A stretch of 64,000 nt of DNA from Megamonas hypermegale (lineage in GTDB: Bacteria > Bacillota > Negativicutes > Selenomonadales > Selenomonadaceae), in assembly GCF_900187035.1 (NCBI RefSeq), contig NZ_LT906446.1:1426001-1490000 (forward strand), given 5' to 3'. Below the pieces are notes generated by a model, which made no database searches, was not told the DNA's origin, and worked only from the letters and a program-made list of their open reading frames with translations. The stretch's first letter is position 1. Each line of letters starts with the position of its first letter. Positions 1 through 64,000 of this stretch are shown here, piece by piece. Made by a program: the position numbers and the translations under genes.

Positions 1-43
1 AAATTAAAATGAACTTACGGCGCAGTCTTCTTATTACATTCAT
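1..43 (-). CDS. Start of a sensor histidine kinase gene (partial)
   Basis: Only the first 14 codons lie in the window, reading MNVIRRLRRKFILI from an ATG at 43; the gene continues past position 1. A GGTG element sits about nine bases upstream, and an in-frame ATG at 55 is an alternative start. The basic stretch followed by hydrophobic residues is typical of the N-terminus of a membrane histidine kinase. It lies 23 bases downstream of an OmpR-type response regulator on the same strand, which is the usual two-component order. The kinase assignment is inference from position and N-terminal character only. Confidence 0.5.
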   Translation of the reverse strand, partial: MNVIRRLRRKFILI

Positions 44-66
44 AGATAACACCATCTATTCTTTAT

Positions 67-735
67 TTATTTTTTTGTCAATACAAAAGACTCTCCCTTT
101 TCTCCTAAAATTTGGATATCTGCATTTACAGATTCTAATTTTTGGCGTAAATATGATATATATATCCATACAATTTCTTCATTAACTTCTTTTTCTTCTA
201 CCCATATATGTGAAAATAAATCTTTTGTGGATAAATACTTATTTTCATTAAGCATAAAAAGCTTCATAAGTTTTGTTTCTTTACCATTTAAACCAATAGA
301 ATTTTTACAAGATAACGTTTGTTCTTCTATATCTAACTTCACAGAAGCTACAGACAATATAGAAGGCGAAAAAGAACTAGTTCTTCTTATTATAGAACGA
401 ATACGTGCTAGTAATTCCCCCATTGAAAATGGCTTCATTAAATAATCATCAGCACCAGCATCTAAACTATTAATTCTATCATCAATCTCGGTTTTTGCCG
501 TAAGCATAATAATAGGCGTTACATCACCATTTTGACGTAGAATTTTTAATGCCTCTACGCCAGTCATTTTAGGCATCATAATATCGAAAATCAAACAATC
601 ATAAGCATTTTTTTGTGCCATATCCAAAGCAGCTAGTCCATCAAATACACAGTCAACTTTATAACCAGAATACTTCAATACAGCTTCAACAGCTGCTGAC
701 ATTTCCTTTTCATCTTCTGCTAATAATAATCTCAT
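67..735 (-). CDS. OmpR-family two-component response regulator
   Basis: A DNA-binding response regulator of 222 residues, usual length for the family. The N-terminal receiver domain (about 1-115) shows the acidic pair E7-D8, the phosphoacceptor D51 in the strand CLIFDIMMP, T79 and K101. The C-terminal part (about 125-220) has the pattern of a winged-helix Trans_reg_C domain (NGKETKLMKLF and WIYISYLRQKLE). GGTAGG precedes the ATG. It lies 16 bases downstream of a small alarmone synthetase gene and just upstream of what looks like its sensor kinase, so the three may be co-transcribed. The signal and targets cannot be read from the sequence. Confidence 0.9.
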   Translation of the reverse strand: MRLLLAEDEKEMSAAVEAVLKYSGYKVDCVFDGLAALDMAQKNAYDCLIFDIMMPKMTGVEALKILRQNGDVTPIIMLTAKTEIDDRINSLDAGADDYLMKPFSMGELLARIRSIIRRTSSFSPSILSVASVKLDIEEQTLSCKNSIGLNGKETKLMKLFMLNENKYLSTKDLFSHIWVEEKEVNEEIVWIYISYLRQKLESVNADIQILGEKGESFVLTKK

Positions 736-751
736 CTTATACCTACCTTCA

Positions 752-1366
752 TTAATTATCCGCTTTTATTAAATTTCGTATTGTTTGCATAGAAATATCA
801 CATGCTGCCAGTTCATCAGCGCACCGCTTTAATTCTCGTACAATTAAATCAGAATTTTTTATATTATGTTTATATTTCATTTGATGTTCTAAACTAGCCC
901 AAGTATCCATAGCTATCGTTCTTATTTGCAATTCAGCAAAAAAATGACCTGGATTTCTCCCTGTTACATCTTCAAATGGCTGTATTGTTTCAATAATAAT
1001 ATGGTAACTGCGATATCCATTTGGTTTTACATTTTTGATATAATCCTTTTCCTCAATTATACGAATATCTTTTAAGTTTCTTATATATTTCAAATTAGTG
1101 TAAATATCGTCTACAAAACGACAAACGATACGAATGCCTATAGCATCTTGTATTTCATGTAGTGCCGAATAAGTAGTTTGTGGTAATGATTTACGAATAC
1201 ATTTTTCACTCATACTATCAGAAGATTTTATACGATAAATCAAATGTTCATAAGCTGCCTCTCCATTTTTTTCAATCTCTTCTTCATTATATGCCTTAAT
1301 TTTTTTAACTATATTTTCCATAATAGCTTCAAGTGTTGAAAAGTATTTTCCATAAATATTTTCCAT
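752..1366 (-). CDS. RelA/SpoT-type small alarmone synthetase (GTP pyrophosphokinase)
   Basis: A small stand-alone (p)ppGpp synthetase of about 204 residues, like RelQ/RelP. Synthetase-domain motifs are visible: a YRIKSSDS block, the DAIGIRIVC strand, KPNGYRSYH (substrate and magnesium region) and the ELQIRTIAMDTWASLEH segment typical of RelA_SpoT domains. There is no HD hydrolase domain and no TGS or ACT domain, so it probably only makes alarmone. I chose the ATG at 1366 because GGGTGA lies a proper distance upstream; an ATG three codons earlier (1375) overlaps that site. It is the first gene of a probable operon with the response regulator and kinase, which suggests a link between stringent signalling and that two-component system. 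Confidence 0.85.
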   Translation of the reverse strand: MENIYGKYFSTLEAIMENIVKKIKAYNEEEIEKNGEAAYEHLIYRIKSSDSMSEKCIRKSLPQTTYSALHEIQDAIGIRIVCRFVDDIYTNLKYIRNLKDIRIIEEKDYIKNVKPNGYRSYHIIIETIQPFEDVTGRNPGHFFAELQIRTIAMDTWASLEHQMKYKHNIKNSDLIVRELKRCADELAACDISMQTIRNLIKADN

Positions 1367-1420
1367 ATCATTCACCCATATATTACATTTATTATCGCTT
1401 ATTTCAAGTAATTAACAAAA

Positions 1421-1462
1421 ATGCTCTCTTTATACAGAATACATCTGTTAGAAAGAGAGCAT
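1421..1462 (-). terminator. Rho-independent terminator of mdh
   Basis: The arms ATGCTCTCTTT and AAAGAGAGCAT form a hairpin downstream of the mdh stop. On the minus strand it is followed by a short T run. It separates mdh from the alarmone synthetase operon. Confidence 0.75.
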
Positions 1463-1508
1463 TTTCATTAATAGATTAACTTTTTTCTAATACTTTATGA
1501 GCAAAAAC

Positions 1509-2471
1509 TTATTTTAAAGCTTCAGCTAATTTAGCATTAGTTTCACGTGCGGAAGCAACACTTGCATCGAACTGTGCTTTTTCTTTGTCGTTGAGGTCGA
1601 GTTCAACGATTTTCTTAACGCCGCCTTTACCAAGGATGAGAGGAACACCAGCGCAAACGTCTTTTTCGCCGTATTCACCATCGAGGTAAGCAATACCAGA
1701 AATCTGGAGACCGCTATCTTTAGCAATAGCTTCAGCCATAGTAGCAGCAGTTGTGCCAGGAGCATACCAAGCGGAAGTGCCGAGTAATTTAGTTAAAGTA
1801 CCGCCACCAACTTGTGTAGCATGTTCGATTTCAGCAAGTTTTTCTTCAGAAAGAAGTTCAGTAACAGGTCTACCTTTGTAAGTTGCGAAACGAGTAAGAG
1901 GAACCATTAAGTCACCATGAGCACCGATTACCATTGCATTTACATCGCGAACTGGGCATCCAATAGCTTCTGCGAGGTAATATTCAAAACGGCTACCATC
2001 TAATAAACCGCTCATACCGATTACACGGTTGCGTGGAAGACCGCTATCTTTAAGAGCAAGGTAAGTTAAAGTATCAACAGGGTTAGAAACAATGATGAAT
2101 ACTGCTTCTGGAGAATGTTTTAAAGCCTGGTCCATAACGCCTTTAACGATTTTGGAGTTAACACCGATAAGGTCGGAACGGCTCATACCAGGTTTACGAG
2201 GAATACCGGAAGTAATAACAACAACGTCGGAGTTTTCAGTTGCTTTGTAAGCTTCGTCAGCTGCTGCAGCATCATCAACAGGTGCAGTTTTACCGATGAT
2301 TTTAGTATCAATGTGCATCATCTGTGCAGTCTGCATCATGTCCATAGCTTTACCTTCTGTTAAGCCTGGTTTGATATCAACCATAACTACTTCTGTTGCA
2401 AAATTTTTGAGTGCAAGTACGTTAGCGCAAGTAGCACCTACGTTACCGGAACCAATAACTGAAATTTTCAT
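1509..2471 (-). CDS. mdh: Malate dehydrogenase (LDH-like type)
   Basis: NAD-dependent interconversion of malate and oxaloacetate in the cytoplasm. The protein has 320 residues, normal for the lactate/malate dehydrogenase family. The Rossmann glycine motif GSGNVG is at 7-12. The active-site loop reads GIPRKPGMSR with R92 and R98; arginine at the first position is the malate-type determinant where lactate dehydrogenases have glutamine. The catalytic pair is an aspartate near 158 and H185 in IGAHGD. GGGAG precedes the ATG. The gene is monocistronic, with its own promoter and terminator. In an anaerobe carrying a Dcu-type carrier (also in this window) it fits the reductive branch from oxaloacetate to fumarate and succinate. 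Confidence 0.95.
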   Translation of the reverse strand: MKISVIGSGNVGATCANVLALKNFATEVVMVDIKPGLTEGKAMDMMQTAQMMHIDTKIIGKTAPVDDAAAADEAYKATENSDVVVITSGIPRKPGMSRSDLIGVNSKIVKGVMDQALKHSPEAVFIIVSNPVDTLTYLALKDSGLPRNRVIGMSGLLDGSRFEYYLAEAIGCPVRDVNAMVIGAHGDLMVPLTRFATYKGRPVTELLSEEKLAEIEHATQVGGGTLTKLLGTSAWYAPGTTAATMAEAIAKDSGLQISGIAYLDGEYGEKDVCAGVPLILGKGGVKKIVELDLNDKEKAQFDASVASARETNAKLAEALK

Positions 2472-2511
2472 AAATGAACATCTCCCTAAAAGTGAAATTC
2501 TATTTATCTTT

Positions 2512-2540
2512 AGTTTAGCTAGATAAAGTTAAAATGTCAA
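2512..2540 (-). promoter_or_regulatory. Promoter of mdh
   Basis: On the minus strand a perfect -35 TTGACA (2535-2540), a 17-base spacer and -10 TAAACT (2512-2517) lie about 40 bases upstream of the mdh start. Confidence 0.75.
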
Positions 2541-2690
2541 TAATAATATAAATTATTATTCATTATTTTTGTACATTAATATTAATTTTGCATAAAATAT
2601 CAATATGCTTTTTTTAACAAATCAGCCAAAATACAGATTATACAAACCACTTTTTATAAATCTTAAAATTTATTTATATTTTAATAAAAA

Positions 2691-2710
2691 AATCGGCTAA
2701 AAAGCCGATT
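2691..2710 (-). terminator. Terminator of serA
   Basis: AATCGGCT and AGCCGATT arms with a short loop sit directly after the serA stop and are followed on the minus strand by a run of Ts. Confidence 0.85.
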
Positions 2711-2713
2711 TTC

Positions 2714-4303
2714 TTATTTTACTACATTATAATTTACAAGTTTCACATCAAAAATACCGTTCATATTTATAATTTGCTGCATAACACTATCCGGTATTTC
2801 ATTATCAATTGTAAGAACCATCATACTAGTACCTTCAATTTCTGTTTTACCAACCTGCATTCCAGAAATATTGATATTAGCATAGCCAAGAAGTGAACCA
2901 ATTGTACCGATGATACCAGGACGATTGATATGTGGGCAAATCAAAATACGTGCATGTGGGTCAACGTCTACACGATAAGAATTAATTGTAACGATACGTC
3001 CTTCATCACCAAAGAGTGCACCTTGTACTGTCTGAGTTTTGCCATTAGCTACAACAGAAACAGTTATGAGGTTTGCAAAGTTTTCTACAGATTTATCTTT
3101 TACTTCTTTTACTTTGATATTGCGTTCTTTTGCAAGACTAGGCGCATTTACATAGTTTACCTTATCTTCCAAAATAGGATTAAGTATACCTTTTACAACG
3201 GCAATTGTAATCATTTTTGTATCTACATCAGCAATTCCGCCATTGTATTTAATTTTAATTTCACTTATTCCGCCATCAGCAAGTGAGCATGCTGTGCAAC
3301 CAAGTCTTTCAGCTAAATCAAGATATGGTTTAATAACTTTCATTGTCTGTGCTGATACAGGTGCCATATTAACAGCTGTAGAAACTGGTTCTCCATTTAA
3401 TGCTGTAACAATGCCCTGTGCTACATCTACAGATACACCAATCTGAGCTTCTACTGTTGAAGCACCTAAATGCGGTGTAATAGTTATACCTGGTACACCT
3501 AAAAGTGGGCTATTAGCTGCAAGTGGTTCACTTTCGAATACGTCGATTGCAGCACCTGCTACATGACCAGATTTTACTGCTTCAGCAAGGTCTTTTTCAT
3601 TAATAATACCACCACGTGCACAGTTTATGAGACGAACGCCTTTTTTCATTTTGTAGATATTATCTTTATTAAACATACCTTTTGTTTTTGGAGTTAAAGG
3701 CATATGTACAGTAATAAAATCAGACTGTTCAATAAGCTCGTCCAAAGAAACAACTTTTATACCCAAAGATTGAGCGCGTTCTTCATTTACATATGGGTCA
3801 TAACCAATTACCTTCATATCAAAAGCTAATGAACGAGTAGCAACACCACTACCAATACGACCAAGACCAACAACGCCTAAAGTTTTACCACGAAGTTCTA
3901 CCCCAGTATATTTTTTACGATTCCATTCACCTTTATGAAGTGTTTCATTTGCTACAGCAATATTTCTTGCCATTGCTAGCATCATACCCATAGTATGTTC
4001 TGTAGCAGCAATAGTGTTGCCACCTGGTGAATTAATTACTACAATACCGCGAGCTGTCGCAGCAGCAATATCAATATTATCTGTACCTACGCCAGCACGG
4101 CCAATGATTTTGAGATTTTGCGCACGGTCTATTACTTCTTTTGTTACTTTAGAAGCACTGCGTACAATTATGCCATCAAATTCTGGAATAATTTCCAATA
4201 ATTCTTCTGCTGGCAACTTATCCTTTACTACGCATTCAAATCCAGCTTGCTGCAAAATTTCAATGCCTTTAGGTGATACACCATCAGCTACTAATACTTT
4301 CAT
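2714..4303 (-). CDS. serA: D-3-phosphoglycerate dehydrogenase
   Basis: First step of serine synthesis, oxidising 3-phosphoglycerate to 3-phosphohydroxypyruvate with NAD. It is the long form of about 529 residues. The N-terminal catalytic and NAD-binding part has GLGRIG near 146-151, the catalytic arginine in NCARGGII and the histidine in ITPHLGAST. An ASB-type intervening domain follows, then a C-terminal ACT domain (RILICPHINRPGIIG onwards), the usual site of serine feedback. I start at the ATG at 4303, which has GAGGAGAG upstream; the longer open frame to 4345 adds 14 residues that do not look conserved. It is monocistronic with its own promoter and terminator. Confidence 0.95.
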   Translation of the reverse strand: MKVLVADGVSPKGIEILQQAGFECVVKDKLPAEELLEIIPEFDGIIVRSASKVTKEVIDRAQNLKIIGRAGVGTDNIDIAAATARGIVVINSPGGNTIAATEHTMGMMLAMARNIAVANETLHKGEWNRKKYTGVELRGKTLGVVGLGRIGSGVATRSLAFDMKVIGYDPYVNEERAQSLGIKVVSLDELIEQSDFITVHMPLTPKTKGMFNKDNIYKMKKGVRLINCARGGIINEKDLAEAVKSGHVAGAAIDVFESEPLAANSPLLGVPGITITPHLGASTVEAQIGVSVDVAQGIVTALNGEPVSTAVNMAPVSAQTMKVIKPYLDLAERLGCTACSLADGGISEIKIKYNGGIADVDTKMITIAVVKGILNPILEDKVNYVNAPSLAKERNIKVKEVKDKSVENFANLITVSVVANGKTQTVQGALFGDEGRIVTINSYRVDVDPHARILICPHINRPGIIGTIGSLLGYANINISGMQVGKTEIEGTSMMVLTIDNEIPDSVMQQIINMNGIFDVKLVNYNVVK

Positions 4304-4372
4304 CTGTAAATCTCTCCTCGATAATAATAGAGCTAAAAAATACAATTGTGTAATAATATTGTATATCTAAAT

Positions 4373-4401
4373 ATTCTATTGTGTTCACTTGAAATCGTCA
4401 A
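4373..4401 (-). promoter_or_regulatory. Promoter of serA
   Basis: On the minus strand TTGACG (4396-4401), a 17-base spacer and TAGAAT (4373-4378) lie about 70 bases upstream of the serA start, in the divergent region shared with the tolC operon. Confidence 0.65.
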
Positions 4402-4536
4402 GAAAAAAATTTTTTATGCAAATTTATTTGATTTTAATTCTTTTTTAATAAATCTTGTACATAATTTGTTGTATAATTTTAATATATCTTAAATATATCA
4501 ACTTCAATATAAAAAAACTAATGAAAGGATACTACT

Positions 4537-5820
4537 ATGGCTAATTCCAAAATAAACACTTTAGTAATAATTTTATCTTTATGTATGGGAATAAATGTGC
4601 CTATAGCTGGAGCTGCCTCTCTTTCTATTAATGATTCTGTACAAATGGCACTTGAACGCAATAATAGCATAAAAATTGCCAATCAAGATACAAAAATCGC
4701 TGCATCTAATTTAAAAGCAGCAAAAGGTGCTAATGGCGTTTCAGTTTCTCTAAGCTCAAACTTATCTGGAAGTGACGGTGCTATGAGTTCCTTTGAAAAA
4801 GGCAATAGCAATGGAATTTCTGCATCTATTCCTATTTATACTGGTAAAAAAAATGAACTCAATATCGATAATAATGAAGCTAATTTATTAAAATCTCAAC
4901 TTAATCTAGAACGCACTAAAGAAACTGTACGTCATGATACAATTAAAGCTTATTACGACATTCTTGAAGCACAACAAAACGTAAATATAAATCAAGAATC
5001 TGTTAATAACTATCAAAGCCATTTAACTGATGTACAAAATCTCTATGCAGGCGGTGCTGTACCTCGTTCTGATTTACTACGTTCAGAAGTTGCTTTATCT
5101 AATGCTCAACAATCATTAATTTTAGCACAAAACACTTATGATATTAATGTAAGTACTTTTCGTAATATCATTAAATTAGACCGTGCCGAATCTGTAACTT
5201 TAACAGATGGTTTTTCATATACACCAGTTAAAATGTCTTTAAATGAATGTCTAGATTACGCTTTAAGTTCTAGACGTGATGCTATGTCTGCTAAACTTGA
5301 TTTAGACATTGCTAAAAATGATATAGATATCGCTAAAGCTGGATATCTTCCTACAGTTGATTTTTCTTTAAGTACTAATTGGGATAAACAACCTTTACCT
5401 AGTTCAAATGATTACGATTATAGAGCTACAGTATCTGCTAATTGGAATCTATTTGATAGTAATATAACAAGAGCAAATATCGAAGCTGCACAAGCTGAAT
5501 ACGATAAAGCTGGATATACATTATCAGAAACACTTGATAATATCGACCTTGAAGTTAGACAAGCATATCTTAATATGCGTGAAGCTGAAAAACGCTTTAA
5601 CTCTACTGCTTTAGCAGTAAAACAAGCTGAAGAAGATTATTTCATTGCCACTGAAAAATATCGTGTTGGCGAAGGTATTATCTTAGATGTAATTGATGCT
5701 GAACTTGCTTTATCACAAGCTAGATTAAATTATAGTAGTGCTCAGTACGATTATGCACGCTATAAAGCAAGCCTTGAATATGCCATAGGCGTACCGGAAG
5801 GAGAATCAATCGATGGATAA
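4537..5820 (+). CDS. TolC-family outer-membrane efflux channel
   Basis: Outer-membrane channel component of a tripartite exporter. It has 427 residues with a Sec signal peptide that ends near GAA at about residue 27. Two OEP-like repeats are rich in long amphipathic helices (for example ERTKETVRHDTIKAYYDIL in the first half and NIDLEVRQAYLNMREAEKR in the second), as in TolC. GAAAGGA precedes the ATG. The stop overlaps the next gene (adaptor) by eight bases, so it leads the operon tolC-macA-macB-macB. A TolC homologue needs an outer membrane, so this gene is one of the main signs that the host is a diderm. The substrate is unknown. Confidence 0.9.
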   Translation: MANSKINTLVIILSLCMGINVPIAGAASLSINDSVQMALERNNSIKIANQDTKIAASNLKAAKGANGVSVSLSSNLSGSDGAMSSFEKGNSNGISASIPIYTGKKNELNIDNNEANLLKSQLNLERTKETVRHDTIKAYYDILEAQQNVNINQESVNNYQSHLTDVQNLYAGGAVPRSDLLRSEVALSNAQQSLILAQNTYDINVSTFRNIIKLDRAESVTLTDGFSYTPVKMSLNECLDYALSSRRDAMSAKLDLDIAKNDIDIAKAGYLPTVDFSLSTNWDKQPLPSSNDYDYRATVSANWNLFDSNITRANIEAAQAEYDKAGYTLSETLDNIDLEVRQAYLNMREAEKRFNSTALAVKQAEEDYFIATEKYRVGEGIILDVIDAELALSQARLNYSSAQYDYARYKASLEYAIGVPEGESIDG

Positions 5821-6940
5821 AACAAAATTAAAAAAACGACTAAAATGGATAATCCTTTTAATCGTTATCATTGCTGCTGGAACTTTTGGCTATAATTATT
5901 ATCAACAAAAACAACAAATAGCTAATACTCCTATCATTGAATCAGTTCCAGCAAAATATATAAGCATGAAATCTGTCGTTTCAGCAACAGGTACCATAAA
6001 ACCATTAGAATCTGTTGAAGTTAGCTCAAAAATAACGGCACGTGTAAAACAAGTACTCGTCAAAGAAAATGACCATGTTACAGCAGGACAAACAGTTGCA
6101 CTTTTAGATGGCAAAGATTATGAAACTCAAAAAGAGCAAGCTGAATTTACATTAAATAATGCGAAAATAAAATATGACCGCACTAGCTACTTATATAATA
6201 TCGGTGCAAAATCTAAAGAAGAACTCGATGATGCGCAATATAATTATGATACAGCTGAAAGTAAACTAGCTGAAGCTGAATCTAATTTAGCTGAAACAGT
6301 TATCACATCTCCTATGGATGGCGTTGTAATTGGCGAACCTGTAACCGATGGTACTATGGCTGTTCAAGGCAATAGCAATCCTACTGTAATAATGCGAATT
6401 GCTGATTTATCACAAAAACAAATCACTGCTAAAGTAGATGAAACAGATATCGGCAATGTAAAAGTTGGTCAAAAAGCTACTTTCACTGTTGATGCTTATA
6501 GTGGCAAAACATTTACTGCCACTGTTTCCAAAATTTCTCAAACGGACCTTGATAATAGCTGGAACACTAGCAGTTCTTCAAGTAGTTCTTCTTCTGCTGC
6601 AGTTATTTACTACAGTGTAACGCTTGATGTAGATGACCCTGAAGGACTTTTAATGCCATCAATGACAGCTCGTGTTGAAATTGAAACAGCAAATAAAGAC
6701 AACGCTCTTGCTGTACCTCTCTCCGCACTTAAAACAGATAGCAACGGTTCTTATGTTGTAATCGTAAAAAAAGATGGTACTACTGAAAATCGCTATGTTG
6801 AAACAGGTATTTACAGTGATGATAATGTAGAAATCATCAGTGGATTATCTGAAGGAGAAGCTGTTTCTGTAGCTATGGCTAAAAAGACGACTAAATCCAA
6901 TAATAATCAACGAAACAGTGGCCCACCTCCTCGTTTCTAA
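5813..6940 (+). CDS. macA: MacA/HlyD-type periplasmic adaptor of an efflux system
   Basis: Membrane-fusion protein of 375 residues that would bridge the MacB-type transporter and the TolC channel. It has one N-terminal membrane helix (about 13-28), a lipoyl-like half starting at [13 protein letters not shown], a short helical hairpin (about 100-155), the second lipoyl half ending with SPMDGVV, a beta-barrel domain, and a membrane-proximal domain. An odd run of nine serines lies near residues 252-262 in a loop of the barrel, encoded by varied codons, so it is not a simple DNA repeat. The basic, proline-rich tail ends NSGPPPRF. Translation is probably coupled to tolC. macA is used here by homology of architecture. 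Confidence 0.88.
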
Positions 6941-6959
6941 AGAGAAAGGAGTAAATGGT

Positions 6960-7676
6960 ATGGACAATAATGAAAACATTACTATTGAACTTTCTGGCAT
7001 AAAAAAAATATATCAAGTAGGAACGCAAGAAGTAGCCGCTTTAAACGGTATTGATTTAAAGATAAAACGAGGTGAATTTGCCGCTTTAATGGGACCTTCT
7101 GGTTCTGGCAAATCCACTTTAATGAATATCTTAGGTTGCTTAGACCGACCTACTTGTGGTTCTTATAAATTAGATGGCAAGGAAATTGCTCATTTAAGTG
7201 ATGATGAACTTGCTAAAACACGCAATCAAAAAATCGGTTTCGTCTTTCAAAACTTTAATCTACTATCAAAAATAACAGCGCTGGAAAATGTTGCATTGCC
7301 ACTTGTTTATGCTGGACTTAGCGCGAGTGAACGCACAAAGCGCGCTCATCATTATTTAAAAGCTGTAGGACTTGATGATAGAGCTGACCATAAACCTAAT
7401 GAATTATCCGGTGGACAACGTCAACGTGTAGCCATTGCCAGAGCGCTCGTAAATAATCCAAGCATCATAATGGCAGATGAACCAACAGGCAATCTTGATA
7501 CTAAATCCACTAAGGAAATTATGGATATTTTTATCGGTCTTCATGAAGAAGGCAAAACCATGATACTCGTAACACATGAGCCAGATATTGCAGCTTGTGC
7601 CTCCCGTCAACTACTCGTAGTAGATGGCGTCATCACTAAAGACGCTGGTAAGGGGGTAGTTATGGATGTTGTTTAA
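6960..7676 (+). CDS. macB: MacB/LolD-type ABC transporter ATPase
   Basis: ATP-binding subunit of the exporter, 239 residues. Walker A is GPSGSGKS at 45-52. The Q-loop is near FVFQNFNLL, the ABC signature is LSGGQRQRV, Walker B with its glutamate is [12 protein letters not shown], and the H-loop is ILVTHE. I start at the ATG at 6960 because AAAGGAG lies just upstream; a longer open frame from 6918 overlaps macA. In E. coli MacB the ATPase and permease are fused, while here they are separate genes, as is common in Firmicutes. The stop overlaps the permease gene by 11 bases. Confidence 0.93.
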
Positions 7677-8889
7677 AGAAACCGTTCAAATGGCTATATC
7701 AGCATTATGGTCAAATAAAATGCGCTCTCTTTTAACTATGTTAGGCATAATTATTGGCGTTGGTGCTGTAATTGCTATGGTATCAATCGGTATGGGTGTT
7801 CAAAAACAAGTAGAAGACTCCATCGCTAGTCTCGGTAGTAATATGCTTATCGTCAATGCTAGTGCCACCAAAAATGCTGCTGGCGTTAGACAAGCAGCAG
7901 GTTCAAATGTTCGACTAAAATTAGAAGATGCTGAAGCTATAAAAGCAAAAATACCTGATGCTGAATATGTTTCTCCTTCCGTACAAAAAAATTATCAGAT
8001 AGTAAATGGCAATCAAAACTGGAATACACAAGTTGTTGGTGTAACGCCAGATTATATGTATATACGTTCTTTATCAATCGCCAATGGTACATTTATCACC
8101 CAAAAAGATGTTGATACGCGTTCTCGTGTAGCAGTTATCGGTACTACTGTCGCTGAAAATCTCTTTGGTGAAGGTGTAAACCCAGTTGGTAAAAATATTC
8201 GTATCAATAATGACCCATTTAAAGTCGTCGGCTTATTAGAAAGCAAAGGTCAATCCTCTGTAGGTCAAGACCAAGACGATATCGTGATAATTCCTATAAC
8301 GACCGCTACCATGCGTATAATGGCTATGGACCATATTCAATCTATAAGCATACAAGTAGTCTCTGCTGATAAAATGGACCAAGTTCAAGCGGAGATTGAA
8401 AATTTGATGCGCCAACGCCACCGCATTACAGGTGATAAAGAAGATGACTTCACCGTTCGCAATTTGACCAGTATCATGGAAACCATGACTAGCACAAGCA
8501 CAATGCTTACTTTAATGCTAGGTAGTGTTGCTGGCATTTCACTGCTCGTCGGTGGTATCGGCATCATGAATATCATGATGGTATCTGTAACTGAACGAAC
8601 GCGCGAAATCGGCATACGAAAAGCACTCGGTGCCACTTATAGCAATATAATGTTTCAATTTCTCATTGAAGCAGTCTTCGTCGGCATAATTGGCGGTATA
8701 ATCGGCATTGGTCTTGGTATTGGACTTGCTACGATTATTTCTCAATTTGGTGGCTTCAATACTGTGATTACAGCTACACCGATTTTGATTTCCTTCGGTT
8801 TTTCTGTTGGCATCAGCTTATTCTTCGGCATTTACCCTGCCAGAAAAGCAGCACGCCTTGACCCAATAGAAGCCCTTCGTTACGAATAA
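7666..8889 (+). CDS. macB: MacB-type ABC transporter permease (FtsX-like)
   Basis: Integral membrane subunit of the exporter, 407 residues. It has an N-terminal membrane helix (about 20-45, [18 protein letters not shown]), a large periplasmic MacB_PCD-type domain (about 50-260) and three C-terminal helices of the FtsX family, with the conserved coupling segment [16 protein letters not shown]. The end [10 protein letters not shown] is typical of the family. AAGGGGG lies upstream of the ATG, which sits inside the ATPase gene. Together with the three upstream genes it forms a complete MacAB-TolC-like mechanotransmission exporter for an unknown substrate such as a peptide, antibiotic or lipid. 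Confidence 0.93.
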
Positions 8890-8903
8890 TTAAACATAAA
8901 ATT

Positions 8904-8946
8904 AAAAGCTATGACAAATGAATTAAGCTCAATTGCCATAGCTTTT
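8904..8946 (+). terminator. Terminator of the tolC-macAB operon
   Basis: The arms AAAAGCTATG and CATAGCTTTT form a hairpin with a T-rich tail, directly after the permease stop. Confidence 0.75.
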
Positions 8947-9102
8947 ATTATATGTATTTCAGATAAAAATTTTATAAGAAATCACCTTATAATCCTATTT
9001 ATTTTTTCCTATTTATACATTAAAATGAAGAGTGAACAGGATAATTTAACACTTTAAGAGAATAATATCTATATATCTTATAATGAATAGGAGGTAACTA
9101 TT

Positions 9103-9747
9103 ATGTTGAAAAAATTATTATTCATATTATCAGCTTTAATAGCAGTTAATGCTAGTGCTTTTGCTTCTCCTGCAAATATCGACCTTAGAGAGTATCAACA
9201 ATCGCCTAAAATTGTCAATGTAATGGCGGCTCCTTTTGAAAATGACAATTTTTACATTGCCACATTTAATTTTGACCAACAACAAAATGGTAATAAAATA
9301 AATTTTTATCAAGGAACTTGCTTAATTGACCAAAATAATAAATTAAATCCCTTAAATGTAAAAAAAGTTACTGGAACTAATTCTGAGACTTCAGAAATAA
9401 TCTTAAATAAACAAGGGAAACCGCCTTATAAACAAACATATCGCCAAGTTCAAACAACTTCTGAAAAACCACAAGCATATCTTGGTGGTGACAGCACAAA
9501 TATCGTTTATTTAGGCAAATTTAAAATCATAACAAAGGCCGGTACATTTGATGATTGCATCGGCATAAAAATCTACAATGAAAAAACAGGCGAGGGCATG
9601 ATTCAATATTTAGCTAAAGGATACGGTGTTGTCTATATGGAAAGCATTAAAACTGATGGTGCTAAACAAGAAATTGCTCACTTAGAAGAAGTTCGCCCTT
9701 TAAATGAAGCTGATATTATTTCCTTTAAAACAAAGTACTTTGCATAA
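9103..9747 (+). CDS. Exported protein of unknown function
   Basis: A 214-residue protein I do not recognise. A clear signal peptide runs to ASAFA near residue 22, with AGGAGGTAAC upstream of the ATG. The mature part is beta-rich and carries AGTFDDCIGIK and YLAKGYGVVYMES, a pattern seen in small exported proteins where a cysteine strand is followed by a glycine turn and an aromatic strand; a likeness to DUF3108-type folds is only an impression. One cysteine is in the strand and one in TCLIDQ, so a disulphide is possible. It is monocistronic, between the macAB operon and a convergent amidase gene, with a shared terminator. Confidence 0.7.
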   Translation: MLKKLLFILSALIAVNASAFASPANIDLREYQQSPKIVNVMAAPFENDNFYIATFNFDQQQNGNKINFYQGTCLIDQNNKLNPLNVKKVTGTNSETSEIILNKQGKPPYKQTYRQVQTTSEKPQAYLGGDSTNIVYLGKFKIITKAGTFDDCIGIKIYNEKTGEGMIQYLAKGYGVVYMESIKTDGAKQEIAHLEEVRPLNEADIISFKTKYFA

Positions 9748-9750
9748 TAA

Positions 9751-9780
9751 AAAACACACAGTAATTATACTGTGTGTTTT
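9751..9780. terminator. Bidirectional terminator
   Basis: The perfect arms AAAACACACAGTA and TACTGTGTGTTTT around a four-base loop are followed by T runs on both strands. It serves the exported-protein gene (plus) and the amidase gene (minus). Confidence 0.85.
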
Positions 9781-9789
9781 CTTTTTTAT

Positions 9790-10905
9790 TTAGCTTTGAA
9801 AATATTTTACAATACCATTAAAAATACCTATCGCTGCTTTTTTTATGCCATCTTCACTTTTTAAAATAGCTTCTTCATCTGGATTAGATACAAAAGCAAC
9901 TTCAACAAGCGTTGCTGGCATTTCTGTATTCTTAACTACATAGAAATTACTTGTCTTAGTACCACGGTCTGGTGTGCCAATTTGTTCAATAATACCATCT
10001 TTTACATACGTTGCTAATTTTTGACTGTTATAACTGCCACCAGTGTAATAATAGCCAGTCGTTCCTTTTGCAGATGGTGATGTAAATGAATCTAAATGAA
10101 TGCTTACAAAAATATCTGAATCCGACCAATTTCCTACATCACAACGAGCTTGAAGTTCTGCTGTTGCTGATGCATTTGGCCCATAAACATCCTTGTCAGT
10201 TTTACGCGTTATATAAACTTTTGCACCTGATTGTTTAAGCATTTCCGCAACATTTAAGCCAATCTTAAGTGTTGCTGTCTTTTCATATAAACCAGTAGGT
10301 CCTACTGCACCTGAATCACTGCCACCATGCCCTGGGTCAATTGTAATCACTTTTCCCTTGAGCACCTTTTTAGTATTTTTATCTACATTTACACTCGGTT
10401 TATAATTATTACTATTATTATTGCTGTTAATAGAAGTATTATTACTCATTGATTGACTACCACTTGAAGAACTATTGCCTAAATTATATGATATCTGCCC
10501 AAAATCCATAGCTACTCTATAAGGACTACTTCCACCAACAATACCGAATACATCATAATCGTTTTTCTTAACAGGTGATTCAACTACAATACGAACTACA
10601 TCTTTATTAAACTGTGCTACACGGACTTTTTCTACATAACGATTATCCACATCAATTTCTTTTGATACATTTTTTCCCAAAGTAGCATTACTTAAATCTA
10701 CCACCACTCTATTTGGAGAAGATAATGCAAACGATTGATAATCAACTTCCTTATTTGCATCAGCTACAATACGTACTTTATCATCACTGGTACTAACACG
10801 CAAATCTTCTATAGTTGCTACATCACTTGCCGCTAAAACAATACTTTGAAACCAAATTAATGTTAAACACAAAACCAAAGAAACTATAGCTAATCGTTTA
10901 TTCAT
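9790..10905 (-). CDS. N-acetylmuramoyl-L-alanine amidase with AMIN domain
   Basis: Cell-wall hydrolase that cleaves the bond between MurNAc and the stem peptide; 371 residues. Order: signal peptide (about 1-26), AMIN domain (about 30-135, which localises AmiC-like enzymes to peptidoglycan at the septum), a low-complexity Ser/Asn linker (about 145-175), then an Amidase_3 catalytic domain. Zinc and catalytic residues are visible: the histidine in IDPGHGGSDSG, the glutamate in GLYEKTATLKIG, the histidine in FVSIHLDSF and the late glutamate in LVEVAFVSNPDEE. GAGGT precedes the ATG. It follows the ABC permease gene by 19 bases on the same strand. Confidence 0.93.
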   Translation of the reverse strand: MNKRLAIVSLVLCLTLIWFQSIVLAASDVATIEDLRVSTSDDKVRIVADANKEVDYQSFALSSPNRVVVDLSNATLGKNVSKEIDVDNRYVEKVRVAQFNKDVVRIVVESPVKKNDYDVFGIVGGSSPYRVAMDFGQISYNLGNSSSSGSQSMSNNTSINSNNNSNNYKPSVNVDKNTKKVLKGKVITIDPGHGGSDSGAVGPTGLYEKTATLKIGLNVAEMLKQSGAKVYITRKTDKDVYGPNASATAELQARCDVGNWSDSDIFVSIHLDSFTSPSAKGTTGYYYTGGSYNSQKLATYVKDGIIEQIGTPDRGTKTSNFYVVKNTEMPATLVEVAFVSNPDEEAILKSEDGIKKAAIGIFNGIVKYFQS

Positions 10906-10924
10906 TATTTTACCTCATATCCAA

Positions 10925-11575
10925 TTAAACCTTAATATTATATTTTGTTTCCAGCTTCTTAAAGCCCCAAGTCAAAATAAATGTCATAAATAAATAGAAT
11001 ATAGCCGCTACTAAAAACGGTGTCATATCAAATTCTCGTTGTACAATAGAACGAGCTACACGCAATAAATCATTCATCGCCAATATATAGATAAGTGATG
11101 TATCTTTTACAAGATTAATTGTTTCATTACTTATTGGTGGCAATACCATTCTAATAACTTGTGGCCAAATAACATGTCGCATCATTTGCGGATAATTCAT
11201 TCCTAAAGCTTTAGCAGCTTCATATTGACCCTTATCAACAGATTGAATACCAGCTCTAAATATTTCTGCAAAATATGCCGCATAATTAAGTGAAAATGCT
11301 AATAATGCAGCTGCAATATCTGGTAAACGAATTCCTACCATAGGAAGAGCAAAATACACAAATAACAACTGTAACATAAGTGGTGTACCACGCATTAACC
11401 AAATATATACTTCTGTTATGTATCTAATTACTCTTATTGAAGATAATCTTCCTAAAGAAAATAACATACCTAACGGTAACGATAAAATTAAAGTAATAAA
11501 GAAAATTTGCAAGGTTACTTGTGAACCTTCTAGCATTGGCATTACAATTCTCATAATGCTACTATCCAAATTCAT
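10925..11575 (-). CDS. Polar amino-acid ABC transporter permease (HisM/GlnP type)
   Basis: Inner-membrane permease of about 216 residues, with the family's usual helices and the cytoplasmic EAA loop EAAKALGMNYPQMM followed by PPISNETINLVKDTSL. The start is uncertain: GGAG lies too close to the ATG at 11575, while a TTG at 11569 or one at 11584 would also fit. No substrate-binding protein or ATPase gene lies next to it, which is unusual because these transporters are normally encoded together; it must use partners encoded elsewhere. It is probably co-transcribed with the downstream amidase gene. Confidence 0.85.
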   Translation of the reverse strand: MNLDSSIMRIVMPMLEGSQVTLQIFFITLILSLPLGMLFSLGRLSSIRVIRYITEVYIWLMRGTPLMLQLLFVYFALPMVGIRLPDIAAALLAFSLNYAAYFAEIFRAGIQSVDKGQYEAAKALGMNYPQMMRHVIWPQVIRMVLPPISNETINLVKDTSLIYILAMNDLLRVARSIVQREFDMTPFLVAAIFYLFMTFILTWGFKKLETKYNIKV

Positions 11576-11673
11576 CAACTCCAAAATCTACAGCTTAAAA
11601 TACTTAGTAATATTTTACAACAAAGCTGACTAAAACACAAAGACTAAATTAAATTTATACAAAATTAGTAGAA

Positions 11674-11720
11674 AATGTCCTCAGTGTTAAAGCATAAAGC
11701 ATTATATCACCGAGGACATT
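11674..11720 (-). terminator. Hairpin, probable terminator after the LysR gene
   Basis: The arms AATGTCCTCAGTG and CACCGAGGACATT (one mismatch) lie about 75 bases past the LysR stop on the minus strand, and a TTTTCT tail follows. It also stands upstream of the permease gene. Confidence 0.5.
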
Positions 11721-11792
11721 ATATTTATTTAAATCATATATGTTATTACATTCATGATAAAGATACTGTTTTCCCATTTATTTTATTAAAAA

Positions 11793-12683
11793 CTAATTTA
11801 GTATTTTACACCATTCACATGAAAATTGAATCAACTTTTTCATATTATCTGATAAAAAACAATCTTTCCGATAGACTATAGCCACATTCCACATCGGATG
11901 TTCTTGAAATGGTATTTTACGAAGCGATTTATCTTTCATATCTTCGAAAATAAAATCCATAGAAATAGTATTTCCTTTTCCTTCCTTACATAGTTTATAA
12001 GATAAACTAAAACCACTAGTATTAAAATAAATATTAGGCTGGATATGCTCTTTATAACATAAATTCAATAAGATTTGTCGAATTATAAAATTTTCATTTT
12101 CAACAATTAAAGGTTCTGTTACTACATTTTTAAGACTAACTTCTTTACAATTATAATAATCACTTTCTTTATGAGTAATAAAAAAGATTTCTACCTTGAA
12201 AAGGTCAATATATTCAAGTTCATTATTTTTTTCTGTATACGGAATTAATCCAATATCACAATGTTTATTTATGATATTTTCTAATACATATTTATCTGGA
12301 AACTCCATGTACTCTAAATGCATTTGCGGATTTTTTTGTGCAAATACATTGATAAATTCAGGTGTTAAAAAACGTAAAATACCAAAAGCAGATGCCATTC
12401 GCAATATTCCTTTATTTTGCATTGTTAAACTTCGTATTTTCGCCACCATATCATCGTATTCATTTAATATATTTTTAGCAGAATTATATAAAATTTCACC
12501 GTATGCAGTCATTTTTACACCATTACTTGAACGAATAAATAATTCTGCATCTACTTCTTTTTCCATTTTCTGAATGGTTTTACTCAAAGCCTGAGGACTT
12601 AAAAATAATATTTCCGCAGCGGCAGTAATACTTTTTTTATCACAAACCACTATAAAACAATTCATATCTTTTAAATTCATCAT
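11793..12683 (-). CDS. LysR-family transcriptional regulator
   Basis: A 296-residue regulator. The N-terminal helix-turn-helix (about 4-62) contains SITAAAEILFLSPQALSKTIQKME and ends with the usual ELFIRSSNGVKMTAYGE. The remainder is a LysR substrate-binding domain, with FVTH/IVEN-type strands weakly conserved. AAGAAG precedes the tandem ATG codons at 12683 and 12680. It lies downstream of, and in the same direction as, the nitrilase gene, from which it is separated by a terminator. Regulation of the nitrilase is possible by proximity but is not shown by the sequence. Confidence 0.9.
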   Translation of the reverse strand: MMNLKDMNCFIVVCDKKSITAAAEILFLSPQALSKTIQKMEKEVDAELFIRSSNGVKMTAYGEILYNSAKNILNEYDDMVAKIRSLTMQNKGILRMASAFGILRFLTPEFINVFAQKNPQMHLEYMEFPDKYVLENIINKHCDIGLIPYTEKNNELEYIDLFKVEIFFITHKESDYYNCKEVSLKNVVTEPLIVENENFIIRQILLNLCYKEHIQPNIYFNTSGFSLSYKLCKEGKGNTISMDFIFEDMKDKSLRKIPFQEHPMWNVAIVYRKDCFLSDNMKKLIQFSCEWCKILN

Positions 12684-12708
12684 ATCATCTTCTTTATATT
12701 AAATAAAA

Positions 12709-12737
12709 AGAGGTAACTCTATATAGAGCTACCCCTT
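12709..12737 (-). terminator. Terminator of the nitrilase gene
   Basis: GGGGTAGCTCTATATAGAGTTACCTC-type arms (minus strand) are followed by TTTTTATTT. It lies between the nitrilase stop and the LysR start. Confidence 0.75.
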
Positions 12738-12787
12738 ATACACTTAAATCTAATTCAAAATAACAAACTTGTCAATCTGTTTTATAA

Positions 12788-13786
12788 TTATTTTTCTTCT
12801 GCATATGGCTGAAGTTCATCATAAGCAATAGGTTCTTGACTATCTTCTCCGATAAAATTGCAGAAAGGATGTGGTTTGCGATAGAAATTCAAAGTGAGAT
12901 AATGATTTCTATAGTGACCTGCTGCATCAAAACCATATTTATAATCGATGATATCTTCTAAATCGATATCTGCATAAGCAATGCCTTCTTGTCCAGATGG
13001 AACGTAATCACTGACTAAATTGCCATCAGGTCCAATGATTGCAGTATGGCCTTGCTTTAAAGTCTTGAAATATGCAAGACGTTCTTCTTCTAAATTGCCA
13101 TTTTCATCAGTGCAAAGCATATTATAAAGTTCATCATTATAAACAGAGCTAGTCATTAAAACAAATGTTCCTGTTTGAATAGCATATGCTTTACTAGCAA
13201 TATCATCATCAAAAAATCCTGGCCACGATGCTACATGAACTTGTTCATTCTGTGCATTCATTGCAGCAATATCCAAAGCTACATCATGTTCCCAGCATTG
13301 ACCGCCGCCTAATCTACCTAATTCTGTATCGAAGACTGGCATCATGGAGCCGGAGCCATCGCCCCATATCAATCGTTCTGCTACAGAAACTCTCATTTTG
13401 CGATGTTTGCCCATTAAATCGCCTTTATTATTAAACCAGAATTGAGTCAAATATAAAGAACCGCCATCTTTTTCTGAACCAGAAATGCAAACATAAATAT
13501 CATTATCACGAGCTGCTTGGCTAATTTTGGCAAGAGCATCGCTAGGAACTTCAACTGCATTAAGATACAATTTATGATAAAATTTTGGAACATAATCCAA
13601 TGCTCTACCTAAAAATGCAAACCAAGGATAACCAGGAAGAAATCCTTCTGGAAAACCGATTAATTTTGCTCCATTAGCAGCTGCTTCTTCAATGATTTTA
13701 ACAGATTTTTTAACTGTTGCATCTAAATCAAGATAAACTGGAGCAGCCTGTACTGCTGCAACTTTATATTTAGGATATTTTGCCAT
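12788..13786 (-). CDS. Nitrilase / carbon-nitrogen hydrolase
   Basis: A cytoplasmic CN-hydrolase of 332 residues. The Glu-Lys-Cys triad is visible: the glutamate in GFPEGFLPGYPW, the lysine in GKHRKMRVS and the cysteine in GGGQCWEHD. The CWEH context and total length fit the true nitrilase branch (nitrile to carboxylate plus ammonia) better than amidase branches, but the substrate is unknown. I start at the ATG at 13786; the open frame extends three codons to a TTG. The upstream region holds a promoter, an operator-like palindrome and a terminator-like hairpin inside the leader, so expression is probably controlled. Confidence 0.9.
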   Translation of the reverse strand: MAKYPKYKVAAVQAAPVYLDLDATVKKSVKIIEEAAANGAKLIGFPEGFLPGYPWFAFLGRALDYVPKFYHKLYLNAVEVPSDALAKISQAARDNDIYVCISGSEKDGGSLYLTQFWFNNKGDLMGKHRKMRVSVAERLIWGDGSGSMMPVFDTELGRLGGGQCWEHDVALDIAAMNAQNEQVHVASWPGFFDDDIASKAYAIQTGTFVLMTSSVYNDELYNMLCTDENGNLEEERLAYFKTLKQGHTAIIGPDGNLVSDYVPSGQEGIAYADIDLEDIIDYKYGFDAAGHYRNHYLTLNFYRKPHPFCNFIGEDSQEPIAYDELQPYAEEK

Positions 13787-13835
13787 AACCAACAACTTCT
13801 TTCTTCATAAAATCTACCGATAAATTCCTAGGAAA

Positions 13836-13877
13836 AAAGGCGCCAGCAAATGGTTTTTCCATCTGTCTGACGCCTTT
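13836..13877 (-). promoter_or_regulatory. Terminator-like hairpin in the nitrilase leader (possible attenuator)
   Basis: On the minus strand AAAGGCGTCAG pairs with CTGGCGCCTTT (one G-U), with a smaller internal ATGG/CCAT stem, and a run of six Ts follows. It lies between the promoter at 13894-13922 and the nitrilase ATG at 13786, so transcription must pass through it. No known riboswitch is recognised. Confidence 0.5.
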
Positions 13878-13893
13878 GTCTATCGATATCTTT

Positions 13894-13922
13894 ATTATAT
13901 GATTCAACAAGATATAACACAA
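13894..13922 (-). promoter_or_regulatory. Promoter of the nitrilase gene
   Basis: On the minus strand TTGTGT (13917-13922), a 17-base spacer and a perfect TATAAT (13894-13899). The resulting leader is about 100 bases. Confidence 0.65.
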
Positions 13923-13933
13923 TCAGTATTTTT

Positions 13934-13947
13934 TTGATAAGTATCAA
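13934..13947. promoter_or_regulatory. Operator-like palindrome TTGATA-N2-TATCAA
   Basis: Perfect six-base arms around a two-base centre, 12 bases upstream of the nitrilase -35, with a further TTTTTGATA half-site at about 13952-13959. It is placed where an activator could bind for the nitrilase, or a regulator for the divergent nhaA. The binding protein is unknown. Confidence 0.4.
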
Positions 13948-14005
13948 CTTATTTTTGATAAATAACTATTAATTAAATTATTGTTTTATACAATATAAAA
14001 TATAT

Positions 14006-14035
14006 TTGCTTTATATATATAAAAAATTATATAAT
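14006..14035 (+). promoter_or_regulatory. Promoter of nhaA
   Basis: TTGCTT (14006-14011), an 18-base spacer and TATAAT (14030-14035), about 60 bases upstream of the nhaA start. The 307-base divergent interval 13787-14093 contains only these regulatory elements. Confidence 0.6.
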
Positions 14036-14093
14036 TAGACTATAGAAATTACGCTTATTTTTTTATTTATATTTATAGAAAGAGGTTATATTA

Positions 14094-15296
14094 TTGCGAA
14101 AAAACGTTAATCACATCGTAAAGAATAAGGTTGAACTTTTAACTGCTCCATTCATGACTTTTTTCCGTCATGAAGCCTCCAGTGGTATCATCTTATTATG
14201 TTTTGCTATCTTAGCTTTAGTCTTAGCTAATACAGGTGCAGCATCTTTTTATAATCAAGTCTTAAATACTAAGATTGCACTTGGTCCTGCTAGTTTACAT
14301 TTAGATTTATCCGTACTTTATTGGATTAATGATGCCTTAATGGCTATTTTCTTTTTTGTCATTGGCTTAGAAATAAAACGTGAATTTTTATTTGGAGAAT
14401 TAAAATCTCTATCTGCTACTATTTTGCCAATCAGTGCAGCTATCGGTGGTATGATTGTACCTGCTATTTTATATGCACTTGTCAATATGGGACAAGATAC
14501 GATTTCTGGCTGGGGAATTCCAATGGCAACTGATATTGCTTTTTCTCTCGGTATCTTGGCAATTGCGGCCAGCAATGCACCACGTAGTATTGCTATATTT
14601 TTAACAGCACTTGCCATTGTTGATGACCTTGGTGCCATCATCGTAATCGCTATCTTTTATAATTCAAATATCTCCTTTGCCGCTCTCGGTATTGGGCTTG
14701 TAGCACTACTTGGTGCATTTATCTTAAATCGCTTAAAATGTCGTAATTTCTTACCATATCTCTTTGTCGGTTTAATTGCTTGGCTTGCCTTCTTAAATGC
14801 TGGTATTCATCCTACAATCGCTGGCGTTGCCCTTGGTATGCTCATTCCTGCTGACAATAAAAATCAAGAAAAATCTCTCTTACACCATTTAGAACATAAA
14901 CTCTCCCCTTGGTCAGCTTATGTCATAATGCCAGTTTTTGCCCTTGCTAATGCCGGTGTTACTGTAGATGGTGGTTTATCTGATATTTTATCACCTATCG
15001 GTATTGGTATTATTCTTGGTTTATGTATTGGTAAACCACTTGGCATTTGCGGAGCAAGCTTTATTTTATTTAAACTCGGCTTTGCTAAAATGCCAGAAGG
15101 AGCAACTAAAATTCAACTTGCTGGTGCAGGTTCTTTAGGTGGCATTGGATTTACTATGTCACTGTTTATTGCTGCTCTTGCTTTTGATAATGCTAACTAT
15201 TTAGCTAGTGCTAAAATAAGCATTTTATGTGCATCTGTTTTATCAGGCATCTTAGGTGTAATAATATTTAAAACTTCTAGTCTATTCAAAGCTTAA
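14094..15296 (+). CDS. nhaA: Na+/H+ antiporter NhaA
   Basis: Inner-membrane sodium/proton antiporter of 400 residues, normal for the family, with about 12 predicted helices. Characteristic residues are visible: the aspartate in ATDIAFSLGIL and the adjacent pair in ALAIVDDLGAIIVIAIFY that binds sodium and protons. The N-terminal HEASSGIILL segment is also typical. It starts with TTG, with AGAAAGAGG about ten bases upstream. An ftsZ-like gene follows after 47 bases, so the two may be transcribed together. Confidence 0.95.
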   Translation: MRKNVNHIVKNKVELLTAPFMTFFRHEASSGIILLCFAILALVLANTGAASFYNQVLNTKIALGPASLHLDLSVLYWINDALMAIFFFVIGLEIKREFLFGELKSLSATILPISAAIGGMIVPAILYALVNMGQDTISGWGIPMATDIAFSLGILAIAASNAPRSIAIFLTALAIVDDLGAIIVIAIFYNSNISFAALGIGLVALLGAFILNRLKCRNFLPYLFVGLIAWLAFLNAGIHPTIAGVALGMLIPADNKNQEKSLLHHLEHKLSPWSAYVIMPVFALANAGVTVDGGLSDILSPIGIGIILGLCIGKPLGICGASFILFKLGFAKMPEGATKIQLAGAGSLGGIGFTMSLFIAALAFDNANYLASAKISILCASVLSGILGVIIFKTSSLFKA

Positions 15297-15343
15297 ATAT
15301 TGTGATAATCTAATACTAAATACTTTTTAAGAAGGTGCCTCAT

Positions 15344-16507
15344 TTGAATGAAATAACTAATGAAATAAAAAATGCCATCGTTAATATAAAAATAATCGGT
15401 ATTGGCGGCGGTGGTAACAACGTTGTCAAACGAATTGCTAGTATTTCAAATCTCGATTTAGATTTAATCGCTGTAAACACAGATATCAAACAATTAAATT
15501 CTTTAGACAGCGAAAAAATCACTAAAATCCAAATCGGTGCTAGCTTAACAAAAGGGCTCGGTTGCGGTGGCAATGTAAAAATTGCTCAACAAGCGGCAGA
15601 AAACGATTATGATGTTCTGAAAAAAGCTTTAGTTGGCGCTGATATGGTATTTTTAACAGCAGGACTCGGTGCTGGTACTGGTACTGGTGCATTACCAACT
15701 ATCGCTAAAATAGCTCATGATTTAGGTATTTTATCCGTTGGCGTAGTAACTGTGCCATTTAAATTTGAAGGTTCTCGCAAACAAAAAGCAGCACTTTGTG
15801 CAATTAGTGAAGTTGCGCCATATATGGATGCTTTAATTGCAGTTCACAATGACAACCTTTTAAAACTCAAAACAAATTCCAAACTAACTTTAATAAATGC
15901 TTTCCAAATGGCAGATAATGTATTATTACAAGGTATTCGATGTGTATCTGAACTTATCTTGACAGTTGGCGTTATCAATGTCGATTTTGCTGATGTAAAA
16001 TCCATTTTCCAACAAAGCGACCATCCAGATGCATTACTGGGTATCGGAGAAAGTGCTGATGATGCCGTAGAAGCTGTACAACAAGCAGTAAATAGTCCAC
16101 TTGTCGAAAGAGATTTAGCTGGTGCGCGTGGTATCATCTTAAATATCAGCGGTAATAAAGATTTACGTTTATACGATATCAATGAAGCAACTAAATACAT
16201 CTATGAACATACACATCCTGATGTAAATATCATCTTAGGTACAGTTGTAAACGATGAACTTGGCGATAAAATTCGCGCTACTATTATTGCAACTGATTTT
16301 GCTGATAGTGTACCAATTGCTGAAAAACCAGCCGAAAAAACCGCAGAAAAAACACCTGCAACACAAAAATCTGCTCAGACTACAACAAAAACTCCAAAAC
16401 CAGAAGATGAAGGATTAAATCTGCCAGATTTTATGAAGAAAAAAACTGAAACTAAATCCAGTAATTTCTCAGCTTTTTCCTTCTTTAACTTTAATAATAA
16501 AAAATAA
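15344..16507 (+). CDS. FtsZ-like tubulin-fold GTPase
   Basis: Bacterial tubulin of about 388 residues. It has the N-terminal glycine loop GIGGGGNNVVKRI, the tubulin signature TAGLGAGTGTGALP, where canonical FtsZ has GGGTGTG (one glycine changed to alanine), and the T7 loop NVDFADVKSIF with its catalytic aspartate. A Lys/Thr/Pro-rich linker (about 330-365) leads to GLNLPDFMKKK, resembling the FtsZ tail peptide that binds FtsA and ZipA-type partners, and then an unusual SNFSAFSFFNFNNKK end. I use the TTG at 15344, placed eight bases after AGAAGG; the GTG at 15335 overlaps that site. The gene is outside any division cluster, between nhaA and tcdA, so it may be a second FtsZ. Confidence 0.88.
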   Translation: MNEITNEIKNAIVNIKIIGIGGGGNNVVKRIASISNLDLDLIAVNTDIKQLNSLDSEKITKIQIGASLTKGLGCGGNVKIAQQAAENDYDVLKKALVGADMVFLTAGLGAGTGTGALPTIAKIAHDLGILSVGVVTVPFKFEGSRKQKAALCAISEVAPYMDALIAVHNDNLLKLKTNSKLTLINAFQMADNVLLQGIRCVSELILTVGVINVDFADVKSIFQQSDHPDALLGIGESADDAVEAVQQAVNSPLVERDLAGARGIILNISGNKDLRLYDINEATKYIYEHTHPDVNIILGTVVNDELGDKIRATIIATDFADSVPIAEKPAEKTAEKTPATQKSAQTTTKTPKPEDEGLNLPDFMKKKTETKSSNFSAFSFFNFNNKK

Positions 16508-16524
16508 TCATATCAGAGGTCTAT

Positions 16525-17268
16525 ATGTTACATCGTTTTAGTCGCAGTGAATTGCTATTAGGCACAGAAAATATTAAAAAACTAGCACAAACTAAGGTGG
16601 CTATCTTCGGCATTGGTGGAGTTGGCTCTTTTGTAGCTGAAGGATTAGCGCGCGGCGGCATAGGTAATTTTGTCTTAATTGACAGTGATGATATTTCTTT
16701 AACTAATATCAATCGCCAAATTCACGCTTTGGAAAATACCATCGGTCAAAAGAAAACGCTTGTGATGAAACAACGCATTTTATCCATAAATCCCCAAGCG
16801 CAAATACAGACAATAGAACAACTTTATACACCTGAAAATGCTGATTTATTTTGGCAAAATGATTATGATTACGTTATAGATGCTATTGACGATATAAAAG
16901 GTAAAATAGATTTAGCTGTCCAAGCTGAAAAGCATCATATTCCTATAATCAGTAGCATGGGAACAGCTAATAAACTTGACCCACAAAAATTCGTCATAAC
17001 AGATATAACGAAAACTCATACTTGTCCATTAGCAAGAATTATGCGTAAATCTTTAAAACAAAGAGGCATAAAACATTTAAAAGTACTCTTTTCTACTGAA
17101 GAGCCTCATAAAAATTATTCTGTAAATTTCACTGAAAATACCTCTACTGATACCCACCCAGCAGCCAGTCGTAAACAACCACTCGGCACACTTTCTTTTG
17201 TGCCATCTATAGCTGGACTACTCATCGCTGGTGAAGTAATCAAGGATATTTGTAATATCAATGAATAA
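16525..17268 (+). CDS. tcdA: tRNA threonylcarbamoyladenosine dehydratase (TcdA/CsdL)
   Basis: E1-like (ThiF/MoeB fold) enzyme that uses ATP to cyclise t6A37 in tRNAs to ct6A; 247 residues. The nucleotide loop is IFGIGGVGSFVAEGLAR, the arginine/glutamine site is NINRQIHAL and the adenylation aspartate is in DYVIDAIDDIKGK. Its closest family members share the ending LGTLSFVPSIAGLLIAGEVI. There is no zinc CxxC pair of MoeB type, which supports TcdA over ThiF or MoeB. AGAGGT precedes the ATG. It follows the ftsZ-like gene by 17 bases and ends at a bidirectional terminator. Confidence 0.9.
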   Translation: MLHRFSRSELLLGTENIKKLAQTKVAIFGIGGVGSFVAEGLARGGIGNFVLIDSDDISLTNINRQIHALENTIGQKKTLVMKQRILSINPQAQIQTIEQLYTPENADLFWQNDYDYVIDAIDDIKGKIDLAVQAEKHHIPIISSMGTANKLDPQKFVITDITKTHTCPLARIMRKSLKQRGIKHLKVLFSTEEPHKNYSVNFTENTSTDTHPAASRKQPLGTLSFVPSIAGLLIAGEVIKDICNINE

Positions 17269-17275
17269 AACAAAG

Positions 17276-17306
17276 TGCTTAATTTAGAACAAAACTAAAT
17301 TAAGCA
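17276..17306. terminator. Bidirectional terminator between tcdA and the DUF5131 gene
   Basis: The arms TGCTTAATTTAG and CTAAATTAAGCA around a seven-base loop are followed by TTTTTT on the plus strand. It sits in the convergent gap. Confidence 0.85.
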
Positions 17307-17310
17307 TTTT

Positions 17311-18183
17311 TTATTTGCAATTTTCGCAGTTACTACAGCCATTACATATTATTTGACTTGCACAGAGTTTGCATCGCTCTTTAAATTGTCTTTTATATAA
17401 TTTTTCCTTAGCAATCATTCTACCAAATTGGTCATATAGTTTAAAATCTATTTGCCTACCTTCATAATTCATGCCCGATTTATATGCCATTTCACTCTGC
17501 AATTTTTTAGATGACAAATTATACGCTCTTCCATCTTTTATAAATAAAGTGCCCGTTTCCATAAAACAAAAAGTAGTATTCGTATCTACACATTCTTGCC
17601 TCAAAGATTTTACCCATTCATAATAACATGGTCTTGCTCCATTATAATTTTCTCCACCGCAAATCACTTGTTCAATCTGTTCAGTTTCCAAATATTTTTT
17701 AATGCTTACTCGCCCAATAAATGGTGCACAGATTATCCCTTTATGCTTAAAAGGCAAATTCAATAATTGTGGTATTCTTTCATCTGCTCTTTTTTGATTT
17801 TCACATGTTACCGTCAAAAAAATATTATCCCAACCATTGCCCCAATTACTTGTCAAACAGTCTTTCACTCTATGAATACGTTTTGTTATTAGCAAAAAAA
17901 TAACATCACTTCTAGCGCGCATGATATGCCATGCTTCTTCGCGCCATATATCTGCCTGTTCTAAAAAGAAATCAGATGTCATACATACTCGCAACATTTC
18001 ACCACTTTTTATTTTATACTCACCTTGACGATTTTTTGATAAGGGATAATAAAAATTATTCTTTACCTTATAAATCCTAGCACCACTTTCACCGCGCATT
18101 TTATCTAAAAAATACATATAACAATTTTGACAACCTTCACTAAATTTTATACAACCATGCCAAGGGTTCCAAATATCATGCAC
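17311..18183 (-). CDS. DUF5131 (phage Gp37/Gp68-like) protein with cysteine-rich tail
   Basis: A 290-residue protein of the DUF5131 family, named after phage Gp37/Gp68. The N-terminus carries the diagnostic WNPWHGCIKFSEGCQNCY, with C11, C18 and C21. This spacing resembles, but is not identical to, a radical-SAM iron-sulphur site. The middle contains TSDFFLEQAD, FLLITKR and GGENYNGARP, also family signatures (a TIM-barrel-like pattern). The last 20 residues hold six cysteines (CKLC, C, CSNC, C), suggesting a second metal site. It starts with GTG after GGAGGTGA. The biochemical function is unknown. No phage genes lie nearby, so it is a chromosomal member. Confidence 0.8.
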   Translation of the reverse strand: MHDIWNPWHGCIKFSEGCQNCYMYFLDKMRGESGARIYKVKNNFYYPLSKNRQGEYKIKSGEMLRVCMTSDFFLEQADIWREEAWHIMRARSDVIFLLITKRIHRVKDCLTSNWGNGWDNIFLTVTCENQKRADERIPQLLNLPFKHKGIICAPFIGRVSIKKYLETEQIEQVICGGENYNGARPCYYEWVKSLRQECVDTNTTFCFMETGTLFIKDGRAYNLSSKKLQSEMAYKSGMNYEGRQIDFKLYDQFGRMIAKEKLYKRQFKERCKLCASQIICNGCSNCENCK

Positions 18184-18215
18184 AAAATCACCTCCAAACT
18201 ATCTATTTAGACAAA

Positions 18216-18246
18216 AAAGCACAATCTCCCAACGAAATTGTGCTTT
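18216..18246 (-). terminator. Terminator of pfkA
   Basis: The arms AAAGCACAAT and ATTGTGCTTT, with a T6 run on the minus strand, lie 30 bases past the pfkA stop. Confidence 0.85.
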
Positions 18247-18275
18247 CATATCTTAATATCTTTTGTCGTATTTAA

Positions 18276-19238
18276 TTATTTAGACAATACACGTGCTAAA
18301 CGAACGAGTTCAGGGTCTAATGTCTTATTGTTATTTACAGAATCATGTAAATCAATAGCAACAACTTTACCGTTGTTTATACCAAATACAACATTACGTT
18401 GACCATTGATAAGAGCAAGTGCAGCTTTTTCACCAAGCATACTAGCTTTTACACGGTCTTCTGCTGTAGGAGAACCACCGCGTTGTACGTGACCGAGTAC
18501 TGTAACACGAGTATCAATACCAGTTTTTTCGCCGATTTCTTTACCGATATCTACAGCACTGCCAACACCTTCAGCAACAACTACGATACTATAACGACGA
18601 CCATTTGCATAGGATTCTTTTAATTCATCACAGATTTTGTTAAGGTCAAAATGAACTTCTGGTACGAGTACATATTCAGCACCACCAGCGATAGCAGCCA
18701 TCATAGCTAACCAACCGCAAGTACGACCCATAACTTCTAATACGATGATACGACGATGTGCAGATGCTGTATCACGAAGTTTGTTAATAGCATCCAAAAT
18801 AGTGTTTAAAGCTGTGTCTGCACCGATTGTATAATCAGAACCCCAAACATCATTATCGATTGTTCCTGGCAAACCAACGATAGGAATACCATATTTACTT
18901 AAAAGAGAACCGCCTGTTAAACTTCCATCGCCACCAATGATTACTAAACCTTCAATGCCATGACTTTTTAAGATTTCAGCAGCTTTTGCACGAGTTTCTT
19001 CCTGTTTAAATTCTGGGCAACGTGCTGTGCCAAGGAAAGTACCACCGCGCTGGATGATGTCACTTACGCTTTGAGAAGTAAGTTCTACGATACGGTTTTC
19101 TAACATTCCTTTATAACCATCGTAAATACCAAATACTCTTACGCCTTCATTTAAAGCTGTACGAACTACTGCACGAGCAGCTGCGTTCATTCCTGGGCTA
19201 TCTCCGCCACTAGTCATGATTGCAATAGATTTCAACAT
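18276..19238 (-). CDS. pfkA: ATP-dependent 6-phosphofructokinase
   Basis: Glycolytic phosphorylation of fructose 6-phosphate; 320 residues, the length of bacterial PfkA. The N-terminal GGDSPGMNAA is the ATP-site loop (canonical GGDAPGMNAA, so one conservative change). GGDGSLTGG carries the glycine typical of ATP rather than pyrophosphate use. The catalytic loop is PGTIDNDVWGSDYTIG, and the MGRTCGW and VLGHVQRGGSPTAEDR segments are conserved. AAAAGGGG precedes the ATG. The gene is monocistronic, with its own terminator and an upstream palindrome. Confidence 0.95.
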   Translation of the reverse strand: MLKSIAIMTSGGDSPGMNAAARAVVRTALNEGVRVFGIYDGYKGMLENRIVELTSQSVSDIIQRGGTFLGTARCPEFKQEETRAKAAEILKSHGIEGLVIIGGDGSLTGGSLLSKYGIPIVGLPGTIDNDVWGSDYTIGADTALNTILDAINKLRDTASAHRRIIVLEVMGRTCGWLAMMAAIAGGAEYVLVPEVHFDLNKICDELKESYANGRRYSIVVVAEGVGSAVDIGKEIGEKTGIDTRVTVLGHVQRGGSPTAEDRVKASMLGEKAALALINGQRNVVFGINNGKVVAIDLHDSVNNNKTLDPELVRLARVLSK

Positions 19239-19272
19239 ATCAAATTACCCCTTTTCTTCTTTGATATATAAT

Positions 19273-19300
19273 ATAATGCACAATATCTTTTTTGCATTAT
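19273..19300. promoter_or_regulatory. Inverted repeat upstream of pfkA
   Basis: ATAATGCA and TGCATTAT (perfect eight-base arms, 12 bases apart) lie 35-62 bases upstream of the pfkA start. It may be an operator or a 5' hairpin; no factor is recognised. Confidence 0.35.
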
Positions 19301-19359
19301 GAACTGTGTTAAAAAGTTAATTATATTTTAACTCTATACAATGATAAAAACCATATTCA

Positions 19360-20685
19360 TCACTCATTTATTTCTTCATTTTTCAATGAATGATTTATTT
19401 TAACTAATACACGTGTAATACGAACTCTATCCACTTCTTCAACGAAAAACTCATCATCGCCAAAAGCAGCTTTTTGTCCTACACGTGGTGGAGTATCTAC
19501 CTGTGTAGATAACCAACCACCAATTGTATCAATATTTTCTTCTTCAATATTAGTGCCAAACATTTCATTTAAATCATCTAAAAGCATTTTAGCATCGACA
19601 GAATACAATTTATCTGTTCGTTTTTCTACGATTGGTCGTTCTTCATCGAACTCATCTTGTATTTCACCGACAATTTCTTCCATGATATCTTCAAGCGTTA
19701 CCATACCAGCTGTGCCACCGTATTCATCAACAACGATAGCAAGCTGTAAACGTTTTCCCTGCATTAATTTTAGCAAATTACGTACAGGCATAGATTCTGG
19801 AACAACAGTTGCTTCACGCACTAATGGTCTAATATCTGTTTTTTTCTTTGTATATAACGATTTCAATAAATCTTTTATGTGTAAAAATCCAATGATATTA
19901 TCTTTATCTTCAATACAAACAGGATAACGCGTCATTTGTTCTTCTAATGCTTTTTTTACATTTTCATCGAAAGAATCTTCCAAGTACAAACATATCATAT
20001 CTGTACGCGGTATCATGATTTCTCTTACTGTCAAATTGGATAAATCAAATACATTATCTACAAAAGTAAGCTCTGTTTTATCAATATAACCATGTTTATG
20101 GCTTTCTTCCATGAGCAAACGAATCTCTTCTTCACTATGTGCTTCTTCACCTTCACTTGCCACTTCAAAACCAAGATGAATAATTACCCAGTTAGCCACA
20201 TGATTTAATAACCAAACAGCTGGCCACATTAAGCGATGAAATACAATCATCGGTATAGAAATATTAAGTGCTACCGATTCAGCCTTTTGAATAGCCATGG
20301 ATTTTGGTGCTAACTCACCTAAAACAATATGCAATGCCGTGATGAGAGAAAAGCCCACTACTAAGGCAACAGAATGTGCTGTCTCTTCACCAAAACCAAA
20401 AAACCCTACAACCGGTACTAAAAGTGCTGCTACAGCAGGTTCACCAACCCAACCTAAACCAAGTGAAGCAAGCGTAATACCAAGCTGTGTAACTGATAAT
20501 GATGCATCTAAATGGTCAGTGAGTTTTTTAGCATATTTAGCACGCGTATTACCACTTTGAACTAAGGTTTCTAAACGTGAAGCACGAATTTTTACCAAAG
20601 CAAATTCAGCTGCAACAAAGAAACCATTCATGAACACTAAGAAAACAACTAAAACTAATTTTAATAGAACTTCAACTAGCTCCAA
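19360..20685 (-). CDS. CorC/HlyC-type CNNM membrane protein with CBS domains
   Basis: A 441-residue protein of the hemolysin C / CorC family, now mostly linked to magnesium or cobalt transport. Order: DUF21/CNNM membrane domain with about four helices (1-190), two CBS domains (about 210-335, with VREIMIPRTDM and VVDEYGGTAGMVTLEDIMEEIVGEIQDE), and a C-terminal CorC_HlyC/TerC-associated domain. It starts with TTG; AGGAGTG lies about 13 bases upstream. The name hemolysin is historical. It is monocistronic. Confidence 0.9.
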   Translation of the reverse strand: MELVEVLLKLVLVVFLVFMNGFFVAAEFALVKIRASRLETLVQSGNTRAKYAKKLTDHLDASLSVTQLGITLASLGLGWVGEPAVAALLVPVVGFFGFGEETAHSVALVVGFSLITALHIVLGELAPKSMAIQKAESVALNISIPMIVFHRLMWPAVWLLNHVANWVIIHLGFEVASEGEEAHSEEEIRLLMEESHKHGYIDKTELTFVDNVFDLSNLTVREIMIPRTDMICLYLEDSFDENVKKALEEQMTRYPVCIEDKDNIIGFLHIKDLLKSLYTKKKTDIRPLVREATVVPESMPVRNLLKLMQGKRLQLAIVVDEYGGTAGMVTLEDIMEEIVGEIQDEFDEERPIVEKRTDKLYSVDAKMLLDDLNEMFGTNIEEENIDTIGGWLSTQVDTPPRVGQKAAFGDDEFFVEEVDRVRITRVLVKINHSLKNEEINE

Positions 20686-20758
20686 GTTAAAAATTTCACT
20701 CCTATTATACTACAAAATAAAAATATCAAACCATATTTTCATGGTTTTATTATTTATT

Positions 20759-20787
20759 ATTTTCTCAAATAATTGTACTATTGTCAA
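20759..20787 (-). promoter_or_regulatory. Promoter of the CorC/HlyC gene
   Basis: On the minus strand TTGACA (20782-20787), a 17-base spacer and GAAAAT (20759-20764). A second TATAAT lies close to the start codon but has no good -35. Confidence 0.5.
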
Positions 20788-20883
20788 TGCAAGGAAATAA
20801 ACAGTCATACAACTTGAAAAAGCTGTACAATGCTGTTTATATCAACTTTGTTTTACATCAACATCACAAAAATTTTACAAAAA

Positions 20884-23241
20884 TTATATCACTGGCATTC
20901 CATTATTATCATCATACGTTGCTGTACAATGTGGATAATTAGAACAAGCCCAAAACCAACCATTTTTGCCATGAATTCGCCTTAAATTGCCATCTTTACA
21001 ATGCGGACACAAATACTTACTATTTACATTTTTCGTGCCCTGTTTTGCTTGCTTTTCCAGTGGCATTGCTGATTTTTTAACCTTATTAAATGAAGGGTTC
21101 GTCTTATTTTGCAAAACTAAATCCCAAGCAGAAATTATACCACTGTCTGTCGTTTTTTCAACTTCATTTAAGGTATCATAAAAATTAGAATAATTTACAT
21201 TTGAGTATTTAGATGATACATATGTTTTTGTCCTTAAATCTGGCTTTCCATCAACATCATTACAAGTCATACGACAAGTAGGAAAATTAGAGCATCCCCA
21301 AAAAGTGCCATTTTTACCATTGCGCTTTACTAAAATTCCACGCTTACACCGTGGGCATTTATATTCATTTTGACCTACAAGCACTGTTGCATTCGCTTTT
21401 AAACATAAATCCTTCGTGAAATTTGCCTGCATTTGCAAAAATTTTTCAACAGTGCCTTCACCTTCTGATAAAGAATGAAGATAATCTTCCCATATTGCTG
21501 TTGAATCAGGATATGTCATTTCATCTGGTAAAACATCAATTAACATATATGCAGTTTGTGTCGGTATTAAATATTTTTTCTTGCCTTCTGTCTGTAAAAA
21601 GCCTCTTTTTATTAAATCCTCAATGATGGAAGCACGCGTTGCTTCTGTACCAATACCATAAATGTCTTTTAATTTCTTTTTAACTTCAACATCTTTAACG
21701 TACTTATGGATTTCTTTCATTCCCGCTAATAATGTTGCACTTGTAAAACGAGTAGGCGGTTTCGTAGATTTCTTTTCATACTTGCCATCAATATAATCCA
21801 CTACATCATTTTTCTTCATCAAAGGCAAAGATGAATTTTCCTCTTCTTTTCCATTTATTTCTTCGCTATTATTTAAATTATTCTTATTAGCATTTTGCAA
21901 ATACAATTCTTTCCAACCAAGTTGTTTTACAGTACGACCGCTAGCTGTGAAATTTTCATTCATGTACATAACTGTAATTTTAGTCTGGTCGTAAATATGC
22001 ACTGAATAAAACTGTGCTATATACGCTTGCGCAATCAAAAAATATACATTTCGCTCTACTTCTGATAGTGCATTTAAATTTGCTTTTATCTTCGTTGGAA
22101 TTATAGCATGATGTGCCGTGATTTTTTTATCATTCCATGCTCTTGATTTTATGCTTATATCAGCTTTTTTTGCCCAAGTACTGAGCTGTTTATCTTGATA
22201 ATTTAATAAATTATGCACAATTACCTTAGCATCATTAAATTGACTTTGCGGTAAATACTCGCAATCTGAACGCGGATACGTTGTCAATTTCTTTTCATAC
22301 AATTTTTGTGCCGTATCTAAAACAAGCTGTGGTTCATAGCCAAATCGTTTTCCCGCCAAAACTTGCAATGTAGACAACGAAAACGGTAATCGCTGTGCTT
22401 CTTTCTTCTGCGCTTTTTGATACGCTATTATTTTTCCTTGTTCCGTTTTGCTGGCAAATTTAGCGATTAAATCCTTTGCTATGTTCTCATCTAATAATCT
22501 ATTTTCAGAGTCTAATCCTTTTTGTGTATCTTGTGGTTTCCATGTTGTTATAAATTCACCATTTTGATGAGCAAAGATTGCTTTAATGATAAAATAATCA
22601 ACTGGTTTAAAATTTTGTAATTCTCGCTCACGTCTTACAACTAAAGCTAAAGTCGGCGTCTTTACCCTGCCGATAGCTAATACTTCTTTTTTGCCAGCTC
22701 GTCTTGCCGCCAGCGTATACGCTCTTGATAAATTCATGCCGATAAGCCAATCCGCCCTAGCTCTAGCAAGTGCTGATTTTTTTAGGTTAAGAAAATCTTT
22801 ATTATCTCTCAAATTAGCATTTGCTTTTTTTATACTCTCTTCATCTAATGCATTGAGCAAAATCCTTTTAACAGGCTTTTGACAATGTACATAATCTAAG
22901 ACTTCATCAATCAATAATTGACCTTCTCTATCCGGGTCACCCGCATGTACAATTTCATCAGCCTTATCAATTAAATTCTTTATAATTCCAAATTGCTTTT
23001 TGCAGGATTCATCTACAATCATTTTCCATTTCGCCGGAATTATTGGCAAATCAGCGACATTCCATTTTTTATAAGCTGCATTGTATTCATCAGGTTCCGC
23101 TTGACGTAAAATATGACCAAAAGCCCATGTAACGATACCATCTTTCGTTATAAGATAACCGTCTTTTCTCTGTATTGGCCCATTCAAGCACTTTGCAATC
23201 TCAGCACCCATACTAGGTTTTTCTGCTATATATAAACGCAT
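20884..23241 (-). CDS. topB: DNA topoisomerase III
   Basis: Type IA topoisomerase of 785 residues. The TOPRIM domain begins MRLYIAEKPSMGAEIAKCL and includes DPDREGQLLIDEV. The catalytic tyrosine is near residue 325 in KKLTTYPRSDCEYLP. Two C-terminal zinc-binding repeats (CPRC...CSNFPTC and CPHC...CSNYPHC) extend it beyond the minimal E. coli TopB (about 650). GAGGAGATAG precedes the ATG. It lies 13 bases downstream of the ykvA-like gene in a probable operon. TopB genes are sometimes carried on mobile elements, but nothing around it here suggests one, so I read it as the housekeeping copy. Confidence 0.93.
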   Translation of the reverse strand: MRLYIAEKPSMGAEIAKCLNGPIQRKDGYLITKDGIVTWAFGHILRQAEPDEYNAAYKKWNVADLPIIPAKWKMIVDESCKKQFGIIKNLIDKADEIVHAGDPDREGQLLIDEVLDYVHCQKPVKRILLNALDEESIKKANANLRDNKDFLNLKKSALARARADWLIGMNLSRAYTLAARRAGKKEVLAIGRVKTPTLALVVRRERELQNFKPVDYFIIKAIFAHQNGEFITTWKPQDTQKGLDSENRLLDENIAKDLIAKFASKTEQGKIIAYQKAQKKEAQRLPFSLSTLQVLAGKRFGYEPQLVLDTAQKLYEKKLTTYPRSDCEYLPQSQFNDAKVIVHNLLNYQDKQLSTWAKKADISIKSRAWNDKKITAHHAIIPTKIKANLNALSEVERNVYFLIAQAYIAQFYSVHIYDQTKITVMYMNENFTASGRTVKQLGWKELYLQNANKNNLNNSEEINGKEEENSSLPLMKKNDVVDYIDGKYEKKSTKPPTRFTSATLLAGMKEIHKYVKDVEVKKKLKDIYGIGTEATRASIIEDLIKRGFLQTEGKKKYLIPTQTAYMLIDVLPDEMTYPDSTAIWEDYLHSLSEGEGTVEKFLQMQANFTKDLCLKANATVLVGQNEYKCPRCKRGILVKRNGKNGTFWGCSNFPTCRMTCNDVDGKPDLRTKTYVSSKYSNVNYSNFYDTLNEVEKTTDSGIISAWDLVLQNKTNPSFNKVKKSAMPLEKQAKQGTKNVNSKYLCPHCKDGNLRRIHGKNGWFWACSNYPHCTATYDDNNGMPVI

Positions 23242-23254
23242 TACTATCTCCTCG

Positions 23255-23629
23255 TCAATTAAAAATAAAATTATAAATAGCTGTGATTATAAATACAACC
23301 CAAGCTATCAATAAAATTCCCATTACCAATAATATATATGGCAATTTAGGCATTAAAAAATCTGCTCGTTTTTCACTTAAAGCTCGCACTTGCGGTGGCA
23401 AAAATTGCTTAGCTGCATACAAAAGGGTAGGCACTAATACAGCATCATCTACAAGTCCCAAACCCGGAACTACATCCGGCAAAAAATCAACAGGACTGAT
23501 TAAATATAAAAAAGCTGCTATTATCATCATTCTTATTGTACGCGGTGTATCTCGATTAAACAGTGCTGTAAAAAGCATCAATAAATCTCTTCTACGTGAG
23601 GAAATAAATGTCCAAATTCTATAAAACAT
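23255..23629 (-). CDS. YkvA-type DUF1232 small membrane protein
   Basis: About 124 residues. The DUF1232 core is LISPVDFLPDVVPGLGLVDDAVLVPTLL, roughly residues 40-70, flanked by a hydrophobic helix and ending with a strong C-terminal membrane helix (ILLVMGILLIAWVVFIITA). I start at the ATG at 23629, which has AAAGGA upstream; the open frame continues eight codons further. The family's role is unknown. It lies directly upstream of topB. Confidence 0.85.
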   Translation of the reverse strand: MFYRIWTFISSRRRDLLMLFTALFNRDTPRTIRMMIIAAFLYLISPVDFLPDVVPGLGLVDDAVLVPTLLYAAKQFLPPQVRALSEKRADFLMPKLPYILLVMGILLIAWVVFIITAIYNFIFN

Positions 23630-23716
23630 ACAAATTCCTTTCATTTTAAACATACAATATAATAAAACACATCAAATATATTTCTTTATATTGTACCATA
23701 TCACGCCAATAGAAAA

Positions 23717-23743
23717 ACAGCTATTGAATTAATCAATAGCTGT
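23717..23743 (-). terminator. Terminator of the DUF4127 operon
   Basis: ACAGCTATTGA and TCAATAGCTGT, a perfect hairpin followed by TTTTTC on the minus strand, 45 bases past the last gene of the run. Confidence 0.85.
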
Positions 23744-23787
23744 CATATTTCATCTATACAATAAAAATAAATTAAAATTTCAATCCA

Positions 23788-25437
23788 TTATTTTTCAATA
23801 GGATTTTGTTCACTTTCCATATTTATTTGTTCTTCTTGCGGAAATATGAAATCTGCTTCAAACATTCTTTCCCAAGGAAATCTTACCTGTGTATCTTTTA
23901 CATATGATTGACCATCAAAAGTTGCTAAATCATACTGCGCGATTTTTTCTTGTAAAAGTTTTGTAGCGAGTTCTTCTGCTGGCACTGTACGCGTCTTCGT
24001 ATCGCCATAAGTACCTTCACCCGGCATGGAATTTAATTTATTTGCCACTGTTTGACGGATATTCGCTTGATACAACCAATCATCTAAATAGCGAACTTCT
24101 AACATCTTCAATATGCCTACTCTATCTGTGTAATTAGCGCACATTCCCATAGCTAGTGCATATCCAGTGCTATTTGTCGGTGTATTCCAACCAGAATAAG
24201 CATTTATTTTATCAAGAAGTTTTTGATTGTATAAAGTAATCATCAGTGAATTATCTGAACCGTTGCCAAAAGTGATATCTCCAATACCTACATTTTTACC
24301 TTCTGCAACTTTTGTATTCACCATCTGTACAAAATTCAATACATTTTCATTTGGAGTATACGTATTACTTAAATCATTAGCAGCACCTGTTGTGCCATCA
24401 AAATTCGTATTTACCATAAATACTAAATTTGCACGTTTATCACTCGTTACAGGCAAACCACCCGCCATTTTTACATGAGTTTTTATAGAATCCTTAATCG
24501 GTTCATTCGAATATGCTGGTATAGTATTAGCTCCTGTCCCTTTTGCATAATGCACACTTACAAAAGGAATGTCTCCTTGCAAATTATTCACGCATCTTGT
24601 CAAAAGCACAAAGCCAATTTCATCAATACCTGCTACAGATTGATATCTGCTACTGCCGAGAGATTTAGCAAAATCATCGAGTTCTCTTCGTTCCATATTA
24701 GTCTGTGAATATTTAGCATTATCATCACAGCCCAAAGCCAAATATGTTATATCGCCTTTTTTAGTCAAATCTATTAATTTCTTATTTGCTTCTAAATTAG
24801 TTGCACGGCGACCAAGCCAATCCTCTAAAGCTTCTTTTGGAATGTTTTGCTCGTACATCTTCATCTGTTTACGTTCAGAACGATTAAGCCCATCTTGTAC
24901 TTTTTTATCTGTAAGAGCTGTATAGCGAGCGATATCTGTACCATATTGAGCATAATACGAAGCATCTTCACTGCCTGAAGCTTCACTTGTCTGCGGTGTA
25001 CGCATGATAGAAGCAAATACATATAATTTTAAACTTGGATTAGCTTCATGAATACGCGCAAAATTTTCTGCTCTTTGTTGTGCTGTTTCTACTGATAAAT
25101 TATGTTTACGTGAAGCAACTAAACTACCATATATCATGGAGTCAGCAGATATCACAGCTGAGTCTGCTTTTTTTGCATTATCAATTACCCATTCTGCCAA
25201 TTCATCTGGATGACCTTGAGGATTTGTTCTATTTCCCAAAAGTTCTTCCGGCGGAGTCAATACTTCATAACCTAAATCACGAATATTATCTGCTGTCTGT
25301 TTAAAGGAAATCGGTCTATTATCATGTGGTACAAATAAAATGGTTTTATTTAAATGTGCGAGTGCAATATTTCCCGTAAAACAAAAAATAGAAAAAACCA
25401 TTACATATACTAATACTATTTTCTTTAAGATACTCAT
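23788..25437 (-). CDS. Exported DUF4127 protein (paralogue A)
   Basis: A 549-residue exported protein with a signal peptide (about 1-27). DUF4127 family pattern: FVPHDNRPISFKQTAD at the mature N-terminus, ISADSMIYGSLVASRKH, IMRTPQ, CDDNAKYSQTN, IDEIGFVLLTR, VNTNFDGT and YLDDWLYQANIRQ. The family has no assigned function that I know of; the acidic/histidine/asparagine clusters look like a metal- or sugar-binding active site, which is inference. It is the last gene of a three-gene minus-strand run after its paralogue. The two proteins align over the full length with an obvious shared skeleton. Confidence 0.85.
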   Translation of the reverse strand: MSILKKIVLVYVMVFSIFCFTGNIALAHLNKTILFVPHDNRPISFKQTADNIRDLGYEVLTPPEELLGNRTNPQGHPDELAEWVIDNAKKADSAVISADSMIYGSLVASRKHNLSVETAQQRAENFARIHEANPSLKLYVFASIMRTPQTSEASGSEDASYYAQYGTDIARYTALTDKKVQDGLNRSERKQMKMYEQNIPKEALEDWLGRRATNLEANKKLIDLTKKGDITYLALGCDDNAKYSQTNMERRELDDFAKSLGSSRYQSVAGIDEIGFVLLTRCVNNLQGDIPFVSVHYAKGTGANTIPAYSNEPIKDSIKTHVKMAGGLPVTSDKRANLVFMVNTNFDGTTGAANDLSNTYTPNENVLNFVQMVNTKVAEGKNVGIGDITFGNGSDNSLMITLYNQKLLDKINAYSGWNTPTNSTGYALAMGMCANYTDRVGILKMLEVRYLDDWLYQANIRQTVANKLNSMPGEGTYGDTKTRTVPAEELATKLLQEKIAQYDLATFDGQSYVKDTQVRFPWERMFEADFIFPQEEQINMESEQNPIEK

Positions 25438-25470
25438 TATTTCACCTCGTTTATATATTTATATAATAAT

Positions 25471-25494
25471 AAAGCCTGCCAAATAGCAGGCTTT
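25471..25494 (-). terminator. Intercistronic hairpin between the DUF4127 paralogues
   Basis: AAAGCCTGC and GCAGGCTTT with a six-base loop, followed by a weak TTTATTATTAT tail, in the 62-base gap. It would reduce rather than abolish read-through to the second paralogue. Confidence 0.55.
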
Positions 25495-25499
25495 AGATT

Positions 25500-27143
25500 T
25501 TAATAACCTTTTAGATATTTTTTTAATACTGTATCATCATATTTGCCACGTTCTAAATTTATATTTGCTTCAAAAATGCGGTCCCATGGCATAGTAATTG
25601 ATACATCTATTGCTTTAGCAAATAAACTTAAATTTGCAGCTGCAAAATCACGCATGAGTTTTGTTCCATACTCTTCAGCATGCGGTAATTTATTATCTCC
25701 AATAGTCAAGTAATCGCCTTTACCTGGAAGTAAATTAATATAAGAATTTATATTTTGGCGAATATTTGCCTGATAAACCCAATCATCAAGATAACGCGTA
25801 AGCAATAATCTATCACGCTTTTCTTCGCTTATTCTATTGCCTACAATACCCATACTGAGCGCAAAACCTGTACTATTTGTAGCTGTATTCCAGCCAGCAT
25901 AACCATAAAGTTTATCTAATAAATCTCTTTTTTGTAATAAATTCATTAAAGCATTATCTGCACCATTGGCAAAAGCGATATCACCAATAGATACATGATA
26001 GCCATTATCAACCATTTCTTGGATATCATTTACAAAATCAAGTGTATTATAACGAAGTTGCAATGTATTTACTGGAGTATTTGCATCATATGTCCAACCA
26101 CTGCGATTGGTATTTACCATTAAAACTAAATCAGCTTTTTTTAAATCATATGTTTTTATAGAGCCAGTCGCTATTATTTCGTCTTCAATCGTTTTATCAA
26201 TCGGTTCACCTGAATAAGAAGGCACTGTTGCACCACCATATCCTGGTGCATATTTTACATAAATATATGGGTGATAATTATCTAAATCGTTTACTACTCT
26301 TGTCAAAACGAGTAAGCCTATTTCATCTAAGCCAGTTAACGTTTGAAATTTATTTTTATTAAGACTGATACTTCTAGCATAACTTTCTAATTTATCACTT
26401 TCACTTTGGGTTAAAGAAAATTTAGCATTATCATCTTTACCCATTGCCATATATTCTATATTGCCTTTTTTTACTAAATCAATTAAATTACGACTTACTT
26501 CCAAATTGGTCTTGCGTCGTCCAAACCAATCATCTAAAGCTGCTTCTGGTACACCTTCTCTAAGTGCTACTTGATAACTTTCATCAAGTCCTGAAGTATC
26601 TGCATTATCTATCTTCGTATATGTAGATATTGTTTTACCATATTCTACGTAATATTCAGGTTCTTCTGTTCCTGAAGAAGCACCATCACGCGGTGTACGC
26701 ATCACGGAAGAAAATACATATACTGGCATTTCAGGATGAATTTCATGCAATCTACCAATATTTTTTACACGTCTTAAGAGCATATCTTTTGGTATGTGAT
26801 GTTTACGCGATGTAACCAAACTTCCATAAGTCAACGCATCAGAAGAAACAACTGCTACTTTATTCTTTCCACCATTTTCTACTAACCAACGATTTAATTC
26901 TTCTGGTCTACCGTTTCTATTTCTATCACCTAATAATCCTTTTGGTGGCATTTCTACAGTATACCCTAATGAACGAATTACATCTGCCGTTTGGTCAGAA
27001 GAAATCGGTCTATCATCTTGTGGTACATATAAAATTACTTTCTTTTCATCTTCTTTTTTTGCTGACGCTACATTTGTCAATGATACAAAGCAAAATAACA
27101 TTGCCATTAATAGGCATATTTTGCCCCAACTCCTGCAATACAA
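25500..27143 (-). CDS. Exported DUF4127 protein (paralogue B)
   Basis: 547 residues, same family and architecture as the next gene downstream: signal peptide (about 1-28), then YVPQDDRPISSDQTADVI, VSSDALTYGSLVTSRKH, VMRTPRDG, KDDNAKFSLTQ, LDEIGLLVLTR, VNTNRSGWT and YLDDWVYQANIRQ. The start is a TTG at 27143 with AAGGGGTG upstream. It begins 12 bases after the preceding gene. Tandem duplication followed by divergence is the simple explanation of the pair. Function unknown. Confidence 0.85.
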   Translation of the reverse strand: MYCRSWGKICLLMAMLFCFVSLTNVASAKKEDEKKVILYVPQDDRPISSDQTADVIRSLGYTVEMPPKGLLGDRNRNGRPEELNRWLVENGGKNKVAVVSSDALTYGSLVTSRKHHIPKDMLLRRVKNIGRLHEIHPEMPVYVFSSVMRTPRDGASSGTEEPEYYVEYGKTISTYTKIDNADTSGLDESYQVALREGVPEAALDDWFGRRKTNLEVSRNLIDLVKKGNIEYMAMGKDDNAKFSLTQSESDKLESYARSISLNKNKFQTLTGLDEIGLLVLTRVVNDLDNYHPYIYVKYAPGYGGATVPSYSGEPIDKTIEDEIIATGSIKTYDLKKADLVLMVNTNRSGWTYDANTPVNTLQLRYNTLDFVNDIQEMVDNGYHVSIGDIAFANGADNALMNLLQKRDLLDKLYGYAGWNTATNSTGFALSMGIVGNRISEEKRDRLLLTRYLDDWVYQANIRQNINSYINLLPGKGDYLTIGDNKLPHAEEYGTKLMRDFAAANLSLFAKAIDVSITMPWDRIFEANINLERGKYDDTVLKKYLKGY

Positions 27144-27155
27144 AATTTACACCCC

Positions 27156-27773
27156 TTATTCTTTACTCTTTCTTTCTTTTTTAACCTTATCTTTATCCAC
27201 TTTTATGCCCGCAGCTTTTAAATCTTTTGGTCTTACTTGGTCTGCAATTTTCTCTAAAAGCTCTTTACGATGTTCATGTTCATAATCTACTATAGCTTGA
27301 TAAAACTTATAATCTACATTTTTAGGACTCATTGTTGTCATATCTTGAGTTGGTCTTTCATATCCTGCATAAAGTGAGTTATACCCTTGGTCTAAATAAA
27401 TACAATCCGTATATTCTACGGTTTTTTTCTGCAAATCAATACGCAAATATTCAGCCGCACCAACTAATTCGTCAAATCTATACGTGCTTAAATTTCGCCA
27501 TTGACGTTTCATTATAATATCATCAACTTGCATATTGTCAAATAATTTTACAGTAGGCACTAATAATATATTTGTATCAGCATAGCCATCACTTCCAATT
27601 TCATAAGTCATTGCCTGTTTATTAAAATAATAACTGGAACGAGCTGTGGCTTGTACCCATTGAAATTCATCTTCTGGTAATGGTTCAAAAGGCTCTGCTG
27701 CCCAAACTTTATTAAATGGCCCTAACAAAAAAGAAACAGCCAAAAATATACCTATTAATATATATCTGCTCAC
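27156..27773 (-). CDS. Exported protein of unknown function upstream of the DUF4127 pair
   Basis: 205 residues with a signal peptide ending near KVWAA (about residue 26). The mature part has WVQATARSSYYFNKQAM and VEYTDCIYLD, resembling small exported proteins that report a surface-entity-like strand pattern, but I do not recognise a family. The C-terminal 35 residues are strongly basic (KVDKDKVKKERKSKE). The start is GTG with GGAGG seven bases upstream. It is the first gene of the run with the two DUF4127 genes. Confidence 0.75.
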   Translation of the reverse strand: MSRYILIGIFLAVSFLLGPFNKVWAAEPFEPLPEDEFQWVQATARSSYYFNKQAMTYEIGSDGYADTNILLVPTVKLFDNMQVDDIIMKRQWRNLSTYRFDELVGAAEYLRIDLQKKTVEYTDCIYLDQGYNSLYAGYERPTQDMTTMSPKNVDYKFYQAIVDYEHEHRKELLEKIADQVRPKDLKAAGIKVDKDKVKKERKSKE

Positions 27774-27954
27774 GCAAATACCTCCTACAATAATGCAATA
27801 CTATTACTATCCAATTATATTATGATATCATATTTAATCTGCAATTTAAAGATTGTACTTTAATATTCATTTAGCACTAAAAAAATTTTTTCATTTGTGG
27901 TATTATATGAGAGAACCAGATTTTCTCTTAAAATTTTTATCAGAAAGGTTTTTT

Positions 27955-29256
27955 ATGCATTTAAAACAATATTTTCAATTCAAAGAACGCAACACTAATT
28001 ATACTACTGAAATCATAGCTGGTATCACAACATTTTTAACTATGGCATATATTATCATCTTAAATCCTAGTGTATTAAGCAAAACAGGCATGGACTTCGA
28101 TGGTGTTTTTTTCGCCACAATCATAGCTTCTGTCGTCGGCTGTTTATTCATGGGAATATTTGCTAATTATCCCATAGCTATTGCGCCTAGTCTTGCAACG
28201 AATGCTTATTTTGCCTTCGTCGTGGTAATATCCATGGGAATTCCTTGGCAAGAAGCACTAGGAGCTGTTTTTATTTCTGCTCTCATTTTCTTGCTTTTAT
28301 CATTGACTTCATTTCGCCAAGCCGTCATCAATTCTATACCATCTTCTATGAAAGAAGGTATCAGCGCTGGTATTGGTTTATTTATAAGTTTTGTTGGTCT
28401 GCAAAATGCGCATATTATAGTCGCTTCACCGTCCACACTCGTAACTCTCGGTAATTTAACTGACCCTATCACTTATATGTCTCTTTTAGGGATATTTATC
28501 AGTGTTGTTTTGATTATAAATAATGTTCGTGGTGCCTTATTTCTAGGCATGATTATAATTTCTATTATTTCATTTTTCTTTGGATATATTTCATTGCCAG
28601 ATACAATTTTTAACACACCAGAGTTTGGCAATACTTTTATGCAAATGGATGTTATAGGTGCTATATCTCATAATTTATTCACTATTATTTTCACATTTTT
28701 CATCGTTACTTTATTTGATACTACCGGTACAATGCTTGGTATTGCTAAACAAGCAGGACTTATGAAAAATAATACATTTCCAAATGTCCAAAGTGCTTTT
28801 TTAGCAGACTCCATAGCTAGCCTTGTCGGTGCAATTTTCGGTACAAGTCCAACTTCGCCATATGTTGAATCTAGTTCAGGCGTTGCTAGTGGTGGCCGTA
28901 CTGGTTTTAGTAATATTATAGTAGCGTTGTTATTTATTTTAATGTTATTTGCCGCACCGATTGCTAAAGTACTAGCAGAAGTACCTGCTGTCACTGCTCC
29001 AGCTTTAATTATCGTCGGTTTTTATATGATGAGTAGTCTATCTCGCATAGATTGGAATGACATGCAAGAAGCATTCCCTGCTTTTCTGATATTTTTATTA
29101 ATGCCATTATCCTATAGTATTACTGATGCCGTAGGTATAGGTATTATTACTTATTGCTTAATAAAAATCTTTTGTGGCAAATTTAAACAAGTTCATCCTT
29201 TACTTTATGCATTTATGCTCTTGTTTATTATCCAATTTGTTGCTATACAAATCTAA
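27955..29256 (+). CDS. NCS2-family purine/xanthine permease (AzgA-like)
   Basis: Inner-membrane nucleobase:proton symporter of about 433 residues. The N-terminus YFQFKERNTNYTTEIIAGITTFLTMAYIIILNP is the hallmark of the AzgA/GhxP (adenine, guanine, hypoxanthine) branch. ATNAYFAF and the GTSPTSPYVESSSGVASGGRTG loop are conserved substrate-region motifs. I start at the ATG at 27955 (AGAAAGG upstream); the open frame begins 34 codons earlier. An extended -10 (TGG TATTAT, 27898-27906) and a short GAGAGAA hairpin lie upstream. I looked for a purine riboswitch and found none. Confidence 0.9.
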   Translation: MHLKQYFQFKERNTNYTTEIIAGITTFLTMAYIIILNPSVLSKTGMDFDGVFFATIIASVVGCLFMGIFANYPIAIAPSLATNAYFAFVVVISMGIPWQEALGAVFISALIFLLLSLTSFRQAVINSIPSSMKEGISAGIGLFISFVGLQNAHIIVASPSTLVTLGNLTDPITYMSLLGIFISVVLIINNVRGALFLGMIIISIISFFFGYISLPDTIFNTPEFGNTFMQMDVIGAISHNLFTIIFTFFIVTLFDTTGTMLGIAKQAGLMKNNTFPNVQSAFLADSIASLVGAIFGTSPTSPYVESSSGVASGGRTGFSNIIVALLFILMLFAAPIAKVLAEVPAVTAPALIIVGFYMMSSLSRIDWNDMQEAFPAFLIFLLMPLSYSITDAVGIGIITYCLIKIFCGKFKQVHPLLYAFMLLFIIQFVAIQI

Positions 29257-29287
29257 AATCAAAAACAAGGAGGTCTTCCATCTTTAT

Positions 29288-30097
29288 ATGTTTTTTCGTA
29301 AATACAAATATTTTTATGGTTCCTTAATTACTGCTGCTTGCCTGACTATGGCAACACCTTCTTTCGCAAGCATGACTCCAGCACAGCATAGTAATATCAC
29401 ACTTAAAGGATTGAGTCAACATCAACAGCATGATACTACTGCTGTAATAGCATTATCCACTACAACTTCTAAAAACAATACTCTTGACAACAAAGAAGCA
29501 ACTACCGGCAGTATTTCTGATAGAGTTGAAGCTATTTTACATGGTGAAAAACCATCTGCTCCCGTTTTCAATCCACCACCAGTAGACTACGGCAGTGATT
29601 CTATAATGGGCAATGCTATTGCAACACAAGAACAATGTGTTAAATATTTACTTGATGTAAATCCCAATCCACAAATCAGTGTTTCTCCTGAAGAATTAGT
29701 TCGCTACTACTATGAAGAAGCTGGTAAAGAAGGTATTCGCCCTGATGCGGCATTTGCACAAGCTCTTAAAGAAACAGGCTTCTTTAATTATGGTGGAACA
29801 GTTACACCAGACCAAAATAATTATTGTGGTTTAGGTACGACAAGTGCCACTGTAAAAGGTGCTTATTTTTCTTCCGCTCGCCTTGGCGTACGTGCTCATA
29901 TTCAACATTTACTTGCTTATAGTTCTGTCAGACCTCCTCGTGAAAATGTCGTAGACCCACGTTACTCATTAGTGCGCGCTGTCTATACCACTTCAACAAT
30001 CGATACGTGGCAGGGATTAAACGGTCGTTGGGCTGTTCCTGGCAACAACTACGGTCAAGAAATACTTCAAATTTTGGATAATATAACAAGAGAATAA
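29288..30097 (+). CDS. Exported glucosaminidase-domain peptidoglycan hydrolase
   Basis: About 270 residues: signal peptide (about 1-28), a Gln/His/Thr-rich linker, then a glucosaminidase (GH73-like) domain. The catalytic glutamate is in FAQALKETGFF, and YCGLGTTSATVKGAYF plus ARLGVRAHIQHLLAY follow, as in FlgJ/LytD-type enzymes, which hydrolyse GlcNAc-MurNAc bonds. The start is the ATG at 29288, 13 bases after AGGAGG, a long spacing. It begins 32 bases after the permease gene and may share its transcript. A terminator follows. Confidence 0.88.
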   Translation: MFFRKYKYFYGSLITAACLTMATPSFASMTPAQHSNITLKGLSQHQQHDTTAVIALSTTTSKNNTLDNKEATTGSISDRVEAILHGEKPSAPVFNPPPVDYGSDSIMGNAIATQEQCVKYLLDVNPNPQISVSPEELVRYYYEEAGKEGIRPDAAFAQALKETGFFNYGGTVTPDQNNYCGLGTTSATVKGAYFSSARLGVRAHIQHLLAYSSVRPPRENVVDPRYSLVRAVYTTSTIDTWQGLNGRWAVPGNNYGQEILQILDNITRE

Positions 30098-30108
30098 ATA
30101 AAATAAAA

Positions 30109-30140
30109 AGCAATAACTATTTAAACCTATAGTTATTGCT
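30109..30140. terminator. Bidirectional terminator
   Basis: AGCAATAACTAT and ATAGTTATTGCT with an eight-base loop and T7 on the plus strand. It ends both the glucosaminidase gene and the long minus-strand run that finishes at 30178. Confidence 0.8.
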
Positions 30141-30177
30141 TTTTTTATACCAATTTACAACAATTATTTTATATTTT

Positions 30178-30687
30178 TTAATTAAAAATTACTATCTGCC
30201 TTATAATTCCATCAGAATCTACAGCAAACTGCATAATATTAGAACCACTATTATACTCATAATAGCTACATTTATCTATTGGAAATACCGCCATATCTTT
30301 CTTTATAGCACTTCCTTTTCCATATAATTTCTTTACTTCACTAAAATTCATACCTACTGATAAACCACTCGGTGTAGATAATCCTTTTTCCCGACAAGTA
30401 ACGCTATATACAATTCTATTAAAATTTCCTTTTGTTCCCGCTACAACTTTAAATAAATTATTTCCATTAACATATTCATATATTAATGATTCTCCTGTTA
30501 TCCAATCGCCTTCCCCATAATATGATTTATTCGGCAAACCATATACTTGCTCTACATAATCTAAAGAACTTCCCATTGTAATACCACCTATAACCATATC
30601 ACTCTGTGGAATAGATGCAAAACTTGTTGCCATACATATGAATAAAAACAATATTGTTATCATTGTAGATTTTAATATTTTAGACAT
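30178..30687 (-). CDS. Exported protein with two BamE/SmpA-like repeats
   Basis: 169 residues: signal peptide (about 1-25) followed by two copies of a unit of the form G-hydrophobic-x-x-G-x-S/N-hydrophobic-x-x-V-x-x-x-Y-G (GGITMGSSLDYVEQVYGLP and LSVGMNFSEVKKLYGKG), then aromatic strands. This unit recalls the small SmpA/BamE-type fold, but assignment is by pattern only. The same unit occurs in the 612-residue zinc-ribbon protein of this run and in the exported proteins at 52-54 kb. AAGGAG precedes the ATG. It is the last gene of the nine-gene run. Function unknown. Confidence 0.75.
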   Translation of the reverse strand: MSKILKSTMITILFLFICMATSFASIPQSDMVIGGITMGSSLDYVEQVYGLPNKSYYGEGDWITGESLIYEYVNGNNLFKVVAGTKGNFNRIVYSVTCREKGLSTPSGLSVGMNFSEVKKLYGKGSAIKKDMAVFPIDKCSYYEYNSGSNIMQFAVDSDGIIRQIVIFN

Positions 30688-30708
30688 AGAACTAGACTCC
30701 TTATAATT

Positions 30709-31266
30709 CTAATATTGTAATGGATCCGGTCCATATTGATTTGGTCCCTCTGTTCCTTTAGCAAAAAGTAAATATAACGCAAATATTATATCAATAACAG
30801 GAATAACTAATATGAAATAAAACCATCCTGATTTATTTAAATCATGACAACGTTGTATCGTTAACATTATATTTGCAACACAACAAGCTATTATTAAAGG
30901 TATTCCAATTATAGCCAATATACCTGTAAAACATATTCCCATAGCAAAAAAGCAAACTACACCTAACCCCAAAGAATATAAAAAATATGGTAATCGATTG
31001 ATACGTCCCTTACTACTAAAAATACTCTGTCGTATTACCTGTACATTAATATTTTGCCTATTTATATTATTACTATTAGAAATCATTTGTTCATTTTCTG
31101 CTCTTGTAGCTATCGTTGTATTATTGGCAGATTTTATATCTACAATTTCATTTTGGTTAGTAGTAACATTATTTAACTCGTCTTCTATCTTTGCTCCACA
31201 GTTTCCACAAAATCTTGCATTTGTTTCTAATGAATTTCCACAATTAGGACAAAATCTATTTGACAT
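30709..31266 (-). CDS. Zinc-ribbon DUF805 membrane protein
   Basis: About 185 residues. An N-terminal zinc ribbon (CPNCG...CGNCG, four cysteines within 25 residues) is followed by a polar linker (25-75) and a DUF805 membrane domain with about three helices, including the family motif RCHDLNKSGWFYFILVIP and the ending GPNQYGPDP. The ATG at 31266 fits the AAAGG site better than the one at 31272. DUF805 has no known biochemical role. It lies 27 bases after the GH3 gene, in the same probable operon. Confidence 0.85.
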   Translation of the reverse strand: MSNRFCPNCGNSLETNARFCGNCGAKIEDELNNVTTNQNEIVDIKSANNTTIATRAENEQMISNSNNINRQNINVQVIRQSIFSSKGRINRLPYFLYSLGLGVVCFFAMGICFTGILAIIGIPLIIACCVANIMLTIQRCHDLNKSGWFYFILVIPVIDIIFALYLLFAKGTEGPNQYGPDPLQY

Positions 31267-31293
31267 AAACATACTACCTTTCTTTAAAATACA

Positions 31294-32454
31294 TTATTGA
31301 TACAAGTGTAATAATTTTGCTTTAACAATTCGTTTTACAGATTCATCTATGCGCTGTTGGCTAATCTCACCATTATCAACAGCATCTAATAATCCAAGAT
31401 AAACATCTTGTTCATGTTGATATTCATGGCATACAAGCACGATATCCGCACCAGCTTTTACGGCATTTACCCCGACTGTTTTAAAATCGTTATGATTTGC
31501 CACTGCTCCCATTTCCATATCATCTGTAATGATTATACCTTTGTATCCTAATTCATTGCGCAATAAATCAGTCATAATTTTAGACGACAAGCTTGCAGGA
31601 TATTCTTCATCAAGCGCAGGATAATTCAAATGCGATACTAAAATAAAATAATCTTCCGGTTTATTCTCATTGATGATTGTTTTAAATGGTAAAATATCTT
31701 CCGCCATTAATACTTCTTTAGATGCATTAATACTGGAACTTTCCACATGAGAATCAACTTGACCTTTACCTATACCAGGAAAATGCTTCAAACTGTATAT
31801 GATATTTTCTTGTTGATAACCTGTAGTAGCTGCTTTTACAAAATTTATTACTGTATTTACATCAGTACTGTATGAACGATTATCATTAGAACCAACATCA
31901 GCAACTGGAGCAAAATTCACATTAATTCCCATTTCTTTAAGTGATTTAGCTGTTTTTATAGCCCATGTTTTAGCTTGTTCAGTATCACCCGTTGCACCAA
32001 TTTCTTTTTGTGATGGTGGTGGTGTTAATTTTTCTGCCATACGCACCACATCGCCCCCTTCTTCATCTACACCGATGAACAAAGGAACTTTTTCATTTGA
32101 TTGAGTTTGTAAATCTGATGTTAATTGTTTTACTTGCTCAGGACTTTCCATATTCCTATCAAATAAAATAACTCCACCCATATGAAATTGATGTAACATA
32201 TATAAACTATCATCATCAACTTTTGTACCTTGAATGCCTATCATCACCATCTGTCCAATCTTTTCGGTCTTAGACATAGAAGCAACTATTTTATCTACTT
32301 TTTCATCAATAGTTAAATTCTGTTGAGCAATCGGTGTTTCTTCTTGCGCTGATTTACTTTCTTCGGCATTGCTAAAAATATTTTTATTATTTAACAATAT
32401 ACCTAAAATTATAATTGCAATTACTATAACAGTGATAATTATTTTTTTACGCAT
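31294..32454 (-). CDS. Membrane-anchored GH3 beta-N-acetylhexosaminidase (NagZ-like)
   Basis: 386 residues: one N-terminal membrane helix (about 4-22), linker, then a single GH3 domain. The catalytic aspartate is in IITDDMEMGAV, and VDEEGGDVVRM and LKHFPGIGKGQVDSH are the other family motifs; the histidine of DSH is the expected acid/base. The usual KHFPGHG reads KHFPGIG here, a variant also known in the family. The likely role is removal of terminal GlcNAc from muropeptides outside the inner membrane. GAAAGGA precedes the ATG. It is 60 bases after the zinc-ribbon gene, so membership of the same operon is probable but not certain. Confidence 0.87.
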   Translation of the reverse strand: MRKKIIITVIVIAIIILGILLNNKNIFSNAEESKSAQEETPIAQQNLTIDEKVDKIVASMSKTEKIGQMVMIGIQGTKVDDDSLYMLHQFHMGGVILFDRNMESPEQVKQLTSDLQTQSNEKVPLFIGVDEEGGDVVRMAEKLTPPPSQKEIGATGDTEQAKTWAIKTAKSLKEMGINVNFAPVADVGSNDNRSYSTDVNTVINFVKAATTGYQQENIIYSLKHFPGIGKGQVDSHVESSSINASKEVLMAEDILPFKTIINENKPEDYFILVSHLNYPALDEEYPASLSSKIMTDLLRNELGYKGIIITDDMEMGAVANHNDFKTVGVNAVKAGADIVLVCHEYQHEQDVYLGLLDAVDNGEISQQRIDESVKRIVKAKLLHLYQ

Positions 32455-32514
32455 GAATCTATAAATTCCTTTCTTTTTTGTTAAAGGATAAAACTATTAA
32501 AATAAAATTAATTA

Positions 32515-34353
32515 TTATCTAGACATAATACGTTCGCCTTGTTTTTTAGCAGACATATCTACAATATGCCAGCTACCTGTTTTCTTACTTAAAAGTGCTG
32601 TACAAGCAAAAGTCTGTTCTTTAATACTATTACCATTGTAACTATCACGTGCCGTCAATGTATATGAAAGTGCTATTTCATCCCCACTATTAGATGTTAC
32701 TTGTACATTAGAAATACTATCCGATAATGTTGTTTTATATCCATCAGCATAATCATTTAAACTTCCCATATGTGTTTGCATATCATCTGATAACACATTA
32801 TATGCTGCTCTCATATCATGTCTAGTAATTGCTGCATAATAACTATTAAGTGCTTGTACTGCTTCATTTGCACTTGCCATATTGGTATTTTTTTCAGTAG
32901 ACGACTTATTTGAATTTGTATCACTTGATTTTGTATCCGTATTTTCTTCTTCTGGTATACGAACACTAATATAACTTACTTGATTATTTGATTTACTTAT
33001 CGCAAAACGAAGTATACCATTCTTATCATTATTTGCGGCAAAAGTATATTCATACAATACTAAATCATCATAATCCATCTTATTATAATTATCACCATAT
33101 TTATTAAAAACATCTTCTAAAGATGAACCCTGATGTATGCCACGTTTTGTAGCCACAGCAGAACTATTCGATACAAGCGCATCTATTTTTCCATCTTTTA
33201 TACCAACTTGAATATCACTATAATTATAAAATTTATAAATTCCTTTTTCATCAATACTTGTTTCTTTACCTAAAATTTCATGCATTTGGTCAATAGAATA
33301 ACCTAATTCTAATCCACCTAATGATAAATCTGAATCTACTGATGGAACTTCTTTCTTATCTTTAGATGTCGTTAAACTATTAGAAATATTTGATGATACA
33401 TTATTTGATGATTTATCATCACCACCTATTACATAAAAACCGATTAATACAAATACAACAACTATTACACCTAAAATAACACCACTTAATGTACTTCCTA
33501 AAAATTTTTTAGTACTTGTATTATTAGATTGATTTTGCAATGGCGGATTTATTTGTTCTATTTTAGATATATTTTCCGAATTTGAAAGTGTATTTGGTAT
33601 TTCATTACTAACTTGATTATTTTTTATATATGATTTAGGTTCTGCCTGGCTTCCATCATCCGGTCGTTGTTCACCACAATAAAAACAAAAATTTTTATCA
33701 TTTGTTCTCCCACAAGAAGGACAAATCCATTTTTCACTTTTTTCTAATTTTGCTGGACGTTTTTTTCCACAAACACTACAAAAATTTTTATTATTTACCT
33801 TTCCACAAGAGCAAGTCCATACTTCATTTTTTTCTTGTTCTTGTTGATTCAAATCAGATATTTTCTCTTTTTCATCATTTAATTTAATATGTTCTGCAAC
33901 AGGTTCTTTTTTCTCAATAGGTTTTTTTTCAGTTTCAACCGTTTCTATTTTTGCTTGAGAAATCTCATTTTCTATAGATTTAGCAGTTTCTTTCTGATTT
34001 ATCTCTATTTTTTCTTTTGGTTTATCCCATTCAAGTGCATAAATAAAAGCATCAATTATTTTCTGAATAGGTTTTTCCTGCATATTATTTTGACGTAAAA
34101 TTTCTCTTGCTTTATTTTTAGCTTCATCTTTAGCTTTATCTGTATCCTCTATACTAGCTTTTAAAAATAATTCACCGATGTTATTTTGCAAAGCTTTTTG
34201 AATAAGTGATAAATCTCTGCGATATTTCCCAGAAACTTTATTATCAAGTTGATTATATAAACTATCTCTGCTACTTAATAAATTTATATCTTTTGCTAAA
34301 AACTCTTTTAATATTTCTTGTACAGAATTTTCAACATCATTATTTTCTTTCAT
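32515..34353 (-). CDS. Zinc-ribbon, single-helix membrane protein with exported repeat domains
   Basis: About 612 residues. Order: helical charged region (1-180, Lys/Glu-rich), two zinc ribbons (about 187-235; CSCGKVNNKNFCSVCG and CPSCGRTNDKNFCFYCG), polar linker, one membrane helix (about 290-310), then an outside part with two BamE/SmpA-like units (GGLELGYSIDQMHEILGK and IHQGSSLEDVFNKYGD), a Ser/Thr-rich linker and a C-terminal NTF2-like domain (about 500-605, ALNSYYAAITRHDMRAAYNVL). Start chosen at 34353 with AAGGGA upstream. It probably links a cytoplasmic zinc-ribbon side to an envelope side. It ends the core of the tubulin/actin-like gene set. No function is assigned. Confidence 0.8.
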   Translation of the reverse strand: MKENNDVENSVQEILKEFLAKDINLLSSRDSLYNQLDNKVSGKYRRDLSLIQKALQNNIGELFLKASIEDTDKAKDEAKNKAREILRQNNMQEKPIQKIIDAFIYALEWDKPKEKIEINQKETAKSIENEISQAKIETVETEKKPIEKKEPVAEHIKLNDEKEKISDLNQQEQEKNEVWTCSCGKVNNKNFCSVCGKKRPAKLEKSEKWICPSCGRTNDKNFCFYCGEQRPDDGSQAEPKSYIKNNQVSNEIPNTLSNSENISKIEQINPPLQNQSNNTSTKKFLGSTLSGVILGVIVVVFVLIGFYVIGGDDKSSNNVSSNISNSLTTSKDKKEVPSVDSDLSLGGLELGYSIDQMHEILGKETSIDEKGIYKFYNYSDIQVGIKDGKIDALVSNSSAVATKRGIHQGSSLEDVFNKYGDNYNKMDYDDLVLYEYTFAANNDKNGILRFAISKSNNQVSYISVRIPEEENTDTKSSDTNSNKSSTEKNTNMASANEAVQALNSYYAAITRHDMRAAYNVLSDDMQTHMGSLNDYADGYKTTLSDSISNVQVTSNSGDEIALSYTLTARDSYNGNSIKEQTFACTALLSKKTGSWHIVDMSAKKQGERIMSR

Positions 34354-34379
34354 ATAAAATCCCTTCATCCAATAACTTT

Positions 34380-35417
34380 TTACTGTTTACGTAATTCAAG
34401 TTTTCCTTGTTCTTCTAATTTCCAATTTCCATTTAAATAACTAAAAAAGGCTGGTTTTATTACTTTAATATATTTATATGCGCCTTCATTTTTATAATCA
34501 GAGTTAAATGCTTCTTTCATTCCAGCCATTTCATGTAATTGATTTTCATAAGTAATATTAAATCTAGGTACTACAGCATACATATTATCTTTCATAAATG
34601 TTGCCCAATATACACCATCAGAACCACTATCTTTAAATGTAGGTTCACTGTATGATTCTCTTATATCAGACAATTCATCTATACGTTTTTCATAATTATT
34701 GCAAGTAAATGTTCTTATATTAAAATCTTGTTCAAAAGTTTTACGTTTTTGTTTTGCTTCATATCCAGAAAATCTATATAAATTATTATATTTATTTACA
34801 AAATCCATATATTTCATTTTTAATTCTTTAAATTCGTCTTCTTGTTCTTTTTTACTTTGTTTTAGTTCAAATTCTTTTTGAACTAAATTCATATTCTGAT
34901 TTTGTAAAGTTTCATTTGCATCATTTCTACCCAAAAATTCATTATTTGTCTTATAATCAAATATCTCTTTTGTCGGTTTATTTATAGTTGTTACAGATAT
35001 AGTTTTTGTCTTATTTTTTTCATTTTCAAAAGTTTCTATACATCTTTCTAATTTATCTATTTTTCCTTCCAATTGCCTAATTTTATCATTTACAATTCTA
35101 TTATCATTTGCTCTTTGATTTAATAAAAATATCATACCTAAAATAATGAACAGACATATACCTAATAAAATATATATCCATAAATCTAAACTTATTCCTA
35201 ATATATCATTTACTTGTAATAGAATTTTATCAGCTGTTTGTTGTGTCCTACTAGCCAAATCAAGTGCATTATTAACTTTTTCATTGATAATGTTTATATC
35301 ATCTACACTTTCTATCTCGCCATTAGCAGCATAGGCAATTCTCGAAAGAATTGCCCATGGCACTAATGTCATAAATAAATTATATAAACATTTTTTTATT
35401 ATCTTATTTATGTTCAC
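34380..35417 (-). CDS. Membrane-anchored coiled-coil protein of the tubulin/actin-like cluster
   Basis: 345 residues, family not recognised. It has an N-terminal signal-like helix (about 12-31, ending AYAANGE), a short helical segment, a second membrane helix (about 76-98, IYILLGICLFIILGMIFLL), a coiled coil (about 105-135) with Lys/Glu heptads and more predicted coil near 180-215. The C-terminal 110 residues look globular, with tryptophan and aromatic residues. The start is a GTG inside the end of the upstream ATPase gene (14-base overlap, GGAGATG upstream), so the two proteins are probably made in a coupled way. It is a possible membrane anchor or adaptor for the ATPase. Confidence 0.75.
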   Translation of the reverse strand: MNINKIIKKCLYNLFMTLVPWAILSRIAYAANGEIESVDDINIINEKVNNALDLASRTQQTADKILLQVNDILGISLDLWIYILLGICLFIILGMIFLLNQRANDNRIVNDKIRQLEGKIDKLERCIETFENEKNKTKTISVTTINKPTKEIFDYKTNNEFLGRNDANETLQNQNMNLVQKEFELKQSKKEQEDEFKELKMKYMDFVNKYNNLYRFSGYEAKQKRKTFEQDFNIRTFTCNNYEKRIDELSDIRESYSEPTFKDSGSDGVYWATFMKDNMYAVVPRFNITYENQLHEMAGMKEAFNSDYKNEGAYKYIKVIKPAFFSYLNGNWKLEEQGKLELRKQ

Positions 35418-38400
35418 TAGTTAACATCTCCATTAATTTTTTCAAACCTATAATAAATATTGGCTCAACATGAATTTCTTTAACTTTTTTACCCTTTTCT
35501 GATACATAATAACTATTGATACGTTTTTTTATTTCATTTCTTTGTACATCGTCTATTTTTATACCATTTAGCCATATGCTTTTGCGATTTTCATTAAATG
35601 TCTTAACAAAATTATCTAATTCATTAACATCATCAATTGCAATACCTGCTGAAATATCTTTAGCTGATACAAAATCTCTATCAGATTTTACAGTATCACT
35701 TATTTTAAAACCAGCACCAGATAAAACAGAATTTAAAACATATTCATCTTCTGTTTCTCCAAATATTTTTTGATACATTTTTTCTTCATTAAACATCGAT
35801 TGTACTGGTCTATCTTCTAACATTCCCATAGCAACTTCAATTTTAGGTTTATCACTCAAATAAATATTAAAATCTACATCTGATTGTAAACCACTAGCAC
35901 TTAAAATAATGTTCTTCAAAACTTTCAAACGAACGCTTTTCCTATCATATGAACCGCCACCTGTTATCCAATAAAGAATTCTAGCGCCATTACCACCAAT
36001 ATATATATCAGGTACATGACCTTCTACATATATATTATTATCACTTAAATATTTTAAAATTTTACCTACATAATATAAAATGCCAGCTAAAGCGAATTGA
36101 ATTTGTTCTAGCATTTTCTTAATATCTTCTTTGCCGGTAATATTTGCTAATTCTATTAAATACTGGTCACTATTTGCTTTCATATCACTATCAAACATCA
36201 TCGTATCTATATCTGATATATTTGCATACGTTTCGCTTTTTTTCAGTACTTCCATTTTTTCTTTATAATATCCACTTCTCATTATGCAATTAAATAAATA
36301 ACGACCTGCAAATAATATCGATGTATGATAAACAATATGACCCGGCTGCCCACTAATGATTGAAATATCTGTTGTACCTGCACCAATATCAAGACAAATT
36401 GCACCATCACTAAAATTGGTATCTGAATTATTCAGTTTATTAAAATACAATGCAGTTGCCACACTTTCAAGTTCTGTATCTAATTCATCAACATCAGGTT
36501 TAAAACCAGTATCTTCACAAGCACATTCTATTGCTTTTATGCACATTTTACGAAAAGACTCTCTTTCTTCATCTGAAAAAGCTGTCGGATAAGAAAAACT
36601 CCATCTTAACTTAGTCACTCCAGCTATTGCAGCTTCTACTGTCGATTGCATACAAATCTGTTCAAGATAAGCAGTTGCTTTATATCTACCAGTATCATCT
36701 GCTTGCCATTTTAAATTATAATCAATATGATTTTTTTCTTTACGTATCATATAATCTAAAACTAAAGCATTCATTCTAAATATATGTCCATCTTGTAATG
36801 GTTTTATTTCTTCATGTACCTTTTTAGTATTAAGCAAATGAAAAATACTAAAAAATGAACCATCTGTTCCAAGTGTTGTTGACGGAATAAATCTAAGAAA
36901 AGTATTATTTCTAAGTGGTCCACTATTAGTAACTTGAAATAAATGCGAATTAAAATTTAATGGTTTTGGTAATTGATTATTATCGCGATAATAAATCATT
37001 GTACTAGAAGTACCAAAATCTATACCTATTCTCCAATTACTTAAATCATCAGCTTCTACCATTTTAGGTTTATCAAGTAATAATAAACCTGTCTCAATCA
37101 TTTGCGTACGAACATTGCCACGGACAGAAGCATTTACACTACATAATAATACTTCAGGATAGCCATTCATTCTTAATGTATATTGATTAGAAATAGAATT
37201 TTCTGTTATACCTTCAATGATATTTTTATTATATTTCCATGGCATTACATAAAAGAAATCTTTTCCTAAATCCTTTTTATTGTTCAGTGCTTCACTATTT
37301 TCATAATACAAATAGTACCTATTCCAATTTTCTCTGCGAATATTTGGCCATATTTCTATTGCAGGTATATTTGTCTGTAAATAAATTAAATCTTTCTTTG
37401 GATATGCTTTAACAAAATCAAAATCATGACCTTCACCATATACTCCAGACAAAGGAAATGCAAAGTGTATTAAATAATTATTTCCATCATCTTCAATAGA
37501 TAAACGATCTGCAATATCTTCTGGTGTAAAAAATTCTAATAATTCTTTTCGAATTGGTAATATAGCACCTAAATCTTCACTAGCTAACAATTCTTCACCA
37601 CGAATTTTAATAGTACCTTTTAGAGCATCTCCACCTGGATCCATAACTGCCATATATTCAGTAAAAAACATTTCTGGATTATAATACTTAGCATTATTTA
37701 AATTTATATTTCCAATAGATGTTCCATTATCATATACATCTATATCGTCTATATCATTTGCAGTTATACCTGGCCAAACAATAATTTGTGTTGTTGGTAA
37801 ATTATATTCATTTGCAAAATCATGTAACATCTTTGTAGATACAAGTAAAATATCTTGTTCTGGTTTTCTTGAATCCGAAACAATCAAACGCACTGCACTA
37901 TCTTTCGCTGTAGCTTCTTTTGCTTTAACTGCACTATCAAGATATTTAAATATACCAGCATGAATTTTTAACATATTATTTTTATATTGGAAATTATTCA
38001 TATTAGATATCTGATAACTTTGACACGCTTTTTTAGCATCATCAGCAAATTTTCTAATACAATCTAATATATTTAAAAATCTTTCATTATCTCTATTATC
38101 TTTTACATGTGCATTTATATTATCTGCTAATTTATTTAACCAACTATACAATGCACATATTTCTTCTTTTGTTAAATATGGTATAGGATCCATTAAATAT
38201 AAACCATCACTACTCCATGGTTTTGGTAAGTTACCATTAAACATACTTACATAATCAGCTGCTGATGCAACTAACGTCATTGGTGAAGTAAGACCAATCG
38301 GTATATCTTTATAAAAAATAATATATAAAATATCCCAATTCGTATCATCACTTATATTTCTTTCTTGTGGTTTTAATATATTTAATATACGTTCTATATT

Positions 38401-38763
38401 GCCATTACCTTGCCCAATTCGAACTTCTTCCACTCGTAAATTTAAATGTTTTATATCATTTAATGCAAACATAGCTAAAATACTACGCCATTCACCAACA
38501 ATTCTTTCATGAAAACCTTTTACAAATTGTTGCTCGGTTCCTTCCTTATCAAAAAGAGCCATTTCAAATAACAACGGACGTGCCCAAACATCTGGAATAG
38601 AATCTATTGTTCCGATATCTTTTATCGAACCACTAACCGCAATACTTTTTATCAATGCATTTAAAAAATCATATTCTTTATCTTCCCAAACGCTAGTTTT
38701 ATCTGGTGTAACTGCAGAATTTTCTTTTAGTTTTGGTAACATTGGAAAATATTGATTTGCCAT
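35404..38763 (-). CDS. Giant protein with C-terminal actin/Hsp70-type ATPase domain
   Basis: 1119 residues. The C-terminal half shows the actin-superfamily motifs in order: PHOSPHATE-1 IGIDFGTSSTMIYYR near 580, a CONNECT-like LDTELESVATALYF near 765, PHOSPHATE-2 ICLDIGAGTTDIS near 788, and ADENOSINE IYIGGNGARIL near 920. There is no Hsp70 substrate-binding domain. The N-terminal 570 residues have no motif I recognise; they are mixed alpha/beta with no membrane helix. AAGGAG precedes the ATG. It starts 12 bases after the tubulin-like gene and overlaps the next gene. The general plan (large protein with Hsp70-like ATPase) is reminiscent of SrfB-type proteins, but I cannot claim homology. Function unknown; it is probably cytoplasmic. 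Confidence 0.85.
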   Translation of the reverse strand: MANQYFPMLPKLKENSAVTPDKTSVWEDKEYDFLNALIKSIAVSGSIKDIGTIDSIPDVWARPLLFEMALFDKEGTEQQFVKGFHERIVGEWRSILAMFALNDIKHLNLRVEEVRIGQGNGNIERILNILKPQERNISDDTNWDILYIIFYKDIPIGLTSPMTLVASAADYVSMFNGNLPKPWSSDGLYLMDPIPYLTKEEICALYSWLNKLADNINAHVKDNRDNERFLNILDCIRKFADDAKKACQSYQISNMNNFQYKNNMLKIHAGIFKYLDSAVKAKEATAKDSAVRLIVSDSRKPEQDILLVSTKMLHDFANEYNLPTTQIIVWPGITANDIDDIDVYDNGTSIGNINLNNAKYYNPEMFFTEYMAVMDPGGDALKGTIKIRGEELLASEDLGAILPIRKELLEFFTPEDIADRLSIEDDGNNYLIHFAFPLSGVYGEGHDFDFVKAYPKKDLIYLQTNIPAIEIWPNIRRENWNRYYLYYENSEALNNKKDLGKDFFYVMPWKYNKNIIEGITENSISNQYTLRMNGYPEVLLCSVNASVRGNVRTQMIETGLLLLDKPKMVEADDLSNWRIGIDFGTSSTMIYYRDNNQLPKPLNFNSHLFQVTNSGPLRNNTFLRFIPSTTLGTDGSFFSIFHLLNTKKVHEEIKPLQDGHIFRMNALVLDYMIRKEKNHIDYNLKWQADDTGRYKATAYLEQICMQSTVEAAIAGVTKLRWSFSYPTAFSDEERESFRKMCIKAIECACEDTGFKPDVDELDTELESVATALYFNKLNNSDTNFSDGAICLDIGAGTTDISIISGQPGHIVYHTSILFAGRYLFNCIMRSGYYKEKMEVLKKSETYANISDIDTMMFDSDMKANSDQYLIELANITGKEDIKKMLEQIQFALAGILYYVGKILKYLSDNNIYVEGHVPDIYIGGNGARILYWITGGGSYDRKSVRLKVLKNIILSASGLQSDVDFNIYLSDKPKIEVAMGMLEDRPVQSMFNEEKMYQKIFGETEDEYVLNSVLSGAGFKISDTVKSDRDFVSAKDISAGIAIDDVNELDNFVKTFNENRKSIWLNGIKIDDVQRNEIKKRINSYYVSEKGKKVKEIHVEPIFIIGLKKLMEMLTSEHK

Positions 38764-38775
38764 TTTTTTATCTCC

Positions 38776-40251
38776 TTATCTTTTTTCACAACAAATATAA
38801 AGTGCGCGCAAAAATCGTCCAAATCCACTAGCATACTGATTTTCAGACGTACCTTCTGTCAAACGATACCATAATTCATTTATCGTTATATTTCCATTTT
38901 CATCATCTATACAGCTTTCAAACATAAATGGATTTATTTTTGCTGGCTGAACATCTACTATCACGCTTGGATTAATTAAATGAATTTCACGATTTTCCTT
39001 TTCTAATTGTTTTACCCAACTTATAAAGCACTCTGCATATTCTTCAAAGTTTTTTATTTCTAACATATCAACATTAGTATCTTCCAAATAATCAATAAAC
39101 CAAGGATATTGATACTTTTTCAATTTACCGGCAGATAAATCGCGTAATACAGGTTTTATCAAATGAACATAAGCAAATATGAATCGCGTAAATTGAGCAA
39201 ACCGTTCTTTAATATTCACTACAATATCTTTACTGTTTGTATCTATTTCAACAATATCAGGAAAATCACTCCATTGAATTTTATTATCATCTGCATGAGT
39301 GATATATGAACATTTTTTTAATTGTTTACTCTGATAAAAATCAATTGCTGCCAAAGCTCCATAAAAATCAACAATATGAGCGTCATTTTCTTGACTTGAA
39401 GACCCAACACTAAATTTTTGTACTGGTGCTAATACATTATCTCCAATAAAATACATTGAATGATATATATTTTCTTCTTTATTTTTAGCTGCATAATATT
39501 TAAGTGCTGCTTGTGTACTAGTCAAAAAATTTTCAGATGAAGCATATATTTCATTTGAAGATATACTACTTTTATCTGGTGAAAAAGAAAAATACGGTAA
39601 TATTAAAGCTCCACCTATGAGTACTTTTTTCTCTTCATATAAATCCTTAAACATTCCTTGTAATAATTTAGCTATTGTTGGCATACCAGCAGCTCCAGTA
39701 CCACCAAAAACAGAACCAGCTAAGAATATTTTAGCTACGGAACCTGTCTTAGCGTCCTGATTTACAAGTGTTTCAAAACGCTTCCATGGTTCTTCATTAT
39801 TTCCATCACTATCAGTTGATACCTTTTTAGCCATTACTGCTGCACCAATTGATGGATGTCCTCTAAAACCTTCATTCAATAAAATAGAACGTTCTTTTTT
39901 AGTATATAAAACTTCATATAAATCACCTATCGGCGTACCTTTATATGCTTGATACGACATAACATCATCTAAACACTTATCATGTTCTGTAGGATTCCAG
40001 ACAAAAGGATTAGCTAATTCTACTTTATTTTTAAAAATAGGCATATCATTTCCTACTTCTAATTTTTGAAATATATTATAACAATGAATAGCAGCACTAC
40101 TTCTTGCCAAATTTCCATTTCCTGTATCTGGGTCAATTGCCATTACATAAAAATTTTCATCAGTTGGAAACATTCCTGCCACACATAAATGTGTTAATGA
40201 TTCCATTACTTTAGCACCAGAGCCACCAATAGATATAAAATAATAACTCAT
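38776..40251 (-). CDS. Tubulin-like GTPase (not FtsZ)
   Basis: 491 residues. Tubulin-fold features: N-terminal glycine loop ISIGGSGAKVMESL, an acidic strand after MAIDPD, and the G-box GSVFGGTGAAGMPTIAKLL near 175-190 (compare GGGTGxG). It is longer than FtsZ and lacks its C-terminal tail peptide, so it fits the broad tubulin-like group (Pfam Tubulin_2, from memory) rather than cell division. The C-terminal 200 residues are mainly helical and unique. The ATG overlaps the stop of the upstream membrane-protein gene by four bases. Pairing with an actin-type ATPase gene 12 bases downstream is the striking feature. Whether it polymerises is unknown. Confidence 0.82.
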   Translation of the reverse strand: MSYYFISIGGSGAKVMESLTHLCVAGMFPTDENFYVMAIDPDTGNGNLARSSAAIHCYNIFQKLEVGNDMPIFKNKVELANPFVWNPTEHDKCLDDVMSYQAYKGTPIGDLYEVLYTKKERSILLNEGFRGHPSIGAAVMAKKVSTDSDGNNEEPWKRFETLVNQDAKTGSVAKIFLAGSVFGGTGAAGMPTIAKLLQGMFKDLYEEKKVLIGGALILPYFSFSPDKSSISSNEIYASSENFLTSTQAALKYYAAKNKEENIYHSMYFIGDNVLAPVQKFSVGSSSQENDAHIVDFYGALAAIDFYQSKQLKKCSYITHADDNKIQWSDFPDIVEIDTNSKDIVVNIKERFAQFTRFIFAYVHLIKPVLRDLSAGKLKKYQYPWFIDYLEDTNVDMLEIKNFEEYAECFISWVKQLEKENREIHLINPSVIVDVQPAKINPFMFESCIDDENGNITINELWYRLTEGTSENQYASGFGRFLRALYICCEKR

Positions 40252-40751
40252 TTTGTTATTCCGCCTTTCATTTTACGTATTTTTATAGCTCCAATAGGAG
40301 TATATTTATAATTTGCCGGAGTAAACAATACACTGCACACGTAATAGCCGATAACCCCAAAAAATACAATAAATAATAAACAAATCGCAAAACTCATTGG
40401 CGATTTTGAATCTATAATTGAATAAATAAATGGTACAATAATGCATAAAAGTATATTAATAATACCAATCAAACACCAAAGACTACGACGACCAACAATT
40501 GTTGGATAAACAATTTTTATTACGAATCGCGTTAAAATATACCATAACAAAGTTAATAAACATGATAATATGCCCATAACTCGTACTAATCCACTATAAT
40601 GTTTTACCCATTCAGAATAATTTATTCCACCAGCTTTTAAGATTACAGATTTAGCTATTGGTGAACCAATAAAATAAACTATCAAACTAATAACAAAGAA
40701 AATTATTATAATACTAGCTATAGATACAATTGTCTTTGTATTTCTGTTCAT
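40248..40751 (-). CDS. Four-helix membrane protein of the tubulin/actin-like cluster
   Basis: 167 residues, family not recognised. Four membrane helices are predicted by eye (about 7-29, 55-72, 92-112, 120-142) with a basic C-terminal tail (KIRKMKGGITK) likely in the cytoplasm. GAGGATG precedes the ATG. The stop overlaps the tubulin-like start (ATGA-type junction), so translation is probably coupled, suggesting that this protein brings the tubulin-like protein to the membrane; that is inference. Confidence 0.75.
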   Translation of the reverse strand: MNRNTKTIVSIASIIIIFFVISLIVYFIGSPIAKSVILKAGGINYSEWVKHYSGLVRVMGILSCLLTLLWYILTRFVIKIVYPTIVGRRSLWCLIGIINILLCIIVPFIYSIIDSKSPMSFAICLLFIVFFGVIGYYVCSVLFTPANYKYTPIGAIKIRKMKGGITK

Positions 40752-40785
40752 AAAAACACATCCTCACAAATTTATTTATTTTATA

Positions 40786-42090
40786 TCACTTTGTTTGTAT
40801 TACTAAATTCATATTAACTAAAGATGGCTGAGCTGTAGATAACACTGAATCTTTAAGAGATTCTGCAATGTGTAAAAAGTTAACCGTTTTTGAACCATCA
40901 AATTGTCCCATGTTTACAGCACTACTATCCATATTCCATGCTCTTATCCAGTCCGGCAAAATAAGACCTGTATCTTCTGGTCTAATAGCTATATGAATTA
41001 AATTTATACTATTTGGTGTTAAGGTTTTTTCTCCTGTAAAATTAACAGAAACTAAATAATTATCTTGTTGAGATTCATCTGGCTTAAATATACATTTTAT
41101 ATCTCCAGATTGCTCACTTTCTTGCCATTGTCCATCTTTTAACACCCATACTTTTATATCAGGATTGAGTTTATTCATATCTAAATTACAACCATCAGTA
41201 GCTGGAGAATAATTAAAACTTGCTGTTAAAGATGAATTTTCATCTAAAGAATCAATATCATATTCTTTTAAAGTTTGATTTGGCAAAGATAATTGCTCAT
41301 CAGAAAAAATATTATTACTATCCTTTATTTCCATATTTGAAAGGTCTGCTGCTTTATCCATTAAATTTTCTGAGAATACTAGATATTGCACTTCATTTGT
41401 TTTTGCATATCTATTTTTCCAAAGTTGTATAAATTTCTTGACTTCACTATCTTGACCTAAAATAAACATATAAAATGGACGATATTTAGATGGATCATTT
41501 CCACTATCATAATCAAACTTAGCAGCATTTAATCCCACATCAAAGATTTCACCTTTAAATGGATTTTTTACACCAATAATAGCAACGGATAAATGCTGTG
41601 AAAAATATTTTTCCTTTAATTGTTTAGTTACATTGCTCCAATCAGAATCACTTTCAAATAAATCTGTAATAATAATTGATAAATGATTTGTATCAGCATT
41701 TTCTACAACATTATAGATAGCTGTAATAGTTTCATCATAACTTGCACCATCTGCAAATTTTCTATGTTCTCTACCTTCTAATGGTTTTATATCTTTCCCA
41801 AAACCATAAAATTTTATATTTCCCATTGAACTTCCAATATCATCTAAATCATCTGGTAAAGCTCGATATGCATTATCTTGAGCTATAGTAGTATAGCCTT
41901 TCATTGAATACGTAGCATCCCAATATACATCAATATCTGTTGTTTTATTCTCCCCTTGTTCCGAAGGAGCAAATACAATTGATGGTATTTCTGTAGAAGA
42001 TGTTTCATCTACAGCACATCCACTAAATATTGGTGTTAAAAATATACAACAAAAAAGATATAATATCACTTTTTTCATATTTTTTACCAT
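40786..42090 (-). CDS. VWA-like lipoprotein, first gene of the tubulin/actin-like cluster
   Basis: 434 residues. The signal peptide has a lipobox-like IFSGC with C25, so it is probably a lipoprotein. The following domain looks like a von Willebrand A fold: IDVYWDATYSMKGY carries a D58-x-T-x-S62 variant of the metal-site DxSxS, and a second acidic strand SIIITDLFESD has D144. The C-terminal 180 residues are beta-rich with no known motif. GGGAGG lies eight bases before the ATG. A 34-nt palindrome lies just upstream. VWA proteins often work with AAA or chaperone ATPases; here the partner could be the actin-type ATPase. Function unknown. Confidence 0.78.
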   Translation of the reverse strand: MVKNMKKVILYLFCCIFLTPIFSGCAVDETSSTEIPSIVFAPSEQGENKTTDIDVYWDATYSMKGYTTIAQDNAYRALPDDLDDIGSSMGNIKFYGFGKDIKPLEGREHRKFADGASYDETITAIYNVVENADTNHLSIIITDLFESDSDWSNVTKQLKEKYFSQHLSVAIIGVKNPFKGEIFDVGLNAAKFDYDSGNDPSKYRPFYMFILGQDSEVKKFIQLWKNRYAKTNEVQYLVFSENLMDKAADLSNMEIKDSNNIFSDEQLSLPNQTLKEYDIDSLDENSSLTASFNYSPATDGCNLDMNKLNPDIKVWVLKDGQWQESEQSGDIKCIFKPDESQQDNYLVSVNFTGEKTLTPNSINLIHIAIRPEDTGLILPDWIRAWNMDSSAVNMGQFDGSKTVNFLHIAESLKDSVLSTAQPSLVNMNLVIQTK

Positions 42091-42127
42091 AATTACAACC
42101 TCCCATAAAAAAATATATATAATTCAA

Positions 42128-42161
42128 AACTTCAACTAAATACTAGTATTTAGTTGAAGTT
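42128..42161. promoter_or_regulatory. Perfect 34-nt palindrome between the XRE gene and the VWA lipoprotein gene
   Basis: The arm AACTTCAACTAAATACT is followed immediately by its exact reverse complement, with no spacer. It begins 18 bases after the XRE stop and ends 37 bases before the lipoprotein start; the intervening minus-strand sequence is T-rich. It may be the XRE gene's terminator, an operator for the XRE protein, or both. The long perfect arms without a loop fit an operator better than an ordinary terminator. Confidence 0.6.
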
Positions 42162-42179
42162 ATAAAAATTTCTATAAAT

Positions 42180-42401
42180 TTATACATTTCTATCACTTAT
42201 TAAATAAGCTGCGTCTATAGATAGTTTTTCAGCAATTAAAAGTAAAACTTGTATACTAGGCATCTGCTTACCACATTCAATTTTACTCAAATATTGTGGT
42301 GAAATTCCTACCATATTCGCCAATTTAGTCTGGTCTATATCCTTTAATTGACGATAATATTTTATTTTAGCTCCTATTTGACGATATTTATTATTCAACA
42401 T
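42180..42401 (-). CDS. XRE-family small helix-turn-helix regulator (copy 1)
   Basis: 73 residues, essentially a lone HTH_3 domain: IGAKIKYYRQLKDIDQTKLA, then VGISPQYLSKIECGKQMPS with the recognition helix, then LLIAEKLSIDAAYLI. I use the ATG at 42401, which has AAAAGAG nearby; the frame runs eight codons further without a ribosome site. It resembles the second XRE gene at 43.1 kb (shared KIxYYRxLK, QQ/TKLA, QYLSKIExGK). It lies just upstream of the VWA lipoprotein gene on the same strand, so it probably regulates that run. Confidence 0.8.
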   Translation of the reverse strand: MLNNKYRQIGAKIKYYRQLKDIDQTKLANMVGISPQYLSKIECGKQMPSIQVLLLIAEKLSIDAAYLISDRNV

Positions 42402-43022
42402 ATAACTCTTTTCCCATTCCTTCATAAAAATAATAAATTATACAAAATATTATATCATTTGCATTAATAACATTTTCGTATAAATAGGCGTAATAATAAA
42501 CTTTATAGAACTACTACCATCTTTAATAATTTATTTTTTACAATAACCAGTAATTTTATCAAAATTCTTATAAAAACCCTCTAAAATAAATCCTATTCTT
42601 TACTATTTCTAATAAATTCATATACTATTAAAAAAATATATATTATTCTATCTGTAGTTCCATATGTTCACTATATTTAACGCAAAATATTTATACTTTT
42701 ATATTATCACCTTCCTTGCTATTTATAATTATTTTTTACTTTTATATTATTACCACCTTCTATATTTTTATATCCATATATTAATCTCATTAATTTAAAA
42801 TAATTTTTTAATTAATAGAAACCCTATCCCTTTATATCAAAAATCTTTTTATAATATTTTAAAAACCTATTATCAAATTATAACTACTAATTACTTATAT
42901 CACAATCAATAATAAAAATTTAATAATTATTCTTATATATGTTATAAAATTATTCATATAACATTCACTTACCTTTATTTTAGTTAAAATAAATATTCCA
43001 ATTTTATAATTTCAACAAAAAA
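42402..43022. other. AT-rich non-coding gap between the two XRE genes
   Basis: About 620 bases of very AT-rich sequence with no convincing open frame, RNA or terminator. It contains two related copies of ACTTTTATATTATNACC-type sequence (42695-42714 and 42738-42760, 43 bases apart), which on the minus strand read GAAGGTGATAAT and GAAGGTGGTAATAAT, like orphan ribosome sites. It could be decayed gene remnants. Confidence 0.4.
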
Positions 43023-43238
43023 CTATTCTTTTATTAAATCAATAAAATTAATTTCTAATACGACAGCAATTTTATGTATTAATCCTCTATTACAAAAACA
43101 TTTTCCATGTTCAATCTTAGATAAATATTGTCTAGTTACCCCTATTTCTTTGGCTAAATCTTGTTGATTTATTTCTTTTAAATTTCTATAATAAATAATT
43201 TTAGCTCCCGTTTTTTTTAATTCTTCCCTAATTTCCAT
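43023..43238 (-). CDS. XRE-family small helix-turn-helix regulator (copy 2)
   Basis: 71 residues: ELKKTGAKIIYYRNLKEINQQDLA, then IGVTRQYLSKIEHGKCFCN, then HKIAVVLEINFIDLI, a stand-alone HTH_3 domain. The ATG at 43238 is 12 bases after AGGAGG; the frame extends 16 codons further without a site. It is similar in size and sequence to the XRE gene 620 bases downstream, so the pair looks like a duplication. Both face the tubulin/actin-like run. Alternatively they are independent regulators of unknown genes. Confidence 0.78.
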   Translation of the reverse strand: MEIREELKKTGAKIIYYRNLKEINQQDLAKEIGVTRQYLSKIEHGKCFCNRGLIHKIAVVLEINFIDLIKE

Positions 43239-43585
43239 TAAAAATATTTTCCTCCTTTTATAAAATAAATATATACCTTTTATCAATAAAAATCATCATA
43301 TTTTATTAATAAATTTAAATATCTTTTTTATACATAATCATTATTATTTTATTCAAATATAAAACAATTAAAATTTTTAGTATAAATTTTTCATATATAT
43401 CATTTCATTTTCACTATTTTTTTAATTTATTCTTTTTATAAAATATACAATATAGTGTATGGAAGATTGATTTTTACTGTTTTTCTATTTGAAATTTGAT
43501 ATAATAAACATAAACTTTTAAGTTACAAAGATACAAAATTAAGTATATTTATATATAATCTATTTAAATGTTAGAAGGTGTTATT
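43239..43585. promoter_or_regulatory. AT-rich divergent region with extended -10 promoter for the UbiB-like gene
   Basis: There is no gene in this 347-base stretch. On the plus strand TGA TATAAT (43497-43505) is an extended -10 about 80 bases upstream of the kinase-like gene; no good -35 is visible. On the minus strand the AGGAGG of the XRE gene lies at its left edge. Confidence 0.5.
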
Positions 43586-45181
43586 GTGCTTAATATTCCT
43601 CAAAAAACTAAATATAGTTCTTCTCGTCGTTTAAGAGAAATGATTATTGTTCTACGTAAGCATAATATTCTTCGTGGCAATATAACACCTGAAAAAATGC
43701 GTTTAATTTTAGAAGATTTAGGTCCAACATTTGTTAAACTAGGTCAAATTCTCTCTTTAAAACCTGGTTTTTTGCCAGCCGATTATGCTCTTGAACTCAC
43801 AAAACTACAAACAAGAGCCAATCCTTTAGATTTTGCCATAATTGAAAAATGTCTTGAAAATGAATACAACAAAAAATTAGATGCTATTTTTGAATACATT
43901 GACCCAGAAGCTTTAGGTTCTGCCTCCATTGCTCAAGTGCACAAAGCAACTTTAAAAAGTGGTGAAAAAGTGGTCTTAAAAGTTCAACGCCCTGGCATTT
44001 ATGACATTATGGCTAAAGATATTGTTTTATTAAAACGTGCCGTTTCTATTTTGCAATTGTTTAAATCCTCACCTGGTGTTTTAGATTTTAATGCCATATT
44101 AGATGAAATGTGGAGTATTACAAAACAAGAAATGGATTTCATGACAGAAGCTGAACATATTGATGAATTTCGTCGCCTAAATTCCGATGAAGCCTTTATT
44201 GATTGCCCATATGTAAAACATGAATTAACAACAGCTCGTGTACTCGCTATGGAATATATAGATGGTATTCGCATAGATGAAATTGATAAATTAAAATCTA
44301 AAGGCTATAATGTCGAAGAATTAGGCTTTCGTTTAGGTCAAAATTATGTAAAACAAATTGTTGATGATGGTTATTTCCATGCTGACCCTCATCCAGGTAA
44401 TATTTGGATAAAAAATGGAAAAATAATCTGGCTCGACTTAGGTATGATGGGTAGATTATCTACAAAAGAACGCGATGCACTAAAAAGAGCTGTATTTTCA
44501 CTTGTTCAACATGATACGTATGAAATGAAAAATGCCGTCTTAACGTTAGGTAAACCGCAAGCCAAACTTAATCATATCAGCCTTTATGAAGATATTGACA
44601 CCTTAATGAACCGTTATGGTGATACTAATTTTCAAACGCTGCGACTCAGCGAATTAGCTCATGACATAATCACAGTATCAAGAAAACATAAAATTGCTAT
44701 AAATCCTGGTTTAAGTATGTTTGCCCGCGGCGTTGTTACAATTGAATCAGTACTTAAAATCTGCTGTCCCGATATAAATTTCATTGATATATTTTCTTCT
44801 TACATGAAAGATGATTTTAAGCGCAATTTTAGCTGGCAAGAAGAATTTACTAAATTCAAGCGTGATAGCTATATAATGCTACAAAAATCCCTTCATCTCC
44901 CCGAACAGGTATCCGATATTTTAAAAATGACCATGAGCGGTCAAACAAAAGTTAATCTCGATGTGACTGGTTCTGAAGAACCATTGCGTCGCCTCGATAA
45001 AATGATTAATAAACTTATTTTAGGTATAATCTGTTCTGCTTTATTACTAGGTTCTAGTATAATTTGTACAACCAATATGACACCTCAAATCATGGAAATT
45101 CCTATCTTGGGTGTTGTTGGTTATCTAGTAGCAGTATTTTTATCTATCCGTTTAATGATAAATATATATAAAGAGAAATGA
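43586..45181 (+). CDS. UbiB/AarF-family (ABC1) atypical kinase-like protein
   Basis: About 532 residues. Family motifs: KLGQILSLKPGFLP (the KxGQ signature), GSASIAQVHKATLKSG with the alanine-rich nucleotide loop, VLKVQRPGI with the lysine, DGYFHADPHPGNIWI and WLDLGMMGRL. Two C-terminal membrane helices (about 470-525) anchor it. In other bacteria the family supports quinone or isoprenoid-lipid metabolism; which applies here is not shown. I prefer GTG at 43586, preceded by AGAAGGTG; an in-frame ATG at 43568 has no site. aroH follows after 60 bases. Confidence 0.9.
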   Translation: MLNIPQKTKYSSSRRLREMIIVLRKHNILRGNITPEKMRLILEDLGPTFVKLGQILSLKPGFLPADYALELTKLQTRANPLDFAIIEKCLENEYNKKLDAIFEYIDPEALGSASIAQVHKATLKSGEKVVLKVQRPGIYDIMAKDIVLLKRAVSILQLFKSSPGVLDFNAILDEMWSITKQEMDFMTEAEHIDEFRRLNSDEAFIDCPYVKHELTTARVLAMEYIDGIRIDEIDKLKSKGYNVEELGFRLGQNYVKQIVDDGYFHADPHPGNIWIKNGKIIWLDLGMMGRLSTKERDALKRAVFSLVQHDTYEMKNAVLTLGKPQAKLNHISLYEDIDTLMNRYGDTNFQTLRLSELAHDIITVSRKHKIAINPGLSMFARGVVTIESVLKICCPDINFIDIFSSYMKDDFKRNFSWQEEFTKFKRDSYIMLQKSLHLPEQVSDILKMTMSGQTKVNLDVTGSEEPLRRLDKMINKLILGIICSALLLGSSIICTTNMTPQIMEIPILGVVGYLVAVFLSIRLMINIYKEK

Positions 45182-45241
45182 CCATATCATTGCTATAAAT
45201 TAATAATTCATATAAATATACAATAGAAAGGAAGTCATAAT

Positions 45242-45598
45242 ATGCAAGGTATACGAGGTGCTATTACTGTAGAAAACGATACAAAAGAAGAAATTATTGT
45301 AGCTGTACAAAAAATGCTCAAATCTATTTTATCTGAAAATGATATTACAAGCGAAGATATTGGCGCTGCTATTTTCAGTGCTACTGATGACATAAAATCT
45401 GCTTTTCCTGCTTTTGCTGCCCGCCAATTACCCGGCTGGAATTTAGTTCCTCTATTTGATGCACAACAATTAGATATTGAAAATAGCATTAGAAAATGTA
45501 TCCGTGTATTACTCTTAGTTAATACTGATAAAACACAAAAAGAAATTAAACATATTTACTTAGGTAGAGCTGCTACCCTTCGTCCTGATATTCACTAA
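45242..45598 (+). CDS. aroH: Chorismate mutase, AroH type
   Basis: Monofunctional chorismate mutase of 118 residues, converting chorismate to prephenate for Phe/Tyr synthesis. It has the trimeric AroH fold: IRGAITVENDTKEEI at the N-terminus with the first active-site arginine, SATDDIKSAFPAFAAR in the middle, IRVLLLVNT and HIYLGRAATLRPD at the end. AAAGGAAG precedes the ATG. It is probably co-transcribed with the UbiB-like gene and is followed by a terminator. pheA and aroF of the same pathway are 3-4 kb away. Confidence 0.93.
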   Translation: MQGIRGAITVENDTKEEIIVAVQKMLKSILSENDITSEDIGAAIFSATDDIKSAFPAFAARQLPGWNLVPLFDAQQLDIENSIRKCIRVLLLVNTDKTQKEIKHIYLGRAATLRPDIH

Positions 45599-45627
45599 AA
45601 CAATTCCTAAATATTTAGGAATTGTTT
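45598..45627 (+). terminator. Terminator of aroH
   Basis: The perfect hairpin CAATTCCTAAAT/ATTTAGGAATTG is followed by TTTTT, directly after the aroH stop. Confidence 0.85.
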
Positions 45628-45763
45628 TTATATAGGTATTTACCTTTTATTTGTAATTAAATAATATATTTTACTTATGATTTAATTAATGGTAAAATAT
45701 TATCAACTTAAGGAAATCATTACATTAATATATTTTATCTTACGAAAGAAGGCTTATCCTATT

Positions 45764-46738
45764 ATGATTAGAAAAGTTCCTATTCCTACAGCTGGCGTAA
45801 TGCTAGGTCTTGCTGCACTCGGTAATTTATTAGCTCCATATTCTTTAATTTTAAAATACGCTTGTGGTATTAGTGCAACATTTCTAGGATTATTATTATT
45901 CTCTAAGGTTATCTTACACCCTAATATGGTAAAAAATGATTTAAACGGTAATTCTATTTTTGCTAGTGTTTTTGCAACATTTTTTATGGCAATCATGCAA
46001 CTCTCTACTTACACATTTCCATTCATTCCATTTATCAGTGAATGTATTTGGTATGGTGCAATCATCGGTCATTTCATTTTAATGACATGGTTTACATACC
46101 GTTACATCATCAATTTTGACCTTCGTGAAGTCTTCCCAACATATTTTATCGCTTATGTTGGTATTATCGTAGCCTCTGTAACAGCTCCAACTTTTAATCA
46201 ACATCATTTAGGTGAATATATCTTCTGGTTCGGTTTTATAGCATATATGCTCTTATTCTTACTCGTTACAATTCGTTATTGCAGTAAACATACGATTGCT
46301 GAACCAGCTAAGCCATTATTTTGTATCTACACTGCACCAATGAGTTTATCTCTTACTGGATATTTAGCTTGTGCAGCCGATAAATCTTTAGTAATGATTA
46401 TCATCATGCAAATTTTAGCGCAACTCTTATTCATCGCTGTATTAACTCAAATGCCAAAACTTTTACGTTTAAAATTTTATCCAAGTTATGCAGCATTCAC
46501 ATTCCCATTCGTTATCACTGCAATTGCATTACGTCAAACAGTGATTTATTTAAATCAAATCAATATTGCTGTTCCTCAAATTTTAAACTATCTCGTAATA
46601 ATAGAAACAATTTTAGCAACAGCTATCGTTTTATATGTGTTCATTAGATATTTAAAATTCTTACATGAACAAATGATTGTAAATATGGGTCCTAGAGCAA
46701 AATCTGTATTTGGTGCTATTGCACATATAGTAAAATAA
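45764..46738 (+). CDS. TDT-family transporter (TehA/SLAC1-like)
   Basis: About 324 residues with ten predicted membrane helices. The N-terminus VPIPTAGVMLGLAALGNLLAP is typical of the tellurite-resistance/dicarboxylate transporter family. PTYFIAYVGIIVASVTAP and APMSLSLTGYLACA are conserved helices. Members transport C4-dicarboxylates or act as anion channels; the substrate here is unknown. I use the ATG at 45764 (AGAAGG upstream); the frame starts 25 codons earlier. Single gene with a terminator. Confidence 0.87.
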   Translation: MIRKVPIPTAGVMLGLAALGNLLAPYSLILKYACGISATFLGLLLFSKVILHPNMVKNDLNGNSIFASVFATFFMAIMQLSTYTFPFIPFISECIWYGAIIGHFILMTWFTYRYIINFDLREVFPTYFIAYVGIIVASVTAPTFNQHHLGEYIFWFGFIAYMLLFLLVTIRYCSKHTIAEPAKPLFCIYTAPMSLSLTGYLACAADKSLVMIIIMQILAQLLFIAVLTQMPKLLRLKFYPSYAAFTFPFVITAIALRQTVIYLNQINIAVPQILNYLVIIETILATAIVLYVFIRYLKFLHEQMIVNMGPRAKSVFGAIAHIVK

Positions 46739-46767
46739 TTTTTCCCCAATAAATAAAAACATTCCCT

Positions 46768-46791
46768 AGGTTTAGAGTTATCTCTAAACCT
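46768..46791 (+). terminator. Terminator of the TDT transporter gene
   Basis: AGGTTTAGAG/CTCTAAACCT hairpin with a long T-rich tail, 30 bases past the stop. Confidence 0.8.
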
Positions 46792-46910
46792 TTTTTCTTT
46801 TTCTAAAAAGATTTTGCTAAATAATTATAAAATGATATATAATAAGTTTATTATACATATGGGATTATAGGTTGCCCGATTAATCTAAATATAATATTGA
46901 AGGATTTGTT

Positions 46911-47855
46911 ATGGAGCGATTATTTTTTATTTTTATTGATGTTTTTTTACCTCTAATTGTTGGTTATTTTTTTCACAAATACAAACTCATGTCAATTAAT
47001 ACCTGCAATTTATTATTAAAAATAAACATTCGTTTTATCACATTAGTTGTCGGTCTCGGTAGCTTTTGGATAATTAAAATTGACAGCAATATTTTTCTCT
47101 TAGCCTTTGTAGGCATTTTTTTATGCGCTGTATTGCCAGGACTTTTAGCTTATCCATATGCTCATTCAAAAATAAAAAATCTGCGTGGCAATGGTGCATA
47201 TTTAATAAGCAGTATGTTATCTAACACCGGTATTTTAGGTGGTTTATGTGCTTTCATCGCTTTAGGTCAATTAGCTTATGCTTATGTACAAGTTATCGGC
47301 ATGGCACAAAATTTATTCACATTAATTTTTGGCTTTCCTCTTGCTGAATATTTTCATCAAAAAATCAAGGCAGGCCCTAGAACTGTTAAGTTTCATCCTC
47401 ATTGGCGTTCTATTTTAATCAGTTGGAACCAAATAGGCTTAATAAGCATGATTATCGGTGCAATTTTAAATATAAATGAAGTACCACTTCCATTTTTCTT
47501 TGACCCAATATTCAATGCATTTATACATATCGGCGCTTGGTGTGGTATCTTACCAGTCGGTTATCTTTTAAATTTTAAAGCAGCTCGCATATATAAATAC
47601 ATCGCCTCTTCTGTAATTCCAATTCGCTTTATAATAATTCCAATTTTATCTTATTTCATTGCTAATCAATTCACAAACGACCCTCTATTAATTTCTATCA
47701 TCACTTTAATTACTTCTTGCCCAATCGGCATAAATGCTATCGTTGTAACTCAATTATATAAATTAAATACCAGCATAGCTGAAGCGATGTTTTTAATCAC
47801 TACAGCCGTTTTCATATTTATTATTTATCCATTGTTTTTATTATTTATGGTATAA
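46911..47855 (+). CDS. AEC-family transporter (auxin efflux carrier/malate permease type)
   Basis: 314 residues with about ten hydrophobic helices in the Mem_trans arrangement. The break SMLSNTGILGGLCAF resembles the substrate-site crossing in the first half, and ITLITSCPIGINAIVVTQLY the one in the second. Family members move organic acids such as malate, or auxin-like compounds; the substrate cannot be told. GAAGGA precedes the ATG. It is monocistronic and convergent with aroF. Confidence 0.82.
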   Translation: MERLFFIFIDVFLPLIVGYFFHKYKLMSINTCNLLLKINIRFITLVVGLGSFWIIKIDSNIFLLAFVGIFLCAVLPGLLAYPYAHSKIKNLRGNGAYLISSMLSNTGILGGLCAFIALGQLAYAYVQVIGMAQNLFTLIFGFPLAEYFHQKIKAGPRTVKFHPHWRSILISWNQIGLISMIIGAILNINEVPLPFFFDPIFNAFIHIGAWCGILPVGYLLNFKAARIYKYIASSVIPIRFIIIPILSYFIANQFTNDPLLISIITLITSCPIGINAIVVTQLYKLNTSIAEAMFLITTAVFIFIIYPLFLLFMV

Positions 47856-47860
47856 AAAAA

Positions 47861-47897
47861 GCAGTTAAATCATACTAAATAGTTATGATTTAACTGC
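47861..47897. terminator. Bidirectional terminator between the AEC gene and aroF
   Basis: GCAGTTAAATCAT and ATGATTTAACTGC form a strong hairpin, with T7 (minus strand, after aroF) and TTTTGTTTTT (plus strand). Confidence 0.88.
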
Positions 47898-47914
47898 TTT
47901 TGTTTTTCTATCTA

Positions 47915-48952
47915 TTAATCTTTAGTGTAATCTGTGAATAAATTTTCTTTCTTCATTAAATCAGAAATTTTATATACACCTTTCATTACTTCAGCATAAT
48001 TTTCTGGAGTTAAAGACTGTGGACCATCAGATAAAGCTTTTGCTGGATTTGGATGAACTTCAATTATAAGACCATCTGCACCTGCTGCTACAGCTGCGAA
48101 ACTCATTGGTTTTACCATTCTCCATTTACCTGTGCCATGGCTTGGGTCTACGATAATTGGTAAATGACTTAAATGTTTAACAGCAGCTACAGCACTCATA
48201 TCGAGTGTATTTCTTGTATATGTTTCATAGGTACGAATACCACGTTCACATAAAATTACATTAGAATTACCTTCGTTCATGATATATTCAGCAGCATTGA
48301 GCCATTCATCAATAGTTGCGCAAAGACCACGTTTTAACATAACTGGTTTATTGCATCTACCTACTTCTCTAAGTAAGCGGAAATTCTGCATATTTCTTGC
48401 ACCAATTTGTAACAAGTCAGCGTATTCGGCTACTGTGTTTACAGCTTCAACTTCTGTTACTTCTGTTACAATTTTAAGACCTGTAATTTCTCTAGCTTCT
48501 GCTAAATATTCAAGACCTTTTTCTTCTAATCCCTGGAAAGAATATGGAGAAGTACGAGGTTTGTAAGCACCACCACGCAAAAATTGTGCGCCACCAGCTT
48601 TTACGATTTTAGCTGCTTCTAAAAGTTGTTCACGAGATTCAACAGCACATGGACCAGCCATTACAACGACATTGCCATCACCGATTTTTACACCATCAAC
48701 ATCAACAACAGTGTTTGCTGGATGGAATTCACGGCTAGCTAATTTATAAGATTTAGAAATTGCTACAGTCTGTTCAACACCGTCCATTGCTTCAACAGCA
48801 AGAGAACTCATTTTTCTTTTATCACCGATAACACCGACGATTTTTTGCTGAGCGCCTTCCATGATTTTAGCTGTTAAGCCAACGCTTTCAATTGCTTCTA
48901 CTACAGCCTGAATATTTTCATTTGTTGCATCTGTATTCATTATTACTACCAT
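47915..48952 (-). CDS. aroF: 3-deoxy-7-phosphoheptulonate (DAHP) synthase
   Basis: First enzyme of the shikimate pathway, joining phosphoenolpyruvate and erythrose 4-phosphate. 345 residues: N-terminal ferredoxin-like regulatory domain (about 1-75) and a type I-beta barrel. Motifs: [46 protein letters not shown] and [10 protein letters not shown]. The barrel type matches the Bacillus/Thermotoga AroF/AroA group. GGGG precedes the ATG. It follows pheA by 34 bases, so it is under the same T-box leader. Control of the entry step together with the Phe-specific step by phenylalanine tRNA charging is implied. Confidence 0.93.
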
Positions 48953-48986
48953 TATATATTTCCCCTTTTCTTGAGTTTATTTTATA

Positions 48987-49826
48987 TTAATTGGCATTTC
49001 CACGAAAAACGGGAAAGGCTCCAAGATTTTTCAACCAAAAACATTTTTTAGTTGCTGAACTTATTGCTTCTTCTAAAATTTGAGCTTCAACATCTATATC
49101 TATCTCAATAAAAAAGATATATTCACCTAAACCTGTACGTGCCGGACGCGATTCTATACGTGTCATATTGACTTTACGTTTAGCAAAATCTCCCAAAAGT
49201 TCATATAAACTGCCTGCTCTACCATCAATCTGACAAATGAGCATTATATTTTGCGGTGTAGACAAACGCTTTTCATTAACTTTTTTTGTAAGCAAAATAA
49301 ACCGAGTAAAATTATCTTCTACATCTTGAATATCGCTATCAACTAATTTTAAATTATATAAAGTACCAGCTGATTTCGTAGCAATCGCTGCATAACCATC
49401 ACCTAATTGACTAACTTTTTCTGCAGCTCTCGCTGTACTCGCCACAGCTTCTGTTTTTGCATTAGGATAATGCGTTTTCAAATATTCTCGACACTGTGCT
49501 AATGGTTGCGCATGTGAAATAATTGTATGAATAGGTACATCAGTATCTTTAGCTAATAATTGATTATGTACACTCCAAACTAATTCAGCTTCAATTTTCA
49601 AATCTACATCATGCGCTAAGGTATCAAGTGTAATTCTAATAGAGCCTTCTATCGAATTTTCCACCGGTACTAAACAATAATCCACATTTCCTTTTGCTAC
49701 TGCCCAAATTGCATCATAAATAGTATTGTATGCGATGAGTTCCATATCCGTTTTATAAATATTTTTCATGCAAATAGCAGCTTCTTCACTATTTGTACCA
49801 CGTGGTCCCAAAAAAGCTAATTTCAA
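48987..49826 (-). CDS. pheA: Prephenate dehydratase
   Basis: Converts prephenate to phenylpyruvate, the committed step to phenylalanine. 279 residues: PDT domain (about 1-180, LGPRGTNSEEAA at the N-terminus, VPVENSIEGSI and the catalytic threonine in NFTRFILL) and a C-terminal ACT domain (GSLYELLGDFAKRKVNMTRIESRP) that usually senses phenylalanine. There is no fused chorismate mutase; the separate aroH gene supplies that activity. The start is TTG after AAAGGAGGG. The gene sits under a T-box leader and is followed by aroF. Confidence 0.95.
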   Translation of the reverse strand: MKLAFLGPRGTNSEEAAICMKNIYKTDMELIAYNTIYDAIWAVAKGNVDYCLVPVENSIEGSIRITLDTLAHDVDLKIEAELVWSVHNQLLAKDTDVPIHTIISHAQPLAQCREYLKTHYPNAKTEAVASTARAAEKVSQLGDGYAAIATKSAGTLYNLKLVDSDIQDVEDNFTRFILLTKKVNEKRLSTPQNIMLICQIDGRAGSLYELLGDFAKRKVNMTRIESRPARTGLGEYIFFIEIDIDVEAQILEEAISSATKKCFWLKNLGAFPVFRGNAN

Positions 49827-49845
49827 TTAAAGCCCTCCTTTCAAA

Positions 49846-50133
49846 AAAATAAAATAAAAAAATAAAAGCCTCACCCAAATTAAGGGCGAGGCTGATTTCG
49901 CGTTACCACCTTATTTATCTATAAATAAATTATAGATATCTCCATCAAGTACGGGAATACTCCGATACTCTCCTATTTTAACGGTAAGGTCCCGGCACCG
50001 CCTACCTATAAATACCTTCAGCGGGCAACTCCAAGGTGAACTTCAACAAATACTCTCATATCAAGATTTCAGCAGCCTTGACTCTCTGTAATGATTTTAC
50101 CTGTCTACTTTTCCTTTTCATCGTTTTTGACGT
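49846..50133 (-). promoter_or_regulatory. T-box leader (phenylalanine) of the pheA-aroF operon
   Basis: On the minus strand the leader contains the conserved T-box AAGGTGGTAACGCG (49899-49913, reverse complement), an upstream stem with AGAGAGTC and GGAGTTG elements, and a terminator: GCCTCGCCC/GGGTGAGGC (49868-49892) followed by a long T-rich run. The codon in the specifier position reads TTC (50038-50040) within GAAGTTCACC, matching tRNA-Phe (GAA), which is also encoded in this window. Uncharged tRNA-Phe would pair with the specifier and the T-box to prevent termination. The specifier choice is by eye. Confidence 0.88.
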
Positions 50134-50139
50134 GAATAC

Positions 50140-50168
50140 ATAATACCATATTTAAAAATAAAATGCAA
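50140..50168 (-). promoter_or_regulatory. Promoter of the T-box leader and pheA-aroF
   Basis: On the minus strand TTGCAT (50163-50168), a 17-base spacer ending TGG, and TATTAT (50140-50145), an extended -10 arrangement. Transcription would start near 50133. Confidence 0.7.
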
Positions 50169-50193
50169 GTCTTAATTGTAACATTGTAATATT

Positions 50194-51021
50194 TTAATAC
50201 AATTTTTTTATAACTTCATCATCTATTTTAAATACATGTTCTTGCGATGGAAAAACATTATCTTGAGTTTCTTTTATATATTCTTTAATGCCTTTTTCCA
50301 TTTCTGCACCCACATGAGCGAATTGTTTAACAAATTTAGGTTTAAAATCACCATACATATCCAGCATATCTTGATAAACGAGAATTTGACCATCGCAATT
50401 TGGCCCTGCACCGATACCGATAGTAGGTATATTTATTGATTTTGTTATCAATTCGGCTAATTTTTCTGGTACACATTCCAAAACTACAGCAAAGGCTCCT
50501 GCTTTTTCTACCTGTTTTGCTTCTTCTAAAATTCGTTTTGCTGTTTCTTCACTCTTTCCTTGAACTTTAAAACCGCCAAACGCATTTACAGATTGCGGTG
50601 TAAGCCCTATATGTGCCATAACAGGAATAGAAGCATCAACAATTGCTTTAATCTGAGGGCAAACAGAAGCGCCACCTTCTAATTTTACGGCTTGAGCTCT
50701 ACCTTCCTTAATAAGTCTTCCTGCATTATAAACCGCATCATAAATAGATGTCTGATATGACATAAATGGCATATCTGCAACAATTAAAGCCTCTTTTGCA
50801 CCTCTTGCTACTGCTTTTGTATGGTGAATCATATCTTCCATCGTTACAGATAAAGTATCTTCATAACCTAGCATTACCATGCCCAATGAATCACCAATCA
50901 ATATGCCATTTATACCAGCTTTATCCATTATTTTTGCTGTAGAATAATCATATGCTGTAAGCATAGTTATTTTTTTATGTTCATCTTTTTGCTGTTGGAA
51001 AGTTTTTACTGTATTTTTCAT
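50194..51021 (-). CDS. panB: 3-methyl-2-oxobutanoate hydroxymethyltransferase
   Basis: First step of pantothenate synthesis: adds a hydroxymethyl group from methylene-tetrahydrofolate to ketoisovalerate, giving ketopantoate. 275 residues, usual length. Motifs: [58 protein letters not shown] and the glutamate strand in VLECVP, with [18 protein letters not shown]. The start overlaps the stop of the upstream DUF2520 gene by four bases (ATGA), indicating translational coupling. panC and panD are not in the window. Confidence 0.95.
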
Positions 51022-51860
51022 TTTAAAACCTCTTTCAATTCATCATAATTTCTGTCTACGTGTTTTTTCTTGGCTAAATCAACTAATTCAAGCGATAATA
51101 ATTTATAAACATTTGCCCAAGTTTCATTATCTAAACTGTTTAAATGATTTTTTACAGTTTTTACATCATTTCGTTCAATAGGACCTGTCAAAGCATTTAT
51201 TAAACCATTATTTACAATATTGTCCGCATTTCCTTTAAACAGTGAAAAAATCGCTTTTTGAGCTACATTTTCATCAAAACCGCATTGTTTAAATACTTCA
51301 ACACTCATATTAATCAAAGCTATGACGAGATTGCTCGCCATTACAGCCCCCGCATGGTATAAAGCTTTTTGCTTCGTATCAATTATGACTACCTCATTGC
51401 CAAATGATTTAAACAAAGACTGTAATTGATATAAATATTTTTCACTGCCTTCAATGGTGAACACTGCTGATTTTAAACTTTGCCAAGAATTGTATTTATC
51501 ATTGACAGCACACAGCGGATGGATAGAATACGCAAACGCACCTTCATTTTCTGCACAAAAAAAAGCGGTCGATGCTATCGAACCGCTGCAATGACAAATT
51601 TTTTTATTTTTAATATCCAGATTTCTTATATTCTCCCAAACTTCGCCAATGATATCATCTGGCACGGTGAGAAATACAGTATCACTGTCCTCTAAGATAT
51701 TTTCTAAACTACTATAAGCTTTTGTACTTGTAAAATCTGCTGCTAATTTAGCTGATTTTGATGATTTACTGAAATAGCCTGTAACTGTAACATTATTACT
51801 AACTAAATATTTGCCCAGAGAAAAACCCACTTTCCCTGCGCCAATAAATCCTACTCTCAT
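51018..51860 (-). CDS. Rossmann-fold DUF2520 protein, candidate ketopantoate reductase
   Basis: 280 residues. The N-terminal NAD(P)-binding fold has [34 protein letters not shown] and HCSGSIAS follow. The C-terminal helical DUF2520 domain holds [17 protein letters not shown] and [10 protein letters not shown], similar to the arrangement in hydroxyacid and ketopantoate reductases. Its overlap with panB suggests it performs the next step, reduction of ketopantoate to pantoate, in place of PanE; a non-canonical reductase called PanG is known in some bacteria, and I think it is of this kind, but I have not verified that. AAGGGAAG precedes the ATG. Confidence 0.82.
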
Positions 51861-52062
51861 TTAATCACTTCCCTTCTAAAAAGGGACAGCTATATTTTAC
51901 AATCTGATTTTAAGGTCTTGTTCAAAATTTTTTGATACAATCCTTTGCTTAAAAATAAAAAAATTGTGGTACAGTTTCATTCGAATACTATCCACGCATT
52001 ACTATATCATCAATAATCTTATTTGTATAGATAATATTTTTAAAAATTTTTTCAAAAAACAT

Positions 52063-52091
52063 TTGACAAAACTATTTTAATCTGTTATTAT
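52063..52091 (+). promoter_or_regulatory. Promoter of the first tRNA-Arg/tRNA-Tyr pair
   Basis: TTGACA (52063-52068), a 17-base spacer and TATTAT (52086-52091), 33 bases before tRNA-Arg. The 263-base gap 51861-52123 otherwise has only AT-rich divergent leader sequence. Confidence 0.7.
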
Positions 52092-52123
52092 AATATACGT
52101 TGTTAAGGCAACAAAAAGTGAAT

Positions 52124-52201
52124 GGCCCTGTAGCTCAGCTGGATTAGAGTGTTTGACTACGAATCAAAAGGTCGCAGGTTCGAGTCCTGCCAGGGTCACC
52201 A
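52124..52201 (+). tRNA. tRNA-Arg (ACG), copy 1
   Basis: Cloverleaf closes: acceptor GGCCCTG/CAGGGTC with CCA encoded, anticodon loop CTACGAA in a TTTGA/TCAAA stem, and T-loop GTTCGAGTC. Anticodon ACG (read as ICG) serves CGN arginine codons. Identical to the copy at 54584. Confidence 0.97.
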
Positions 52202-52209
52202 TTTGAAAT

Positions 52210-52294
52210 GGGTAGGTGCCCGAGTGGTTAAAGGGAACGGACTGTAAATCCGTCGCCGTAGGCTACGATGGTTCGAATCCATCCCTGCCCACCA
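52210..52294 (+). tRNA. tRNA-Tyr (GTA), copy 1
   Basis: Class II tRNA with a long variable arm (GTCGCCGTAGGCTACGA region), acceptor GGGTAGG/CCTGCCC, anticodon loop CTGTAAA in an ACGGA/TCCGT stem, and CCA encoded. Eight bases after tRNA-Arg. Identical to the copy at 54670. Confidence 0.97.
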
Positions 52295-52305
52295 TTTTGA
52301 AACTT

Positions 52306-52332
52306 AAAGCTTCGATATAATATCGAAGCTTT
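52306..52332. terminator. Terminator after the first tRNA pair
   Basis: AAAGCTTCGATAT/ATATCGAAGCTTT hairpin with T7 on the plus strand. It also lies downstream of the convergent exported-protein gene. Confidence 0.85.
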
Positions 52333-52346
52333 TTTTGTATCTATTT

Positions 52347-53801
52347 TTATTGTAATGAACGAACAATCTCTTCATTTAAAAGAGCCTGTAAAGAATCTTC
52401 TTCAGATTTATCAACAGGTATTGTTACATCTTGCCATAACCAAATATCTTTTTTATAAACACTTGGTTTTCCAAATTTCTTCTCTAAATAATTTTTAACA
52501 TAAACAAAATCTTTTTGTTGCTCTTTCAAGTTTTTATTCGCACATAATAATATTTTATACAAATGATTATTACTAAACATCACTATAATGCTTGATGAAT
52601 TTTCTTTACCATTATCTAAATCAATACTATTAATACTAATGGTATCCCAGATTATTCCTCCTCTACTTAATTCATAAATTTTAAATAATTCTTCACTTGA
52701 TTGACCCCAATACATATATAATTTATCGTTCTTGACGTCTGTTAAAATATTTCTATGATTAGGTTTTAAAAGAGTACCTCCTAATTTCAATGTTTGTCCA
52801 TCTACAATTGCTCGATTTAATAAAGTCTTATCACTAACTACCTGCTCCACATCATTATATTTCATTTCTATTTTATAAAGTTGGTTATTCCATAAATATA
52901 ATCGTATTTTCTCAGTTATTTGTTGATAAGTATTTATAAAATCATTATAATCTCTATCTTTTTTTGTATATGGATTTTGAAAGTCCATTTCATAGACAAG
53001 AGCATTTTCATCACGATAATATTCAACATATTTAACAGCATAATCTAGAACAATATCATTTATACTTTCACCCCAATATAAACCAGGTATTAATTTTACA
53101 TAATTTATTTTATTTAATGAGGTTTCGATTTCTTTTTCTATTTCCTTATTTATTTTTTTTACTACTTCTTCATGTGCTTTTCGTTTAATATTTAAATCAC
53201 CTTGTATTTTTGCTTTTTTTAATAAACCATCATCTTGCAAAATTATTTCTGTTCCATCTTCTTTTTCTGCCATAATTTTATATAATTGGTTATTCCAAAA
53301 ATAAGCCAATATTTTATTAGATTTTAATACCGATCTTTTAAAATTTTTTTCTGGTAAAGTTAAATAATATACTGAAGCATTTTCACTTTCATCATGTTCT
53401 TTATATTTAAGTTCATACAATTTACTTACTTGTGCAAAACTCATACCCCAATATAAATTTTCTCCAATCTCTTTCATTTTTTTTATTGTTTTGTCTTGAA
53501 CAATCAACTCTGTGCCGTCAACAAAATCAACTTTTATTCTATATAATTTATTTTCCTTTAAATATATTAAAATTTTCCCATCTACAACTTTTTTACCATT
53601 TAAATAAGGCTCATTTAATTTTAACCAATACGTATTACTATCTTCATCATCTAAATGATTATTATAAATAAGCGGATATTTCTCTTTTATTTCAGAATAT
53701 GTTTCTCCCCAATTTAAATTTACTGAAATATTTTGCTCAGCAAATACTACAGAATAACCACAAATAATGCAAAGACAAAATAATATACAAATCTTTTTCA
53801 A
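52347..53801 (-). CDS. Exported protein with four repeats of an LYWGxS unit
   Basis: About 484 residues, family not recognised. Signal peptide (about 1-21, VVFA), then four related units of about 100-115 residues, each opening with a tryptophan-glycine turn (VNLNWGETYSEIKEKY, LYWGMSFAQVSKLYELKY, LYWGESINDIVLDY, MYWGQSSEELFKIYELS) and ending with an xLYKI strand (KLYRIKV, QLYKIMA, QLYKIEM, HLYKILL). The last unit is followed by EKKFGKPSVYKKDIWLWQD, also found in the neighbouring 204-residue protein. Start taken as TTG at 53801 after AGAAGGTG. It is probably periplasmic or surface; it shares the fold pattern of the small BamE/SmpA-like units at 30-34 kb. Confidence 0.78.
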   Translation of the reverse strand: MKKICILFCLCIICGYSVVFAEQNISVNLNWGETYSEIKEKYPLIYNNHLDDEDSNTYWLKLNEPYLNGKKVVDGKILIYLKENKLYRIKVDFVDGTELIVQDKTIKKMKEIGENLYWGMSFAQVSKLYELKYKEHDESENASVYYLTLPEKNFKRSVLKSNKILAYFWNNQLYKIMAEKEDGTEIILQDDGLLKKAKIQGDLNIKRKAHEEVVKKINKEIEKEIETSLNKINYVKLIPGLYWGESINDIVLDYAVKYVEYYRDENALVYEMDFQNPYTKKDRDYNDFINTYQQITEKIRLYLWNNQLYKIEMKYNDVEQVVSDKTLLNRAIVDGQTLKLGGTLLKPNHRNILTDVKNDKLYMYWGQSSEELFKIYELSRGGIIWDTISINSIDLDNGKENSSSIIVMFSNNHLYKILLCANKNLKEQQKDFVYVKNYLEKKFGKPSVYKKDIWLWQDVTIPVDKSEEDSLQALLNEEIVRSLQ

Positions 53802-53831
53802 ATTATCACCTTCTTTCAAACGCAATCAATT

Positions 53832-54446
53832 TTATTTATTATCATTTTTATTCCATTTTATATGCTTTTTAGCATGAAAAACGTTGTGATAAAATTTCTT
53901 TTCCAACTTTTGTTCTTCTTTCTCATTGACTTTTATTGATGTATCTTCCCAGCAGAGTATATTTTCACCATGAACTGTAGGAGTTCCAAATTTTTCTATC
54001 AAATAATTTTCTACTCTTTTACGATGCTTCTTGCCTTGATTTAATCCTCTTGGATAATACATCCATATTCGATACAATTTTTCTTTATTAAACCACAAAA
54101 CTAAATACGGTGAACCTTTTTTATAAATCTTATTTAATTGCAATGCATAATGAGCTATATCTGTTCCCCATACGCCCCATTTTAGCTCATAATCTGCACT
54201 TAATTCATCAAAAGACTGGCCCCAATAAATATTAAAATGACCATCTTTTATATCAGGATACACCTGTCTATATCCTTCATTTGAATATCCGTCATTATAT
54301 TTTCCTAATTGATAATTTTGCCTAATCTGCTCATAGTTATTACTCCAAATTACATCACCATATGCACTATTAGCAAATCCTTTTACTTCAACACCGCAAA
54401 ATATAATGCTAAGCATCAATAAAGAAATAATTTTCCATATTTTCAT
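53832..54446 (-). CDS. Exported protein related to the last repeat of its neighbour
   Basis: 204 residues: signal peptide (about 1-25), one incomplete unit (VIWSNNYEQIRQNYQLG), one full unit (IYWGQSFDELSADYELKW to EKLYRIWMYYP) and the same tail as the 484-residue protein (EKFGTPTVHGENILCWED). AAGAGG precedes the ATG. It lies 30 bases upstream of that gene on the same strand, so the two form an operon made by duplication. Function unknown. Confidence 0.75.
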   Translation of the reverse strand: MKIWKIISLLMLSIIFCGVEVKGFANSAYGDVIWSNNYEQIRQNYQLGKYNDGYSNEGYRQVYPDIKDGHFNIYWGQSFDELSADYELKWGVWGTDIAHYALQLNKIYKKGSPYLVLWFNKEKLYRIWMYYPRGLNQGKKHRKRVENYLIEKFGTPTVHGENILCWEDTSIKVNEKEEQKLEKKFYHNVFHAKKHIKWNKNDNK

Positions 54447-54523
54447 AATATCGCCTCTTTTTATCCTTTTTAACTATATTTTAACAAAAACCAAAAAAAT
54501 TTTATACTTTTTTAAAAAAACTA

Positions 54524-54552
54524 TTGCCAAAATAAAATATCTATGCTATTAT
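54524..54552 (+). promoter_or_regulatory. Promoter of the second tRNA-Arg/tRNA-Tyr pair
   Basis: TTGCCA (54524-54529), a 17-base spacer ending TGC, and TATTAT (54547-54552): an extended -10. The sequence differs from that upstream of the first pair, so the promoters are not part of the duplicated block. Confidence 0.65.
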
Positions 54553-54583
54553 ATAAAAGCTGTTTGTTCAGTGAACAGATAAC

Positions 54584-54661
54584 GGCCCTGTAGCTCAGCT
54601 GGATTAGAGTGTTTGACTACGAATCAAAAGGTCGCAGGTTCGAGTCCTGCCAGGGTCACCA
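54584..54661 (+). tRNA. tRNA-Arg (ACG), copy 2
   Basis: Same 78 bases as copy 1, including the encoded CCA and the ACG anticodon. Confidence 0.97.
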
Positions 54662-54669
54662 TTTAAAAT

Positions 54670-54754
54670 GGGTAGGTGCCCGAGTGGTTAAAGGGAACGG
54701 ACTGTAAATCCGTCGCCGTAGGCTACGATGGTTCGAATCCATCCCTGCCCACCA
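54670..54754 (+). tRNA. tRNA-Tyr (GTA), copy 2
   Basis: Same 85 bases as copy 1, with GTA anticodon and long variable arm. The eight-base spacer before it differs from copy 1 by one base (ATTTAAAA against ATTTGAAA). Confidence 0.97.
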
Positions 54755-54765
54755 TTTTGTAGATT

Positions 54766-54791
54766 AAACCTTTGATTTATTTCAAAGGTTT
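54766..54791 (+). terminator. Terminator after the second tRNA pair
   Basis: AAACCTTTGA/TCAAAGGTTT hairpin with a T-rich tail. The sequence is unrelated to the terminator of the first pair. Confidence 0.8.
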
Positions 54792-54835
54792 TTTTGTGTG
54801 CTGAACAAATTTTATATAGATTTTAAACATATACA

Positions 54836-54863
54836 AAAGGCGTGGAAATATTTCCACGCCTTT
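54836..54863. terminator. Terminator of the Dcu-type carrier gene
   Basis: Perfect AAAGGCGTGGAAAT/ATTTCCACGCCTTT palindrome 12 bases past the stop, with TTTTG on the minus strand and TTTATTTTTATTT on the plus strand. Confidence 0.85.
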
Positions 54864-54874
54864 ATTTTTATTTA

Positions 54875-56218
54875 CTAATATAAAATATGTGTTATTACAT
54901 AACCTACACAACAACCAACTGTGATACCAATAAAACCAGGAATAATAAAACTATGATTTATTACAAACTTGCCAATTCTTGTTGTTCCTGAACGGTCAAA
55001 ACCGATACAAGCCAAGTCTGATGGATATGTTGGTAAAAAGAAATAGCCATAGCAAGCAGAAATAAAAGAAATAATAATAAGTGGGTCAACACCTACACTC
55101 AATGCCATAGGTACTACAATAGCTAAAGCGGCTGCTTGAGAATTTACTAATTTAGATATTATAAATAAAACGATAGCATAAGTCCAAGGATAATCAATAA
55201 CAATTTGACCTAATGTTTCTTTAAACTGTGGTAAGTATGCACCAAAATATGTTTCTGCCATCCAAGCTACACCATATACTGAAACAACAGCTACCATACC
55301 TGATTTAAAAACAGAACCATTTGTAACATCATTAACTTTAACTTTACAAACAAGTAAAATAATTGCAGCAATAACCAACATACAAAGTTGAATTGTTGGT
55401 GTCATAGAAAGTGGAACCCATGCACCTTTTGCATTTGGCACGAGTGGTAATAATTCTTTTGGAAAACTACCAAACAAAGCAATTACAACAATACCTAATA
55501 AAAAGATAAATGTAGCTTTATATGCACTAGTAGGCAATTTCATATTACTATTATTTTCTGAGCGTTCTTCATAAATATAAGCTCTCTGTTCTGGGTCTTT
55601 TATTTTAGCCTGAAAAACTTCATCTTTTGCTAAATCCTTACCTCTTTTTAAACTCCATAACCCTGCTACCAAAACACCACAAAAAGTTGCTGGAATAGAT
55701 ATCATTAAAATTTGCACAACTCCTAATGGATGACTAGTACCAGAAAGCATTGCTACCATAGATACAACTGCTACAGAAGCAGGAGATGCACAAATCCCCA
55801 TTTGTGAAGCAACTGATGCTACTGCCATTGGTCGTTCTGGTCTAATATTTTGCTTAATAGCAATATCATATATAATAGGAAACATCGTATAAACAACATG
55901 ACCTGTTCCGCAAAGGACTGTTAAAAACCATGTAGTAATTGGTGCAAGCACCGTTATTTGTTTTGGATTTTTACGCAATAATTTTTCAGCATATTTAAGC
56001 ATTACATCTAACCCTTTTGATGCCTGTAAAAAGCCTGAACAAGTAACAACTGCCATGATTGTAAGCATTACATCAATAGGTGGTTTACCTGGTACTAATC
56101 CAACAACAAATACAAAAAATGTCAATCCAATACCAGATACAGCTGCTAACCCTAAGCCACCAAAACGCACGCCGACGACAAGACATGCAATGAGTACTAT
56201 AAAACCTAAAATTTCCAT
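54875..56218 (-). CDS. Anaerobic C4-dicarboxylate transporter (DcuA/DcuB type)
   Basis: 447 residues with about 12 predicted membrane helices. The beginning FIVLIACLVVGVRFGGLGLAAVSGIG and the motifs GTGHVVYTMFPIIYDIA and RPERPMAVASVASQMGICASPAS are diagnostic of the Dcu family, which exchanges fumarate, malate or aspartate for succinate during anaerobic growth. It fits with malate dehydrogenase in a reductive succinate route. DcuA and DcuB cannot be told apart here. AGGGGGAAG precedes the ATG. Monocistronic. Confidence 0.92.
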   Translation of the reverse strand: MEILGFIVLIACLVVGVRFGGLGLAAVSGIGLTFFVFVVGLVPGKPPIDVMLTIMAVVTCSGFLQASKGLDVMLKYAEKLLRKNPKQITVLAPITTWFLTVLCGTGHVVYTMFPIIYDIAIKQNIRPERPMAVASVASQMGICASPASVAVVSMVAMLSGTSHPLGVVQILMISIPATFCGVLVAGLWSLKRGKDLAKDEVFQAKIKDPEQRAYIYEERSENNSNMKLPTSAYKATFIFLLGIVVIALFGSFPKELLPLVPNAKGAWVPLSMTPTIQLCMLVIAAIILLVCKVKVNDVTNGSVFKSGMVAVVSVYGVAWMAETYFGAYLPQFKETLGQIVIDYPWTYAIVLFIISKLVNSQAAALAIVVPMALSVGVDPLIIISFISACYGYFFLPTYPSDLACIGFDRSGTTRIGKFVINHSFIIPGFIGITVGCCVGYVITHILY

Positions 56219-56274
56219 ATAACTTCCCCCTAAAATTATATATTAAACCCCATCGGCTCATATAAAATTACTTT

Positions 56275-56304
56275 ATTATAACATAAAAATAATTTATTGT
56301 ACAA
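56275..56304 (-). promoter_or_regulatory. Promoter of the Dcu-type carrier gene
   Basis: On the minus strand TTGTAC (56299-56304), an 18-base spacer ending TGT, and TATAAT (56275-56280), leaving a leader of about 50 bases. Confidence 0.65.
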
Positions 56305-56312
56305 TATAATAT

Positions 56313-56336
56313 ATAAAGCGGTATATACCGCTTTAT
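56313..56336 (-). terminator. Terminator of bioB
   Basis: ATAAAGCGGTAT/ATACCGCTTTAT palindrome about 20 bases past the bioB stop; the minus-strand tail is TTTATATATTATATTG, weak but T-rich. Confidence 0.6.
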
Positions 56337-56358
56337 ATATTAATTATTCTAATAAATT

Positions 56359-57318
56359 TTAGCTTAATTTAAAGCCAAGTTGTTTTATCATTTGCATATC
56401 TGTATCAATGGATATACCGCTTGTAGTAAGCATATCACCAGAAATTGCGGCATTAGCTCCTGATTGGAAACATTTCATGCCTTTGTCTGCTAAAAGCCCT
56501 CTACCGCCAGCAAGTCTGATAAATGCTTTTGGCAAAATAAATCTATAAATAGCCACAATTCGCTGAATTTCTTCATCAGATAAGCGCTTATTATGTTCAT
56601 ATGGTGTGCCTGCAATAGGATTTAAAATATTAATCGGTACAGAATTAACACCCAAATCACGCAACTCTAATGCCATATCTATTCTATCTTCCATAGTTTC
56701 ACCTATGCCCATGATACCGCCACTGCAAACACTCATACCTACCCTTTGAGCCGCTTTAATAGCATTAATTTTATCATCAAATTTATGTGTTGTACAAACA
56801 TCAGGAAAATGATTTCGCGAGCTTTCTAAATTATTATGCACACGTTCTACTCCTGCTTCATGTAATTTTTTAAACTGCATTTCGTTTAATAAACCACCTG
56901 AAACACATAATTTTATCGGACATTTTGCATGTACCTGCTTCATCGTATCTACTAATTTATCAACTTCCGCATCACTTAAAGCGCGCCCAGAAGTAACAAC
57001 AGAATAACGCATTACGCCTTTATTATAATTATATTCCGCTTCATCTAATATTGGTTGTGTATCTAATAAAGGATATTCCTCAACCTTCGTTTTATAATGT
57101 GCTGATTGAGCGCAGTATTTACAATTTTCACTACAACGACCACTTTTGCCATTAATAATGGTACATATATCAAATTTATTGCCACAAAAATATTTTCTCA
57201 TTTCATCAGCTATTTGTGATAATTCATCAAGAGGCATTTTTACAAGTAACATAGCTTCCGTTTTATTGATTTCATAACCAGCATAAATTTTATTTCTTAA
57301 CTCTTCCATATAATCCAT
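56359..57318 (-). CDS. bioB: Biotin synthase
   Basis: Radical-SAM sulphur insertion that turns dethiobiotin into biotin; 319 residues. The 4Fe-4S motif is C62-SEN-C66-KY-C69. Other family features: NNLESSRNHFPDVCTTHKFDDK, CSGGIMGIGET, and VPINILNPIAGTPYE, with the arginine RLAGGRG near 260 ligating the second cluster. GAAGGTGAT precedes the ATG. It is a single gene with its own promoter overlapped by a BirA-like operator and with a terminator. Other bio genes are not in the window. Confidence 0.95.
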   Translation of the reverse strand: MDYMEELRNKIYAGYEINKTEAMLLVKMPLDELSQIADEMRKYFCGNKFDICTIINGKSGRCSENCKYCAQSAHYKTKVEEYPLLDTQPILDEAEYNYNKGVMRYSVVTSGRALSDAEVDKLVDTMKQVHAKCPIKLCVSGGLLNEMQFKKLHEAGVERVHNNLESSRNHFPDVCTTHKFDDKINAIKAAQRVGMSVCSGGIMGIGETMEDRIDMALELRDLGVNSVPINILNPIAGTPYEHNKRLSDEEIQRIVAIYRFILPKAFIRLAGGRGLLADKGMKCFQSGANAAISGDMLTTSGISIDTDMQMIKQLGFKLS

Positions 57319-57349
57319 ACTATCACCTTCAACTATTTCATTAAAATTT

Positions 57350-57378
57350 ATTAAAACACGATATCAAAATTATGTCAA
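57350..57378 (-). promoter_or_regulatory. Promoter of bioB
   Basis: On the minus strand TTGACA (57373-57378), a 17-base spacer and TTTAAT (57350-57355), about 30 bases before the bioB start. Confidence 0.65.
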
Positions 57379-57403
57379 CCATTAATATTTTAACAGTTAA
57401 CAT
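57372..57403 (-). promoter_or_regulatory. BirA-like operator over the bioB -35
   Basis: Minus strand ATGTTAACT, 14 bases, GGTTGACAT: nine-base arms that are inverted repeats with two transition mismatches. Spacing and sequence agree with the bacterial biotin repressor site (TTGTTAACC-N14/15-GGTTAACAA, from general knowledge), and it covers the -35. Repression of bioB by biotinoyl-AMP-bound BirA is inferred. Confidence 0.65.
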
Positions 57404-57415
57404 TAATAATAAAAA

Positions 57416-57456
57416 AATCACAGTAAGCATCAAATTAGCTGATACTCACTGTGATT
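57416..57456 (-). terminator. Terminator of cfa
   Basis: AATCACAGTAAGCATC/GATACTCACTGTGATT hairpin (one mismatch) with T7 on the minus strand, 20 bases past the stop. Confidence 0.82.
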
Positions 57457-57477
57457 ATATCTCTTTTTATCTTCTTA

Positions 57478-58674
57478 TCAGTACCATCTTACGATAGGTA
57501 AATCATTGTTAACGCCATTTGTTACTAAAATTTGATGTACTTCAATAACACCAGTATAGAAAGCTGCTGCACAACCTGCTAAATATAAATCCCACATACG
57601 GATAAATCTTTCATCGAACATTTGTCTAACTTCATCTAAATGTTCATGGAAATTTTTATCCCAGCAAAGCAATGTTTTATTATAATGTCTGCGCAAGTTT
57701 TCAATATCTAAAATATGGAAGTCTTCATCTGCCATTATATTAACCATTTCACGCAAGCTTGGTAATTCTCCACCTGGGAAAATGTATTTTTGCATCCAAC
57801 CATTACCACTATCTTCATTTAATTGGCTAATATAATGTAAGAGGAATAAACCGCCTTTTTTCAATACAGCTTTTACACTATCATTGAATAACTTATAATT
57901 TTCACGACCAACGTGTTCTACCATACCAACGCTTACTACGCGGTCGAATTTTTTACCTGTTTTTGGTAAATCACGGTAATCCATTAATTCAACAGTCAAA
58001 TAATCTTCCAAATGCTGTTCTTTTATTCTTCTGCTGAATTCTGCATACTGTTCATGGCTTAAAGTAATACCCATGCCTTTAATTTTATATTTTTTAGCAG
58101 CTTCAATGAGTAAAAATCCCCATCCACAACCAATATCAAGAAGTGTCATACCTTCTTCTAAATGCAATTTTTCTAAAATGTAATCAACTTTATTTACTTG
58201 TGCTTGATATAAACTATCGTCTTCATTTTTAAAATATGCACAAGAATAACTCATAGTTTTATCGAGCCATAATTTATAAAAATCATTACCTATATCATAA
58301 TGACTCTGTACTTCTTTAGCCTGTGTTTTCTTAGAAAGGGATGGATGAAGTAATTTACTAAGTAAATGTTCATCAGTAGAAAATTTACCCATTTGTCCTA
58401 AAAAATGAACTAAGGCATTGTATAAATCTCCTTCAATCGTCAAATTTTTATCCATATAAGCTTCACCAAGAGCTAGAGATGTACTTTTCATAAGCTCAGA
58501 TACCGGTATCGGTTTTTTTATATCAACGACAAAAGTCGGTTCACCTTCACCAATTAAATATTCATCATCCTGAAATTTAACAAGAAAAGGATTTTCGTCA
58601 AATCGTTTTAAAAATGATACCATAGCTTTTTCTTCAGCTATGCGTTCTGCTTTTTCTTTTAATTTTTCTAACAT
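57478..58674 (-). CDS. cfa: Cyclopropane-fatty-acyl-phospholipid synthase
   Basis: SAM-dependent methyltransferase that converts unsaturated acyl chains in membrane lipids to cyclopropane rings; 398 residues. The N-terminal helical domain (about 1-110) is followed by the methyltransferase core: SHYDIGNDFYKLWLDKTMSYSCAYF, SAM motif LLDIGCGWGFLLIEAA, GITLSHEQYAEF, VGMVEHVGRENY with the catalytic-site residues, and HYISQLN. AGGAGGAG precedes the ATG. Monocistronic. Megamonas-type cells are expected to have such lipids only if unsaturated acyl chains exist; that was not checked. Confidence 0.93.
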   Translation of the reverse strand: MLEKLKEKAERIAEEKAMVSFLKRFDENPFLVKFQDDEYLIGEGEPTFVVDIKKPIPVSELMKSTSLALGEAYMDKNLTIEGDLYNALVHFLGQMGKFSTDEHLLSKLLHPSLSKKTQAKEVQSHYDIGNDFYKLWLDKTMSYSCAYFKNEDDSLYQAQVNKVDYILEKLHLEEGMTLLDIGCGWGFLLIEAAKKYKIKGMGITLSHEQYAEFSRRIKEQHLEDYLTVELMDYRDLPKTGKKFDRVVSVGMVEHVGRENYKLFNDSVKAVLKKGGLFLLHYISQLNEDSGNGWMQKYIFPGGELPSLREMVNIMADEDFHILDIENLRRHYNKTLLCWDKNFHEHLDEVRQMFDERFIRMWDLYLAGCAAAFYTGVIEVHQILVTNGVNNDLPIVRWY

Positions 58675-58778
58675 ATTAGCTCCTCCTAAAAATCTGCTGG
58701 TATTTGTAAATAAACTCTACATTAAATAAATATGTTAAAAATTTGTGGATAAATACTTAACTATTTAACTTTTATTAT

Positions 58779-58807
58779 ATATTATACCTATCTTATTTTA
58801 ATGTCAA
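58779..58807 (-). promoter_or_regulatory. Promoter of cfa
   Basis: On the minus strand TTGACA (58802-58807), a 17-base spacer and TAATAT (58779-58784), overlapping a TATAAT two bases upstream. The leader is about 100 bases. Confidence 0.65.
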
Positions 58808-58818
58808 ATAAATAAAAA

Positions 58819-58862
58819 ATGCTTTTTAAAATCTGGATATATACCCAAACTTTAAAAAGCAT
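58819..58862 (-). terminator. Terminator of the tRNA-Glu transcript
   Basis: ATGCTTTTTAAA/TTTAAAAAGCAT hairpin with T6 on the minus strand, 36 bases past tRNA-Glu. Confidence 0.75.
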
Positions 58863-58898
58863 TTTTAATCTATATAAAAACTCTAATTGAGTTGATAT

Positions 58899-58973
58899 TG
58901 GTGACGCGTATGGGATTCGAACCCATGAAGCCGCCGTGAAAGGGCGGTGTCTTAACCACTTGACCAACGCGCC
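58899..58973 (-). tRNA. tRNA-Glu (TTC)
   Basis: Minus strand: acceptor GGCGCGT/ACGCGTC, anticodon loop CTTTCAC in a CCGCC/GGCGG stem giving TTC, T-loop GTTCGAATC, and CCA encoded. Confidence 0.96.
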
Positions 58974-59008
58974 ATATTTATATTAAATTGTATTTAAAGC
59001 ATAAAAAA

Positions 59009-59029
59009 AGCTGATATAAAATATCAGTT
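59009..59029 (-). terminator. Terminator between tRNA-Leu (GAG) and tRNA-Glu
   Basis: CTGATAT/ATATCAG stem with three-base loop and T7 on the minus strand, nine bases past tRNA-Leu. It implies a separate, weak promoter for tRNA-Glu in 58974-59008 (TAATAT-like -10), or partial read-through. Confidence 0.65.
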
Positions 59030-59037
59030 GATTTTGA

Positions 59038-59123
59038 TGGTGCGGTTGATGGGACTTGAACCCATACGACCAGAGATCACTACCCCCTCAAAGTAGCGCG
59101 TCTGCCAATTCCGCCACAACCGC
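59038..59123 (-). tRNA. tRNA-Leu (GAG)
   Basis: Class II tRNA: acceptor GCGGTTG/CAACCGC, anticodon loop TTGAGGG giving GAG, long variable arm, and CCA encoded. Confidence 0.95.
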
Positions 59124-59146
59124 ATATATTATCTTTTCTTGTTTCT

Positions 59147-59232
59147 TGGTGCGGCCGAGTGGATTTGAACCACCACAGGATTTCTCCCACTAGCGCCTGA
59201 AGCTAGCGCGTCTGCCGTTTCGCCACGACCGC
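59147..59232 (-). tRNA. tRNA-Leu (CAG)
   Basis: Class II tRNA: acceptor GCGGTCG/CGGCCGC, anticodon loop TTCAGGC in a CTAGC/GCTAG stem giving CAG, and CCA encoded. Confidence 0.95.
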
Positions 59233-59262
59233 AAAACAATAAGGCAAATGATGGTATAAAAA

Positions 59263-59351
59263 TGGTGCCGAGGACCGGAATCGAACCGGTACGGTTATCA
59301 CTAACCGCAGGATTTTAAGTCCTGTGCGTCTGCCAGTTCCGCCACCCCGGC
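59263..59351 (-). tRNA. tRNA-Leu (TAA)
   Basis: Class II tRNA: acceptor GCCGGGG/CCTCGGC, anticodon loop CTTAAAA in a CAGGA/TCCTG stem giving TAA, long variable arm, and CCA encoded. First gene after an internal promoter. Confidence 0.96.
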
Positions 59352-59388
59352 ACATTATGTTCTTTTTCTCTTCATCAGAACGTTTAAT

Positions 59389-59417
59389 ATTTTATCATAT
59401 TAAGTTTCTTTTGTCAA
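59389..59417 (-). promoter_or_regulatory. Promoter of the tRNA-Leu cluster
   Basis: On the minus strand TTGACA (59412-59417), a 17-base spacer and TAAAAT (59389-59394), 37 bases before tRNA-Leu (TAA). It splits the eight-gene array into two transcription units. Confidence 0.8.
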
Positions 59418-59437
59418 GAAAAATTTTTAAGTTTTTT

Positions 59438-59511
59438 TGGAGCGGGTGATGAGAATCGAACTCACGTAACTAGCTTGGAAGGCTAGGGCTCTACCATTGA
59501 GCTACACCCGC
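59438..59511 (-). tRNA. tRNA-Gly (TCC)
   Basis: Acceptor GCGGGTG/CACCCGC, anticodon loop CTTCCAA in a CTAGC/GCTAG stem giving TCC, and CCA encoded. No clear hairpin terminator follows it. Confidence 0.96.
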
Positions 59512-59514
59512 ATA

Positions 59515-59590
59515 TGGAGCTGGCGAGAGGAATCGAACCCCCAACCTGCTGATTACAAGTCAGCTGCTCTGCCAATTGAGCTACACCAGC
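59515..59590 (-). tRNA. tRNA-Thr (TGT)
   Basis: Acceptor GCTGGTG/CGCCAGC, anticodon loop CTTGTAA in a GCTGA/TCAGC stem giving TGT, and CCA encoded. Three bases upstream of tRNA-Gly. Confidence 0.96.
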
Positions 59591-59595
59591 TTAAA

Positions 59596-59671
59596 TGGTG
59601 CCTCAGAGCGGAATCGAACCACTGACACGGGGATTTTCAGTCCCCTGCTCTACCGACTGAGCTACCGAGGC
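59596..59671 (-). tRNA. tRNA-Phe (GAA)
   Basis: Acceptor GCCTCGG/CTGAGGC, anticodon loop CTGAAAA in a GGGGA/TCCCC stem giving GAA, and CCA encoded. It is the cognate partner of the TTC specifier proposed for the pheA T-box. Confidence 0.96.
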
Positions 59672-59672
59672 A

Positions 59673-59749
59673 TGGCGACCCGAAGGGGACTTGAACCCCT
59701 GACCTCCGCCGTGACAGGGCGGCATTCTAACCAACTAAACTACCGGGCC
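59673..59749 (-). tRNA. tRNA-Asp (GTC)
   Basis: Acceptor GGCCCGG/TCGGGTC, anticodon loop CTGTCAC in a CCGCC/GGCGG stem giving GTC, and CCA encoded. First gene of the array. Confidence 0.96.
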
Positions 59750-59797
59750 ATTTACTAACTCTTCTGTAAGGCGACTGCCTCACGAGCCAGCTTCTAT

Positions 59798-59826
59798 AGT
59801 ATATTATTTTTAAATTCATTTGTCAA
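59798..59826 (-). promoter_or_regulatory. Promoter of the tRNA Asp-Phe-Thr-Gly unit
   Basis: On the minus strand TTGACA (59821-59826), a 17-base spacer and TATACT (59798-59803), followed by a GC-rich stretch (possible discriminator and 5' leader) before tRNA-Asp. Confidence 0.8.
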
Positions 59827-59958
59827 CACTTTTTTATAACTTTTTTTCATTTTTATTTAAACGTTCAATTTCCTTCTATAATATATACAAGCCAAATAAA
59901 AAATTTATTTATCTGCTAAAAAGTGAATGCAGTTCATTATGTACATATTTTTATTCTA

Positions 59959-59967
59959 TGATATAAT
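59959..59967 (+). promoter_or_regulatory. Extended -10 promoter of the dehydratase activase gene
   Basis: TGA TATAAT about 85 bases before the start. The -35 region (ATGTAC) is poor. The 300-base gap 59750-60053 contains this, the divergent tRNA promoter and nothing else I recognise. Confidence 0.5.
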
Positions 59968-60053
59968 ACATATACGTAATAACAATTATAGTAGATTCAA
60001 TCCTTTCTGTAATAATATATTTACCAAGAAAAAATTATAGGTGGTGTTATACT

Positions 60054-63000
60054 TTGAATATCTCATATAAACTTGGGATAGATATCGGTTCAACTACTAT
60101 TAAATTAGTAGTTTTCGACAAGGATAATAATGTTATTTACAAAAAATACATGCGTCATCTTTCAGAAATCTATAAATCTATGAAAGATAATATTGTTGCC
60201 GTCTCAAATATACTCCAAGGGCATCAATTTTCCTGTGCCATAACTGGTTCTGCTGGAATGGGCATGGCTAATAATTTAAAAATACCATTCATTCAAGAAG
60301 TAATCGCTTGTTCTAAAGCTGTACGCCAATGGATACCACAAACTGATGTTGCTGTAGAACTTGGTGGTGAAGATGCTAAAATCACATATTTCGGTTCAGC
60401 ACCAGAACAACGCATGAACGGTGTATGTGCCGGCGGTACTGGTTCTTTTATCGACCATATGGCTTCTCTTTTAAATACCGATGCTATGGGTTTAAATGAA
60501 CTTGCTTCTAAAGGCAAGCAAATTTATACTATAGCTTCTCGCTGTGGTGTTTTTGCTAAAACTGATGTTCAAGCACTTTTAAATGATGGAGCTTCTAAAC
60601 CAGATATTGCTCTTTCTATTTTTCAAGCAGTAGTAAATCAAACCATAGGTAACTTAGCACAAGGTCGCCCACTTGAAGGAAAGATAACATTCTTAGGTGG
60701 TCCACTTTACTTCTTAACTGAACTCAAAAAGCGCTTTATCGAAACATTAAAATTAGATGATGAACATATCGTCAATGTAGATGATGGTTGTTATTTCGTA
60801 GCTATGGGTGCAGCTTTCAGTGATGATGTTGCTATCTTAACTTATGATGAAATTATAAACCGATTAAATACATGCGAAAAAATTTCTCGTGAAACAAATA
60901 TCGTTCCGTTTACTTTATTTAAAGATGAAACTGAATATGAAGAGTTTAAACAACGTCATAATAAAGACATTGTAAAAAAAGCTTCTCTAAATGAATATAA
61001 AGGTCCTTTATATATCGGTATTGATGCTGGTTCCACTACAACAAAACTCGTTGCGATTGGACAAAATAAAGAAATTCTTTATTCTTCCTATGGTAGTAAT
61101 AATGGTTCACCACTCAAAACCGTATTAGATAGAATGCGTGATTTCTATCAAGTTATGCCACAAGATACATACATAGCTTCTGTTGGCACAACAGGTTATG
61201 GTGAACACATTGTCAAAGCTGCAATTCATGCTGATTTTGGTGAAGTTGAAACCTTTGCTCATTTACGAGCTGCTCGTGAATTTTGTCCTGACGTTTCCTG
61301 CGTTCTCGATATCGGCGGACAAGATATGAAATGTTTCTATGTAAAAAATGGTAACATCGGTCAAATCATCTTAAACGAAGCTTGCTCTGCTGGTTGCGGT
61401 TCCTTTATTCAAAACTTTGCTCAAGGACTTAACATGTCTGTCAAAGATTTCGCCAATAAAGGCTTATCTGCTAAAAATCCAGTGGATTTAGGTACTCGTT
61501 GCACTGTATTTATGAATTCTCGCGTAAAACAAGCACAAAAAGAAGGCGCTTCCGTCAGTGATATTTCCGCTGGTATTGCTCTTTCTGTTATAAAAAATGC
61601 TTTATTTAAAGTTATGCAAGTAAAAGATACAGCTGAACTTGGTGATAATATTGTCGTTCAAGGTGGTACTTTCTATAACGATGCAGTACTTCGTTCTATG
61701 GAACTTTTACTTCACAAAAATGTAATTCGCCCAGATATCGCTGGTTTAATGGGTGCTTACGGTATCGCTTTATTAGGCATGGAACGCAAACAAAATACTT
61801 CTAGCGTTTTATCAAAACAAGATTTAATCGATTTCAAAATGGAAACAAAATCCTATCGTTGCCACGGTTGCGGTAATAGCTGCTTGATTACAATGCAGAT
61901 ATTCCCAGATGGCAATCGCTATTATACAGGCAACCGCTGTGAACGCGGTATTGGTAAACATATTGATAAAGAGGAAAAAGCTCCTAATATTTATCAGTAT
62001 AAATACCATCGCTTATTCGATTATTATAAACCACTTACTAATGCTACGCGTGGTCGCATCGGTATTCCACGTGTACTCAATATGTATGAAGATTTCCCAT
62101 TCTGGTTTACATTCTTCACTGCACTTGGTTTTGAAGTCGTTTTATCCGGTAAATCCTCAGCGCAATTATATTGTAAAGGAATGTCAACCATTCCATCTGA
62201 TTCACTTTGCTATCCAGGCAAACTCGTACACGGTCATATCATGGATTTAATTGAAAAAGGTATTACTACTATATTCTATCCATGTATTCCGTATAATATA
62301 AAAGACCCTCTTCACGCATCTGACAACAATTACAACTGTCCAATCGTTGCTTCATATGCTGAAAATATCCGTGCTAATATGGATATCTTACGTCAAAAAA
62401 ATATTCAATTCTTACAACCATTCTTGCCATTAAACGATAAAAAATCTATGATTAAACGTTTACAAGAACAGTTACCATTTACTGATATATCTAAAAAAGA
62501 ATTGGCAAATGCTGTAGAAAAAGCATATGCTGAACTTGACCACTATAAAGATGATGTACGCAAATTCGGCGAAAAAACAATCGCTGAAGCTACTGCTAAA
62601 AAACAACCAATCGTTGTCTTAGCTGGCAGACCATACCATGTTGACCCAGAAATCAACCATGGTATTCCAGAAATGATACAGTCCTATGGCATCGCTATCA
62701 TTTCCGAAGACTCTGTATATCATCTCAATTGTCCTGAAGATGCTCTCGATATCGTTAACCAGTGGAGCTACCATGCTCGTCTTTACCATGCAGCAAGTTA
62801 TGTTGCTCGCCATGAAAACATGACATTAATCCAATTCAGTTCTTTCGGTTGCGGTCTTGATGCTATCACAACTGGACAAGTTCGCGAAATCTTAGAACAA
62901 CATGGCGATATCTACACCATGATAAAACTCGATGAAGTCAGCAATCTCGGTGCTGCTCGTATTCGTATTCGTTCTCTTATGGCTGCTTGGAAATATGGCT

Positions 63001-64000
63001 TCTCTCAAATTGATGAATTAGAACCACCAAAACAGCGCGCATACTTCTCTAAAGAATGTCAAAGTGAACATACAATTTTAGCTCCGCAGATGTCACCGAA
63101 ACATTTTGATTTCATTCAACGTGCTTGCAAAAAATCTGGCATGCGCATTGTAATTCCAGAAATGCCTACACAAGAAGATGTCGATTTAGGTTTACGCTAT
63201 GTAAACAATGATATGTGTTATCCAGCTATCATTGTTATCGGTCAGCTCTTAAAAGCATTAAAATCTGGTAAATACGATGTAAATAACACATCTATCATGT
63301 TATTCCAAACTTGCGGTGCTTGCCGTGCTACTAACTATTTAAATCTCATGCGCAAAGCATTACAAAGCGCAGGACTCAGCCAAGTTCCTGTATTCGCTTG
63401 TGTTGGTCGTGAAACAGACGATTTCCATATCAAAACAGAAGTTTGGATTGATATTGTAAAATCCATTGTTTATGCAGACTTATTAATTCGCCTTGCTAAT
63501 CGCACTCGCCCATATGAAAAAGTACCTGGTTCTGCTGATATGCTCTATAACAAATGGCGCAAAATCTGCATGGACGAACTCGACAACGGCAATTACTTTA
63601 AATTCAGCAATAATATAAAAAATGCTGTTAAAGAATTTGATAATCTCGAACTTGATGAAAACATCAAAAAACCAAGAGTTGGTATTGTCGGCGAAATCCT
63701 CGTAAAATATCATCCAACAGCTAATAACCATGTAGAAAAAATCTTAGCTGATGAAGGTGCTGAAGTCGTTACACCTGATTTAATGGACTTTTTAATGTAC
63801 ATGGCATTTGATGATATCATTAAATATAAAATGCTCGACGGTAAATGGATTGATAGAGCTAAATCTGAAATCTTCATCAAAGTATTGGAATTCTTCCGCA
63901 AACCAATGCGCAAAGCTCTTCGCTCTAGCAAACGCTTTAGCCCACCATATACTATTAAACAAATTGCACAACTCACTAAACCACATGCATCTTTAGGCAA
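60054..64000 (+). CDS. Acyl-CoA dehydratase activase-related protein (BadF/HgdC plus DUF2229 and HgdB-like parts), partial
   Basis: A very long open frame of at least 1315 codons with no stop before the window edge. The start is TTG with AGGTGGTG upstream. Order: a first BcrAD/BadFG ASKHA domain (KLGIDIGSTTIKLVVFD, then CAGGTGSFIDH), a second one (YIGIDAGSTTTKLVAIG near 320; DIGGQDMKCFYVKNG; CSAGCGSFIQ, the cysteines that hold the activator 4Fe-4S cluster), a DUF2229 domain and a 2-hydroxyglutaryl-CoA dehydratase-like part (QTCGACRATNY). Simple activators (HgdC) are about 260 residues and couple ATP hydrolysis to electron transfer into 2-hydroxyacyl-CoA dehydratases. The fused giant form is common in anaerobes; its substrate is not known. 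Confidence 0.9.
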   Translation, partial: MNISYKLGIDIGSTTIKLVVFDKDNNVIYKKYMRHLSEIYKSMKDNIVAVSNILQGHQFSCAITGSAGMGMANNLKIPFIQEVIACSKAVRQWIPQTDVAVELGGEDAKITYFGSAPEQRMNGVCAGGTGSFIDHMASLLNTDAMGLNELASKGKQIYTIASRCGVFAKTDVQALLNDGASKPDIALSIFQAVVNQTIGNLAQGRPLEGKITFLGGPLYFLTELKKRFIETLKLDDEHIVNVDDGCYFVAMGAAFSDDVAILTYDEIINRLNTCEKISRETNIVPFTLFKDETEYEEFKQRHNKDIVKKASLNEYKGPLYIGIDAGSTTTKLVAIGQNKEILYSSYGSNNGSPLKTVLDRMRDFYQVMPQDTYIASVGTTGYGEHIVKAAIHADFGEVETFAHLRAAREFCPDVSCVLDIGGQDMKCFYVKNGNIGQIILNEACSAGCGSFIQNFAQGLNMSVKDFANKGLSAKNPVDLGTRCTVFMNSRVKQAQKEGASVSDISAGIALSVIKNALFKVMQVKDTAELGDNIVVQGGTFYNDAVLRSMELLLHKNVIRPDIAGLMGAYGIALLGMERKQNTSSVLSKQDLIDFKMETKSYRCHGCGNSCLITMQIFPDGNRYYTGNRCERGIGKHIDKEEKAPNIYQYKYHRLFDYYKPLTNATRGRIGIPRVLNMYEDFPFWFTFFTALGFEVVLSGKSSAQLYCKGMSTIPSDSLCYPGKLVHGHIMDLIEKGITTIFYPCIPYNIKDPLHASDNNYNCPIVASYAENIRANMDILRQKNIQFLQPFLPLNDKKSMIKRLQEQLPFTDISKKELANAVEKAYAELDHYKDDVRKFGEKTIAEATAKKQPIVVLAGRPYHVDPEINHGIPEMIQSYGIAIISEDSVYHLNCPEDALDIVNQWSYHARLYHAASYVARHENMTLIQFSSFGCGLDAITTGQVREILEQHGDIYTMIKLDEVSNLGAARIRIRSLMAAWKYGFSQIDELEPPKQRAYFSKECQSEHTILAPQMSPKHFDFIQRACKKSGMRIVIPEMPTQEDVDLGLRYVNNDMCYPAIIVIGQLLKALKSGKYDVNNTSIMLFQTCGACRATNYLNLMRKALQSAGLSQVPVFACVGRETDDFHIKTEVWIDIVKSIVYADLLIRLANRTRPYEKVPGSADMLYNKWRKICMDELDNGNYFKFSNNIKNAVKEFDNLELDENIKKPRVGIVGEILVKYHPTANNHVEKILADEGAEVVTPDLMDFLMYMAFDDIIKYKMLDGKWIDRAKSEIFIKVLEFFRKPMRKALRSSKRFSPPYTIKQIAQLTKPHASLG

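Follow-up and report, generated by a model that had tools for sequence, protein, structure and literature searches.

Organization of the locus

The window, a 64,000-nucleotide stretch of Megamonas hypermegale DNA, carries nine minus-strand open reading frames (ORFs) between positions 30178 and 42090, designated A to I (Table 1), whose junctions in order of coordinate measure 21, 21, 60, 11, −14, 12, −4, and 34 bases. The initial annotation had described nine packed genes with gaps of at most 60 bases and a tubulin-like and an actin-like gene 12 bases apart, and both statements were borne out (largest junction, 60 bases; C-D junction, 12 bases). The right-hand end that it assigned, 42401, was not, since this position falls inside an HTH ORF outside the nine genes. 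That ORF lies 89 bases upstream of A, would count as a tenth gene, and has a 49-nt repeat (D3; 73%) in common with the second, small HTH-like ORF. I is followed by a terminator-like hairpin (16 pairs, including 3 G-C), but it is only suggestive as an operon terminator because four such hairpins were found in the region versus 2.5 expected. D and most of its partners are called hypothetical in the two annotated records examined.

These genes lie within a block of ∼13.4 kb, with borders set at the ends of DNA similarity, that is either wholly present or wholly absent; a sister species has an empty site. The GC content of the block is lower than that of the left flank, though close to that of the right flank, and the flanking genes are a permease gene, a glucosaminidase gene, and an ABC1-family gene. 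In another family member (G276), the cassette is on a different contig from these flanks, and the cassette is also carried by a mobilizable plasmid.

Table 1. Features of the locus, with positions in the window
Feature	Position	Strand	Basis
A, 434-aa predicted lipoprotein, VWA/MIDAS-type motif (DxTxS ... TD)	40786..42090	-	Lipobox, conserved residues
B, 167-aa predicted four-helix membrane protein	40248..40751	-	Hydropathy
C, 491 aa, predicted tubulin fold; residues 1-350 contain the GTPase-type part	38776..40251	-	AF2, structure comparison
D, 1119 aa; predicted ASKHA ATPase domain at residues 575-985 (∼35809-37041)	35404..38763	-	AF2, MreB_Mbl
E, one TM helix, charged stretch, C-terminal Ect domain (∼34383-34754)	34380..35417	-	Hydropathy, Ect profile
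F, two zinc ribbons and a single TM helix; CAP_assoc_N-like and NTF2-like parts on the outside	32515..34368	-	Weak matches
G, GH3 (NagZ-type) glycosidase, N-terminal hydrophobic helix	31294..32454	-	Glyco_hydro_3, 265 bits
H, zinc ribbon and DUF805 membrane protein	30709..31272	-	Clear family match
I, 169 aa, N-terminal hydrophobic helix	30178..30687	-	Hydropathy
HTH_3-type regulator, upstream of A, within removable block	42180..42425	-	Family match
Second small HTH-like ORF, within removable block	43023..43286	-	ORF list
Terminator-like hairpin, operon end, after I	30105..30144	-	16 pairs, 3 G-C
Whole removable block	30104..43471	.	Missing at same site in sister species

A predicted tubulin fold and a predicted actin/Hsp70 fold are encoded side by side

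The AF2 model of C (pLDDT 89.1; pTM 0.92) aligned with CetZ1/FtsZ over 208 residues (VIA Z 15.7; rmsd 3.2), and all 50 rows shown in this comparison belonged to the tubulin superfamily. Foldseek likewise ranked tubulins first, with many dehydrogenase rows just behind. Profile matches were weaker: a PDB profile search returned three matches, one of them CetZ and none below E 0.5, and Tubulin_2 scored 25.3 bits against the window protein (cut-off 27), although 43 of 44 aligned C members matched this profile at E ≤ 0.01. Residues G9, G10, G12, and G183-G184-T185-G186 are invariant in 44 C sequences and lie in loops that we take to be T1 and T4 (GGTG). The model thus bears out the earlier description of a tubulin-like protein and predicts that C belongs to the FtsZ/tubulin superfamily. 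Ordinary FtsZ was rejected as an identity for C, because the Tubulin_2 match is better than the Tubulin match and the genome has two other Tubulin-family FtsZ-type proteins. No match to FtsZ_C was found in C.

For D, the AF2 model (pLDDT 84.9; pTM 0.78) compared best with MreB (Z 20.0 over 281 residues), DnaK (19.3), and FtsA (18.8), rows less than 1 apart being treated as tied, and MreB_Mbl matched at 28.4 bits (cut-off 27). Six residues (D582, G584, E766, D792, G794, and D799) are invariant in 39 D proteins, and the motifs DFGTSS, DIGAGTTD, and GGNG are presumably the phosphate-1, phosphate-2, and adenosine motifs. D is therefore predicted to carry a two-lobed ASKHA/actin-like ATPase fold, in agreement with the terminal actin-type domain originally read in this 1119-residue protein. 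It is not a plain MreB or DnaK, since it has a further half. In two genomes (G206 and G210), D is split into two adjacent pieces.

Predicted envelope proteins and downstream genes

In A, C25 is nearly invariant and D58, S62, and D143 are invariant across 35 homologues. The earlier label of a VWA-like lipoprotein stands as far as the lipobox and the conserved MIDAS-type residues go; its VWA part is a motif reading, because no Pfam VWA model matched the window protein. Among the 35 A proteins, one reached a VWA profile (E 0.011), and a PDB profile search with A gave 0 matches. B shows four hydrophobic helices, as had been claimed. E has one TM helix (approximately residues 81-99, by hydropathy), so the membrane half of its description as a membrane coiled-coil protein holds, while the coiled-coil-like stretch was seen by eye only, as was a signal-like N terminus. 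The C-terminal domain of E, Ect, has no Pfam match, and a PDB profile search with it gave one match (E 0.36). Across 60 loci, 107 ORF products contain Ect, a tally that counts several loci twice, as does that of the stator genes described below, because they are the same DNA (e.g., L040/L073, L064/L089, and L056/L105). In seven of the eight unlinked D loci fetched, from 15 such genomes, Ect is fused to D.

F contains two CxxC ribbons and a TM helix at residues 296-314. It had been called a zinc-ribbon membrane protein with an outside NTF2-like end; the ribbons and the helix are there, but the SnoaL_3/NTF2-type match (17.2 bits) is below the cut-off, as is that to CAP_assoc_N (23.0 bits). Homologues of F lie downstream of E in some loci of the home group, defined below. 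G scored 206.9 bits against PRK05337 (cut-off 207), and a GH3 gene is also near the cassette in four other loci (L037, L040, L041, and L166). A DUF805 protein, the family matched by H, is encoded by the second gene after D in a SAR11 locus (L135). I had no family match in Pfam. Over 22 residues it resembles the outside portion of F (E 0.002 in that single comparison), and a weak I homologue adjoins F in L041. The envelope link of the cassette comprises the predicted lipoprotein A, the predicted membrane proteins B, E, and F, and the MotA/OmpA-type neighbors of some relatives.

The C-D pair is conserved across phyla

We compared 80 of 573 confirmed stretches, counting loci cut by contig ends, and separated a home group of 30 (L071-L098, L131, and L132; titles Selenomonad-, Veillonellaceae, Quinella, and Anaerovibrio) from 50 other named loci, which span Cyanobacteria, SAR11, Acidobacteria, Poribacteria, and others. 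Outside the home group, 48 of 50 loci have D no more than 400 bp after C, and the remaining 2 have it farther away in the same locus. A, sought on either strand between 4 kb upstream and 20 kb downstream of C, was found in 42 loci, and 36 have B immediately upstream of C. Because the HMMs for A to F were built from home-group sequences, A and B that have diverged may have been missed. A plasmid of Picosynechococcus sp. PCC 73109 carries genes for A, C, D, and the Ect domain, and an ORF the size of B, which the B profile did not detect, lies between A and C. The pair itself was found in seven or eight phyla. Within the home group, D is adjacent to C in 9/30 loci, A is near C in 7/30, and B is just upstream of C in 25/30; gene order there is often broken.

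Among 380 genomes of the class (Negativicutes; thresholds of E ≤ 1e-3 for C and E ≤ 1e-20 for D), 54 had both C and D, 1 had C only, 2 had D only, and 323 had neither. The three one-gene exceptions are genomes of 59, 60, and 81% completeness. In one genus, many genomes have C and D at separate places; of the genomes in which the fetched C locus lacked D, 15 were tested, and all 15 had D elsewhere. Three of these split cases are on short contigs (those of G226 and G239 end <2 kb after C, and that of G194 is 5.4 kb). Distances for C and D correlated across 39 taxa (Spearman 0.87; 0/1,000 permutations as high), as is partly expected from shared descent.

Homologues of A, B, C, and D thus occur together in several phyla, and the absence of such neighborhoods from other genomes, which would have spoken against the initial annotation, was not seen for this core. 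Of the six genes that it had grouped, A to D form the recurring core, and E and F are less constant. Conserved in this way, by class co-occurrence and at recurring loci, the grouping goes beyond chance, and local chance was rejected on the class and locus counts. A phage module was also rejected, since a search of 50,697 phage records with one diverged query found nothing. C and D are neighbors on five IMG/VR contigs, which may derive from a host or a prophage.

Comparison with known systems

Literature searches listed no paper on this pair of tubulin-like and actin-like genes. The earlier statement that no named system matches therefore applies to the exact gene set, but themed relatives were published in 2010 and 2020.

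An actin-fold gene next to a tubulin-fold gene is not without precedent, as ftsA and ftsZ adjoin in many bacteria. We know of no bacterial system beyond FtsZ-FtsA that obliges tubulin-fold and actin-fold NTPases to cooperate, and to our knowledge cell division involves no VWA or Ect parts. D differs from FtsA by its extra N-terminal half of ∼570 residues, and the genome has its two FtsZ-type proteins besides C. The FtsA profile did not match the window D at E ≤ 0.01; 14 of 39 D members matched it weakly. FtsA is described as the actin-fold partner that attaches tubulin-fold polymers to the membrane (PMC5832921).

The 2010 relative is FtsZl1 (Tubulin_2, PF13809), which resembles this locus in its divergent tubulin fold, membrane proteins, and, sometimes, OmpA neighbors, as well as, at the level of motifs, in its VWA-type partner; C matches the same profile. 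As described by Makarova and Koonin (2010), FtsZl1 is a protein of ∼1,050 aa (type protein, 1051 aa with a coiled coil) with an N-terminal FtsZ-like domain, an extended coiled coil, and a helical C-terminal domain, and its operons have a VWA-domain partner in most but not all cases and frequently a P-loop GTPase or kinase (PMC2875224). C, in contrast, has 491 aa without this architecture (longest modeled helix, 27 residues), and four Tubulin_2 proteins over the cut-off lie in frames of 1133 to 1197 aa. No credible GTPase or kinase match was found in the nine genes (Pfam, NCBIfam). The window also has a dedicated ASKHA partner, D, although the unnamed families associated with FtsZl1 could include it. 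Five Tubulin_2 loci (four over the cut-off, one weak) have no D, so a Tubulin_2 protein can do without D.

The 2020 relatives are the GAP1-N2 GTPase-centric systems, which share tubulin, vWA, and zinc-ribbon/TM/NTF2 membrane proteins with this locus and have HSP70 in another theme; section 29 of Kaur et al. treats the tubulin and HSP70 themes as non-overlapping (PMC7159879). In contrast to those systems, the defining GTPase and GAP1 are missing from this operon and genome. GAP1-N2 was absent from the genome itself and present in 1/16 cassette genomes, on a contig other than that of the cassette. DO-GTPase2 (PF19993, a TRAFAC GTPase) was likewise absent from the genome and found in 3/23 cassette genomes (2 over the cut-off), never at the cassette. 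Lacking both families, the locus was rejected as a system of this kind. As for SrfABC, a second ASKHA protein by the cassette in an acidobacterial locus (L140) scored 24.6 bits against SrfB (cut-off 27.1), but the 39 D proteins matched five families at E ≤ 0.01, none of them SrfB (PF07520), and D was thus rejected as SrfB.

About 10 of the 50 relatives' loci have added MotA/OmpA-type genes resembling zorA and zorB of Zorya; the MotA-type proteins with a long helical tail and the OmpA-type proteins with a MotB-like aspartate match the PADLOC models ZorA and ZorB. The ZorA matches are firm for L105 and L142 only, where they cover the MotA part, because several others fall within the helical tail, a region also matched by LmuB and JetC. 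Pfam and PADLOC scans of downstream genes covered 86 chosen genes (2 from the window and 84 of 135 listed), and ZorC, ZorD, and ZorE did not appear for the scanned neighbors among the matches listed (first 25 of 70 families). Unlike Zorya, the window operon has no ZorA/ZorB pair, and none of its nine proteins matches a PADLOC model, including ZorA to ZorE, at E ≤ 1. Only two MotA/ExbB proteins, from frames of 216 and 230 aa located elsewhere, were found in the genome, so that, within the limits of this search, the stator idea does not extend to it.

A candidate envelope-anchored NTPase assembly

Since the tubulin-like and actin-like genes adjoin in several phyla, the pair looks like one envelope machine, and the envelope-machine reading of the initial annotation is partly supported. 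With a probability of about one-half, we read the block as an envelope-anchored, FtsA/FtsZ-like assembly of two predicted cytosolic nucleotide-switch NTPases. A would sit outside and bind a ligand, the cell wall, or a partner, and B, E, and F may relay its state inward. D would be docked at the membrane by E through Ect and would tether or remodel C, as FtsA does FtsZ. Driven by GTP and ATP, respectively, assembly of C and cycling of D could construct or shift a structure beneath the membrane. Where relatives encode ZorA/ZorB-like proteins, this core may also be fed by a proton-driven stator anchored to peptidoglycan. Local organization of the envelope or cell wall is the likeliest function of such an assembly and fits the GH3 enzyme; the main alternative is a response to infection.

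That alternative can be framed as an anti-phage system related to Zorya and to the GTPase-centric tubulin/vWA systems: attack would be sensed by A or the outside domains, C and D would assemble into a threshold switch, and membrane parts would execute the response. We consider it rather unlikely. The all-or-none ∼13.4-kb block, the displaced cassette of G276, the plasmid copy, the GC content under that of the left flank (though near that of the right), the ZorA/ZorB-model matches beside the cassette in some other taxa, and the prediction by Kaur et al. (PMC7159879) of conflict roles for tubulin/vWA neighborhoods that include zinc-ribbon, TM, and NTF2-bearing proteins all point that way. Against it stand the lack of PADLOC matches among the nine proteins, where no nuclease or toxin-like effector was recognized either; the permease, glucosaminidase, and ABC1-family flanks; and the lack of GAP1-N2 and DO-GTPase2 in the genome. 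In addition, one genus retains C and D at separate sites in many of its genomes, which is unusual for a mobile defense cassette. Less probable still is secretion or surface assembly, with the NTPases driving export or movement of surface proteins and A as a receptor. The predicted lipoprotein and membrane parts and the OmpA/MotA-type neighbors of some relatives are consistent with it, and a reviewer of Makarova and Koonin (2010) proposed transport or signaling for FtsZl1 (PMC2875224), but among the nine genes neither a channel or secretin gene nor a gene for a dedicated substrate was recognized. That the genes are neighbors through shared transfer only, with C and D acting separately, is very improbable: the unlinked C and D of one genus and the loci in which A (8/50) or B (14/50) was not found near C fit this view, but the near-perfect co-occurrence of C and D when unlinked, the order recurring in several phyla, and the Ect-D fusion argue against it.

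Returning to the envelope-anchored assembly, we suggest, at somewhat less than even odds, that it represents an undescribed class of machine outside cell division, a trans-envelope device that combines two cytoskeletal folds and, in certain lineages, an ion motor. Its dedicated tubulin-fold GTPase and actin/Hsp70-fold ATPase would be obligate partners, linked by the new adaptor domain Ect and by membrane proteins with an external VWA-type lipoprotein and, in those lineages, with a ZorAB-like proton-driven stator. If C and D form one assembly, they would be a second case of bacterial tubulin-actin coupling and would offer a handle on the role of the Tubulin_2/VWA systems of 2010. The ZorA/ZorB-type stator link of some relatives would tie cytoskeletal folds to a proton motor, and the C-D pair has been kept in lineages ranging from SAR11 and cyanobacteria to Negativicutes of the rumen.

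Gene organization and predicted folds

The initial annotation described a packed run of nine minus-strand genes (A to I), and the run was recovered as ORFs spanning 42090 down to 30178, whose junctions measure -14 to 60 bases, in a genome that is a single contig of 2.23 Mb. A terminator-like hairpin lies 3' of gene I, in an AT-rich region where such sites are not clearly beyond chance.

Features of the window, its genome and compared loci (L, compared locus; G, compared genome; G000, own genome)
Feature	Position	Strand	Description
A		minus	lipoprotein, first gene of run
B		minus	4-helix protein
C		minus	tubulin-like protein
D		minus	1119 aa
G		minus	GH3
H		minus	DUF805
E, F, I		minus	remaining ORFs of nine-gene run
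Glucosaminidase	29174-30097		block flank
ABC1-family gene	43568-45181		other block flank
FtsZ	15335-16507	plus	Tubulin + FtsZ_C domains; between Na+/H+ antiporter and ThiF-family gene
Paralogues	23788-25437, 25500-27143		adjoining, ~550 aa each; paired in G001 too, cross-identity 44-45%
tRNA-Arg(acg)/tRNA-Tyr(gta)	52124-52294, 54584-54754		pair duplicated ~2.5 kb apart
Tubulin-family match	G000:C1:1150851-1151336		further match in own genome
881-916-aa protein	L140:16733-19453, L143:11650-14400, L149:14876-17521		after three acidobacterial cassettes
GAP1-N2/DO-GTPase2 locus	G382:C13:62242-68358 (in L188)		contig other than C-D cassette

Both folds proposed for the central pair, tubulin for C and actin-type for D, are backed by predicted models. 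C scores slightly below the Tubulin_2 cut-off (25.3 bits; cut-off 27), and 43 of 44 aligned C members match that profile at E<=0.01. Its AlphaFold model (pLDDT 89.1, pTM 0.92) aligned to CetZ1 and FtsZ (Z 15.7), with tubulin superfamily members making up all 50 structural matches listed. D exceeds the MreB_Mbl cut-off (28.4 bits; cut-off 27), and 23/39 members match this profile at E<=0.01. Residues 575-985 of its model (pLDDT 84.9, pTM 0.78) align to MreB, DnaK and FtsA with such similar scores (Z 20.0, 19.3 and 18.8, respectively) that actin-like and Hsp70-like affiliations are indistinguishable. For A, the VWA-like reading is one of motifs: a lipobox cysteine and MIDAS-type residues are conserved in nearly all 35 homologues, but VWA profiles give no match to the window protein.

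C and D occur together across distant lineages

Searching C against species-representative genomes confirmed 573 stretches, of which 80 loci were compared. The expectation that homologues would be found together in other genomes was borne out for the core A-D. Outside the home group (Selenomonad-, Veillonellaceae, Quinella and Anaerovibrio titles), D lay <=400 bp after C in 48/50 loci and farther off in the same locus in the other two; A was present in 42/50 and B directly upstream in 36/50. Record titles of these loci include Cyanobacteria, Pelagibacteraceae (SAR11), Competibacteraceae, Roseomonas, several acidobacterial lineages, Nitrospirae, Poribacteria, Aminicenantes, Clostridiales and Phascolarctobacterium, and a Prevotella record with C adjoining D adds Bacteroidota. 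Read from titles, seven or eight phyla are spanned, depending on the placement of Aminicenantes. Gene order is looser in the home group (D adjacent in 9/30, A near C in 7/30, B upstream in 25/30), and C is scarce among close relatives (3/60 genomes, own genome counted).

Across 380 Negativicutes genomes, C was present in 55 (E<=1e-3) and D in 56 (E<=1e-20): both in 54, C alone in one (G232, 59% complete), D alone in two (G227, 60%; G087, 81%) and neither in 323. A long D match was found in all 20 genomes tested, among them 15 whose fetched C locus showed no D; three of these 15 have short C contigs (G226 and G239 end <2 kb after C; the G194 contig is 5.4 kb). D is split into two adjacent pieces in G206 and G210. 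C and D distances were correlated (Spearman 0.87, 39 taxa; unmatched in 1000 permutations), part of which shared descent would explain.

The Ect domain and a probable E-D link

The final ~115 residues of membrane protein E form a domain, Ect, seen in 107 ORF products from 60 loci, several loci being counted twice. No Pfam family at E<=0.1 matched more than one of 37 Ect members. Cyanobacterial loci (L109-L130) carry up to four Ect-domain genes after D, differing in their other parts, and some of their proteins hold two or three Ect copies. Among the 15 D loci without C, eight were fetched for comparison; Ect is joined to the D C terminus in seven and encoded by the adjoining gene in the eighth. 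This fusion or adjacency is the strongest evidence for joint action of E and D.

Envelope neighbors and known systems

Some relatives, namely Poribacteria, Phascolarctobacterium, three MAGs (Nitrospirae, acidobacterial and Clostridiales) and one genome from the same family as the window (G022, L007), encode two further proteins after or near D: a long-tailed member of a cluster that contains MotA/ExbB proteins, and one of OmpA type. Outside the home group, the former cluster occurs in 10 of 50 loci (E<=1e-100) and the latter in nine (E<=1e-60); both are absent from most, cyanobacterial loci foremost. The window genome has only two MotA/ExbB proteins, small and located elsewhere. A DUF805 protein also occurs near the SAR11 cassette. 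Of the 881-916-aa proteins, the only one scanned, from L140, proved to be another ASKHA protein, matching HSP70 at 34.5 bits and SrfB weakly.

The OmpA-type proteins match PADLOC models of the Zorya stator protein ZorB (E down to 3e-19 among those scanned singly), and by eye the MotB-like helix aspartate is kept in 7/7 aligned. ZorA matches are firm in L105 and L142, covering the MotA part; in L102 and L104 they fall mostly in the helical tail, a region with LmuB and JetC matches as well, and Pfam MotA was not found in the L104 protein.

Makarova and Koonin (2010, PMC2875224) described FtsZl1, a divergent Tubulin_2 protein whose partners include VWA, GTPase, kinase and OmpA proteins; the text covered names no actin-fold partner, but their unnamed associated families could include D. 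The VWA link was restated in 2015 (PMC5898192). In the present comparison, D was not found at four over-cut-off Tubulin_2 loci and one weak one. A 2023 phylogeny places Tubulin_2 proteins apart, as FtsZ-like (PMC9871819). Kaur et al. 2020 (PMC7159879) treat tubulin/vWA and HSP70 neighborhoods around GTPases as non-overlapping themes. Unlike such systems, our genome lacked matches to the GAP (GAP1-N2) and GTPase (DO-GTPase2) families tested, which occur in 1/16 and 3/23 cassette genomes, respectively. Among the literature matches listed, covering open-licence papers, none concerned the C-D pair.

A removable block and a proposed machine

The flanking glucosaminidase and ABC1-family genes are only 201 bp apart in the sister species (G001) and <2 kb apart in two more family genomes, G276, whose cassette sits on a different contig, and G003. 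This near-adjacency indicates that a ~13.4-kb block, with two small HTH ORFs besides the nine genes, was gained or lost as a single unit. In 2-kb windows, block GC (~0.22-0.31) is below that of the left flank (0.32-0.36) and near that of the right (0.29-0.34). No integrase-sized unassigned ORF, border tRNA or clear end repeats were seen. A mobilizable Gloeothece plasmid bears Ect genes along with A to D, its annotation naming C alone ("tubulin-like doman-containing protein"). In five IMG/VR contigs called viral (L171-L175), C adjoins D, and three of the five also carry A; phage records searched with one query gave no match.

Two NTPase folds, their joint occurrence, the Ect-D fusion and predicted membrane and lipoprotein partners form the computed basis for a machine. 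We give a probability of roughly 0.5 to an assembly with FtsA/FtsZ-like logic, in which E would hold D at the membrane, membrane-held D would control C, and A would act outside as a sensor or anchor. A defense role for the block appears less likely. More tentatively than the FtsA/FtsZ-like reading, the system may be a trans-envelope machine of a new class, one that combines two cytoskeletal folds.
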